Positions 1 to 64,000 of a DNA stretch of 64,000 nt are shown one piece after another. Location of the stretch: contig NC_134025.1 of assembly GCF_964204645.1 (NCBI RefSeq), positions 19,932,001-19,996,000 of the forward strand. The letters are read 5' to 3'. The position numbers and the translations under genes are program-made. Position 1 is the first letter of the stretch; each line of letters opens with the position of its first letter. Below the pieces are notes generated by a model. The model worked only from the letters and a program-made list of their open reading frames with translations. It had not been told where the DNA came from and did no database searches. The DNA is from Tubulanus polymorphus. Taxonomy: Eukaryota; Nemertea; Palaeonemertea; Tubulaniformes; Tubulanidae.

Positions 1-1619
1 ACCCCCCTCCCCCCCAATGGAGGTACGTAATTTATGAACACTCCCTAATGAAAGTGATGCCTATAACGCGTATTGCGCCAGAACGCATCTCCTGGCGTTC
101 TAATTTCAAAAATTTTTCTGGGGGAGGGCCGCCAGACTCCCCGACTTTTTTTCTGGATTTTTAGCTTCACATAAGTGGCAACTCTGCATGTGCTACTACC
201 GTATAGTCACAATACTTGTTCATTGTTAATAATGAAACAAATATATTTCGGGTTCGAATCCCACAATTTAGGGAATTAACAAATATAAATATAGGCTATT
301 GGTCCCGAGATCCCATTTCAAATAATGGGACCTGGGTAAGGGTTAGGGTAATGTACTCGAGGTACCAGAGGCCATCCGACTGGTACTAAAAGCAATCATG
401 GGCACCACAGGCCAACACTCAAAGGTACCAAAGGCCACAATGTTAGCCTCTAGTACCATTATGAGGCCTCTAGTACCAAGTTTAAAACGTGATTATTAAG
501 ATTATTATTAATGATGTTGCAAGTGTTATTAGGCACTTTTATGGGGCAAGTCTTCCTCTATCCATTCCAAGTATCAAAACTTGTTGAGTCCTTGAAACAG
601 CCACATTGCAAGCCCAAAGTCTTGGCCTAGGTCCCAAAATCGACTAACCCGCCCCTAGTGACCCCCTTATCCGGGGCTAAGTGCCCAGAACCCTTGAGAG
701 GTCGTTTTCATCTCAGGGGAATGTATTGAGATGGTCAAAACTGTGGTAGACTTAGTTTAAGGATAACCGATTTTAGCGAAATTGAAGAGTCAAGAATCCG
801 TGAAATGTCCAGACCTCTTTGGAACCATTTTCAGTCGGTCCGCCCGACCCTTAACAGTACATCTTGAGCTCTGAAAATCCTTGGGTTTATAGAAGGGGCC
901 TAATAGATTCGAGATTGAACTATTGAAACCCTATACACGGTGTTCCAGTGGATGGCAGCGCCCTCTGTGCAAATCGAAAAAATGAGTGTGAAATATACGA
1001 AAAAATTCAGAAGTCGTGATTTAAAAACAGTAGTTTATTATAATGTCAAAAAATGTACTACATCATAGAAAAAAGGGCCCTAGACCCTTGGTCGCGGAGG
1101 CTAGCGAGAATAATTACCGCGGGACCATACCAGGGGTCTCAGGCCACCGGGAGACCACTTTTCGGGGGGTCGGAGGACCCTTTAGAGAGGGCCTAGGGCT
1201 CTGAAACTTTTTGGTTATTTAGAAGCGGCATTATAGTACGTGTAAAGCCATTAAAACCCTGCGCGTGGGCCTCCGGTGGGTCTGGGCGGGCCCTGCACTT
1301 TTTACACATTTTTGAACTTTTTGAGGGAAATTTTGAAGACGCTTTGATCAATTACCTTGATCTTTCGGATGTATGAGAATCCCCCCAGGGCCCATCAGCA
1401 TAACAAAAATTGGGTCAATCGGACTCAAGGTCCTATGACCTTTTTTATGCCCAAAAATGTCAATTTTGGCCAGAATTCTGAGTCCTGTAGCTCCCTACTG
1501 GTTTGCCATTTCTCATTGCAATTTGTGATGGGTATTTTTTGAAAAGGGATGTTTTATACCTGAGACAGGTATTTTTGATCAGCCAATTATGACGCAATTG
1601 GCGGCCATCTTGGTGTCAT
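1..1619. other. Non-coding repeat-like DNA
   Basis: I see no supported gene here; the only ORF is about 60 codons with no recognisable content. The stretch looks like decayed repeat. A block beginning CTCTGAAAATCCTTGGG near 869 is echoed about 330 bases later near 1199 by a diverged copy (CTCTGAAACTTTTTGG, then AGAAG..GGC and AAACCCT). Several GGTACCAGAGGCC-like words recur between 360 and 480. Confidence 0.4.
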
Positions 1620-2231
1620 CAGTACTCATTCGTAGGTGGGAAAAAGTTTTTCCACATTATATTGATACCTAAGTGTATTTTGTTACCACAATCCATTAGA
1701 AACTTGTAGCTCATAACATTTTCTATGATTGTGGTGAGTTTCAAGGTCATTGGTTTTTGTATATAGCAACCAGGGGCGTTGAATAATACAATATCTTAGT
1801 ATTTCTATATTATATTCAATGCATATTTTGTAACCACAATCAATTGCAAAGTTGTAGCTCATGACATCATCTATGATTGTGGCAAGTTTTAAGGCCATTA
1901 GTTATTCTATATGGTCACCAGGGGGCGTTGAATAGTAGAATAACTTAATATTTCCTTATTATATTGGTACCTAGGCATATTTTGTTACCATGATCAATTA
2001 CAAAGTTATATTTCGTGATATGTTCTATGATTGTGGTGAGTTTCAAGGTCATTGGGTTTTCAATATGGTCACCAGGGGGCGTTGAATAGTAGAATAACTT
2101 AGTATTTCCATATTAGATTGGTAACAAAGCATATTTTGTTATCATGATCAATTACAAAATCGTAGCTGCTGACATGTTCTATGATTGTGGTGAGTTTCAA
2201 GGTCATTGGTTTTTGTATATGGTCACCAGGG
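1620..2231. repeat. Tandem ~150-bp repeat array, left part
   Basis: At least four units recur with the word CTATGATTGTGG starting at 1723, 1871, 2025 and 2179, i.e. spacings of 148, 154 and 154 bases. Each unit contains GAGTTTCAAGGTCATTGG, then GGTCACCAGGGGGCGTTGAATA, then a TTATATTGGTACC-like stretch. The fourth unit is cut within its CACCAGG word by the transposon starting at 2232, and the array resumes at 6696. Confidence 0.85.
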
Positions 2232-2813
2232 CAGGGGCGGATACAGGATTTCTGAAAGGGCTGGGTTCACCAATCTTCTGAAGGGCACTGTTCCAAAAAA
2301 GGGCACAAAGACGAGGCTTGAGTCTTGATGTCCTTTTGATAAATTGTTGCAGTTTAAGTCGTTTTTTCAGCTATTACAGTCAAATAGAATCAAACAAAGC
2401 CACGATACATTGAACTAAATCGATTTCTATATCGATGACTATAAAATCAAAATGATGCCACGTAATGTAAAAAAAACACTTGAATGAATTCAGTACAGAT
2501 GGATTCTGTATTTTTCCTAGATTATTCAAAAACAAATTCTCAACAAGATAACGCAAATGCTTTTACATAAGACTAACACACTCAACAGATTTTCCTTGCG
2601 TGAATGTCATCAGAAGGATGGATGGAATAAGTAAATATGTGATTGCACATACTCTTGAATTTTTCCAAGCTGTCAAACATAAATTTATCAATGTAATTTT
2701 AATTAGCCAGGCTTTGAACTATTCCAGACAATAGACATCAATGGTAAGGAGGACACAAATAATTTGCTGCAAGCTTTTTTGGAAGTTACGATACAGCTTT
2801 AAAACTATTATTT

Positions 2814-3110
2814 GTGAATAATACTGATTAGGCAGTTAAGATATTACAATTACTTCTGAATACATGTAATGCTGATTCAACACATAGGTAGTTAAGATAA
2901 AATAATTTCTGAATACATGTAATACTGATTCAACATATAGGTAGTTAAGATAAAATAATTTCTGAATACGTGTAATACTGATTCAACACATAGGTAGTTA
3001 AGATAAAAAAATTTCTGAATACATGTAATACTGATTCGGCACATAGGTAGTTAAGATAAAATAATTTCTGAATACATGTAATACTGATTCAAATCATAGA
3101 AGATATAATT
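2814..3110. repeat. 53-bp tandem repeat inside the hAT element
   Basis: About five units with exact 53-base spacing: the word TACATGTAAT (once TACGTGTAAT) starts at 2861, 2914, 2967, 3020 and 3073. Each unit reads ACTGATTC, then CATAGGTAGTTAAGATAAAA, then TTTCTGAA. The array lies downstream of the transposase stop. Subterminal repeats of this kind can be transposase binding regions in hAT elements, but I have no direct sign of that here. Confidence 0.85.
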
Positions 3111-3255
3111 ATTCCTCAATACATGAAATACTGATTTGCAAATAAATAATGACTTCTAATTGGTATAAATGAGATACACAATGAATAACTACTCAAAAAT
3201 TGCACTCGATGAAAACAGACGATGTCTATTTAATGTTGCATATTCTTTGACAATT

Positions 3256-5402
3256 TCAGTCGATTTCCATTTCGTGATGAATATTCAGCAGGGCTAAATT
3301 TGCCAGTCTGTTATCCGTCATGGTAGAACGAAGATAGGTTTTAGTGCGACGAAGGCAAGAAAACGAACGTTCAGCACTAGCACTCCCCACAGGTAATGTA
3401 CAACCGATTACAATTAGCCTGTGTATTCCAGGAAACTCTCATTCATCGGTACATTTTAAAATCTCGTACAGATTACTCGGCTTTTCGATGGATGGATCCA
3501 ACCACTTAGATTTCCACTGATGTAACTCGCTAAGTAATGAATTTGGAAATGTTAAGTCATCTTTCCAGAAAAGTAAACGTTCGCAAACACTTCTTAATCA
3601 AGTTCAACAATCACAGCAGGCACTAATGAAAACACTTCACTGCATGCACGTGTATCATTTGAAAATCTGTTCTTCATTTCATTGCTAACATGATCTATAA
3701 AAGGTATCATGATATTTATCTTGTAGTGCTCCTTCGGTGTTTGAGCCGGGGCATTAGAACGGTGTATTTGCTTCCTGACTGTACGCCTGACAGTTACTTC
3801 AGTGCCAACTTCTTCCGCTAATCGCACTGCTTCCTGATATACTAAATCAAATGACGAGTCGATTTCAACCCTCATTTTCTCGATGACACTAATCTTTGAA
3901 TCAATGAGACTATACGCAGCATAGATGTCAAGATCACTTTCTTGAATTTTTGAAGTCACAGACTGGAGATTAGACAGTACAATCTTCACAACAACAAAAG
4001 CAACAATAAATGGAAATGATCTTAAAGTGCTGAGAAGCCCTTGGGCTTTAACTCTGGTATCATTATCCCAGTTCCAGTTACCACTGTCTGCATATATATC
4101 CCGGTATTCATCAGGATGCAATATGCCCTCGAGACATTCGCATAATACTTTGAACATTTCACAGAAAACAGAAAAACAATTGTGACGTTCAACCCAACAC
4201 GTTTTGCACAATCCTGGTAATTTTGATTTCGCAAAATGTTCTCTTGCAAGATATCTTTCAAAAAAGCGTTGTCGTTTTGGAGAATTGTGCAGGAAGAGAA
4301 AACTTTCATTGATGGTTCCAATCATATTTCTAATATCTGATAATCTACAAGCTGCAGCTATTGCAAGATTTAACACATGGCTCCTACAGTGGGTAAATAG
4401 AGCTTTTGGTGCGACATTACGAATACGCCCTTGGACTCCAACAGCAGCGGAAGACATACAACTGGTGCCATCGTAGGCCTGACCGCGAGACTTGTTGACG
4501 TCAACACCATATTTTCTCAATGACGATAGAATTCCATTCGCAATACTGTCACCGGTTGTCCTTTCTAGATTGACAAAGTAAAAAAAAACTTCCTTGATTA
4601 CATCATTGTCTAAAAATCGTAGACAAACTGAAAGAACTTCTTGGTTGGCATACGTATCGGTTACCTCGTCAGCTATAATAGCAAACAAAGCATCAAGATG
4701 TTGCAGACATTTGGTTAATTTTTCTCGAATTTTAAGTCCAATGATATTAAGAATATCATTCTGTACAGTCTTTGAAGTATATTTTGCATTTCTTTTACCA
4801 GTTTCAAGATGTTCACTGAAGACTTTGTCGTGTTTGCCAAGTAGATCAAGAATGGCCAAGAAGTTTCCGCGATTAGAAGTAATAGACGTATGATCATCTC
4901 GATGACCTCGGAGCGGGATATTCTGCTTTCCACAGAAGATGACCGCTTCCACAACATTCCGTAGAATATGAATGTTTTTTTCGAAAATCTCTTTTGACTT
5001 TTCACTCATACAATAATCGACCGTTGATTCTGGTCTTTTCACAGAATCGTTCAAAAGAATAGCGTCCGACATAGCATTTTTATGAAAATCGGTTTTTTCG
5101 TGTTTATCTAAGATTCCGTCAGAGCCTTTCGCGCCGCCATAGTTTTTGAAAGCACAGGAAACTAACTGTCCAGTTTTAACGCGTCGATCTTTAGGAGGAA
5201 ACATAACGCAATACTTGCAGAGACCGCCCTGCAATGCTGGCGAATAGACTAACCATGGATAATCAGAAAGCCAACTTCTCTGGAATCTCAATGTAATATA
5301 TCGTTGTTTCGACGGCTTGTAGATCAATTGATGTTCAAATTCGTAGTTGTTTCCCAGTATGAAATGATTGTCCAAATAAGCAGCTTTCTCTACGTTATCC
5401 AT
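3256..5402 (-). pseudogene. hAT-family transposase (ZMYM1/DUF4371-like), broken
   Basis: The longest open part (5402 to 3594, 602 aa) begins with a TTF-type zinc-finger-like segment (WLVYSPALQGGLCKYCVMFP near residue 45). The catalytic-core words follow: IIADEVTDTYANQE, YDGTSCMSS and HCRSHVLNLA, as in DUF4371/ZMYM1-like hAT transposases. The frame closes at 3594, but coding similarity continues. A frameshift near 3590-3600 leads into another frame (LLFWKDDLTFPN). That frame has an in-frame TGA at 3439-3441 and then the hAT C-terminal dimerisation signature (LPVGSASAERSFS...LRST...RLANLALL) up to a stop at 3256. At least two lesions therefore separate the core from the dimerisation domain, and the element cannot supply its own enzyme from this copy. 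The start at 5402 is the first Met. A more 5' exon is possible but I did not find one. Confidence 0.85.
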
Positions 5403-6676
5403 TTTTTGTAGTACTTCAAATCTTTCTACAAGGGTTCCAACATCTTTGGCACCTTCATCTAAAAAGGAAATTATTGGTATTTAGTAGTATTTAATCATAT
5501 GTTTAATAATGGTTGCATGCGTTACTTTTTAGATTTGCATAGAATAGCTGATGTCATGCTATGACAAATATTTCGAATGTTAAGGTAAATTATACCTATC
5601 ATATCGCCGATTGAGTTGTTGTTCTCATCACCCTCCATTTCTTCATTGATGACATCATGTCTCTGACGATTCATCGTGGTCTAAAAAGTTGTCAGATTCA
5701 ACAACCACTGCTGCACCAGATCTACAGAATATAAAAATATTATAATACTTGTGTACCCCTGTCAGCATGCTTATCAAATTGAAACTGCCCTTTTTGTATC
5801 AATGCAAATATCACAGGAAGGTTTATGTGCCGATGAGCATATTTACCCTATTCGAGGTGCATGTTCCTCCCATGCTGCATCAATAAGTTCTACAGGTTCC
5901 GCATCGGGATGTACAATAACAGGTTCGACAGCCGTCACACCAGATCTACATAAAGAAATTTATAATAGGCTCTTATGCAATATCGTAATACCACATTTTC
6001 ACACGTCTACCACATTTTCAGTGCCCTTTTATAGATTCGAAAACATGGGTGAAAACTATGTGCCCCTATATCAGTATATATGGTGCAGGGCCCTTTTCTG
6101 AAATTTGGATCCGCAGGAAAAATTAGGTGCCCTCATCAAAATAAAGAACATTCACCCGTTCGGAATGAGAATGAACTATGTTATGAAAATAATGTGCCCC
6201 TGATAAAATTCTCATCGGAATCATAATCCATTCTAGTGCCGCCAAATACATCAGTTATGATGGGTGGACGAAGTTCTTACAGACTAGGCCTACTAGTAAC
6301 TAGTAGTAATATGGCCTTCGTTCGACGAACGAATTCTGTCGTGTTTTAACGTCAAAATTTCCATCTGGTCGCTATCTTTATCTGAACGAATCTGTAATTT
6401 TTGCTGTCTTCGACGCCGCCGCAACATTTTCCTGCTTTTTTCGTTTTTTCGATATCTTTCTTTTGCGGCATATTCAGAGAAAGTTAATAGAAAAATTTCT
6501 TATAACTTCAGCTAGCGAAAGGTCGCCATGTTGTGTACCGAAACGCGGCCCCAGACATAGACACCGGACAACGCGAGGCGCAAACAGCCGGCGCGGGAGC
6601 ACCGGATTTTTCAGCAGCGTGTTTTTTAAAAAGGGCACTTGTCCAAAAAGGGGTGGGTTCAAACCCAAGGAACCCA
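5403..6676. other. hAT element 5' region, no gene
   Basis: Non-coding part of the transposon between the transposase start and the right terminus. The short ORFs at 5751-6101 and 6463-6714 show no family features and are probably chance. Confidence 0.4.
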
Positions 6677-6695
6677 CCCCCTGTATCCGCGCCTG

Positions 6696-6990
6696 CAGGG
6701 GCGTTGAATATTAGTTAGATTGTTGAGTATTTGGAATCACTTCCCAAGTGGGCATGGTGTCCCTGGACCCCTAGTTTGGTTTTGGTTAATAGGGGAGTTG
6801 AATATTGGTACCTATGGATATTCTGTAACCTCAAGCAAATACACAGTTGTAGCTCATGGCATGTTCTATAATTGTGGTGAGTTTCAAGGTCATTGGTTTC
6901 TGTATATGTTCACCAGGGTGCGTTGAATATTGAAATTTTCTCATCGGTGACCTTTTCAAACCACTTCCCAAGTGGGCGTGGTGTCCCTGA
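6696..6990. repeat. Tandem ~150-bp repeat array, right part
   Basis: The array interrupted at 2232 resumes here with CAGGGGCGTTGAATATTAG. It contains a further diverged unit (CTATAATTGTGGTGAGTTTCAAGG at 6866, then TTCACCAGGGTGCGTTGAATATTG). A word CACTTCCCAAGTGGGC occurs twice (about 6739 and 6962). Confidence 0.75.
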
Positions 6991-7234
6991 ACCCCAGTTT
7001 TTAATTTATTGCGATATTTTTTGTAGCATTTCAAATAATACTGTGTTTTGTAAGCAGGTTGAATGAAAGGTATAATCATTTGCTTGGGATCTGTTCGAAA
7101 TACACAAGGATTCAAATTGTACAGGTTCAAGATATGCTGTCAACAATTGATTGGATGATATGCCTACAGAATTACTTAAAATTTTCTATTTCATTTCCAT
7201 TTTAGAACTAGACGTTTCATTAGCTGCTTAAACA

Positions 7235-10200
7235 ATGCCAGTGTCAACAGCTGAGTCATCATTTTTGGAAATCCGACAGCGATACTGTGAAGCCACTCAG
7301 AATGGAAAGTTATCTTACACACATTATGCTAAAGGTTTGATCATTGGTGATGTAGGTGTCGGAAAATCTTGCGTGAAAAATACACTTATTGGTAAACCGA
7401 ATGTTGAAAATGAAGAAACGCATACATTTGGAGTAAAGCAGGATACAATTGAGACGTATTCCTCATCAAAAGTCTTTCACAAAGTTGAAGAATCTGAGCG
7501 TGAATTTTCTAAAGCTGCCGTATTTTTAGCTTTGTACAGTAAAGACTTCATTTTGGCAAAAGTCAATTCGGTAACGTCGGAACATTTGAAGAAAGGTTGT
7601 CAACTTATGGTATCATTCTTGTGTTTGTTAATGTGTGTTTGTATACATTGTGGAAGTACACTTAATTTCAGTTTTCTTTATGTATTCAGTATCATTGGAG
7701 CGTTGTCCATGAATTATATTTTAGATGTACCCTACAATTTGTACAGGTATGGTCAACATCTCTCTATTGTTTGCGTTGTTATGAAAGTCATTTGTGCAGA
7801 AGATTCAGTTTGGAGTCACAGTAATATTGCTACCAATTACAGTAGCGCAAAACTAGGTCTCTTAATTGTAGTAGTTGGAATTGTCATCAGTAGTTTGGTT
7901 ATCGGTATTAGTCACAAGTTCTCCTTCACATCAGGGATATGTTGCTATTTTATGGCAACAGGAGAATCAGGAATCTCAGTCAGCATATTCAATGATTATA
8001 ATACTATTGCTAAACTTATTATATGTATCGTGATACATTTTTTGATAGATTATTACGCGACATATTTTAGGCAATATTTCAAAAGCATTGAGGCCAGACA
8101 TGGCATCATACCGTGTTTATTATTTGCCATTTTCTACAAGTCAATGCCGGTGTTCGTAACGTGTGCCAGCTTCTCCATATTATTTTCATTAGGGATGAAA
8201 TTGAGTGAATATTTGTGTGATAGACAAAAATATATTGTTAAACGAGATATTGGACATACTATCCAATATGTAATTGGTGTTGAAATTGGGATTATTCTCA
8301 GTCAGTATCTTGATTGGCAACTGCATTTTTCGGTATTTCACACATTGCTTTCCTTGGCAATTTACATTTTTGTTGAATTATTTTTTTGCTATCAAAATCA
8401 ATTTGATGCCTACCCTGCAGATGTAGTAGAGCACCTACAAGAATGTGGCTACCAGTCATGGCCTGTTAAGGTGTGCTTGTTGGATTTTGCTGGTAGCGAG
8501 TTATTTCGGGATGCCAATCATTTGTTCATGGGAGAAAGTGCAATATATATGATTGTTTTATCTCTCCATGAAGCTATACTACAGCCGGAATACCAACTAA
8601 ATAGGGTAATTTACTGGTTGAATGTTGTTTTTGCCCACACTCATTACAGAAATGCTAAAGTCATTCTCATCGGTACGAACAAAAGTAGATGTATGAATGA
8701 TGAAATCAAAGGATTTGGTCTATATCTGAAGGATAATTTGAAAAAGAACTTCAAAGATTGTTTAGCTTTAAATAAAAACAGAAATTTTGTTCCATTGTTC
8801 GCGATTGATAATATGGAATCAATGGATACCGTTGGTTCTGACTTAGATGAACTTCATAATGCCATATGGAAGTATGCTAACGATAGAGAGTTTACACACC
8901 AAAATGTTCCTGTTCAGTGGGTCAAATTTAATGATTTGATCATTCACAAACGTAATTTGCGCAGAACTGGTGAAAGTGAGCATTTAGATTGCTGTATTAC
9001 CGATGTGAATGTGCTTTATCAAGAGGTTAAAGAATTATGTATTGTAAATGATGAGCCAGAATTTTATAAACTGTTAGAATTTTACATTAGTTGTGGTGAA
9101 ATATTTTATCGTATGTGTGATCCTCGGCTGTATAAATATGTAATCTTAGATCCACAGATTATCATGGATTGCACGGCCTGTCTTGCCGGTCAATACCTAA
9201 ACTCTATTCCGACGCATCTTCAATTGCACTGGGATCGTTTGGAACAAAAGGGCATCGCTTCACGTGAAATGTTGATGCATTTACTAAAAGGCATTCCCGG
9301 ACTGAGGGAGTACTATATCGCAATACTGCAGGGTTTAGATTTACTTGTACCAATCGAGAGTCAGATCGGTTTGTTGTTTAGCGAGTCCGACACCTATATC
9401 GTACCATTCAGACTACCTTTGCGTCTGACATCGTCGCGCTATAATGATGACGTCGAACAATTTTATTTCGATTTCGGACCATTCAATCCGCAAATGATCT
9501 TTCTGAATCTCATTGCCAAGTGCTTTCAGATGTCGAAGTTTGTTGCTGAACAAAAAGAACTGCGAGTATCTGACCATGACTGGACGAACAATTTGTACAA
9601 GGATTGTGTCGAGTTCTATTATGGTGACTTGTTTCATTATAAAATCGAAAATTTACAAAACTCCATCGATCGAAATATCTTTCTTGTCAGCGTTTGGAAA
9701 ATCGACCACTCTGCATCGATATTTTCATTGTATGGACTTCTCAATGGAATTATTCTGTCATTGTGCAAAAGGGATTTCCCATTCGTGTCGTATAGTGTTG
9801 GGGTGCTGTGCGATTGTGGTGACTATCACAAAGTTGAGCATCGCAATGATTATGGTCCGGTGAAATACATGCCAATTTCATTTCGTACTACCATCGAATA
9901 TAAGTGCAAGGGTGAAACCAAGATATATACCGAAAAAGATGCTCCACACGAGGTAGGTCAACTGATAGTTTAGTAAAGAAACGTGATTATAACATCAGTT
10001 GCAACAACAGGAATTATCTGGGTTTTTTACTCTACAATCTATTAATTCTACCATCCGGATATCCTGCTGGCTTCATAGTGTGTGGTATATTTATTTGGAT
10101 AATTATGAGATGAGTATTCAAATTAGATGTTTCGAATAGCCAGCTGTAGCCTGAGCCTTTGCCTGTACAAATAGAATGAATGCTATGGTTTTCAGATGAA

Positions 10201-11452
10201 AGGTTTTTTCGTCTTGCAACTAAGTATATAGAAAGCAAAATATCAGACCAAAGAAACCGATCAGCTAACCTGATTGGGTTAGTTATAGATATAGGCAGGT
10301 GTTCACATACTACTCCCAGGATTTTAGATAAAAAATTGTATTTCAAGATATTTCTGAAGTATTTGTTCTTGCCAGCAGCGGTGTTACTTTAAAACGCGAT
10401 TGCACATATAAATTGTTAACCACAGCACCACGGTTATTCCACCAGATGGTGTGGGGAGCACTCAGTCTTATGTTATCAAAATTAGTTTATTTTCAATGAA
10501 CTTTGAACTGAATTTTTAGGGAAGAATTTTCAAATGCGTAGATCCTCACAGGACCCACCAAATATACAATAAATTAATTCTTCTACTTCTATAACGCTAA
10601 TCCTTGAATATCGGTAAAGTTTTCATTTATTTATTGATCTATGTAAGAAAAAGTTCATTCAGTTCTCACTGAAATATAGAAGAAATCGAACGCGAAAGAC
10701 CGAGGTACTACTAACAAACTTGGTGTAAGTGGAATCCTCGGTTCCCACAGGATGTCATAGGCTCCCCATAATATTGAAGCAGAATGTGTTATGTCACATA
10801 TAACCTACAAATTGCTTCATTTCATGAAAAGCAAATACTATAGGCCGACTGTAGTGCCCCTGTGTTTGGGCTCTTGTTTGTTCTATCTCATGATCTATTG
10901 ATTCAATTAAATTGTGTTGAATTGAATTCATTAATTCAAATTATTGCAATTATTTAATTCCAGGAACTTATCAGAGACCAGGAAATCTCTACACATGGCA
11001 TCCATAGTACAGCATTCATCTCTTGTAGCTCAGAGGACCGCGCTTGGGCTCAGTGTGAACTATTGCCTGCTTTGCAGAACATCCTGATACCTCGCAAAGA
11101 AATCCAGTTCAGTACAACACACAGTCAGATAATGATCAGCTTTACGCCAAACGAAAGATCGCGTCTAAGTCAAGAAGCAAAAAATCAACAATTTATTGTC
11201 TCAAGTACCTGTATTCTAGTCATTATTAGTCAAAACTACTTGCAAAATTGCATTAATGAATTGCATTTCGCCATCAAGCATTGTATCCAACACAAGAAAC
11301 GATTGATACCAATTCTATTGGACCAGTGTGAATGCCCGCATGAGTTGAGAATTGTCAAACCGCTTCAGTATCCTTCGGATGAAGGTCAGAATGTTTTTAC
11401 CGAATTTTATTTGCCTCTGATAAAATTGTTCAAAGATATGTCTAAGTGTTAG
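7235..11452 (+). CDS. Membrane Roc-COR-TIR protein (Roc split by a TM bundle)
   Basis: Two coding exons, 7235-9952 and 10964-11452 (donor GAG|GTAGGT, acceptor TTCCAG|GAA, phase 0), give 1068 aa. Seen in order: a P-loop GDVGVGKS (residues 38-45); a strongly hydrophobic block at about residues 124-388 with some 8-9 membrane-spanning stretches; the G3-like DFAG at 417-420 followed by SELF; a G4-like TNKS near 481; a COR-like region at about 545-870 (ILDPQIIMDC, VPFRLPLRL); and a TIR domain in exon 2 (AFISCSSEDRAW, then ILVIISQNYL, NCINELHFAI, IPILLDQ). Family knowledge: Roc-COR proteins are GTPase-switch proteins, and TIR domains signal in innate immunity or cleave NAD+. Inference: a membrane-anchored GTPase-controlled TIR protein. 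The start codon has a good context (AACAATGC), and an acceptor-like TTTTAG at 7199-7204 suggests a 5' UTR exon. The membrane block loosely recalls XK-related proteins, but that is weak. The domains are confident, the exact architecture less so. Confidence 0.85.
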
Positions 11453-13948
11453 GATATACAAGGATATATTGCTGCTAATTTTGTCTCCAGAATCATGTTG
11501 TAAGCTTTCATCAGAACTACTTGAATCTGGTGTTATCAAAATCAGCCAAATCTTTACAGTGCTGTAGAATATGTTTCGACTCGAAACGTTTTAGAGAAGA
11601 GTGTCGAAGTTTAAAACGCGAGAATTATTGTTCATTGTCCTGATTAGTGCCTACATTAAGGTAAAGATGGCGAGTTAGTGCTAATCTGACTATGGATTCA
11701 GAACAGTTGAAGCTTACTTTGCTTTTGATGTTCATCACACATATATGTCTCAAAACCCCTCATGATGTGAGGACTGATAAATTTGTTGCATTTATTGGAA
11801 TGGCAGCACTATAAAATGAGCCTCTTCTATTGGTTTTTTATAGTGGTAGCTGCATGACGTCGAGATATCTTTAAGATCAGATTCCTATCGTATTCATTTT
11901 TTATACCCTCTACTATCCATCTTGCACGATTGTCCTGATATTTGGGTCATGGCTGATGTTTGACTATGCTGATGTCATTGTTGATTGTTTTCCATCATAA
12001 TCACCACTTCGTAACATATTTTTTAAGTTTTCAAGTTATACATGTATTTTGAAGACACTCGCATCAATTGCCTATTCATATGTTTATGCCATAATATGAA
12101 TGATGTGACATTAATTGCAAAGTTTTTTATTCATGCCTTTATTGTTTTCTATGAATTTAAAGGAAAAATGTAGTGGAAGACAGTACAGGGTTCTGTTTTA
12201 CTGGGCAGGGACAGTCGCTCAAAGGTTTAAGTTAACTGTCAGATGAATACCTGGTAATGATGAAGTTCTAATTATCGATGACACATGCCGATATAGCTAC
12301 GATCCTAATACATCCACTTTTCGGGATCTATTAAGATCTTTATCGCTTTTTATTGCTACTAAAACAACAGAATTGCTTTATGATGACAGCTATCGGAGAT
12401 AAAGCTAGCCAGCAGCCACAGCAAGTCATATTAAATTGCGTGGGTTTTGACAATGGCCAAGTCAGCCAATCACTGACCGATGTCCAACAGATAAATTTTT
12501 ATTTGCGGTTTATACAAGCTGGTATAGATGTCTTCCATGATTACAATGCTGTTCAACAACAACAACAACAACAACAACAGCTAAAAACTCAACTTTAACT
12601 GACAATGCCTGAATTAGGACCAATATATATACTTCTGCTGAAAGAATATTCCAGAAATTGCCATCATATTCTAGATTGTATCTGGAAAGTTCCCTAAGAT
12701 TGTAAATAATTCCTAAACATTTCAGATAATTCTTCCCATTTCTGGTATTGTCCTAGATGCTTCTTCAATTCTAAAAACTGTAAACAACTAACAATATATC
12801 ACACTATTCTTGACCTAGTGCTACTCTGAGATAGTAACAATCACAAATCAATAATTCTCCAAACCTACACTACACTAAACATGAATATTACAGATAGAGG
12901 AATTTTCCTTCTGTCCATTGAGATTGAATAGCCAGTATATTAAATCTCAATATTTGTTTATATAGTGTATATTAGAAATAACCCGAATGATTTCCTGTAC
13001 ATTATCTGGTTTAGAAGGGCAGTTCGAAATAGTAAACGTTAAACGCTTAAGCTCAGTGTATAAACCATTCACGGATACCGCCCTGGAAACAATGGAGTTA
13101 GTTGAAAGAATGTTCTAAAACTTTTTGTGATTAAATCTGTCTTTCATCATTCAAGTTGTTTACTCGTTCTTATGAATGACCGTGAATAGAAATGTTTTTT
13201 TTATCATTAGAATTATATAATTATTATTAAAAATGATGAAATACTTGCTAGTTACTGATTTTATATTTTGCGTTGTGACTGAGTCCAATGGCGGAAAGTG
13301 TCATGTGGTCAATGGTATATGGAGAAATTGTCCTGAAAAAAATGTCCCGGTCTATCATTACTAACTTGTTAATGTTGTTGATTTAACATCATTTAACACA
13401 ACAAACTTGGTATGTGTGCTTCATTTTAATTACAATTTCAACATGTGATAACAAATAATGGCTCTACTTCGATTTATTTATCTGTATAAAAAATATTCTT
13501 AAATTTGACGTAAAATTTAAGTAACTGTGCATTTACTACATAACTTTTCATAATTTTTCCATTAATGATATGTAATTTAGCAACTGCGCATTAATTTCAA
13601 TTGTAAAATCTTCTTAGATTTGATGTATCATGTAATGAGTTCAAAACGCTAGTCCTATAATTCTCATGGTACTCGATGAATTCTTTTTTTTAATGGTTAG
13701 TGTGCAATTAACACCATTACCAAGTTTGTTTGTGTTATTTTGATGTAAAATTTACTAAATAACTAATGATAGACTGGGTTTTTTTTTCTACCTTATATGA
13801 GACATTTTTTCCGGAGGAATTTTTTCCCTGGCATATTTTTTACGGGGACATTTTCCGGGACATTTTTTCCAAGGATGTTATTTCCCGGGACATTTTTACC
13901 TACATTCGTAGTCAATATATAAGTCTCCGGTCTACGGTATTCTTTTGG

Positions 13949-13956
<8 letters not shown>

Positions 13957-14028
<72 letters not shown>
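13957..14028. repeat. (AT)n microsatellite
   Basis: An uninterrupted AT dinucleotide run of about 70 bases. It is followed directly by GAAGATGACTACAAGAAG and TAAGTCGAAACGTCG, where GACT and AGTC can pair in a small hairpin. Motifs of this form are common near ends of dispersed repeats in animals, so it may be the tail of a mobile element. Confidence 0.9.
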
Positions 14029-14031
<3 letters not shown>

Positions 14032-14130
14032 TGAAGATGACTACAAGAAGTAAGTCGAAACGTCGAATAAACTATTGGTTCTAGAAAAATATGTTCGGAC
14101 TTTGGTCTTTCATTATCATTGTGGGATTTT

Positions 14131-14356
14131 CGTTATTTTATCGTCACAACAGGGATATAGTGTTTGATCAATGCTGACTCATTATACATTTGAAGACAAT
14201 AGATTTGAAGACAATAGCTTATAAATACATGTTGTTGAATATTTCGTTATTTTATCGTCACAACAGGGATATAGTGTTTGATCAATGCTGACTCATTATA
14301 CATTTGAAGACAATAGATTTGAAGACAATAGCTTATAAATACATGTTGTTGAATAA
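14131..14356. repeat. 113-bp tandem duplication
   Basis: Two head-to-tail copies (14131-14243 and 14244-14356) that read the same over nearly the whole unit, from CGTTATTTTATCGTCACAAC to ACATGTTGTTGAAT. Inside each unit the word TTTGAAGACAATAG is itself doubled. The near identity implies a recent duplication. Confidence 0.9.
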
Positions 14357-14922
14357 TTGAACATAGAGATCGCTTCTTGGATTATTAATTGACGACTTGC
14401 TAGAACGCGTGCTCTGGTAACCAACGAAGCGGTATGTGCCGTATTGGCTTACACTATACACATTAATCTTCAAGAAGAAGACTGTAACGAATAACGTAAC
14501 TCAGAAAATATAAATCGTTCCTTGGAAATGCTACATGTATATTAAATTCGTTTTTAAAGGATAAAGAATTAAAGCAACATGGTGGGTAATGATACTTATA
14601 TATTATAAACTTGTTACACGCGCGTGTGTGTGTTTCTAAATAACGTTAGTTGTTATGAAAAAACTTTCCCACCGTATTTATTGTAGCATATGTACGTTGT
14701 ATTGCCGTATTATGTCTATGTCTAACCGGTAAACAAACTGGTTCCGTTCGTATTCATACTTCAAATAATTATATGCAATACATATGCACTTATATTGACA
14801 ATTTAAGTCAAATACATAGGCCCAGAAAGCGTCTTTAAAGACAACCACACGAGGTTGCTCTGCAACGTTAAATGCGCTCTGGAGATATAGATATATTGTT
14901 GACTCGGAACAAAATCACAGCA

Positions 14923-16972
14923 ATGGCAGCAATTGAAAATCTCCAGGCGCAGGTATAGTTTGCATATTTCCGTTAAGATTAGACTTATATGAATGTTATA
15001 CTATGGTCTATTTCCATTTAAAAACTGTTGTGTATATTTTCACGCGGGACTGATTAAACCATATTAGAAATCAGTAAATCCATAGCCTATAGGCCCTTTA
15101 TAACTATAGGACATATTATGATGATGTATAAAAAGGGTTAATTAGGGCCATGAATAGAAGTATTTGGCAGAAATGAATACCCTATTCTATTTCTATAGGT
15201 CCTACAAAACGTAACGATCATCTACCAATGATAACCCTCATATTATCGGGTTGTCGAGATTTTTTCATGGGCCGCTTAGGCTATCTGAAATAGTGAAATA
15301 GTTGAATTGATGCTCGTAACAATTCAAACCGATGAGTACCATGGATACTTGTAGATAGCGCCTCATTGAAACGACTGTCTGACAATACCGTAATATATCT
15401 AATATATAATTTTCAGGTGGATCAATTTTCAGAAGAAGAAATTGCAGGTAAGGCAACATCAAAGAAAACCCTGTTTCTCGGGCCTGACAGACCCGGATTT
15501 CGTCATTTCAAATAACTATAATGAAATTGCCTACCGACCTTATTTCGGATGAAATAAATTTTTTCAAAATTAAATTTGTGGCTGACCGACTACAAAGCTC
15601 TCCATCGTGATCTCGGCACAGATCGACACCATAAAATTATTTTTGACATCGGATTTAACAATTTGATTCTGGAAATGGTAGGCCTACAGCTGTGCTCAGA
15701 CATTGATGGCAACCTTGGAATGTACAATTCCAGGAATACCGTATAAGATAATTGTTAAAGGCCTATTCAAGATTTTGATGTTTTTCTTTTCATGAACAGT
15801 TTCCAAGTGTGTTCAAAATAATAGTTTTTTTATAGTTTATTGTACAAAAAAACCTGAACTTCCTTTTATTATTGTGGTCTTCTAATTGCTAATCATATTT
15901 TTTAACTGGAAATTTGGTCTTGCATAAAGACCGACCGACCGACCGACCGACCGACCGACCGACCGACCGACCGACCGACCGACCGACCGACCGACCGACC
16001 GACCGACCGACCGACCGACCGACCGACCGACCGACCGACCGACCGACCGACCGACCGACCGACCGACCGACCGACCGACCGACCGACCGACCGACCGACC
16101 GACCGACCGACCGACCGACCGACCGACCGACCGACCGAAATTGTAGTGTATGTGTAGGTTATACATAGGTATATCTGTGCTTTTCAGAATTTAAAGAGGC
16201 CTTTGCGATTTTTGACAAAGATAGCTCCGGATTCATTACGACAAAAGAGCTCGGTACAGTTATGAGAACGTTGGGCCAAAATCCAACAGAAGGTCAACTC
16301 GCATCAATGATTAGAGACATTGATGTGGATGGTAAGACAAAAGCTGGAAAGAAGGAATTTATGAAAATTTTCTCTTAAGAATAATACCTGAAAGTGGGTT
16401 ACAGGGAAACGTCCCTTCTCTCCAAAATTTCACCTGGGGAAGTTGAGGGATTGAAATTAGCAATTCGCATTACTTAAGTAGGAATTCGAAAATTATCAAA
16501 AATTATGAAGCGAGGCAACTTTATATTTTAAGCCCACTGAAAGCAATTTTCCTTAGTTGTTGTCTGCATGAATTCTTCCGTATACCAACATCGCATCCTC
16601 TCGTTTAATCGTGTAGGGAATGGAACTCTGGATTTCCAAGAATTTCTTGGTTTTATGGCGAGAAAAATGAACGACGGCACAGAAACCATAGATGACATCA
16701 TAGAATCGTTCCGCGCGTTTGATAAGGAAGGTAACGGGTTCGTAAGCGCTGAAGCATTGGAAAATTTCCTCATGAACATGGGCGAAAAACTGGACGAAGA
16801 CGAAATGGGGTGTATGCTGAAAGAAGCGGGAGTAGATCAAGATGGACAAATTAATTACGAAGGTAGGCATCGTTATATTCCAAATTGAATTCAGTATCGT
16901 GTATAGCACGGTAAGTAATTCTTTTCGTGGATTCTTTTATTTTCAGAGTTCGTTAGACTTATGATGTCATGA
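14923..16972 (+). CDS. Calmodulin-like EF-hand protein, five exons
   Basis: Exons 14923-14952, 15417-15447, 16188-16331, 16617-16862 and 16947-16972 join in frame with GT-AG borders to give 158 aa, near calmodulin's 149. The N-terminus [20 protein letters not shown] is longer than calmodulin's, followed by [19 protein letters not shown]. Loop 1 ([12 protein letters not shown]) and loop 2 ([12 protein letters not shown], formed across the exon 3/4 junction) keep all Ca2+ ligands. Loop 3 ([12 protein letters not shown]) has Ala instead of Glu at position 12. Loop 4 ([12 protein letters not shown]) has Gly instead of Asp at position 1. The C-lobe probably binds Ca2+ weakly or not at all, so this is a divergent calmodulin-family sensor rather than calmodulin itself. 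A polyadenylation signal AATAAA lies at 17027-17032, 55 bases past the stop. The start is chosen because the first exon splices in frame with a GTATAG donor. Confidence 0.9.
15929..16138. repeat. (GACC)n microsatellite in calmodulin-like intron 2
   Basis: About 52 uninterrupted copies of the tetranucleotide GACC over 210 bases, ending only 49 bases before the exon 3 acceptor. It is open in several frames on both strands (Thr-Asp-Arg-Pro and Gly-Arg-Ser-Val repeats), but these are artefacts of the repeat. Confidence 0.97.
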
Positions 16973-17174
16973 TTAATTTCCACGTACAATTATAGTTCAT
17001 TATGTTTATGTATATGTTAGAATTAGAATAAATTTTAGCTTTTTTGTAAAGAAAATTGTCCTCGCGAGTATACTTCGAAATATTTCCTTTCGTCAGTTTC
17101 ACACGAGTTCTTAATACGTTTCCGTAGCATTCTATGTAATCTACGTGTATTTATTTTTCTTTCTGCCAACCACA

Positions 17175-17495
17175 ATGGAAGTTCATTTACCAAGGCTAAG
17201 GTCTAGACACGATGTTATTCGAAAACCACAAATATTGGTGCACAAATGTCGAGAAATATCTAGAGTATCCTGTGCAGCGTCGTATCGAGTCGATTCACTA
17301 TTCAAATCCGCTCGTAAATATCCCAAATTACTTCGTAACGAACGACAAGTCTGTGAAATAAAACACGATAAAACTGTAAGAACCGAATTGCGAGCGTCGG
17401 TCCTTGGGGGTTGTGGTTCCGAGCGATGTTTTTATCTGATGAAATGGCGCATTGATCGATACTGCAAATTGCATCCAGAAAAATACTGTGAATAG
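17175..17495 (+). CDS. Small basic protein, unknown
   Basis: A single-exon ORF of 106 aa, starting MEVHLPRLRSRHDV and ending YCKLHPEKYCE. I choose the ATG at 17175 because its context (CACAATGG) is better than the upstream one at 17145. The protein is rich in Arg/Lys and has eight Cys, several near the C-terminus (CGSERC, YCKLHPEKYC). There is no signal peptide and no family I recognise. It lies just after the calmodulin-like gene and convergent with the gene at 17627-18706. It may be a real small gene or a chance ORF. Confidence 0.4.
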   Translation: MEVHLPRLRSRHDVIRKPQILVHKCREISRVSCAASYRVDSLFKSARKYPKLLRNERQVCEIKHDKTVRTELRASVLGGCGSERCFYLMKWRIDRYCKLHPEKYCE

Positions 17496-17626
17496 AATAA
17501 GAAAATGTTCTAGTAGTTTATTGGCGTGTCTGATTTATCTTAACATGGAATAGCACTGTTCCAGCTAATCGCATTACAATTTATGAGAAACTTTATTCTT
17601 ATCAAAACACGCTTAACTATCTGATT

Positions 17627-18706
17627 TTATTCATCTGGTTGTTCGCCCCTTTCGTCTAAATTAAAGTGGCTCTTTTGGATCATTTGAATCCACCCGATGA
17701 CCTTGTCGTCATCATCTTGTTTATCTTTGAGCGTTTCGGGAAGAATACGTTCATGTTTTCGGTTGTATTTTTGGTTCGTTGAAGTCTTTAGTTTATTAAC
17801 ACCGTTATTATCCGATATCACCGGCAATCGATCAGCTGAACCGGTCGTATCCTGGCGATCCATCAAAAAAGTAACAACCTTTTCCAACTTTGGTGCGTCG
17901 ACGTCGTCGCTAATTTCACGGAAAAACTGTTCAATGCCGTTTCCCTGGTCCATTTGCGGGTCATTATTTTCTGGGTTTTCGTCGCTTAGATTTTGCTGCT
18001 CATCAACTCTTGTTGCAAGTGCTGGCAGAGGTTTGTACGTTTTGATGCGATGCCGTTTCAATGTTCTACGCAAGGCCAGTCGACGAAGTTGGGGCAAGTA
18101 AGATTTATCTATATAAGATTCACCTACATCTGTCGAATAGACGCCATGTTTATGATGGCGAGCATTCTTGCTACAGTGGAAGAACGCATCTTTCTTAGCG
18201 GCAGCAATTTCTTTCTGGCAGCCGAATTGCAGTGACGTCACTTGTTTGCAGTCTTTTCGAGGTCGGCGAATAGAGAGAATTGTTTCGGGATCAGCTAAAT
18301 TTGATTTTGGTCGTGTTACTTTAATCGGGGATCTTTCCATTCCAATCTGCTGTAGATCTTTGATATCTAGACTTATACTGGTTCGGTCAGCTTTAAACAT
18401 GGGGATACACTTACCCATCGTAAAGATTGGAGCGTCTTTTGTTCCCTGTTTAAAAGTTGACAACGCTTGAAACACAGTCTTTACACGTTTGATTGCCTGT
18501 TTACGCTTTTCTCCGCCAGTATGTTGTTTTTCATCGTTCAATCTATACGAGATTTGACGTTCCTCTAGGATCTCGTTGGTAAGTCGAGCGTGAACGTGGC
18601 ACCGCAATGTTTCTATTTCGCGTAAATTCGATTTTAGCTGATTGTTCAGAATTTCGTTGGCCGACTTAGTAAAACTTGAAAACGATCCTAGTTTACGTCG
18701 TCCCAT
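17627..18706 (-). CDS. Intronless gene, unknown; paralogue of 20785 gene
   Basis: A 359-aa protein from one uninterrupted exon, starting MGRRKLGSFSSFTK. It is basic in the N-terminal half and acidic toward the end (DDDD near residue 330). It has no signal peptide or membrane segment. Residues about 18-80 look like a charged helix or coiled coil and contain NEILNNQL and LTNEILEERQISYRL. Both have counterparts in the divergent gene at 20785 (NELLKYRL and LTNDIFDERKEAYRL). A later LRRTLKRHRIK matches LRKVMNKAKHIK of the same gene in order. I do not recognise the family; a cytoskeletal or ciliary role would be speculation. A TATA-like stretch (TTTATATATAA on the minus strand) lies near 18857-18867, about 155 bases upstream of the start. 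Confidence 0.75.
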   Translation of the reverse strand: MGRRKLGSFSSFTKSANEILNNQLKSNLREIETLRCHVHARLTNEILEERQISYRLNDEKQHTGGEKRKQAIKRVKTVFQALSTFKQGTKDAPIFTMGKCIPMFKADRTSISLDIKDLQQIGMERSPIKVTRPKSNLADPETILSIRRPRKDCKQVTSLQFGCQKEIAAAKKDAFFHCSKNARHHKHGVYSTDVGESYIDKSYLPQLRRLALRRTLKRHRIKTYKPLPALATRVDEQQNLSDENPENNDPQMDQGNGIEQFFREISDDVDAPKLEKVVTFLMDRQDTTGSADRLPVISDNNGVNKLKTSTNQKYNRKHERILPETLKDKQDDDDKVIGWIQMIQKSHFNLDERGEQPDE

Positions 18707-20751
18707 AGTTAGTTGTTTATCAGCTGTGATATCGTTAGTCTGTAAATCGATATTCCATCATGTATAGATATTTTTTTTCCACCGAGGTGTCATGATATGC
18801 CTTCAATAGTAGACAGCACATTCGTAAACTCCTCCCCGGCAGTAATTTAGCGAATATTATATATAAAACTGTCATCATTCGTGAGAAATAGCTGTCGACA
18901 GTAAAATCCATAGATTATTTAGTTCAGGATATTAAGCGTTATTCAGTACAGTTCACACAATTGGTACAATTTTAATTTGACGAGATTTGATAAATTCGTG
19001 GGAAAGATATGTCATGGTTGAACTATCGATTGCGTTTTAATAGCATAGCATATCTTTATTCTTTAAAAGCTATCGTAGATATGTATATTGTTTCTATGGC
19101 AGAGAGAAAGAGTTTAATGTTCTCGCGCTCTCCATTTTCGCAGTTGAAAATTCCAGGATTCATAGCGGCCCTTAAAAGTCATGAAAAGTCCTTTATTGGG
19201 AATGGGTCAATTCGAGGCCTTGAATGTCATGAAATACTTATAGGCTCTAAAGTACTTAAATCATTGTCATGGTCCTTGAATGACATCGCCTCATCTCGCG
19301 ATTACAATTTGAAGCTTCTGATCACATATCATCTGGTGTTTCCGTATATCAGATTACCTTTTTTATGGATGGACCCAATGTGAATTAAAATTGGGTGATG
19401 AAAAGTCTTTGAATCGGGGGCAAAAATGTCCTTGAAATCCTTAAATGAAATTGGTCATGGGCACTATGAACCCTGCTGTTCACTCGCAGGTGAAATATTT
19501 AATCTGTAGAATCGTCCAATAAAAGGTCCACTAATTACCCTGGGTACAGCGGCATTTATCGCAATATGGATAGTGGTGTGTATAGAATGATATGGGTTCG
19601 ATATTCACAGGGATTGTTTTACATTCCGACAAGTGCGCATAGGGCACTTTCTTCGAAGGATTATTTTTGCAGTAATTGTCCCCAAAAGATCATCTCAGTT
19701 GATGAGACTCGGTCGGTCATTTTCGTTCCATATTTAGCGAAGCGATGGAGACGATTCGGCAATTTATCATTGGAATTACTGCACTAATCCCGCACGTTAC
19801 GAAGCACGAATCATACCTATATTTAATGAAGCATATCCTACATAGTTGATTGCCTATCATCGTAAGCTATTGGCTAAGATCAGTGCCGAGGACATTGGCT
19901 CCTAGGCGTATTACTAAATGACACATCGTCTAGCCTGATTATAGAGAGCCATCGATGACGATACGAGGATACATTGAAATGTCATTTTCTGATAGCGTCA
20001 TCAACACTCTATCTGCGATAAATCGAAAAGCGCTGTATACGTTTTCCGTTTGGTGACGCCATCGCTTTCATTCAGTCTCTGAAATGCCCGTGCATTCGTA
20101 ATTCAGTAGCGAAAGTAACGCATATCTTCGACATGCAAAGCACTCAAAAAGCTACCGGTCGCGAACAACTAACATCCATTAAACTACACAGTGATACGGC
20201 ATCGATACGGTTTACTCTGTTAAGCCATTGCAACAAGACTCGCCTCTCCGGTCGTTTTATGGCAATTTTCATTTCCCATGATTTATTAGTCTCAAGTATG
20301 CCAACTCTTTCACGATTTCTCATTATGTTTTGTTATAATATTTCTCGTCAGCCCGTTGGTTTTCTTCAAATAGCACCAAAGGCTTTTCGGCCCTCGAAGC
20401 TATTGTTCTCATGGGAATTGGATACATTGTTGGCAAGGACGACATGCTTTACGTTGGAACTCATGGGAACCTCTTCTTTGTCTTTGAGGGTATAAAATTA
20501 AAATCGATCCATTACAACAAAATCTGAACATTATGTTCGGTAATAAATATTCTGCGAGGTGTAGCTTGTTAATGAATTCAGCAAATAATTGCCGCTTATT
20601 GCATAAAAAGCCAGCGCAGTTAGCGACATTTTGCATTATTAAACGTAATTCAGCGAAGATAACGGCAATGTAACACTTATGTACCGGGTAATACTGGATT
20701 TATATGATCGATGACAACCTGTGAAAAAACTCCGCTTTTTGTCCGTGGATT
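18707..20751. other. Divergent intergenic region with a dispersed repeat
   Basis: This region separates the two divergent paralogues. Around 19170-19475 lies a repeat-like stretch with many variants of GTCCTTGAA/GTCATGAAA, ending in GGGCACTATGAACCCTG at 19457-19473. I associate that terminus with short dispersed repeats in invertebrates. ORFs at 19009-19383, 19566-19787 and 20133-20495 have no family features and are not called. Confidence 0.35.
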
Positions 20752-20760
20752 TATATAAAG
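20752..20760 (+). promoter_or_regulatory. TATA box candidate for 20785 gene
   Basis: TATATAAAG lies 25-33 bases before the first ATG. If functional, transcription would start almost at the ATG. That implies either a near-leaderless mRNA or use of a later Met, such as the one in HMLTNDIF. Confidence 0.45.
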
Positions 20761-20784
20761 ATATTTACATGAACATACGTCAGG

Positions 20785-22098
20785 ATGATGGGTGAGGATA
20801 TATTTGGTGCTTTATTAAAAGCTCGGGACAAAAATGAACTGCTGAAGTATCGTTTGACAGAGGAGATAAGATTTCTCGATAGACAAAAGAAACAATCAAA
20901 ACATATGTTGACAAATGATATATTCGACGAAAGGAAAGAAGCTTATCGTCTGCAAAGAGAGGTGACCGATATTGAATTACGCGACCAGGAAAAGAAACTA
21001 GCGGCCGAGGCGAAAAAACGAAAGGGCTGGGAAGCATTACGCCGGAGAAAAACATTTTTAGTCGCATTAGCTGGACTTGCAGAGAAAAAAGAATCGAAAG
21101 CTGGAATAAAGGGTACCCAAATGGCGTTACTGAGTCCAGAAAAGGAATATGTTCAGAGAAATCGAACAAGGTCGGCCAATGAGTGGAAGGATAAACTACT
21201 GCCCGAATTGGAACTGAATCGTAGTAAGTCTTTAGTTGTACTGTCGAGCCATTGGGTTGGAGACCCGAGAGCTATTGACTCTGTAAGGCGCGAGCGAAAA
21301 ACCCCAGAAGAAATGGGTACGTACACTCGTTTTTTACAAGGGTTTCGTCACGCGGCCAGGCGATCGATTCGTACGGCTTTCTGCAGTCGACAAAGATGCC
21401 GCGGTGCATACGAGGGTGACCCCGGCTTCACTGACGTCAGTCACATGACCTTGCGTAAAGTCATGAACAAAGCAAAACATATCAAACTAAATGAGGAGAT
21501 CCAACCGGAAGCTCTACAAAATGTCGATATACCCACCCCAGCTGAAGGTAAAACAGCTGGTGGTGTAATAAAATCGTTGCTTACAGACACTCCTTTCGAA
21601 GAGAAACAAGGGCTGCCAAAATCCCGAGAGAATACCACATTCTCAAACGATTCTGGCATCGAAGCAGACGCTTCGAGTGTCGGTGGACTTTCTCGATCAC
21701 ACACGTTACCACAAATATTAGAAGAATCAGAAACCTCCGGAAAAGATAACGAACTTGATAATAAATCAAGTTTACCCTCTCGACCTTTATCTACATCATC
21801 AGCAATGGGTGCAGCTGGGCTCTACTCGCAACTAAGTAAAAGCAAACCAAAAGCGAATCATACGAACAAAACTGGTTTCGGTGTCAATTTAAAGCCTATC
21901 AACTACGATAATATTACAAGTCCGATTGCTGAGTTACGCCGGATGAGTACGAACTTTTTGAACCGGGAAGACGTTATAACTGTCGATGTAAACAAATCCG
22001 TCAGAATTCATAAAACCGTTAATTTCAACGCTGACGCAGTTGAACATAAGAAACATTTGGCTCGTCGAAGGATCATTTTACCCGATATGATATTCTAA
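20785..22098 (+). CDS. Intronless gene, unknown; paralogue of 17627 gene
   Basis: A 437-aa single-exon protein starting MMGEDIFGALLKARDKNELL. The N-terminal ~100 residues are strongly charged and heptad-like (LTEEIRFLDRQKKQSKHMLT, then EVTDIELRDQEKKLAAEAKK), suggesting a coiled coil. The middle is basic (RQRCRGAYEGD), and the C-terminal half is Ser/Pro-rich and probably disordered (SRSHTLPQILEESE, SSLPSRPLSTSS). No signal peptide or membrane segment. It shares NE(I/L)L, LTN(E/D)I-(D/E)ER-YRL and LR(K/R)-IK in the same order with the divergent gene at 17627-18706, so the two look like an old duplicate pair. The function is not recognisable from sequence. Confidence 0.8.
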   Translation: MMGEDIFGALLKARDKNELLKYRLTEEIRFLDRQKKQSKHMLTNDIFDERKEAYRLQREVTDIELRDQEKKLAAEAKKRKGWEALRRRKTFLVALAGLAEKKESKAGIKGTQMALLSPEKEYVQRNRTRSANEWKDKLLPELELNRSKSLVVLSSHWVGDPRAIDSVRRERKTPEEMGTYTRFLQGFRHAARRSIRTAFCSRQRCRGAYEGDPGFTDVSHMTLRKVMNKAKHIKLNEEIQPEALQNVDIPTPAEGKTAGGVIKSLLTDTPFEEKQGLPKSRENTTFSNDSGIEADASSVGGLSRSHTLPQILEESETSGKDNELDNKSSLPSRPLSTSSAMGAAGLYSQLSKSKPKANHTNKTGFGVNLKPINYDNITSPIAELRRMSTNFLNREDVITVDVNKSVRIHKTVNFNADAVEHKKHLARRRIILPDMIF

Positions 22099-22793
22099 AA
22101 ATGTAGAACTGTCAACAAGAAAATCTAATTTAGGCTAATTGAAAAATGGCTGAATGGCATATTGATCTCATATTAATCTCGTTTGATTATTTGAGGGATT
22201 GATTAATAACTCCCTAACCAAACTCTCATTAATTCAATGGAAAGTCTTCTTGTTTGATAAGGCGGTAGCTATCAGCTATAACTTAAGATATCATTCTATG
22301 TCACTCAATAAAATGTCTTTTTCTTTTTTTCTTTTTTACAAGGCAAACAAAAAATGTCTTTTCGAAGTGCATTTTAATCTGATGCCTAGAATGTATTGTA
22401 ATCGGCTCATTTATCATTTCGTTGGAAAGTCTTCAATCGTATGGGATATTCTTATTTTGACATCTTGATCCGTTCGTGTTTGGTGTTATTAGATAGTAAA
22501 TGGACGATCGATGGAATTCTCTCTAGTTGAACCCGCTGGATTACGGGATTTTATATCAAGATGGCTCCTTTTGAGAACTGAGGCTGAGAACCATTTTGAT
22601 GATTGGTTGTTTACCATCAGATGCCCACGTCAAAAACCGATACATCTTCGCTATACAGTCCAATTTGTGCCAACTCGATCACAAACAGAAGACAGATTGA
22701 CACATGAATAACAAAGAATATGAATGATTTTCGTACCATCTTAAACGATTTTAAAATACTGAGCGTTTTCTTTTTCATCGAAAGCGTTGAAAA

Positions 22794-22837
22794 ACTTGAA
22801 AACAGCAAAAGTTTCAAAACTTTTGCTGTTTTCAAGT
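22794..22837. repeat. Perfect 21-bp inverted repeat
   Basis: Left arm 22794-22814 (ACTTGAAAACAGCAAAAGTTT without its final base) and right arm 22817-22837 are exact reverse complements separated by only CA. It could extrude as a cruciform or fold as RNA. No gene is near enough to assign a role. Confidence 0.95.
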
Positions 22838-24100
22838 AGTTTCAATGCGGCAGCGATAGAAGCCTATTGTAAGCGAACGTCTCGTTTCCTGGCGAGCTAT
22901 TACTTAAAAATAACGAACCAACATAATCCCTAGCGAAACAATTGGCACAGACAGGGGTAGTAGCATAATAGACAGGGGTGTAAAAGGTTGCAAGAAACCT
23001 TTCACGATTTCGAACACGAAAACAAGCGTGCATCTGACATGAGGGATGGTCCATGACTGTAGGCGAGGATGTGAGAAAACTATGCGATAAATAATCCCTC
23101 CCACCTGCCGTAACAGTGTTTTCCAAATACTCGAACGCTGTAACAAGATTTTCATATCGAATTTACTCTTCGTGTTACTACAATTAAACCCAGGTATTGT
23201 GTATGCGTTTTCCAGGATGAGGTTGATAAGTACTATATTCATTGCCAACTAAGAGGTTGTTGTTCAATTTGCACTGCATATGTAAAGAATGCGACTAAAA
23301 AATTTCTAACGATTTGTAAAAAATTAATTCCCTTTTTATCTGACGGTAAAGCTAGCTAGTTAGTTAAACTAGAGTAGTTAGTTGAACTAGAGAGAGTTTG
23401 AATCTGAAGGTTGCCTATAAAGAATAAATTTATTTATGGTTGCTGATTCGTATGAAGACTGATAGCACAGAGAAAACGCTATATTTTTACCATCATATAC
23501 ATGCCGTAATTGAGGTTTCCAAAATAGCGGGTGACAGGTAAATAAATGTGTGTAAATTTCCTGTCGATTCCTCGTTTTACAGAAAACTCTTAAGGCGAAA
23601 TATGATATGGTTTGACAATATGATGAATAAAACAATGAGACGAAACAGAAGTCTGTTGTGTGTAATTTTCTTACACGCGTCGACCACATCGGTATTCAAA
23701 GGTTTTTTGTTCTGTTTATAAACGGATGCATTATCATCCGTAAATTCCATCCACTCCCAGCGGGTGTTTCGTGCGGTTGCGGCAAACGATCAAACCTCCT
23801 GTCTGTGCCACCTACACTAGGAGCAAGAAGACAGTAAAAATCGCTGCCATCAAAAATGTTTTGAAATTCTGCTCATTGATAGATGTTATATAAATTGTTG
23901 TATTAGTGCTGATAGGCTACGTCAATCGGAGATATTTTCTACTGAAAAAAAGACAGAAATAGTTACATATACAGTTCATGATACGGTTCTACGAGCTGAA
24001 CTGATTGAAATTCCTTACCGAAGTTCAACTATATTGGGTTAATTTTTTTTGCATAGCTAAGCAATATTCAGTAGCTTCTTGACAGGCATATGTGACAATT

Positions 24101-24518
24101 ACGGAAGCGTCGTGGGACATCATATAGGAAAATCAAACATTTCAAAGAATATCTCAACATAAAATCATTTGGGCCTATGAAAAATAAAAATTTGATTTTT
24201 TGTCGAGATGATAACTCAACATTGAATCAGGCAAACTTTCGGTTAATCGTAAATGATTTAATGTTGCGATATAACACGAGATGAAATCAAATTTTTAGTT
24301 TTCATAAAAATGTCCCCTAGGTAGTGGATCTCGACAAAAAATCTAATTTTTAGTTAAAGATGAGAATATTCGATTTTAATTGTAGGTAATAACGCGACAT
24401 AAAATCGGAAAAACATTTTATTTGAATTGGAAAAACTATTCATTAATCGTAAATGAATGAGACATAACCCAACATCAAATACAATTTTTCCCAAATGATG
24501 TCCCCGGGATGCTTCCGT
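24101..24518. mobile_element. MITE-like inverted-repeat element, 418 bp
   Basis: The left end begins ACGGAAGCGTCGTGGGACAT and the right end, read inverted, begins ACGGAAGCATCCCGGGGACAT. Both are followed by CAT and an AAAATTTGAT-like AT-rich interior containing further inverted copies of TGTCGAGAT and AAATTTTTAG words. It is non-coding. The superfamily cannot be assigned from the ends, and I see no clear target duplication. Confidence 0.55.
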
Positions 24519-26387
24519 AGACAGTACATATAATTCTGTAAGATGTGCCTTTTGATTTTTCGAAGAATAGATACATGGATTTTATATGAACTGGTACATT
24601 TTCAAAAGGATGTCCTTCAAAATGTTATCGCTACACATGTATTAAGTCTGATACGGGCGAGCAGCGATCGTAATAACCGCTATGATTTTTAAGGAAATGA
24701 GATCGAAGAATGGGAAATTTTTCTTCGTTTAAACGAATTTCTCGTATCTTTGTGTTCGTATTAAACTGATTATTTACAAGTAATTTGTACTTAACTGGGA
24801 CGACTTAACTGTATTTTAGCAGTTATGTTCATTGAGTTAGAATACAACCTGCTGGTAAAATGGTCGCTGTGGAGAAAATGTATTGACCAACAATTGACGA
24901 GAAAAAGAATAAGATTTTTCAATATATATGTATTCCATTTTCTGCGAAAAATGGAAAAAAATATTATCTTCCGTTCGAAGTTTTCTCATCACGCTTATCG
25001 AAAGGGCATTTTTGTTTTATTTTCGTTTGACGTCATTGACACAATAGAATGACTACCGGAAATATACGACCAGAAAGTTGACTTTTGACGGATATCATCA
25101 AAACATTTGAAATCTCCAGATATTCGTTCATGTGTGTTCTTCGTGGCCTGTGACCCATTTTTAAGGGCCAAAAATGGCGATACAGTACCTTATTTGGATA
25201 ATTAGACCAATAACCTACGCAACTCACTTCAAGTGGCTCCAAACGTTTTGTAACGTCAGCTCTTGTTACGAATCTCAACTTCCGACTGAGATAAGTATTT
25301 ATACACAACCCACGAGACACGCTAAACTGAATATACGCATATGTAAGTCAAAAGCATTTCGAATGAATTTACGTGTGAACTATTTCACCGTCAACGATAT
25401 CGTACATGTGTTTTGTAGTCTTTCCCTGTGCGTGGGCGTAATTATGACAGTGAGGAGCATTCGAATCACATTTTTTTGTCGAATACTAGAGATGTTTTCA
25501 AAGGTTTCTCGCAGTTGTGTTCTTGTTTCAAACCAGTGCGAATGATTGATCATTTCGCTACTAGACTAATCTGAAAATCTATTATTTTAGAACAATTCGA
25601 GGCCGGATCCAGTACTTCTGTTTGATCAAATATCGATGGGAAATAGGGACTGGATGTGATTAATATACACATTGATTCGATTGATTTCCATCTTTGAGAA
25701 ACAGGAAACTATTTCATTGAAATGCATCTTCGCCAAAATTGCTTTCCTTCAACTAAGTCTGACGACTGTCGATAGAAGTCATCATCCAGCTTCAAAAAGA
25801 AAAAAATTACGACATTTAGCGAAAGTAAAAATGTGCGCTTTAAATGTTTAGTTTACTTACAGGGAGCCGCTAGTTCACGTGAAATTCGAATCTTTTCAAA
25901 TATTTCAGTGAATTCCACCAGAAATCATCGATAGGCATTTTTATCCAAGCCCCGCTGTTACAATGAATTACAACTTTCAAGCGTTGCCAATATTCGGAGT
26001 TTTCCATAAATCTACCCGTTCAAATAGGTCACTATTTTCTGAAATGTAAATGCTGAAATGAAAGTAACAGGCCCGTGGAAGGGGTTTTCTTCGGGGTCCC
26101 CTTCGAGAAAAAAGGACTAACTTCGGAGATGCATTTTCAGGGATTTTTTTTAATTGAATCTACATCAATTGTCGAACAAAATGTCTAAATCTCATGACTT
26201 ATAATTGAAGATAATCGCTTACGTGTCCCGGACCAAATAAGCGTAATTCTACACATGCTGTAATTCTAGATGTATATAATTTTAGATTTTTTTTCTAGAT
26301 TCATGACTGACAAACTATATTTACGTAGACTTTTTATTGAGTTTTGTCGAGTGGTGGGATTCGGCGTTCTCATAGGCAAAATATGTG

Positions 26388-26422
26388 TGACGTCACTGCA
26401 CCGAAGACCTGCGTAATATAAG
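26388..26422 (+). promoter_or_regulatory. CRE plus TATA promoter of the VWA gene
   Basis: A perfect palindromic cAMP-response element TGACGTCA at 26388-26395 is followed by a TATA-like AATATAAG at 26415-26422. The expected start of transcription is near 26445. That would exclude the ATG at 26427 and support the ATG at 26538 as the protein start. Confidence 0.6.
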
Positions 26423-26537
26423 CGGGATGATGCGAAGTTTGCAGCGCAGTTTAACAGCTATCTATACCGGTGTAGAGAGAAAAACAAGTTCACTAGCATT
26501 TTACTATCACGGAGCTACTATTTCTAACAGAGAAATC

Positions 26538-29500
26538 ATGAACTGTGGAACGGAAAGTGGTTTATCGATGTTCTTTTTCATATTAGTAAGTAACGTAGAT
26601 TTTCATTATATTCGTTGAATTATGTACCTTCTATTGAACGCCATGAATGCAATTCATAAAAATTTCCATTACCTATTCACCTCGGATGTATTTTGAAAAC
26701 AGTTTCTTTTTGTAGAATTATCAAATTTACAATTCAAATTCACTCAACCCCTCCCCAAACGAAAGCGATGCTGCCAGGTTAATCATAGTTGATTTATTAC
26801 AGTGGAACCTTGTTTATCGAATCTTGTGGGCTTAAGTGAAATTGTCGTATTAAACGGGTTTCGTATTATCCATAGCTTGATTTATATGAATATCTGGGCC
26901 ATGCGGGAAATCATCGTACTCGACGGGTTTCGTCATAAACGAAGTCGTATCAACGAGGTTCAACGGTATCAATTAAGTATAAATCTATCTATCCCTTTTC
27001 GTGGAATTTAGAAATCAGAAAAATACTAACTAGCATCGTTATCTTTATTTCAGGTCGCTATTTTCTCATCTCCGTCATCTGTGATCGCAGGTAGGAAACT
27101 TTTCAATATTCGCACACTTAAAATTATCGTTTAGCGAAACATGAAAACAACAACAGTATGAGCATTTCGTGTTCTTGTTGTGCTGTTTTATCGGGTCAGT
27201 AATGCAATTCTGGTCTATTACTTCCGAATCCGAAGAAAACAGAAAATTGTAATTATCCATTTGCCTGATTGATCGTTGCTTTTATAAGGCGTAGATTTTT
27301 AAGAGTTCAGTAAACACGGTTAGTCTTGGCTTTGGTGCGTTGAAATGTCGGAATTTCCTCGAGTATACGGAAAGCAAACAACAGAAAAGTATCAACGTCG
27401 TTCTGCATTCTAAGATATCATATTTGGATTTACTTTTTGCTATTACAGTTCTACAAAGGGTTGTTGCTCTAGTATGTGGGATTTCCGTGTTGGGCTGTGA
27501 TAAAAAGCTTAAAAATTTCCGCATTCATTGAATAATTTCTAAAACATCAGAAGAAACATTTATTCTTGCATAAATAATAACGATAGCGCAATGATTTTTT
27601 AAACATTTTTTCATCCAAGCAAAAATACGGCACGGGTCTGAGTGGGCACGTCATTCGATATATCTATATATGTACATCAGTTTTTTTTGCTACAAATCAT
27701 TTAATCAACCGAGCTATGCTGCTTGGCCTTCTTGGAATCACTTGACACATTCTCTCACATATCAATGTGAATGATCTATCAAAAACGGGTATTGCTGTAA
27801 AAAGCTCTTGCGAACACTTTTCAGAGTGCAATTCGAACTCCTCTAGAGCGTACTACGACCGTTTACGATGATATATTATTTAGTAGAACGTCGTCATCGG
27901 CGGTAGTGCGATTTCAAAGTGGGAATCAAATCTAATTTGAAACTCAATTTGACTCCGTTTCATATATACTTAGCAGGTTATTGCTTCTGCTCGAACCGTG
28001 GCAAAATAATTCCATATGCTTTTTTCACGGTATCAAGGTCGCGGATATTTTCACAACTTTTCTGTGTTAACGAAAACACCGCATTTTTATTCAAGGAATT
28101 CTAATTGTGTTGATTTTGTTTTAAGTATGCTGATGCGGTAATCTTCGTGGCGATTAAGTTTATACTAGCAATTTATACTAGCAATTTAACTCCGGCATGA
28201 ATAGTTCGTTAAGTCACCGACCGAAGAAGAATTCGTTTCTATCCGACTTTTAAATGCTTACGATAACTACAGAAATATTTACGTTATCCCGTCTGTTAAT
28301 TAATGCATCATAACCACGCTCGTAAAAACGACATTGTCTAAAAATATAGGATAATTGAAATATTTCCGTATCTAATACACCTGCCTATTCGTTCTGAATT
28401 CATGTGTGAATAATTATTCATCAGATACGAGTGAAATCTAAGTGCGATGTACAATAAATCTTCGCCCTGGCCATCTATATGATATGTAGGCCTACAACTG
28501 ATTTTATCGATACCAAATTGTTGAAATAATACATAGATCCTGAAATCATACTTCGATTGATGACTGAATTGCAATGTTTCATGGTAACAGTGAGTTGGAA
28601 TTTTATCGGCAACGCTTAATTGTACTTACGTAGCCTTATTCTGGAGTTAGTGCTAGCATTCTTCAAATTTTAGTTTCATTCTGAAAATTAGCAGTGGTTG
28701 AAAATGTTAGAATGAAAAGCGTATCCTACCGGTGGCAAAGGAAATTGAATACTCGGATTTGTTAACTTGAACAAAGACATTAAACAGATCGAAGGACAGA
28801 GAATTGACCAGATAATTGCAATTCTTGAAAAAAAGTGTCAACGATGACAAAAACTGCACGTTTTACTCGTCCATTCGAATCCGCAATATGTATGTATATA
28901 CTCGGTAGATTGGATAAGAAATATATTCGAGAGTTTATCATTCACCCGAATCGAATTGATGTGGTATAGGCTATAGGCGAATTTTTGAATAGAAGAAAAT
29001 TGATAGTATTTTTGCTTTGTAAAAATCTGGGTCCAATGGATCAAGTGAAAATTATTTAGATAAAGACGTATACGTATTGTACGAGTTACCATAAGCAATG
29101 TCTATATGGTGACTATGGTAACTCGTACTATATGATTATAAAATATAATTTGTATAAGTAAGTGGTTTACCGAATAGCCTATGTTTATGTTTTTGCAGGC
29201 GATAGTGACCACGGATGTAAAGTCGGTTTGGCTGACATTGTATTCATGTTAGACGATTCATCGAGCATCTGGCCAAACAATTTCACGCTGCAGAAGAATT
29301 TCGTAAACCAAATGATAAATTCATTTGATATCGCTCCCGACGCTACACATGTTGCAGTCGTCACGTTCAGTACGCGCGCACGTCTTCAATTCAGACTCAA
29401 TGAAATGATGGAGAAAGACAAACTGAGGGAGGCCGTTTTCAGAATCCGACAACGAGGTGGCGACACTAACACCGGAGACGCGCTTAATTTAGCGAGGACC

Positions 29501-32080
29501 TACGCCTTCAGCCGTTCTCAGGGTGGACGACCAGGGAAAGTGCCTCAAATTGGAATCGTGATCACCGACGGCAAATCGCAAGTAATGCGCCAAACCACCA
29601 GAGAAGCACGGTTAGCGAAAGAGCAGGGAATTATTCTGTTCGCAGTTGGTATCGGAGAACACGTCAGTCAAAAAGAGTTACGATCAATCGCTTCAGGTGA
29701 CGATTTTATATTTGAAAATAATGACTACGCCACTCTGTCAAAAATAGAGACACAACTTCAACAAAAAGCGTGCGAAAGTAAGTATTGAAAAAGAACTGCG
29801 AATGATCTTGCAAAATCAAGTCTCTTATCGATATTCATATTGCTTTCAGTTCCAATACCAACAGAGGTCAAAGTAGGAAAGAACTGCCGGAACAAGGAAC
29901 TTGACCTTATATTCGCTGTAGACGTAGCCAAACCGATCTATAAGATCGACTACTTCAAGACACTTGCCTTTGTACAAAGTGTCATGTATTCTATGGATCT
30001 TGGCGACGACAAGGGCAAAGTTAGTGTAATAGCGTTCGGGAATCACGTAGAACCTGCTTATCAACTCGGTGAACACAATTCTTATTCCAAAAACTCCAAA
30101 TCATTGTTCAACATTAAGCAGATGGATGGACCGTCAGATTTTGCCAGTGTCCTACAATATGCCAGATCTAGAGGTTTCAATGAGCGATATGGCGCGCGCA
30201 AAAGTGCGGCCCAGGTTCTTGTACTGGTAACCGATGGCAAGTCAGCAGACTTTGCAGAAACTGTCCGACAAGCGGAAAGAACAAAAACGGCCCGCATAAG
30301 AATATTTGTGGTGGGAATCGGCCCCGATGTAAACACTGGAGAACTGGAAGCTATAGCATCTATGCCGGCTAGATACCATGTGTATAAGGTTGATAACGTT
30401 GATCAGCTGGCAAAAGTCAAAACTTCAATATCCAGGAAAATATGTAGTGTATCAGGTCCAGTACAACTCGAAGGTAGGTCGACCGAGTATTCTAGTCGAA
30501 CAATCTTTAGACTGTCACTTAAGATGTGCTGCATTGAAATTTCTATGAATATATATTGCAGCTTGTGGTCGAAGAAAGGGAGCTGACATAGCTTTTGTAA
30601 TGAACACCGAGAATGCTATTGCTAAAGACGTTGTCAAAACGAGAGCTTTCATGAAGAACATCACTACCAGTTTCAACATGGGCAAAAACAAAATCAAAGT
30701 GGCCGCGCTACCAACAAAATGTAACTCAGTGCCTGGTTTCAGACTCAACGAAGGCGGCGAAGACAAGAAAGTTGCGCTAGAAAAGATCGGAGCCGATACT
30801 AACAAGGACGCTCTTACTGCATTGTTGACCGACGTTCGCACAGACGCATTCGAAGAGAAAAACGGTGCTCGAAAGGGTGTGAAGAAAATTGCCATCGTCG
30901 TTACAGACAATAAACCAGAAAATCCACGTAAAACTCTATTAGAAGCGATGAAAACGAAGATGTCAGATGTGGAAATATTCGTGATAGGGGTCGGCAAGGA
31001 GGTCGATTCGAAGCTGCTGAAAAATATAGCATCCACGCCGACTGAACGCCATGTAGCATTTGTACCCAATTACTCTACATTACACGAAACTAAAGAAATG
31101 TTAGTCGACAACGTATGCGAAGGTAAGATCGATATGTTTTCTTGAAAAAAATGACTCCATTTTAGGTATCTTAGGAATCTTTACATCCATTCTTAATGGG
31201 AATTCGGTACGCTTAAAATCACTTTGTGGGATATAAGGGGAATATAAATATGTAACTCGAACTCGAACCAATTATTAACTCCCAACTTGAAACAAACTAG
31301 ATGCTAGTTGTATAGACTGATCCCAGCAACAAAGTTGTGAGTTACCATTTACATTTCGACTCGTCGAGATCAAATTCACAATGTTCTTACTTTTTGGGTG
31401 CATTTCTCGAAAGGCTATGAGGTCATTTTAGTTGGAAATGGTGGATATGATAATTATCGGAAGATTTTTGGCATTTTTTTTTGCTTTGACGTCGAAGAAA
31501 GATATCCCGAAGAAAAATATGGTATTTTGAACACATATCAGAAAGTGACAACCTGAAGAAGGTTGTCAATAAATCAATATGAAAAAGTGCAATTTCAGCA
31601 TTACGTAAACCATGATTTGAAATGAATTTGAAGATTTGTCGGAGTACTCGAAAACCTCACTGAGTTTTTTTGCAAAATAAGTCATTCACTTGCGCAGTCG
31701 TCGTACCTGTAAACAGCAATGAAATACGGCGAGATAGAATGTATGTCGATTCATACATAAACCCAATACATGTTGCAAATTTAAGAATGACATCAACTGT
31801 GCCTCGCCTTGTGTAATTAGCAGTTCCAAAAGTATAGTGAGGATTATCATACAATTTTGAGAACAATCATCCGTTTTTTCGTTGGTTTCTGGTTAGACCT
31901 ACGAGCAATCATCCCAAAATCTTGAGATGATTGCTCGTAGGCTAGACATAGTATATAGCCGACACCGTGGTCTTCACGTACGTTACATCAAGATCGCAAA
32001 GTCCGTCATGAAGCGAGGCTTCTTTGATTGATACTATGTGATTATTGATTTCTTTTACAGAACTGGAAAATGGGTCTTAA
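26538..32080 (+). CDS. Secreted protein with three VWA domains
   Basis: Six exons (26538-26585, 27054-27090, 29199-29777, 29850-30473, 30562-31122, 32061-32080) join in frame to 622 aa. Exons 1-2 encode a signal peptide (FFFILVAIFSSPSSVIA). Exons 3, 4 and 5 each encode one VWA domain of about 190 aa opened and closed by a Cys (GCKVG..KACE, NCRNK..KICS, ACGRR..NVCE). The last exon adds only ELENGS. VWA1 has an intact metal site (DDSSS, TNTGDA, ITDGKS). VWA2 has lost the DxSxS serines (DVAKP) and the Thr loop. VWA3 has NTENA in place of DxSxS. The introns flanking the domains are all phase 1, so each domain is a swappable module. Family: extracellular-matrix VWA proteins (matrilin, collagen VI A-domain type). 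Inference: matrix or secreted adhesion protein in which only the first domain coordinates metal. AATAAA-type signals occur downstream of 32440. Confidence 0.9.
27091..29198. other. VWA gene intron 2, no features
   Basis: A 2.1-kb phase-1 intron, GTAGGA donor and TTTTTGCAG acceptor. I see no gene or clear repeat apart from a doubled TTTATACTAGCAA word near 28158-28185. Confidence 0.6.
31898..31941. repeat. 16-bp perfect hairpin in VWA gene intron 5
   Basis: CCTACGAGCAATCATC (31898-31913) is followed after 12 bases by its exact reverse complement (31926-31941). It lies within the last intron, about 120 bases before the acceptor. It may be a stem-loop or a remnant of a foldback element. Confidence 0.85.
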
Positions 32081-34259
32081 ATCGACGAGAAAGTAGTTAC
32101 TATAATGGCACGCCAGGTCGAGAGAACATGATCAGGGTAAAAGACTCGGACATTCTACCAAAGATAGTGACATCCGATTAGTACACCAGCATGGCTACTG
32201 CATACTTGTTGAAACTTAACTGTATGATAGAATAGATAACCATAGTAATTTATTGATGCATAGATTATATATCATATGTGTATATTTTGACATCTGAAAT
32301 TGTAAATTATTAGTTTTCATTTTACGTCTGCTTAAACACAGCTGACCGTGGTTAGATCGAAATGGGGCACGTGTGTGCCAAATTTATTACATTTTTCACA
32401 AGACAGCCTACGTTTGAATTTTTCACATTCCAAACCAGGTTTTAAATAAATACACTACAGAACAAACGATTATATTGCTGCAGTTCTTAATCAATTAGTA
32501 ATTATTGCTATGCATTGAATTTAAAAACGTTAAAATAAATAAACGGGTTATTAGGGTGTGGATATTGTTAAAATGTCAAAAAGCTATGAAGAATGTGTAT
32601 AAGTTAGTCTGATAGCTTATCGTAAAGATGTAAATTATTTAAAAAATCAGGCATTAGAATTATTTTTTAATGTTTTTAGTAAAATATACTAATAAATAAA
32701 TGTGATTGATTTGATGTGAAAACTGATTTCATATATTGAATACGCGGATCATGTCTACACACAAGGCAAAATAACACCACCCTAACCACCAGTGTAAACT
32801 TATAAGCAAAAATCAATGAAATACACCTGATGCAAACAGGTAGAACCACTTATCTCTGTAAAATGAAACTACATAACCCAACAAATATTCAATATAGCCG
32901 CCCCGATGCGATTCTTACCCTCCGCCTATGAATCAACGACCAATTACGTAAGGCCACACCGGAAGAAAACCTTGTTTCTCGGCCTCGACCCAATATTTCG
33001 TCATTTCAAATGATTATTTTCGAAATGAAATAGAATTGCCTACCGAGGTATTTCAAAATTTTGAATGAAATAAAACCCGATCAAAACTGTAGGCTATATA
33101 CGTAAGTGTACAAACATAATATTCACGTGCCTGTGCCGCTTTCTTACTGATGGGCTATCAATGCGCATAGCACTGTCCGTTTGATAGACTGGTCGCCTGT
33201 CCAATTCTGCGCCCACCTGCATTCGCCGTCAGAATAGTAACCTTCTAACTGAAGGTAGAGACCGACAACCAGTCTATCCGTTTGATGGCAACGCATCCAC
33301 AGACCTCATACGCACTGTATATTAGAAATACAAAACAGCTCCCCGTGTGAAACTTATAGGCAAACTCAGCTCCAGATGTGAAGTACCAACTGCGCCACCC
33401 CTTGACGGAGAAACCCATCCTCATCAGAGCTGCGCCGTCGGTGTCATACAACTACACTTCAGATACCCCAGGACCGTACTCTCATCTGGAAAATGTGCGT
33501 TTCGAAATGTGCTTCCTTGCTATCTAGTCAACACGCGGGACAATCAACTTAGAGGACCGCCGATCACACAACTATATCTGTACTTCGATTTCCGTTTTCA
33601 AAATCAAACCCCCTGTTTCGCTCCCGGCAGGTGTGGTGGGTCTGTAAGAGACATTACGAAAGCGTAAAATCATTCAGATTCATTTATTTCAACTTTTTTT
33701 TGCCCATTTTCTTCCAAATCATGCGCACACTCATGCTCACACTGATTTATTTTACCAACAGTCTCACAAAAGCTTCGGCTATTATGTTTGTCGCTGGTAC
33801 CGAGACACTGGTTTTGGAACCGACGCTATATCGGAAACGCTTACACAAACCAGTTACACGGCTGCAACTGAACATTTTTGGATTAATGAATGCATGTATA
33901 GCATAAGGCACATTTTTGGCAAATAAAATGGAATATGTTTTAGTATAGAGTATTTTTATTGCTCGACAAAGATACATTTGCTTCGAGCACTAAAACAAAA
34001 AACTGACTTTGGGAAATTTGGAAGCGGCTTTGATAAATTGAGTAAGTTGTTTAAGCTGTTTCCATTTAGTTTCCATTAGTTGGGTAGTTTTGTGCACGCT
34101 TGGCCTAGTTCTGAAAAATGATTTTAAGAATTTAGTGCGAATGTTTCGGAAAATGGGCACTCAATAACGTGATGGAATTCGTCCCCAAAAATGAATTATT
34201 CTACACCAAGAAATCAAAAACTACAGAATCTTTTAGAAATATTATAGGCTCGTTTTGAT
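32081..34259. other. Intergenic with dispersed repeat fragments
   Basis: The first ~600 bases are probably the VWA gene's 3' UTR and contain several AATAAA words. A block at about 33550-33650 (GACCGCCGATCACA, CTTCGATTTCCG, CCGGCAGGTGTGGTGGGTCTGTAA) is related to DNA just after each GPCR stop (39130-39215 and 47606-47690), so it is a dispersed repeat. An ORF on the minus strand at 33245-33451 is probably repeat-derived. Confidence 0.4.
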
Positions 34260-35779
34260 GCCATTCCATTCACAATTGGTATTTTGCAAACACACGTTAT
34301 CGGAAATCTTCAATGTCGTTATATTTCAATTTCCATCAATTGAAATCGATGCAACTTTTCTACAAAGCGAATCAATTATCAACGAAAAATTATATCAAAC
34401 GCCGAGTATCAATCCAAGATTCTTGGCATGTCGTGTGAAAATATATGAAAACCCAGTTCGAAGCGTATTCGTTCCTTTATTTTTTGACATGGAGTACGCA
34501 TCGCACCATCTAGCGGGATAGCTGGTAGTTCCCGTTGGAGAGGGCACCATGGATATGACTGAGATTCTTATTGGTTTGTCATACAGTGAAATAACGCAAA
34601 ACACATCTTGAGTGTTTAATTACAGCTTTTGAGAAGAGGTAGAAATTGATGAGTCTGATAGGAAATATGGTGTTGCATCGAAAATGAATTATATGTATTT
34701 AACAAAATCAACTATTTTTCCACCTTGGTGTAACATATATACTTCAAGTCATATCATAGTTAGGATTCGCAGTGTAATAACGTTTAGAGAAATTGATGAG
34801 TCAATTTTGGACAAGTACTGAGATTGATTTAATTCATTCATTTTTCAGAAAATTGAAAAGAAAACATGTTTTACTTGTGGACTCGTTCACATTGATTGTC
34901 AAGACTAAATCTAAGACCGGACTAAAATCGTCTTGGTTTTATAAACAATGTATAAGAAGACTTTTCACGTATACGCTAATTCAATCTCAAGAGATCGCCT
35001 ACTCCCACGTAACTTATTTAATATCCCAACCCTTGAAAATCTAAAAAAAAAACTATTCGAAACCCGAAATACCTTTCTATTATGTAATTTAAGCAAACTA
35101 TGCCGTCAGGTTGACAATAGATAATTTATCCTACGGTTACTCTTTGATTGACTATAAATACTATTCAATGTTTCAGTCTGTATTCAATTGGGCTCAGTCC
35201 CACGAAGGTAATTAGTGACCAGTTGCTTATGGTAACCTTTAAATTTGAATTGTGTTTATTGTGTAAAATTGATGTAAAACTACCCGTTGCCGGTGCGGCT
35301 GATGCCGCCACTGCTGCTGCTGTTAAATCTCAACTTGTCATTAATAACACTTATTGATATCGTGCACTAACCATTCAATCAGCTCCTGTCAATGCAAATT
35401 TTTGTGTGGTCAATAAAATTTCTAAATGTGAAAGAGATATTTTCACCTACCTTTTCTTTCGAAAGCTAACGTCACAATTTCATCGATAGAACGCCAATCA
35501 ATTGCATACACTTTTACAAAATCTATTTAGTTCAATGAATAATACTTAAGAAATATCTATCCAGAAAACATGTTTGTTTACGAATGAATTACTAATGTTT
35601 ATGCAATATACATGCGTATTCTTTATATGCGTATATTTTTGATGTTAAGTTAATGCTTCTTGGTTCAGTTTCATGAAAACGTTTAAGCTTAAAACGGTTT
35701 AGTTTGAATTGTTGTCCTCATTAAAAACATTGAGTAAACGATACAGCTAGCTAAGGCGAAAAACTGAGTTTGACGTACA

Positions 35780-36630
35780 GTAAACTATCGCAGGCCGGGC
35801 AATTTTCCAGAAAATATGAACAACTGCCCTGAATGTTCTAGGAAATGCTTCTTATTTATCATGCGCACGGCTTTTCGTATTTTTTTTTTTATTTTTTGAA
35901 ATTTGATTTCAACATGATGTACATGGTGTTCCCATGTAATTCTGTCGGGAGCCTGGGAATCTAGCAGTTTTCACCTTCTTTATTTCTTCATTATCAATAA
36001 ATAGTTTTACAGTCCTAGTTATTTTCATACTTCCTGAGAATATCAAACGATTGGCGTTATCAATATTTAAGGATAGTTTATTAGCGCAGAGCTACGTTCT
36101 TAATTTCAATTAATTAATTTCAATTAATTGTTCATTTCAGTCTCGAGATTTTAAGGACATCTACTGCGAATTAAACTAGTGTCATCTGCGAAAACGATCG
36201 AATCTAAATTTTTGAAGCTTCTGTGATATCAACAATAGAAATAAAAGCGGTCCTAGAACCTGAACCATGTATTTGAAATGCCTCTAATGCCATAATGATT
36301 CATTTTGTACAGTAAAGTCGAATAATCTAATGTATAAAGACCCTTTTAAAATCGAGAACAATTAGGGCTGTAATTTTACCACTTTCAAGGTTTTAGTAAT
36401 TTTGTCTAATTATGTTATCAATGCAGTCTGTTGATTTTTTCCCGAAAGCCAAACCGTTCGTCAGATAAAGTCGAGTGTTTATTACAAAAGTTCGATAGTC
36501 GACTTTACATGAGTTCTTCTAGAATGTTTGAAATAGAGGGGAGACTTGGAATAGGACTTATCTCATATAGCTCTTAACTTTGCACGCGAAGCCAGATTTA
36601 AAGATAGGTACAACTCTGGCCGTTTTGTAT
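35780..36630 (-). mobile_element. Decayed LINE reverse transcriptase, unit A
   Basis: Read on the minus strand, this gives broken fragments typical of a non-LTR retrotransposon RT: PIFKSGS, FGFRE, ALIVLDFK, MNHYGIRGISNTWF and RLIFSGSMKITRTVKLF. They lie in several frames with stops between them. Relative to unit B it lacks about 100 bases of RT (after 36260) and about 100 bases of the C-terminal part near 35890. It is inactive. Confidence 0.75.
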
Positions 36631-36891
36631 GGTGGCTGATTCGGGCCATAACGTAAAATTCCTGGTATGCAAATGAGGGCGCCAGACACGGATTTCTAGA
36701 GAAAATTCGACATTTTTCGTTGTTATGGCGGGGGCGCCAAAACGCAAGTTCATTTTGGTGGGGGCGCCAAAACAGAATATTCTTTTTTTGACGGACTTTC
36801 AGATAAAATTGGACGTTTTTTCGTTTTGGCGTTCTGGCAACCTCATTTGCATACCAGGAATTTTACGTTATGGCCCGAATCAATCACCATA
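36628..36891. mobile_element. Full MITE with ~46-bp inverted repeats, unit A
   Basis: The ends are TATGGTGGCTGATTCGGGCC at the left and its inverse with two mismatches at the right (GGCCCGAATCAATCACCATA). The inverted repeats extend to ATTCCTGGTATGCAAATGAGG. TA at both borders fits a mariner-type TA target. The interior has three GGCGCCA words and no coding capacity. Confidence 0.75.
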
Positions 36892-38046
36892 GTTTTGAGT
36901 TTATTAGGAACAAAACCGGATTTGAACGATCTGTTGAAAATGTGGCATAATGGAGTCTCGATTTCTGGTGATGACGTATTTGATGATTTTCATGGTTTAA
37001 CCACCAGTACCAGCTGTGTTAGAGGGGCTCGCACTGAATCTATAATTTCAGCTTCGACTATTGGAAATAGAAAAGGTTTGAGAGGTTTTGATTGGGAAAG
37101 AATTGTCGAAAATCTTCGAATTGTCTTTTAAATAATCTCGTTTATGATTTTCCAAGTGTTTATCATGATATTCTTCTGGTTTAAAAGATTTATTTATAGT
37201 AGTAATGTTTCTCAGCTGTTTTAAGTATACCATGAGGTTTATTTTTGTAATTTAGGTATTTATTCTTATACCTATTGGAATTACTTTTCTGAAGAATATC
37301 TTTATAGAAGAATGTTTTTTTTAATGTAATGGCAGAACTATTTTTCTATCATTACAAGGTTCCAGGTAGTGGGAACGTCTCAAAAAATACAAACCTCGGA
37401 ACAAAGTTTAGATTGCCAATATTGCTAGAATTTAATTCCCAACTGATGACATACGTCGCCTGAAACCGAATAAGTTTCAGAACGCTAGGTTTTTGAATCG
37501 GAGTTTAACCTGTCATATTTGAATTTTAAGTGGAGATGATAATGATTGTAGCTCCCTAAAAACCGTCCTAAAATACTAAGATATTTTGATGGAAAGCTAG
37601 ATACGTATCTAACGTACGATGTGCCCACTACAGCGTTATGCGCGACTTTTGCCAGTTTTACAGTTTATCTTTAATTTCATTACTATGGCTTTTAAGCTAT
37701 TTAACGCTTGGCCAGACTGATATGCGTACGTTCCCTGCTCTGCAATTTCGTTCACCGTTTAACTAATAGCCGTCCGAAAATTGCATTCATATATATTTTA
37801 AACGATTCACCATACGCTGGCGATCTATTCTGTTATAATGTGAAAAATCGTTATTTCAAAAATTTGGCAAGCGAATGGGTAAACGAATGACGTCCTTTCA
37901 AAATCAGCAAATCAATGCACAAACGTTAAACATAATGCCGTAGTATCGAGTATCGAGTACATAAGTCTTTCCAGGTATCATTTGTTAAATTGCATCTATT
38001 AGCTCTGCTAACAAGACTATAGTATATTCCAGTTCGCACCATATCG

Positions 38047-39093
38047 ATGTTTAATCTACCGGTACGTGATTCATCAAATCGCCGTTACACATTTTCCTTA
38101 GCGAAAAAAAACACGAACACAACGATGAATTCATCCCAGTGCCCGATAGACGAGATACAAGTATTCAAACACTACGTGATAGTATATGGCGTCGGTGCAA
38201 TCTGCGTCTTGGGTATATGTTTGAACATCTTCGGGATTTTCGTTTTTCGAAAAATGACGGAGAGTGGACAAGCTATCTATCTCCTCACACTACTATCAAT
38301 AGCCGACACAGTTTATCTGCTAAACATTTTTCTCGATAGTCCGGTTCGACGTCTCATTTACCAAATAATCCACGGTGACAAATTATTTCGTAGGAAAGAC
38401 TACGGTGTATTTCCGATCTGGAACTGGTTCCGCATTGCTGCTTACAAGTCGACTGTTACAATTCGCAATTGGGTTGTCCTTCTGTCAGCAGTTGTTCGAT
38501 GTTTGCACATTTTGTTTCCGCTATGGTCCCGTCGAAACATTGATCGGAAATTTGTGAATTTATGTACGGCGATAATAGCGATCGTGTCGGCGGTAATATA
38601 TATACCTCGTTATTTCGGCGGTCGCGTTGTCCCGTTTAAGTGTCTGGGATCTTCAATGTCGAGTCCAACTTATCCAAAATTTGTGAAAGGAAAAGCAATG
38701 GATTTGAGCTCAACATGGATTTATTTGATAGTAACAGTAAATGCACCTATGATTATTCTTATGCTCGCAAACACGATTTTGCTGTGGTCCGTCAGTCGTT
38801 CGGTGAAAAATAGGAAATCGATGACGTCATCTAATACCGAAATAAATGTTAACACAAGAGCCACTCAACTTGTGATCATAGCTACTCTTATATATATAGT
38901 TTGCGAGTCACCAACAATCATTTCAAGAATATTTAATTATTTCATTAAATACGAATCCACAATTACGATGAGGAAAATGTTTGTCCTCTTAGACAACCTG
39001 ACTCCGATCGACTCAGCTATCAATTTTGTTATCTATATTATTGCCAGTAAAATATTCAGAAAAACCGCGTATAAAATACTGTTTGCCAAATAA
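38047..39093 (+). CDS. Rhodopsin-type GPCR, copy A
   Basis: A single-exon 348-aa seven-helix receptor. Helices lie at about residues 43-66, 76-97, 130-155, 170-188, 222-248, 272-297 and 312-335. TM2 keeps the Asp of LSIADTVYLL (D87). The TM6 CxxP is CESP (286-289). TM7 has NFVIY (326-330) in place of NPxxY. At the end of TM3 the D/ERY motif is VRC (150-152). ECL2 has C199, but I find no Cys at the start of TM3, so the usual disulfide may be absent or use C32. N-glycosylation sites NTT and NSS lie before TM1. Overall it resembles peptide-type (FMRFamide-receptor-like) invertebrate receptors; the ligand is unknown. Translation could start at Met27 (38125, AACGATGA) instead of Met1. It is convergent with the SLC6 copy. 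Confidence 0.85.
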   Translation: MFNLPVRDSSNRRYTFSLAKKNTNTTMNSSQCPIDEIQVFKHYVIVYGVGAICVLGICLNIFGIFVFRKMTESGQAIYLLTLLSIADTVYLLNIFLDSPVRRLIYQIIHGDKLFRRKDYGVFPIWNWFRIAAYKSTVTIRNWVVLLSAVVRCLHILFPLWSRRNIDRKFVNLCTAIIAIVSAVIYIPRYFGGRVVPFKCLGSSMSSPTYPKFVKGKAMDLSSTWIYLIVTVNAPMIILMLANTILLWSVSRSVKNRKSMTSSNTEINVNTRATQLVIIATLIYIVCESPTIISRIFNYFIKYESTITMRKMFVLLDNLTPIDSAINFVIYIIASKIFRKTAYKILFAK

Positions 39094-39531
39094 CAAATAC
39101 ATTCTTTTATTTGCAAATACTGTTTCATTCGACCGCCGATCACATAACTATACTTCGATTTCCGATTTAAAAATCAGGTGGTTCAAAATCCGGCAGGTGT
39201 GATGGGTCTGTAAAGGGCTCGAAATCAAAACAAGTCTTATCTATTCTACGAAATGACTAAATGAGAGGGACAATCCCACAGATGTAAAAACGCCACCAGC
39301 CACAACGAATTATTATATTGAACATAACGATATTATACTTTTTGGTTATGACGCAATGACCGAGAAATTATCCATAAAACTAAATCAAAGGATAATTATG
39401 TTGCCGTGTAGTTTTTTCTTCTTTATCATGTTTTGGTCCCCAACTGGGATGCGGTTTACAAGTGCTTCGAAGTCTCTACAAAATATGAAATTGAAATACT
39501 TTGGTTGATAGAATACTATTATGACGGAATA

Positions 39532-42196
39532 CTACTTAGTCGTTTCATAATTCCTATGTAACCTTTTAAGTTTGATGCTCGTTTTAACAGGAAATGTCGG
39601 TGTATCAATACGCCGATCATTATTCCTATGAAACAACAGTTTGAAGCATCTGATTTTCCGTAAAGCATGTGGACAGTAACATGCAGTTTCACAAATATCT
39701 TTACAGCGCTGGTTAACAATATTTTCTAAATGAAACAGGCGCTATACCAATTCACAGATTATTATTGTATTATCTTTATTAATCTATTCAAGGCTTCTGG
39801 CAAATTTTTGAAATTACCTTTACAAAATTGCCTTTACTGACTACGAGATAACCAAAGAAATTACACAGACTAGGAAGGCAAGACACGACTGTAAACGACC
39901 ATCCAAATCCTATTGCCCATGCTGGATATGTATAGTATCCATACGTTGGCGTTAGTGCTGTTGCGTAGCCGTAAAATAAAAACATCTAAAGAAAATATAT
40001 ATCAAGAGATAAAAGACTTGCTTTCTTTTCAAGTGACTGTTGTTCAATCGAAGAAAAAAACCAAAAACTGTTCCCGTTTCGAAAATGGCTCGAATAGCAT
40101 TTAATCGAAACGTAAAAATCCTGAATTATAGGTTTTGATTTGAGCGAAATTGATGGCTTTCGACTGCAAATGAATCATTTTGTTGTTCGGCGCACATTGA
40201 GATGAATCAGTCAAGGGAAATCTTCATGAGACGTTATGGGTGAATCATTCGGTTGAAATTTTGCTAGCGTATATGGTGTGTGCGTATATATGGCTATGGA
40301 TAGAATACATGGATTCTCTTACCAGTAAAAGAGTAGGTATCGCAAAGCACCAACATATTTTCCATAAAATATTGGGCTTCTTTCCTAACATCATTTCAAT
40401 ATCCCTAGAAAATCTGTTCACGCCTTCGAAATGTAGAAGAATACGTATTATTTATCAATTGAAGTCGATTTGATATGCATAAATGAACATACAGATGTAA
40501 TGAACATCATGATCGTATCGTTCGAAATGTAGAAGAATACGTATTATTTATCAATTGAAGTCGATTTGATATGCATAAATGAACATACAGATGTAATGAA
40601 CATCATGATCGTATCGTCTGTAGTTTTCTCATGATAGCGTAAATAAATCAAATGATGCACTGAAGCATCGCTATCACGAGGACAGTATACGCGCAGCCGT
40701 ACCAATCGACGATCTGGAACCAATATATACCAGCCTAAAAGAAAAAGAACCATACCTCTGATGCAATAGACCAAAATTGAAAAAGAAATTGTAAATTCTA
40801 GTGAAACATATAGGGAAACTCGTTGAATTGTAGTTTGTAAATCCATTCAATTGATGAATTGAATTAAAAAAGAATGTGGTGTCGTACCCTCGAAACAAAT
40901 ATCAGTCCCGTTATACAGCATATTATAACGGTAACTATCAGAACAATTAACCTTCTACTTCTGAGAGTCTCCGGGAACTTGTCAACAATCCCGCTAACAA
41001 CTGTTTCAACGCAGATAAACTGGGAAAAGAAGAACTTTTTACTAATATCGATACTTTGAATCGTCAAAAGCATTTTAAAGCATTATCAATGGCAACATGT
41101 CAATATTTCCTTACTTGAGAGTCGAGACCAACTGTTAACAACATGATGAAGAATAGCACAGACCATATCGCAGCTCCTGGAATCTTTGATAGAGCTTCCG
41201 GGTAGGCCACGAATGCAAGTCCAGGCCCTTGATTTGTGAATCATTGAAATGAAATAATGAAATGATATCAATGAAATAATATTTATGGATGCATTTAAAA
41301 TGAAATGAAATAGGGTTTTTTGTTTTGTATCTATTATTATATATGTAACGGCAGTAAACGCTTCATCATACCTGAAGTTACAGCTTCGCTCACCGGTACA
41401 TTTCCTTCATGAGCGATTTGACCAATGATAGAAAAGATAAATCCGGCAAAAAAGCTAGAACAGCAGCAGACAACGGGATAAACAATGGCGTCCCTGGGAA
41501 AACGTCACAAAGAAATTATCTACCATCAATTAGAGAATTAAATGGATTTTGGTCTAAATCAAAATGAAAGTTTTAGTGTATTGTATAGAATTTACTTCAT
41601 ATGACCCGCATACCTGTACAAATTGTGAGGAAAACTTGTTGTAACTCGCCATGGTTATCAATCCTCCCCAACCTGGACCTAAAGGATAGAAAATCTGGAA
41701 ACAGGCTTCACACCATATCAAAAAAAGAATGGCGTATGTTAGGATTGGAACATACTAATCGTTTATGGTATGGGCAAGAGTAATCGCTTTTTTTGAAATG
41801 CGTCCTACAGGCCTCATTTACCATATTATTTCATTATTTACCTTAAAAGACAATAGTTTCTGCCAGTCTGGCGAAATGTAAAACAGAATGCCGTCCCGTG
41901 CACCGGGCAGAGTCAATCCTCTAATGAGAATTACTACTAAGAATACGTACGGAACAGTAGCAGTCACATACACAATCTGAAATAATTTTTAGGATGCAGT
42001 TTTTCAGATAAAACATAAATCATGATGCCTGATCCCCTATGCCAAAATGAAACTAATATATACCTTTCCAGAAGATTTAAACCCTTTAATGACACAAAGG
42101 AAGATAATCGTCCAAGCTGCCAAAAGGCAAAGCACCAGTTGCCATCGCAATCCTCCTATATCACTGATGCCAGTAGTCATATTTAAAACGTGAAAC
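39532..42196 (-). pseudogene. SLC6 transporter 3' half, copy A (broken)
   Basis: Counterparts of exons 4-13 of the intact gene in unit B: 42196-42064, 41976-41842, ~41705-41616, 41493-41372, 41227-41115, 41019-40888, 40734-40643, 40423-40323, 39985-39818 and 39708-39532. It has no exons 1-3 and no promoter, because the duplication began inside intron 3. It carries clear lesions. The exon 6 acceptor AG (CTTTTTTAG in B) is TTTTTTTG here. Exon 6 has an extra G (GTGAGGAAAA against GTGAGAAAA). The exon 10 donor GGTAAT is GCTATC. Exon 7 lacks one codon. It cannot make a transporter as it stands. Confidence 0.9.
40425..40616. repeat. 96-bp tandem duplication, unit A only
   Basis: Two adjacent copies, 40425-40520 and 40521-40616, of a unit beginning TTCGAAATGTAGAAGAATACG. 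It spans the intron between SLC6 exons 10 and 11, including the exon 11 acceptor region. Unit B has one copy. Identity is essentially complete, so it is recent. Confidence 0.9.
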
Positions 42197-43206
42197 CTGA
42201 AAATAGTTGTTTGGGCTCCTATAACGCCTCTTTTATTATAAGTTGAATTACGGATTTGATGGACTTGAACTAATTGGGGAGATGGAAAAACTGAAGAAAA
42301 AAAGTTCTAACATTAAATTCATAACTAATTAAATGATCGTAAAGGGGAATTTTCCAAGAAAATAGATACGAAATTCCTTTATTTAGGGGGTCGTTTGGAT
42401 AATGATACCCGAATATTGTCTATTTATTGCATACACACATAACTAACGCCGCAATTTTTGCAGATCACGCTATTGAACGAACCCAACAAATATATCTTTT
42501 AGAACACCATTGTCCACTACGATTTTTTGGGTGTGTCATGTCAAGATGATGTGGCAATGGACAAAATAACAAATGTGTTCTTTTTCTATTTCCATATCTA
42601 TGTTTAAAAATGTGGGGGTACCGGAAAGAAAATAAAAATAATTCGAAAATAGAAATCGAGAAAGTTCGTCGGCAGATCCGTAATCCAACTTATAACAAAA
42701 ATGCCCCTTGGACATTAGTGAGAAGTAATGCATGTACTCCCTTACTTAATAAGATACATTTCAAGAATCAGCCATTCCATTCACAATTGGTATTTTGCAA
42801 ACACACGTTATTGGAAACCTTCAATGTTGTTATATTTCAATTTCAATTGAAATCGATGCAACTTTTCTACAAAGCGAATCAATTATCAACGAAAAATATA
42901 TCAAACGCCGAGTTAAATATCAATCCAAGATTTTTGGCGGGTCGTGTGAAAATATATGAAAACCCAGTTCGAAGCGTATTCGTTCTTTTATTTTTTGACA
43001 CGGAGTACGCATCGCACCATCTAGCGGGATAGCTGGTAGTTCCCGTTGGAGAGGGCACCATGGATATGACTGAGATTCTTATTGGTTTGTCATACAGTGA
43101 AATAACGCAAAACACATCTTGAGTGTTTAATTTCAGCTTTTGAGAAGAGAAAGAAATTGATGAGTCTGATAGGAAATATGGTGTTGCATCGAAAATGAAT
43201 TATATG

Positions 43207-43745
43207 AGCTAAAACGAGCGCAGAAACGAACTTCGTTTCTGCGCCCGTTTTGGCGCGTTTTAGCGCGGTGATTTCTCGTTTTTGCGCTGCGCAAAAACGA
43301 ACTTCGTTTCTGCGTCCGTTTCATCTTAAAACGTAGCCTATTTTAGAGCCCACGTTAACGTCAATTTATTACAAATATTTCATTTGAATTTGTTTACTTA
43401 AGTGAAGGAAGTGCTAATGGCTTTCGTAAAACATCAGAAAATCACCGATAAAGGAAGTTTTATTGCGTATAAACGTAACTCTGAAAATTAAATTAATTAG
43501 AAAATAATTGGTATAATAATTCAACGTTTTAAGGCCGTAATTAGTATCACGAGATGAACCCTGGCGCCACCATCCGACCAAAATTTCCGCGCATGAACGA
43601 AGAAACGAATTTCGTTTTTGCGCGGCGCAAAAACGGACGCAGAAACGGAGTTCGTTTTTGCGCGGCGCAAAAACGAGAAATCACCGCGCTAAAACGCGCC
43701 AAAACGGGCGCTAAAACGAACTTCGTTTCTGCGCTCGTTTTGGCG
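43207..43745. mobile_element. Foldback-like element with ~115-bp arms, unit B only
   Basis: The left arm (43207-43324) and right arm (about 43633-43745) are near-perfect inverse copies rich in GCGCAGAAACGAACTTCG and TTTTGGCGCG words, which are themselves small palindromes. The DNA between the arms is AT-rich. The matching place in unit A has unrelated DNA, so this arrived or rearranged after the duplication. Just downstream, TTGGCCCTAATCAGCCACCATA (about 43826-43847) resembles the terminus of the MITE at 36628. The mobile unit may therefore extend to about 43847. Confidence 0.7.
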
Positions 43746-44249
43746 CGTTTCTGGGCGGAAAATTTCCTTTTTGCGCGAAGCAATATATTTTTTGCATGGT
43801 ATATTGCACGGAATTTTTTTTTTACTTGGCCCTAATCAGCCACCATACAAACAGCTCCTGTCAATGCAATTTTTTTGTGGTCAATAAAATTTCTAATCTA
43901 ATCTAATATGAAAGTGATATTTTCACCTACTTTTTTTATCGAAGGCTAACGTCACAATTTCATCGATAGAACGCCAATCAATTGCATACACTTTTACAAA
44001 ATCTATTTAGTTCAATGAATGATACTTATAGAAATATCTATACGAAAACGTGTTTGTTCAATTTACGAATGAATTACTTATATTTATGCAATATACATGC
44101 GTATTCTTTATATGCGTATATTTTCAACAAAGTAAATGCTTCTTGGTTCAGTTTCATGAAAACGGTTTAGTTTGAATTGTTGTCCTCATTAAAAAAATTG
44201 AGTAACCGATACAGCAGCTAAGCCAAAAAACTGAGTTTGACATTAAACT

Positions 44250-45285
44250 ATCGCAGGCCGGGCAATCTTCCAGAAAATATGAAAAACTGCCCTGAATGAT
44301 CTAGGAAATGCTTCTTATTTATCATGCGCACGGCTTTTCTCTGTAGGAGATACAGATTATTCAGTCTTGTGGAGTAGTTGTTAGCCCAGACAATGTAACA
44401 GTATTGTATGTGAGGCGATGCTAATGATTGATATATTGTTTTTAGGGTGAGGGTAAGTATAGTTTATGTTTTGATTTGCTAAGTATTAATCGAAATTTGA
44501 TTTCAACATGATGTACATGGTGTTCGAATATAATTCTGTCGGGAGCCTGGGAATCTAGCAGTTTTCAGCTTCTTTATTTCTTCATAATCAATAGATAGTT
44601 TTACAGTCCTAGTTATTTTCATACTTCCTGAGAATATCAACGATTGGTGTTATCAATATTTAAGTATAGTTTATTAGCGCAGAGCCACGTACTTATTAAT
44701 TTCAATTCAGTCTCGAGATTTTAAGGACATCTAGTGCGAATTAGAATAGTGACATCTGCGAAAACGATCGAATCTAAATTTCTTGAAGCGTCTGTGACAA
44801 TAAAAATAGAAATAAATTCATTCCTAGAACCTGAACCTTGTGGTATTCCTTTAGTAATGGTTTTAAAATGCTAGCCTTTAGTTTTATGCTAGTCAATTGG
44901 TATCGATCTGTTAGATAACTCTTAAACCATGTATTTGAAATGCCTCTTATGCCATAATGATTCATTTTGTACAGTAAAATCGAATGATCTAATGTATAAA
45001 AACCCTTTTAAAATCTAGTACAATTAGGGCTTTAATTTCACCACTTTCAAGGTTTTTAGTAATTTTGTCTAATAATGTTATCAGTGCAGTCTGTTGATTT
45101 TTTTCCAAACCGTTTGTCAGATAGAGTCGAGTGTTTATTACAAAAGTTCGATAGTCGACTATACATGTGTTTTTCTAGAATGTTTGAAATAGAGGAGAGA
45201 ATGAGGATAGGACTTATCTCTTATAGCTCTTAACTTTGCACGTGAAACCAGATTTAAAGATAGGTACAGCTCTGGCCGTTTTGTA
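44250..45285 (-). mobile_element. Decayed LINE reverse transcriptase, unit B
   Basis: The longer sister of the LINE in unit A. The minus strand at 44965-44774 reads MNHYGIRGISNTWFKSYLTD, a common RT-domain word. The DNA downstream reads like the C-terminal part (LLQRKAVRMINKKH near 44350-44310). Frames are broken throughout, so it cannot encode an active RT. Confidence 0.75.
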
Positions 45286-45373
45286 TGGTGGCTGATTCGG
45301 GCCATAACGTAAAATTCCTGGTATGCAAATGAGGGCGCCAGACACGGATTTCTAGAGAAAATCAATCACCATA
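45283..45373. mobile_element. Internally deleted MITE, unit B
   Basis: The allele of the unit A MITE. It keeps the left inverted repeat and the words GGCGCCAGACACGGATTTCT, then jumps to the last bases of the right end (ATCAATCACCATAG). About 170 bases are missing. It dates the MITE insertion before the segmental duplication and the deletion after it. Confidence 0.75.
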
Positions 45374-46522
45374 GTTTTGAGTTTATTAGGAACAAAACCG
45401 GATTGGAACGACCTGTTGAAAATGTGGCATAATGGAGTCACGATTTCTGGTAATGACGTATTTGATGATTTTCATGGTTAGACCATCATAGTACCAGCTG
45501 TGTTGGAGGGGCTCGCAATGAATCTATAATTTCAGCTTCGACTATTGGAAATAGAAAAGGTTTGAGAGGTTTTGATTGGGAAAGAATTGTCGAAAATCTT
45601 CGAATTGTCTTTTAATTAATCTCGTTTATGATTTTCCAAGTGTTTATTATGTTATTCTTCTGGTTTAAAAGATTTTTTATAGTAGTAATGTTTCTCAGCT
45701 GTTTTAAGCATACTATGAGGTTTGTTTTTGTAATTTAGGTATTTATTCTTATCCCTATTGGAATTCCTTTTTTAAGTATATCTTTATAGAAGTATGTTTT
45801 TTTAAATGTAATGGCAGAACTATTTTTCTATCATACAAGGTTCCAGGTAGTGGGACCGTCTCAAAAAAATTCAAACCTCGGAACAAAGTTTAGATTGCCA
45901 ATATTGCTTGAATTTAATTCCCAACTGATGACTTACGTTGCCTGAAACCGAATACGTCTCCGAACGCTACGTTGTTTGAATCGGACTTTAACCTGTCATA
46001 TTTGAATTTTAAGTGTAGATGATAATGATTGTAGCTCCCTAAAAAACATTCTAAAAGACTAAAATATTTTGATGGAAGACTAGATACGTATCTAATGCAC
46101 GATGTGCCTACTACAGCGTTATGCGCGACTTTTGCCAGTTTTACAGTTTGTCTTTAATTTCATTACTATGGCTTTTAAGCTATTTAACGCTTGGCTAGAC
46201 TGATATGCGTACGTTTCCTGCTCTGCAATTTCGTTCACCGTTTAACTAATAGCCGTCCGAAAATTGCATTCATATATATTTTAAACGATTCACCATACGC
46301 TGGCGATCTATTCTGTTATAATGTGAAAAATCGTTATTTCAAAAATTTGGCAAACGAATGGGTAAACGAATGACGTCCTTTCAAAATCAGCAAATCAATG
46401 CTCAAACGTTAAACATAATGCCCGAGTATCGAGTACATACGTCTTTCCAGGTATTATTTGTTAAATTGCATCTATTAGCTCTGCTAACAAGACTATAGTA
46501 TATTCCAGTTCGCACCATATCG

Positions 46523-47569
46523 ATGTTTAATCTACCGGTACGTGATTCATCAAATCGCCGTTATACATTTTCCTTAGCGAAAAAAACCACGAACACAACG
46601 ATGAATTCATCCCAGTGCCCGATAGACGAAATACAAGTATTCAAACACTACGTGATAGTATATGGCGTCGGTGCAATCTGCGTCTTGGGTATATGTTTGA
46701 ACATATTCGGGATTTTCGTTTTTCGAAAAATGACGGAGAGTGGACAGGCTATCTATCTCCTCACACTACTATCAATAGCCGACACAGTTTATCTTCTAAA
46801 CATTTTCCTCGATAGTCCGGTTCGACGTCTCATTTACCAAATAATCCACGGGGACAAATTATTTCGTAGGAAAGACTACGGTGTATTTCCGATCTGGAAC
46901 TGGTTCCGCATTGCTGCTTACAAGTCGACTGTTACAATTCGCAATTGGGTTGTCCTTCTGTCGGCAGTTGTTCGATGTTTACACGTTTTGTTTCCGCTAT
47001 GGTCACGTCGAAACATTGATCGGAAATTTGTGAATTTATGTACGGCGATAATAGCGATCGTGTCGGCGGTAATATATATACCTCGTTATTTCGGCGGTCG
47101 CGTTGTTCCGTTTAAGTGTCTGGGATCTTCAATGTCGAGTCCAACTTATCCAAAATTTGTGAAAGGAAAAGCAATGGATTTGAGCTCAACCTGGATTTAT
47201 TTGATAGTAACAGTAAATGCACCTATGACTATTCTCATGCTCGCAAACACGATTTTGCTGTGGTCCGTCAGTCGTTCGGTGAAAAATAGGAAATCCATGA
47301 CGTCATCTAATACCGAAATAAATGTTAACACAAGAGCCACTCAACTTGTGATCATAGCTACTCTTATTTATATAGTTTGCGAGTCGCCAACAATCATTTC
47401 AAGAATATTTAATCATTTCGTTAAATACGAATCCACTATTACGATGAGGAAAATGTTTGTCCTCTTAGACAACCTGACTCCGATCGACTCAGCTATCAAT
47501 TTTGTTATCTATATTATTGCCAGTAAAATATTCAGAAAAACCGCGTATAAAATACTGTTTGCCAAATAA
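46523..47569 (+). CDS. Rhodopsin-type GPCR, copy B
   Basis: The twin of the receptor at 38047, also 348 aa and intact. I count five amino-acid differences: N22T, I155V, I236T, Y298H and I300V (A to B). All are conservative or in loops or helix faces. VRC at the DRY position, the missing TM3 Cys, CESP and NFVIY are kept. Two intact copies beside a decayed sister gene suggest both receptors are still under constraint, although the duplication may simply be young. Expression could differ, since the upstream DNA contains different mobile elements. Confidence 0.85.
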   Translation: MFNLPVRDSSNRRYTFSLAKKTTNTTMNSSQCPIDEIQVFKHYVIVYGVGAICVLGICLNIFGIFVFRKMTESGQAIYLLTLLSIADTVYLLNIFLDSPVRRLIYQIIHGDKLFRRKDYGVFPIWNWFRIAAYKSTVTIRNWVVLLSAVVRCLHVLFPLWSRRNIDRKFVNLCTAIIAIVSAVIYIPRYFGGRVVPFKCLGSSMSSPTYPKFVKGKAMDLSSTWIYLIVTVNAPMTILMLANTILLWSVSRSVKNRKSMTSSNTEINVNTRATQLVIIATLIYIVCESPTIISRIFNHFVKYESTITMRKMFVLLDNLTPIDSAINFVIYIIASKIFRKTAYKILFAK

Positions 47570-48007
47570 CAAATACATTCTTTTATTTGCAAATACTGTT
47601 TCATTCGACCGCCGATCACATAACTATACTTCGATTTCCGATTTAAAAATCAGGTGGTTCAAAATCCGGCAGGTGTGATGGGTCTGTAAAGGGCTCGAAA
47701 TCAAAACAAGTCTTATCTATTCTACGAAATGACTAAATGAGAGGGACAATCCCTCAGATGTAAAAACGCCACCAGCCACAACGAATTATTATATTGAACA
47801 TAACGATATTATACTTTTTGGTTATGACGCAATGACCGAAAAATTATCCATAAAACTCAATCAAAGGATAATTATGTTGCCGTGTAGTTTTTTCTTCTTT
47901 ATCATGTTTTGGTCCCCAACTGTGATGCGGTTTACAAGTGCTTCGAAGTCTCTACAAAATATGAAATTGAAATACTTTGGTTGATAGAATACTAGTATGA
48001 CGGAATA

Positions 48008-51000
48008 CTACTTAATCGTTTCATAATTCCTATGTAACCTTTTAAGTTTGATGCTCGTTTTGACAGGAAATGTCGGTGTATCAATACGCCGATCATTATT
48101 CCGATGAAACAACAGTTTGAAGCATCTGATTTTCCGTAAAGCATGTGGACAGTAACATGCAGTTTCACAAATATCTTTACAGCGCTTGTTAACAATATTT
48201 TCTAAATGAAACAGGCGCTATACCAATTCACAGATTATTATTGTATTATCTTTATTAATCTTTTCAAGGCTTCTGGCTAATTTTTGAAATTACCTTTACA
48301 AAATTGCCTTTACTGAATACGAGATAACCAATGAATATACACAGAATAGGAAGGCAAGACACGACAGTAAACGACCATCCAAATCCTATTGCCCATGCTG
48401 GATATGTATAGTCTCCATACGTTGGCGTTAGTGCTGTTGCGTAGCCGTAAAATAAAAACATCTAAAGAAAATATATATCAAGAGATAAAAAGACTTGCTT
48501 TCTTTTCAAGTGACTGTTGTTCAATCGAAGAAAAAAAAACAACAACTGTTCCCGTTTTGAAAATGGCTCGAATAGCATTTAATCGAAACGTAAAAATCCT
48601 GAATTATAGGTTTTGATTTGAGCGAAATTGATGGCTTTCAACTGCAAATGAATCATTTTGTTGTTCGCCGCACATTGAGATAAATCAGTCAAGGAAAATC
48701 TTCATGAGGCGTTATGGGTGAATCATTCGGTTGAAATTCTGCTAGCGTATATAGTGTGTGCGTATATATGGCTTTGGATAGAATACATGGATTCTCTTAC
48801 CAGTAAAAGAGTAGGTATCGCAAAGCACCAACATATTTTCCATAAAATATTGGGCTTCTTTCCTAACATCATTTCAATATCCCTAGAAAATCTGTTCACG
48901 CCTTCGAAATGTAGAAGAATACGTATTAGTTATCAATTGAAGTTGATTTGATATGCACAAATGAACATACAGATGTAATGAACATCATGATCGTATCGTC
49001 TGTAGTTTTCTCATTATTACCGTAAATAAAGCAAATGATGATGCACTGAAGTATCGCTATCACGAGGACAGTATACGCGCAGCCGTACCAATCGACGATC
49101 TGGAACCAATAGATACCAGCCTAAAAGAAAAAGAACCATACCTCTGATGCAATAGACCAAAATTGAAAAAGAAATTGTAAATTCTAGTGAAACATATAGG
49201 GAAACTCGTTGAATTGTAGTTTGTAAATCCATTCAATTGATGAATTGAATTAAAAAATAATGTGGTGTCGTACCCTCGAAACAAATATCAGTCCCGTTAT
49301 ACAGCATATTATAACGGTAACTATCAGAACAATTAACCTTCTACTTCTGAGAGTCTCCGGGAACTTGTCAACAATCCCGCTAACAACTGTTTCAACGCAG
49401 ATAAACTGGGAAAAGAAGAACGTTTTACTAATATCGATACTTTGAATCGTCAAAAGCATTTTAAAGCATTATCAATGGCAACATGTCAATATTTCCTTAC
49501 TTGAGAGTCGAGACCAACTGTTAACAACATGATGAAGAATAGCACAGACCATATCGCAGCTCCTGGAATCTTTGATAGAGCTTCCGGGTAGGCCACGAAT
49601 GCAAGTCCAGGCCCTTGATTTGTGAATCATTGAAATGAAATAATGAAATGATATCAATGAAATAATATTTATGGATGCATTTAAAATGAAATGAAATAGG
49701 GTTTTTTGTTTTGTATCTATTATTTTATATGTAACGGCAGTAAACGCTTCATCATACCTGAAGTTACAGCTTCGCTCACCGGTACATTTCCTTCATGAGC
49801 GATGTGACCAATGATAGAAAAGATAACAAATCCGGCAAAAAAGCTAGAACAGCAGCAGACAACGGGATAAACAATGGCGTCCCTGGGAAAACGTCACAGA
49901 GAAATTATCTATCATCAATTAGAGAATTAAATGGATTTTGGTCTAAATCAAAATGAAAGTTCTAGTGTATTTAGAATTTACTACATTATGACACGCATAC
50001 CTGTACAAATTGTGAGAAAACTTGTTGTAACTCGCCATGGTTATCAATCCTCCCCAACCTGGACCTAAAGAATAGAAAATCTGCAAACATGCTTCACACC
50101 ATATCTAAAAAAGAATGGCGTATGTAAGGATTGGAACATACTAATCGTTTATGGTATGGGCAAGAGTAATCGCTTTTTGAAATGCGTCCTACAGGCCTCA
50201 TTTACCATATTATTTCATTATTTACCTTAAAAGACAATAGTTTCTGCCAGTCTGGCGAAATGTAAAACAGAATGCCGTCCCGTGCACCGGGCAGAGTCAA
50301 TCCTCTAATGAGAATTACTACTAAGAATACGTACGGAACAGTAGCAGTCACATACACAACCTGAAATAATTTTTAGGATGTAGTTTTTCAGATAAAACAT
50401 AAATCATGATGCCTGATCCCCTGTGCCAAAATGAAACTAATATATACCTTTCCAGAAGACTTAAACCCTTTAATGACACAAAGGAAGATAATCGTCCAAG
50501 CTGCCAAAAGGCAAAGCACCAGTTGCCATCGCAATCCTCCTATATCACTGATGCCAGTTGTCATATTTAAAACGTGAAACCTGAAAATAGTTGTTTGGGC
50601 TCCTATAACGCCTCTTTTATTATAAGTTGAATTACGGATTTGATGGACTTGAACTAATTGGGGAGATGGAAAAACTGAAAAAAAATTGCAAGATCAAATT
50701 CATAACTAATTAAGTGATCGTAAAGGGGAATTTTTGAAGAAAATAGATACGAAATTCCTTCATTTAGGGGGTCGTTTGGATAATGATACCCGAATATTGT
50801 CTATTTACTGCATACACACATAGCTAACGCCGCCATTTTTGCAGATCACACTATTGAACGAACCCAACAAATACATCCATTAGAACACCATTGTCCACTA
50901 CGATTTTTTGGGTGTGTCATGTCAAGATGATGTGGCAATGGAAAAAATTACGAATGTTTTTTTCTACATTTCTGTATTTCCATATTTATGTTTAAAAATG

Positions 51001-52039
51001 TGGGGGGGGGGGCGGAAAGAAAATGAAAAAAATTCGACAATAGAAATCGAGAAAGTTCGTCGGCAGATCCGTAATCCAACTTATAACAAAAATGCCCCTT
51101 GCACATTAGTGAGAAGTAATGAATGTACTCCCTTACTTAATAAGACACATTTCAAGAATCAACACGTTACTCTGCCTTATTTAATCGAGATTGCTTACGA
51201 TAAGCTTACTCGCTATACTTACTGCCAGAATTCCTCACCGGCCGAATAGGTTCTAGAATTAGAAACGTTTGCTTTATCCCCGGTGGTGTTTAAGTAATAC
51301 TCTCTTGTGATGTTAAACCCCGTGGAGTTATTTGTAAAAACCGTCCCGTTCCAGGCCGCTGAAACACCGGGCAGTCGACAATGTTCGGTATTCCATTCGT
51401 TGTCACATTTGGACCACAGCGGCTCCCAACTTTTGAACGCGGATACCAAATAGTATATTACCCAGGCAATGATCGTATTGTAGTATATAACCATTATGGA
51501 ATTGACAATCAGAATACTCCAACCAATACCTTGAATGAAAAACTATGCAGTTGATTTACGAAATTGCTTCAAATTTTGAGTACACCAATCAATTGGTGTC
51601 AGTTCTACCGAAGTGCCAAATGAAAACGATCTTACCTGACAACAAGCGGCATATCTTGAAAACAGTGGCTGCACTTTCGCTTGAGAATTGTCCCAATGAG
51701 AACTCCATCATAGAAAGCGGAATTCCAGCAATGACCATGAATATGAAATACGGAATGAGAAATGCACCTAAAATGAGAATTATGTATTTGCAATTTGGAT
51801 TGATAAAAAGAACGCACTGGACTAGGTTATTCAAAAGATGAAACCCTCAATTCTACACAGAATATATACTCACCTCCTCCGTTTCTCATACATAGATATG
51901 GAAATCGCCAAATATTTCCCAGTCCAACTGCGTATCCAATACAAGATAATATGAACTCTATGTCTTTGTCCCAATATCCCCTCTTCGTCGTTTCTTTTTG
52001 GTCATCTTTCGACTTGGTGACTCTGGATTCTGGCATCAT
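48008..52039 (-). CDS. SLC6 amino-acid/neurotransmitter symporter, complete
   Basis: Thirteen exons on the minus strand: 52039-51874, 51767-51636, 51529-51223, 50580-50448, 50360-50226, 50104-50001, 49882-49758, 49613-49501, 49405-49274, 49120-49021, 48901-48801, 48461-48294 and 48184-48008. They total 1893 nt, 630 aa plus stop, the usual SLC6 length. The N-terminus ([10 protein letters not shown]) leads into TM1 [18 protein letters not shown] with Gly where monoamine carriers have Asp. That points to an amino-acid-type (glycine/proline/GABA-like) Na+/Cl- symporter. TM6 ([17 protein letters not shown]) and TM8 ([20 protein letters not shown], then LLTVGLDSQ) are canonical. The second extracellular loop has a Cys pair ([11 protein letters not shown]) and five or more N-glycosylation sites. 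The cytoplasmic tail is Cys/Arg-rich ([12 protein letters not shown]). Exons 4-13 lie in duplication unit B, exons 1-3 outside it. The substrate is an inference. Confidence 0.92.
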
Positions 52040-54985
52040 ATTTCAGCAAATGAATCCAATCATCTGCGGATATAAACGATTCTATTTGAAATCACTGGTA
52101 ATTCAATTTCTATAGCACCTTTCCACTGTGACACTAAGTCTACCAGCGATTTCCATTAAATTGTATTATTAACCCCTGCCTATATCTCTAACCGTTCAGC
52201 AGTCATCTCTCCATGGGGAGAAGTTACATCCGAGCAGCTGCTAGGCGTCATTTAGCAGACCAGGTACCCATTTAGTTCTGGTTGAATTTAAGCTATACGT
52301 CGCCCACAACGCTCGTTCAAAGACGTACAATTGCGACTACTGAGATTAGATTTGACATCCCCTCAAAAGAAAATAATTTCCTCAAGCAAAATATAGGATA
52401 GTATTTGATACAAATTTCACTTGATGAAAATACAAACATGAAGAACATGAAGTCCTTTATAAACAGAGAGGCTTTATTGAGAGACTTCTTTCAATTCTTC
52501 AATTAGTATCGGCATGTAACGAGAAATATATCCACAATTTAGAAACGAACTCGGTGTTTGTATTGTCAAAGTGTATATTTGTGAGCAAGCGTTATGTCTA
52601 TAAGTAAAGTATAGTTAAATCTTTGAAAAATCAAAAACATTGAAATCTCAGTTTTGTGAAAGAAAAACCTTTTTTCAGCAGTTAAATTCATAAAAAAGCG
52701 TTATCTATGAGACAGCAATTGCAGAATGATGTAAGTATAATCTATCAGCTCAGCATCTGTGTTGCGACATAATCGATATGTTAACTCACAAACGTCAGTA
52801 TTCCTAAGCCCGTCGCAACTGTTGACTTCACGGCCAAAAGTATTTTACACGTTTTATTCAGTTACAATTCGTGAAAAGCTGCATAATTATTCGTACATTA
52901 GCATTCTATCTTATAAAAATACCATTCATAAATATATAACCTGACTGAAAAACCTCAAGATTGTATTCAAATCGGGTATTATGCGCGCTATTAAATTTAG
53001 AATATTCTTTAAATCGTGTGTAACAGCGCATTCAAACAATTTGACAGAATACTATAAAATATCACCTTTGTCAGAGAGTTGACTCTCACGTCATGGAAAA
53101 TTACCGGCTCGCGGTTGTATCATGTTTTACTCGATCAATGTTGAAAATAAGTGCGTTTATATGAATCTAATCAGGGCGAATTTTCCTTTAAAAGTATAGT
53201 TTTTTAAATAAATAGTACATGCATTCGTCAATGAATGGTTGGTCCACATACGATCATGGAAATTATTCAGTATTCATGAAATGATTCAATACAATGTATT
53301 AAGTTTAGGTTATCCGAGAAATATACTTACGAGGTTACAACCCAGGTTTTATTTTTTGAAATTTGGGAACTCTGACCTACATTTTTAACATGGGTCACAT
53401 ATGTCCCTATGAGAAAGTATGTGTGTCAAAGTCATAAATATTGTAAAAAAGTAGTGTTGCCAAATTTCAAAATATGACAAAATAAGCATTTTCAGTATCT
53501 TAACAGTCCTCATAATACCAATTAGGCATTGTAAAGTTCAATTATAACGGTACTCATGACGACGGAAACGTGTCTATGTAAAACAAAGTCCATCCTCGTA
53601 CTCATGTCACATGTTTTGTCAGTTTCATCTATTCTATACAAAGCACAGCATTCATGTTCGTGTTACTGCATTGGCTAGTAGGCATATTTATCAGATTGCA
53701 CATCTTTTTTGTATGTGGACATCGCGATGAAGGTGGACATTGTCCGGTCACATTCTGTAAACATGTAAAAGAAAGAAAAATTAGGTCAATATTATATATC
53801 TCTGATCCAGTAATGCCTAAACAGTAAATATATATACAGTAGGCCATAGTTTTTCCCTCTAAATAATATTTTGAATACTAATAAAGAAATTTTGCATGAG
53901 ACATAAAGAACCATAGGGACGTATGTGATCCACGCTGAATAACACACCGGTCTAGAACCATCCTCATCATTTATCAGAGTAAAAACAGGCCTACGTGTAC
54001 TACCTGTACTATAGATAATATCTAACAACAATATACGGTCACCACTTACCTGGTTTAATATCTGTGGCTGGATCACTACACACATATCCATGCACTCTTC
54101 ATTTCCATGGGGGTATCATAGTATCCAAATATGTGTCTGTCCCTATGAGCTTTCTGAGTGACTTTTTAAATTTTTTCATTGCACTGAATATTTTCAGGGG
54201 GCTTTTCAAAGTGGCTGGGACAAATATGACCCCATGGGTTTTCTCTTAAGTAAGAATCGAAGTCATATATATATGAAAATGAAACTATAGTGTGAATAGT
54301 ATATTTTGTTATCATGATATTTACAATGAAATGATACTATGTCTAGCGAATCGCGAAGCATGAAACAAACACGAAAAAGCACTGTTCTTCTGACGCACTT
54401 CTATGACTTGTTTTGTAAGGTTGTGTATTGCTACGAAACAAGAAAAAAAAAACAATGCTTCATCTAGAAAACCAAGGATAATGTTTTATGATCCCATTCA
54501 ACAAAAATACCATACTGACAAATCAGCTATCACTGGATAACTTTAAACTCATGGGGCCGGTTTCATAGACATGGCAGTTAGATTGAATATCTAGTATAGC
54601 TTAAATTCCCCAAATTTTGATGGCCAGGTCTCGATTAGTTGGATGAATCTTTGTAGTTTGTCCATCCTGATTTCAGAGGTTTGGGCATATACATCTAGAA
54701 ATGTTTGCAATGCTGATTTCTACGTGTCTGTGATCGATTTTTTCACGATTTTTTGCCAAGGATTCATCTCAAGCCTAACAGGCTATACTCAAACAGAATA
54801 TTTAGTATTCTTTCGTTTCTTTGGAATATGAACAATATCAATTTGTTTTTTCGATATCACATATCGTCTACAATATCAGACAGCAAATAGAAGTAATCAC
54901 ACCAAAATTGTCATCTTAAGAGAAATCTTGATACGTAAACAGCTCTCATTCCGCTAACAAAATTGCATATAAACTTTGCTTCCAG
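52040..54985. other. Intergenic between divergent SLC6 genes
   Basis: Mostly non-coding. On the minus strand at 53760-53629 there is an open Cys-rich stretch (GQCPPSSRCPHTKKMCN, ending NAVLCIE) after a good acceptor (TTCTTTTACATGTTTACAG). At 54110-54048 a stretch reads ECMDMCVVIQPQ before a GTAAGT donor. These may be two exons of a decayed or unrecognised gene; support is too thin to call one. Confidence 0.3.
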
Positions 54986-55228
54986 AGATGCCATCGTCAT
55001 TCCTGTAGTTAACTGTTGCACCAGCTTCTTTGTCGAAATGTGCCGGTAAGTGAAGCCATTACATCAGGTGTTTCGTCTAGGAAAAAACTTTGAATCGGAA
55101 TAATAATTTTCCGTCAACTTTATTTAAGGACCTTGCATTCGTGGCCTACCAGGAAGCCCTGTCCAAAATACCAGGAACAGCGATTTGGTCTGCGCTTTTC
55201 TGATGTTAACAATCGTCTCGATAGTCAG
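54986..55228 (+). pseudogene. SLC6 relic: exons 7 and 8
   Basis: Two decayed exons in + orientation. 54986-55067 (GATGCCATCGTCATTCCTGT, then CTGTTGCACCAGCTTCTTTG) matches exon 7 with about 43 bases missing. 55129-55228 (CTTGCATTCGTGGCCTACCA, then GATAGTCAG|GTAAGG) matches exon 8 with 13 bases missing and a shifted frame. Splice sites are still visible. No other exons of this copy were found, so it is the remnant of an additional SLC6 gene between the two live ones. Confidence 0.85.
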
Positions 55229-56092
55229 GTAAGGAAGAGATTTTGCATATCATTCATGCATAAAACCACAATATACAATCTCGATATGAATGTGTAAAAA
55301 TTGTTTCACTAGGCTATCGTATGGTTTTTCGAAATACGTGTATCCTGTAAAGATTATGTGGTTTTCAAAATGTGTAGCCTATCCTGAAAAAATCTTCGTT
55401 TCCAAACACGTTTCACGAAAGAACCTTTATCACACATATACGACACCAAATTCCAACTCCAAATACCGCAAATTAAGGCAAAAATCGGTTTTCTATTTTT
55501 ATGACTACAAATACTGAAAAGTAGCGGTGACGGATGTATATAATATTATTGTAGAAATCTGAAATTTGCGGTAACTATGGAAATGCTCGAAAGTACACCG
55601 ATAGATAATGATGTTCCTTTGTATATACCTCTCGTCGAGGTGATGAGTGTAAATTAATTTCATTCATTTCAATTAAACACGTAACTGGAAGTTAACAATA
55701 AAAAGAAAAAAGAAATTAATTTCAAAATTTCATTTCATTGCTCTAACTGCACTACAAGCACGCTTCAGACGTGTCTTACAGTCGTTGTATTGCCCAATTA
55801 CAAATAGTTTTTTAAACGATATCTCGAGAAATTTATTTTTCTATTCCCACCGAATGGGATCCCGATGTTTAGAACGCATTAACCTCAATGAAAACTGTGT
55901 TACATTAAAATCATATCACTTAGAATAAAGATTAGGTCTTGATATGGTATATATGATGTATCGATACATTGATAGTTCAAATAGATCGGCTAAGATGGAA
56001 GGTAGAAGGTTGTGTAAATGACAATATACAATATGAAAATTTGACAATATGAAGTTTCAGTATATGTATATGTTTCAGTATATGTTTCGGTA
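55229..56092. other. Intergenic, no gene supported
   Basis: AT-rich DNA with no convincing ORF or repeat. The ORF at 55290-55517 has no family features. Confidence 0.4.
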
Positions 56093-56391
56093 TATGTCTT
56101 TTCATACCAGAGGTCGAGAGGTCGAGCTCATTCTCACTAACCCGCCCCTCTCAACCTCTGATATGAAAAGACATATACCCTATTACTCTAATAATATTCA
56201 TATAAATGAACATTATTTATATGAAAATCATATATATGAAGATCAATTATATATTAATTTTAAAAGTGTGAGTAAGGTGTGAGAAATAATTTGTATTTTA
56301 ACATTGAATATTTATATTTGAATGCGTTAGATTTATTTTAATAAAAGTTTTGTTATAAAAGTGAAGAAAGAAGAAGAAGAACCGAAATTCA

Positions 56392-56661
56392 AAATGGAAA
56401 TCAAAGAAACTGATAACTTATTTTCATTATCTAAATTATATCTCAGCAACAAATTTAGTGTATGGAAGCCAATGTAAAATCGATAATATTACTATAATTA
56501 ATCAAATATCATTAAAAGAAACATATTTAATTACTGAACTTATAGATACTTTAGATAATGGCGTCAAAAATCCTAAAGTATTTAATACAGTTTTAAGTTA
56601 CAAAGGTAATTTAGATGAAAACATAATAAATATTCTTGAAACTCCTTTTAATGAAAGATAG
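56392..56661 (+). pseudogene. AT-rich ORF relic inside TIR element 1
   Basis: An ORF starting MEIKETDNLFSLSKLYLS (56393) stops early. One frame away, open sequence continues as VYGSQCKIDNITIINQIS to a stop at 56661, so a frameshift near 56440 is likely. The composition (Ile/Asn/Lys-rich, very AT-rich codons) is unlike the resident genes. I recognise no family. It is probably a remnant of whatever the parent element encoded. Confidence 0.35.
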
Positions 56662-56984
56662 TGATTTGATACTTTCTAGAAATATATTGACAGAAAATAA
56701 AATATAAAATATATTAGTTTTAAATGCGTATAAAATACATAATGCTTGATTACCGTTATTTTTAATACTACTATATTTTATATTTTATTTTCAGTCAATA
56801 TATTTTATATTTTCAACCAATTAGAAAATATTAAAATGAAATAGAACATAAACATAAATTGTAAATATTCTAAAATGTTTTTATAATAAGAATTCTTACC
56901 AAGATTGTTACCAAGATTGTTACTCGTACGTACAGAACATAGATATATAAATAGTTTCTATAATTTGAATTATATAATATTTTA

Positions 56985-57420
<436 letters not shown>

Positions 57421-57546
57421 TATTTTTATAGTAGTATATAAGATAAAGATTTATTCTTTATGTACTAAAAGTACTAAAGACATAAAGAAAGGGGCGAGTG
57501 AGTGAAAATGAGCTCGACCTCTCGACCTCTCGTATGAAAAGACATA

Positions 57547-58341
57547 TACCCTATTACTTGTGTTCTAGGGAGTACCTTTTTGTGATGGTCCTTCTAACTC
57601 TATTTTGAAGTTATTTTGAAATCATTATGAAATAATTTACTAGAGTAGAATCGAAGATGTTGCCCTTACAATATTGCAATTCAATTTAATTTTATTGATG
57701 GTACCCAATACTTTTGGTGATTACAGATCCAAGCCACACAAAGACCGTCATTCCAAGCCACCGTATGAAAACACAATCCAAGCCAATCGAAAAATGCTAA
57801 CTAAAGAAGGAGATTGTATCTCGACCGAAGACATAGCATGACTCGAATTCAATTTTCGTAATTCATTAAATAGGTAACAAATTCAATTTCACTTTTGAAA
57901 TAAGATTACCCCCAATTTTAAGATTTATCTAAATTTCATAAATACTCTAACTCTAACTCAGCTTAACATCACTATAGGCGTTCTGATTAAACATATATGT
58001 ATAAATGTCTCGCACGCTAGACCGGGTTGAATCGGTTCAGCGAATAGGACGTCTCACACTCCACGGCTCCACGGTTTTATTTCGTGTGACCTCAGTTTCT
58101 AACCTATACGAAGGGACCTTTTTCACACTTGCGTAGATGATTTGCGTTGATACGGATTACGAATTCGAATTATTCATTGTTTGAATACAGGTTTTCATCT
58201 AGTGTATCTAAATAAGTATACTTATTGATATATAGGTCAGCAGACGTGTCCCAATACGTAACACTTGACGAGACACCGTGCAGTCAGCTGAGTCGTGTAA
58301 AGTGACAAGTATACGATTATCATTTAGCCAGAGCAGATATA
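57547..58341. other. Upstream region of SLC6 gene C
   Basis: No gene is seen. The last ~200 bases are likely the promoter/5' UTR of the SLC6 gene; I find no strong TATA box. Confidence 0.35.
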
Positions 58342-61300
58342 ATGAATTGCTGTCGTAAAAAAGTGTCGGAATCTTATATCTCTGAATCTAAAAGAGATAA
58401 ACATGAAACGACTGAACGAGGATATTGGAGTCGAGATATAGAGTTTTTGTTGACTTGCATTGGGTGCGCAGTTGGTCTGGGAAACATTTGGCGTTTTCCA
58501 TACCTATGCATGCGAAATGGAGGAGGTAAATATAAACTCATATGGAATATATTTAAGGTTAATATTATGGAATTCATTTTTCCTAAGACATTTTACGTCA
58601 TTGGGAACAAGATAATGAGGCTACACGGGTCTAGAGTTAGGGTTAGCCTCGCATAAGAACTCGCCGAATTGAAAAAAATAGTTTAATTGTGATTGAAATT
58701 AATCCAGTATAAAATTCAGTGCACCAAAAATCATTTTCTAGCGCGTCAAAATGAATTTTTAGAGATAATTCACCGTTTTTTGTTCTCGGTTAGGCGCTCT
58801 AATACCTTCATATGCATATCAGGAAATTCACAATTATGGCGGCTGTACAGCCCAACGTTCCCTTAAAGAAAATATTTTATTGTATTGAATAATCCGATAT
58901 GTTTATTCTGAATGATAGACATATTGTGAACAAAATATTATTTTGTGTGACGACGATCGTAGAGCATTTCGATTATACTTTGTGAACCCATGCGATTTGA
59001 CAATGCATTGCTGTCTCCAGAATTGCGGTACCATTACGTTAAATAGACCATTCCATTAAGCATGACCACCTTTTCAGAATCCTCTAGACATCCCAAATCA
59101 CATTTACTGTGTTTTTACGATCTTTCTATTCTTCGCCTGCGGATAAGAATAAAAGTATTTTGCCGTCCAATCGTACAGCGTAACAAAGAATCTATCGGTA
59201 ATTGAGGTCGTCGATTGAAAAAGTTTTAACCAAAGAAATTTAACTTCCAAAATAACTATTGGTTATTTGCGTAACGTTCGAATTCAACATTGTAAATGGA
59301 ATCTCTTAACTTCAGTCAACATGTATAATCAAGAAGAAATGTTCACTTCTAATTATTTCCAGGTGCGTTTCTGATCCCGTATTTCATGTTTATGATTATT
59401 GCCGGAATTCCACTTTGTTTAATGGAGATTGCATTGGGTCAGTTTTCAAATGAAAGTGCAACAACCGTGTTCAAAATATGTCCCTTATTTTCAGGTAGGA
59501 TTTTCCCGGTGTTTTCAGTTTCAATGTTACAGATAGAAGTATTTCCATGCTCCTTTTATTTTGTAGGTATTGGTTGGGGTATCCTGCTAATCAATTTTAT
59601 AATCATGATTTACTACAATACGATCATTGCATGGGTAATATACTATTTGGCATACGCGTTCAAAAGTTGGGAGCCGCTGTGGTCAAAATGTGACAACGAA
59701 TGGAATACGGAATTTTGTCGACTGCCAGGCGTTTCAGCCAAGAATTTATCATATTTCACCAATAACTCCACTCATCTTAATGCATCGACACAATATGACT
59801 TCAACAATATTTCGGTTTACAACTCAAAAACCACGGATTTAAAAACACATTCAGCTGGCGAAGAGTTCTGGCAGTAAGTAAAATATGAAATAATACATGG
59901 GCCTGTTTTTGCATTTGTATAATGCAAAAACTTATGGTTTCCATTATCTCATTTCTGCTGAAGGCAAGAAAGGTTATAAAAAAAGAAATTATTTTGAGAT
60001 TTGTTTTCATCGTTGAATATTTATTTGCAGATTTCACGTTTTGAATAAGAGTGCTGGTATCGGCGATTTAGGAAATTTGCGATGGCAACTTGTGCTGTGT
60101 TTGTTTGCAGCATGGGTCATCGTCTTTCTTTGTGTCATTAAAGGATTTAAATCGTCGGGGAAGGTTCGTTAGGCTTTCCAATGAGCTAGCGGACGAATTA
60201 TAAATTAGAAACTAAATGAACACTTACGTTGTGTTAGCACTTAGGGGTGGTGGAGAGTGGAGAACAGAAAGTGACGCTATCCATAACGCCATACTCCCAT
60301 AATTCTAAATTCAAGACGGCGGTTGTTTAAGGTTCCATAGTACAAAATGATTTGAAATCGACGTTTCGCGTGAACATGTCGAACAAAGGAAATGAAACCA
60401 GAAAATGTGATTGGGCATGAGCAATAAATACTAAAATCTAATATATCACATTATTCTTCTCATGAAAAACGAGCTTTCATTCCTCTGGGCCCAGTTTTCC
60501 CTGTTATACATCTTATTCAATGCATATATGCGTTGGAATATCACCGTTTCTATACATTTTTCAAAATTTCTAAATCCTTTTGACTTCAGCATATCTGGAG
60601 ATTTATAGGATATGGCAAAAAAGTTGAATAAGCCCCGGGAAACATTTCAGACCCCATCCTAAGTGTGGGATTTTCTATTGGCAAATTGGCAAAAACACTT
60701 CCAATGTGTAATACTACATACTACATTTCGCACACAATTATCTGCACTCTGAATAGAAATTTTATTTTTCTTCACAGCGGTGTCTCCGCATTCGTGTATG
60801 TCATTCTACAACAAAGGCAACAATATAATGACCGAAGGTGAATGAAGCAATCGACGTTGCTACGTATGTCGGAAATTTCCGTCCGTACAAATATCATTTT
60901 TGTTCATTCAAACTCAGCGAGTCTTAAAACATTTCGATTGTATACATGGTACGATTATAATCCCGACAACGACGATTGGCGCGAATATAGTTTACGAGTC
61001 GTGTCACATTTGCCCAGTGACACGCCATGTGTATTAGTGCCTCCCTGCGCTAACTTAACGCAGATTCACAATTCGGGTCAATATCCGCATGCGCATACGG
61101 ACAGGTTGTGACGCTGAGCGTGAAGAAATCTTGGGTGGTGTATAGATTAATGAACGGTCTGCGGTCATAGGGTTTGTGTAGGGATGTTTCATAGGGGTAT
61201 GACCGATGAATTGCTAAACAAATGCGGGCAGAGGGCTTATATTTCTGAATTCGTTTCAGCAGGGCCCAAAAATATTAGAACAGATTATAAAACTTTGGTT

Positions 61301-63680
61301 TGATGGTCATTAGAAATATCAAAGAATGATATGACCGCGTTTTCGTTTTCAGCCCAAATTAGATAAATAAAAACACCAAAGAATGTACTATTTACATTAA
61401 AGACGCAAAAATACTGCATGTAAAATAAAAATAAAGTGTATAATTATGTTTTCGGATCAAAGGTCGAAGGTCGAGCTCATAGAATTCTTTATATTTATTT
61501 ATTATATTTAATGTTATAAATCTAAATCATTTTACTGACACTTTACTCACACTTTTATAATTAATGTATATATAATTATTTCTCTATATTTAATATTATA
61601 AATCTAAATTATTTTGCTAGCACTTTACTCACACTTTTGTAATTTACTCGTCACTTTTTTATAATTAGAAATTGATTTTTTTCGAAATCTATATCACGAC
61701 ATCCTTTTTCATTCTTACCTTTATATATGAAATAGAAATCACCAGAACATAATTCTTCAATATCTTCACTAGATAATCTATGAAATCTATCTGGTAAATA
61801 CGTTCTGAATTCATATCTATTTCCTTTTAATCCTTCATATTCTAAATGTTTCACTAATTTATTACCATATCTATTAGTAATTGTTTCAATATTTGTAATT
61901 GAATATTTCTTAGTTCTGTTAACGTTTTAGATTTACAATCTACAGATTTGGCACTTGTAGTATCTTTAATCCTTTTAATAAAGTTTATATTGTTTTGTGA
62001 TTGTTTACTATATACATATTTTTTTATCAAAGTTAAAATTATTATATCATATTTTGGGTATTCATTTTATATATCTTAATATTTCTTTTTTATATTATAA
62101 AATTATTCAAATGAAATATTTCAATAAATATTAGAGTAAGTGTATAATTATGTTTTCAGATTGAAGGTTGAAGGTTGAGTGAATAAGATAAAAATAAATT
62201 CGAGCTTGCTAGCTTTATCTATTCTATGAGCTCGACCTTCGAATGGTATCTAAAAAGGGCATATTTTTTTATCAAAGTTAAAATTATTATATCATATTTT
62301 GGGTATTCATTTTATATATCTTAATATTTCTTTTTTATATTATAAAATTATTCAAATGAAATATTTCAATAAATATTAGAGTAAGTGTATAATTATGTTT
62401 TCAGATTGAAGGTTGAAGGTTGAGTGAATAAGATAAAAATAAATTCGAGCTTGCTAGCTTTATCTATTCTATGAGCTCGACCTTCGAATGGTATCTAAAA
62501 AGGGCTTTTGGCCCCACAAATAAATTCAACTCGCTTCCTAACCCTTTTCTTGCCGTCCATTCAATAGAATATAACATAAATTGTATCTATCTTTTTCGTA
62601 CAAAAAGCTGTGACAATGTAAATGAAAAGTATTGATCCCGTGTCAAATCATGTTCTAAGGCTTCATTTCTTTGTTCGAAATATTCACGAAAAAACTGATT
62701 GATTTGAATTTCAACCATCAATAGATTTTTTGCTTATAACTGGAATTTTAACCGCCGTCTTTGATTTGTAATGGTAGAAGTATGACTCCATGGATGACAT
62801 CACTTTCTGCTCTCCACCTGCACACTGCCCTGAAGTTCCAACATTAAAACTACTCACATATTTCCAGGTTGTGTATGTGACTGCTACTCTGCCGTACATA
62901 TTTTTGACGATAATTCTTATCAGAGGTTTGACGCTGCCCGGTTCCCTTGAGGGCATCTTATTCTTCATATCACCTGACTGGGATAAGATGTTGTCATTTC
63001 AGGTAAAAAGGAGCCGAAGAATTGGCTATACAACCTTTGAGACTTTTGCTATTTGCTTCACAAACCGATCCTTCATACTGTACATGAACTCATTTTTAGG
63101 TATGGTGCGAAGCTTGTTTGCAAATTTTCTACTCACTGGGGCCGGGTTGGGGAGTTCTGATAACTATGTCAAGCTACAACAGATTCCATCATAATTTCTA
63201 TAGGTATGTTCATTGAGAGGAAAGCAAATTGAAGTGAGAATGATATATCTTGGATTACATTTCAAAGCTTATTCCATGGTCCATGGTAGAAATACATTAT
63301 GTTGACAAAATTGTATCAATATTTCATTTAGGGACGCCGTCATTTTCCCCATTGTCAACTGTTGCACCAGCTTCTTTGCCGGTTTCGTTGTATTTTCTAT
63401 TATTGGTCATATTGCCCACGAAGGAAATGTGTCGGTAAGCGAAGCTATAACTTCAGGTAAGTTTGATGGCTGTTGATAAAATCTCTCCCGAAAATAATTG
63501 AGAATGATTTTGATTGTTCATTAATTTGTTTATATTACTATTTGTTTATGAAACTATTTATTTTCAGGACCGGGACTAGCTTTCGTAGCCTATCCGGAAG
63601 CCCTGTCAAAGATACCGGGAGCTGCGATTTGGTCTGTACTTTTCTTCTTCATGTTGTTGACAGTTGGTCTCGATAGTCAA
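58342..63680 (+). CDS. SLC6 symporter, second gene (exons 1-8, partial)
   Basis: Exons 58342-58525, 59363-59494, 59577-59873, 60031-60163, 62868-63002, 63100-63203, 63332-63456 and 63568-63680. Their lengths (132, 133, 135, 104, 125 and 113 for exons 2 and 4-8) equal those of the minus-strand SLC6 gene, so the two are paralogues with the same gene structure. TM1 is [18 protein letters not shown] (Gly at the substrate site), TM6 [17 protein letters not shown], and the TM8 start [20 protein letters not shown]. Loop 2 has [11 protein letters not shown] and several sequons (NLS, NNS, NAS, NIS). An amino-acid-type Na+/Cl- symporter is the best inference. The window ends in intron 8, so exons 9-13 lie outside. 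Intron 4 (2.7 kb) holds a TIR element. Confidence 0.9.
61453..62505. mobile_element. AT-rich TIR element 2 in SLC6 intron 4
   Basis: The left end has CGAAGGTCGAGCTCATAGAA (about 61464) and the right end its inverse (TTCTATGAGCTCGACCTTCG, about 62467-62486), a terminal word related to the GGTCGAGCTCAT ends of the element at 56.1 kb. The interior is very AT-rich and contains a minus-strand ORF of 67 aa at 61854-61651 ([16 protein letters not shown]) of unknown family. Like the other element it has TACTCACACTTTTATAATTA words. Confidence 0.6.
62016..62505. repeat. 245-bp perfect tandem duplication
   Basis: Units 62016-62260 and 62261-62505 look identical, from ATATTTTTTTATCAAAGTTA to GGTATCTAAAAAGGGC. 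The duplicated part includes the right terminus of the TIR element. Its perfection implies a very recent event or an assembly duplication. Confidence 0.9.
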
Positions 63681-64000
63681 GTAAGTGATAATGTGACATG
63701 AACAAACATGTGACATACTGCAAATTCTAGTTTTTAATTTAAAGGTTTCAGTTTACGTTTTGAGGAGTGCGTTTATGTAGCTGAATCAAAAACCTTCTGT
63801 TCTTCTGACAGAATTTGGTTTTTTATTCACTTATTAAGACTACTACCAGCATTTAAAGACCACTTCTTCTCGGAAAAACATTTGATCCTTGCTGTAAACA
63901 TTTTGACGATTTGAAAAAACCGTTTATTTCTTATGTCTGACTAATAACAAACCTTACTGCGTAAAAACAGATCTTACCGATTAAAAACAAATTATTATAC

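Follow-up and report, generated by a model that had tools for sequence, protein, structure and literature searches.

A Roco-TIR gene family of the nemertean Tubulanus polymorphus with a Roc domain probably split by a multi-pass membrane bundle

Introduction

Roco proteins such as LRRK2, MFHAS1 and the Roco protein of C. tepidum carry the Roc motifs G1 to G3 in order, with a COR region directly after them. The length of switch I varies much among Rocos (PMC6337361), and a whole-word search of the available text of that review finds 'transmembrane', 'insertion' and 'TIR' absent. Invertebrates are known to combine Roc-COR with TIR: the ROCO-TIR proteins of Aplysia are described as putative Toll-like receptors (TLRs) and adaptors in a paper that also charts the membrane segments of its putative TLRs (PMC9334734), and a further study reports ROCO-TIR proteins in sea anemones and mentions a Neuralized-containing form for oyster and centipede (PMC5094078). 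Brown algal ROCO proteins have Roc domains of up to 467 amino acids with inserted sequence (PMC11378527), and most Ectocarpus ROCOs have a C-terminal region resembling either other ROCOs or transmembrane proteins (PMC4104024). A membrane ROCO-TIR protein may exist in Aplysia. TLRs themselves are membrane proteins that carry a TIR domain.

KAP NTPases form another NTPase class. Kidins220/ARMS and PifA are KAP NTPases with membrane segments within the P-loop NTPase domain, judging by the title of Aravind et al. (2004) as cited in PMC4632323, and Kidins220 has four membrane helices (PMC4632323).

Here we describe a gene located in a window of 64,000 nucleotides of the T. polymorphus genome (contig NC_134025.1, positions 19,932,001 to 19,996,000), which together with two paralogs forms a three-gene family. 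Like Roco proteins, the family has Roc motifs G1–G3 in order and a profile match to the Roc domain of LRRK2, and a weakly matched COR-like region comes directly after Roc; unlike in Roco proteins, Roc is enlarged by about 300 residues, in which ten helices are modelled, and has a degenerate G4, and Pfam scans of the three proteins list neither LRR nor kinase domains. It shares the combination of Roc-COR and TIR with the invertebrate ROCO-TIR proteins. Brown algal ROCOs differ from it in having LRRs in front, and in the available text neither membrane helices inside Roc nor TIR are mentioned for them. As in TLRs, a membrane protein carries TIR, but there are about ten helices instead of one, no LRR, and Roc-COR before TIR, and the similarity of the TIR domain to TLRs in PDB is not significant. 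The likeness to KAP NTPases, membrane helices inserted inside a P-loop domain, is an analogy of layout and not membership: there are about ten helices compared to the four of Kidins220, the domain is Roc-COR accompanied by TIR, and, with E values of up to 10 allowed, Pfam listed no KAP NTPase match for any of the three proteins (most matches above 0.1 are removed by the filters of HMMER). The original prediction knew of no described protein with such a layout, and we likewise found none in the Roco literature surveyed, mostly at title level and with animal protein databases outside the scope of the survey.

Results

The coordinates of the gene are collected in Table 1. As originally predicted, the first 2.7 kb form a single open, in-frame exon of 906 codons, which lies within a plus-strand frame open from 7232 to 9973 (913 codons). 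An in-frame TAA at 7229-7231 lies just before the ATG at 7235, and frame 1 of the opposite strand of 7235-9952 contains many stops. The P-loop GDVGVGKS and the G3 motif DFAG are located where they had been placed, with 373 residues from the P-loop lysine to the G3 aspartate (about 370 had been claimed). COR- and TIR-like regions had also been proposed to follow. The TIR domain was borne out, although it lies on a second exon beyond 7235..9952; the COR-A match is weak and falls below the curated cut-off. Judging from the predicted splice sites, exon 1 would be spliced to the TIR exon, giving a protein of about 1068 residues with the order Roc N-half, hydrophobic block, Roc C-half, COR-like region, TIR.

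Table 1. Features of the Roco-TIR gene, with positions counted from the first letter of the window
Feature	Position	Strand	Remarks
Exon 1: Roc N-half, membrane block, Roc C-half, COR-like region	7235..9952	+	906 codons; predicted phase-0 end, donor GAG/GTAGGT (slash marks the exon end)
Roc N-half (beta1, P-loop, alpha1, switch I/beta2; residues 33-78)	7331..7468	+	Pfam Roc 3-45 at 35-78; weak LRRK2 piece, 9 bits
G1 / P-loop GDVGVGKS (residues 38-45)	7346..7369	+	G38, D39, G41, V42, G43 and K44 invariant in 3/3 copies
G2 candidate T64-F65-G66	7424..7432	+	Invariant in 3/3 copies; T and G aligned to those of T-E-G in L021 and T-D-G in L004
Membrane block, ten modelled helices	7598..8389	+	Hydropathy averaged over three paralogs, ten-helix model, low-confidence AlphaFold2 helices
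Roc C-half (beta3/G3 to Roc end; residues 409-545)	8459..8869	+	Pfam Roc 56-117 at 411-482; LRRK2 match
G3 DFAG (residues 417-420)	8483..8494	+	D417 and G420 invariant in 3/3 copies
Degenerate G4 TNKS (residues 481-484)	8675..8686	+	Aligns with THLD (LRRK2) and with THAD, THAD, TKLD (L004, L010, L011)
COR-A-like region (residues 595-724)	9017..9406	+	Pfam COR-A E 0.0025, below curated cut-off; match in PF16095 genome search, E 0.028
Rest of exon 1, probably COR-B	9407..9952	+	Residues 546-861 36-43% identical between paralogs
Predicted phase-0 intron before TIR, 1011 bp	9953..10963	+	Rough site scores: donor 9.3, acceptor 10.3; same place and phase predicted in L002 and L003
TIR exon, terminal stop codon	10964..11452	+	Pfam TIR_2 E 4.7e-11, matched ~11015-11371; TLR10 best in PDB, E 0.05, not significant

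The host genome (267.8 Mb, 77 contigs) contains a let-7-like match (51.1 bits, slightly under the 53.5 cut-off) and a bantam match that exceeds its cut-off (62.9 versus 61), which fits a protostome, let-7 being a marker of bilaterians and bantam of protostomes; a COX1 search of it gave no match. When this genome was searched with the protein, three loci reached E 0.001 or better: the window gene and two full-length paralogs, L002 (contig C5, 33% identity) and L003 (contig C3, 31%). With L002 as the query, the same three loci were recovered together with two weak, short matches (E 0.014 and 0.089). Both paralogs keep the layout of P-loop, hydrophobic block, G3 and COR-like region in one open frame, and in all three genes the TIR exon follows a predicted phase-0 intron (1011 bp in the window gene, 522 bp in L002 and 74 bp in L003). 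Since two diverged paralogs share the same arrangement, the layout is real; and since the order of the parts, the block and the pre-TIR intron recur in both, an assembly fault or a retained intron is unlikely. Pairwise identity between the copies is 31-42% up to residue 95, 8-36% in the 25-residue linker before the block, 19-34% in the block, 37-61% in the Roc C-half and 36-43% over residues 546-861. Despite an overall identity of 29-31%, the P-loop lysine, T64, and the aspartate and glycine of G3 are invariant in the three copies.

The Pfam Roc model exceeds its 27-bit cut-off in all three proteins (34.4 bits in the window protein, 36.7 and 33.8 in the paralogs), each time over two stretches, counted at E up to 10. 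Taken alone, the N-half and the C-half of the window protein match with E 0.0021 and 0.00035, each below the cut-off; the residues given for the C-half in Table 1 are those matched in the whole protein. A profile built from the three paralogs aligned to the Roc domain of LRRK2 in two collinear pieces (profile 41-83 to chain 15-58 and profile 447-535 to chain 78-160; best E 1e-6 for the whole), with a gap between them of 20 residues in LRRK2 versus about 360 here. Taken separately, the N-terminal piece of the LRRK2 match is weak, at 9 bits and with an E of 2.9 of its own, and the reading as a single Roc domain consequently rests on the order of the pieces and on Pfam and LRRK2 together. From the two collinear matches it follows that the block would sit in the interswitch (beta2-beta3) loop of one G domain; in Ras-fold terms, the position after switch I/beta2 and before beta3 is the interswitch turn. 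The motifs G1, G2 and G3 are in order, with K44, T64, D417 and G420 invariant, and T64 is probably the switch I threonine. Taken together, these matches make it very probable that the two halves constitute a single Roc domain, interrupted by a membrane bundle at the interswitch.

The nucleotide-binding motifs are not all intact. The aspartate of G4, (N/T)KxD, is replaced by S, A and A in the three copies (TNKS, TFKA and THRA), and L021, another Roco of this genome, has THKN in place of the motifs listed for the other Rocos in Table 1. We do not take this loss to exclude Roco membership, because G4-G5 variation among Rocos is noted in the available text of the Roco review (PMC6337361). Nucleotide binding is likely, since the P-loop lysine and the G3 aspartate are invariant, but the loss of the G4 aspartate in all three copies speaks against guanine-specific switching. 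COR-A is matched in the right place in all three proteins (E 0.0025, 0.00059 and 0.003), each time below the 35.3-bit cut-off, and TIR_2 lies above its 28-bit cut-off in all three TIR exons (43.7, 33.3 and 38.8 bits).

The block (residues 121-388) has a mean Kyte-Doolittle hydropathy of +0.89, compared to -0.21 for the remainder of the exon, and hydropathy averaged over the three paralogs shows about ten peaks. Helices were modelled at residues 122-140, 145-163, 176-194, 207-225, 233-251, 257-275, 290-308, 310-328, 338-356 and 367-385; helix 5, the weakest, was placed by hand between two peaks, and the ten-helix count alone was scored. With both ends inside, the model fits the positive-inside rule in all three copies (K+R in inside/outside loops 9/1, 10/3 and 10/5). 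The block of the window protein holds two N-X-S/T sequons, that of L002 another two and that of L003 none; three of these four fall in loops modelled as outside, and the fourth, N144, lies where helix 2 begins on the outer face. AlphaFold2 run without an alignment, with a mean pLDDT of only 35.4 for the whole of exon 1 and 38.7 for residues 1-545, gave at this low confidence ten helices of at least 10 residues in the region from 116 to 386, of which two are short. When the three blocks were scanned by a stricter greedy procedure, the helix counts were 6, 8 and 7. The hydrophobic multi-helix block of the original prediction thus stands, with a helix count that differs from the eight or nine given there. 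An even number is needed for both Roc halves to be able to meet on one side of the membrane, and in the ten-helix model both would be cytosolic.

The sequence of the block has changed much between the paralogs and its hydropathy profile has been kept: the profiles agree with r of 0.63, 0.56 and 0.73, values equalled by 0/232, 4/234 and 0/257 circular shifts. Searched alone against Pfam, the blocks of the window protein and L003 matched no family and that of L002 matched one (E 0.31, a phage coat family); the whole L002 protein matched two membrane families, only at E 2 and 6. Against PDB the best match of the block was at E 2.4, and that of the whole profile was a sugar efflux transporter at E 0.6-0.8. 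The L002 block, searched against the genome at E up to 10, recovered only itself and L003 and missed the window block, so the reach of this search is close relatives. Within the range of these Pfam, PDB and genome searches, neither an established membrane family nor duplication of a separate gene accounts for the block, and no relative emerged that would indicate what it senses. In a pattern search of viral and prokaryote contigs, with other animals outside its scope, no relative was confirmed among 61 viral and 54 genome_contigs stretches.

The block is open and in frame in all three copies. Splice sites were scored with rough site tables within residues 60-125 and 385-416 or their counterparts, and no strong in-frame splice pair was found at the block. 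The best donors there score 3.9 (window gene), 5.8 (L002) and 2.7 (L003) and the best acceptors 5.5, -6.6 and 3.6, while by the same rough score the TIR introns of the three genes have donors of 7.3-12.8 and acceptors of 7.7-10.3. The phases of the top pairs disagree in two of the three genes; in L002 they agree, but the sole acceptor is the one that scores -6.6. As had been argued from the single open exon, the block does not look like a retained intron: the open frames, the conserved hydropathy and the lack of a strong in-frame splice pair all indicate that it is most likely coding. A retained intron or a gene-model artefact was judged unlikely on the same open frames and splice scores.

The claim that in known Roc domains these motifs lie only tens of residues apart is not quite accurate, as a comparison with other Rocos of the same genome shows. 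From the P-loop lysine to G3 there are 42 residues in L004 and L011 and 80 in L010, and 141-172 in L021, depending on one splice choice. None of these four spacers contains a membrane-like stretch (highest 19-residue mean 0.36, 0.38, -0.05 and, for L021, 0.28-0.76, versus 2.52-2.94 in the three-gene family), and by eye no hydrophobic block is present at the spacers of L022, L023 and L024. L004 also matches the Roc C-half of the family. L021 has a Neuralized domain, a Roc domain, a COR-A match above the cut-off and many introns, and TIR exons lie downstream of it in L025. The exons from Neuralized through Roc and COR to TIR follow one another on contig C2 (~30233850-30244520, +), and L021 and L025 are probably one gene. 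The Roc spacer of L021 is long, hydrophilic and partly poly-alanine where the window family has the membrane bundle, and it differs from the family also in its many introns and in the Neuralized domain in front. It has in common with the three-gene family a G4 without aspartate and an AIEN-like G5 motif (AIEN in L021; AIDN, AIEN and TLEN in the three copies), and its motif IPLKW corresponds to VPVQW, IPLKW and IPVKW. The simplest history, as far as these sequences go, is that a Roco with a long interswitch loop gained a membrane bundle before the three copies diverged. Separately, the intron-rich L024 (contig C5:23124000-23133900, -) shows by eye ankyrin-like, LRR, Roc, COR and kinase stretches, and is perhaps the LRRK gene of this animal.

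Several other features lie in the window. About 1.8 kb before the Roco gene, a 628-aa open frame at 3594-5480 (-) contains DUF4371, which we take to be typical of hAT-like transposon proteins. Long frames at 17627-18757 (-, 376 aa) and 20773-22098 (+, 441 aa) match no Pfam family at E up to 0.01. Consecutive von Willebrand A frames occupy 29162-31145 (+), two confirmed by Pfam and the third (30549-31145) assigned by eye. Two near-identical frames of Srw-type GPCRs at 38026-39090 and 46502-47566 (+), each of 355 aa by eye and about 8.5 kb apart, represent a recent local duplication. The frame at 59353-59877 (+) matches the sodium:neurotransmitter symporter family, as an SLC6-like exon, and the G+C content of 56001-58000 is unusually low (0.221, versus 0.312-0.419 in the other 2-kb steps).

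Discussion

Collectively, we consider it fairly probable that these proteins are polytopic Roco-TIR membrane switches, analogous to KAP NTPases without being KAP NTPases. With somewhat less than even confidence, we propose a sensor-to-switch mechanism for them. One Roc G domain would fold on the cytosolic face from residues ~33-78 and 409-545, with the chain leaving it at the interswitch beta2-beta3 turn, crossing the membrane about ten times and returning. The bundle would sense a membrane-side cue, whether a ligand, a lipid or an ion, and its movement would pull on the interswitch, changing the nucleotide pocket that lies among the P-loop and the two switches. The change in the pocket would alter COR-mediated dimerisation, upon which the TIR domains would meet or part, the paired domains then signalling as in Toll-like pathways. 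In an Arf-like GTPase, interswitch hairpins are partner-contact surfaces (PMC10908827). In a bacterial Roco the nucleotide-free and GDP-bound states favour dimers and the GTP-bound state favours monomers (PMC5714945); because GTP favours monomers in that case, the direction of the COR-TIR response is not one that can be guessed. The first helix is joined to Roc by a linker of about 43 residues and the last by one of about 23, and such linkers could make the coupling of the bundle to Roc a loose one. More speculative, and in our view rather doubtful, is the idea that receptor, G-protein switch and TIR effector are united in one chain whose ten-helix bundle, built into the interswitch, would set the nucleotide state without an exchange factor, and which would derive from a Roco that carried TIR and whose interswitch loop was long beforehand.

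The main rival to the membrane switch is a membrane anchor joined to a retired GTPase: the block would only place a Roc-COR scaffold, switching would be lost, and clustering would drive TIR. This would agree with the loss of the G4 aspartate in the three copies and in L021, and with the block being among the least conserved parts (19-34% identity versus 37-61% in the Roc C-half), yet an inactive domain need not keep the P-loop lysine, T64 and the G3 aspartate and glycine invariant at 29-31% overall identity, and ten helices exceed the need of an anchor; we regard it as unlikely, though the most serious of the alternatives. In another alternative the protein is a channel or transporter, its Roc domain acting as the gate and TIR forming a regulatory tail; it would be loosely like FeoB, a GTPase domain fused to a polytopic transporter. 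The size of the bundle and the few block residues conserved in the three copies, such as G348, E350, G352 and W361, would suit it, but Pfam lists no transporter family above chance and the best PDB match of the block is at E 2.4, making it improbable.

Least probable of all is that the block is optional and spliced out to give a compact, soluble Roc, or that the N-terminal P-loop belongs to a separate domain. A weak in-phase splice pair does exist in the window gene (donor 3.9, acceptor 2.0 by the rough score), but the site scores at the block lie below those of the TIR introns, the top pairs are out of phase in two of the three genes, and the hydropathy pattern of the block is conserved between the paralogs. 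A separate P-loop domain was rejected: there is no second G3, the ~76 residues from the P-loop to the first helix are too few for a complete G domain, and the collinear Roc matches contradict it as well.

Regulation of Roco proteins at membranes is a central question for LRRK2, the Parkinson's protein. If the family is indeed a polytopic Roco-TIR membrane switch, it would be a natural Roco with a membrane domain in the switch region, in which one could ask directly whether the interswitch is an allosteric input of Roc, and animal innate immunity would gain a TIR protein that is multi-pass and linked to Roc. The layout suggests that accommodating an entire membrane bundle between nucleotide-binding motifs is not restricted to KAP-type NTPases and is open to a G domain as well.
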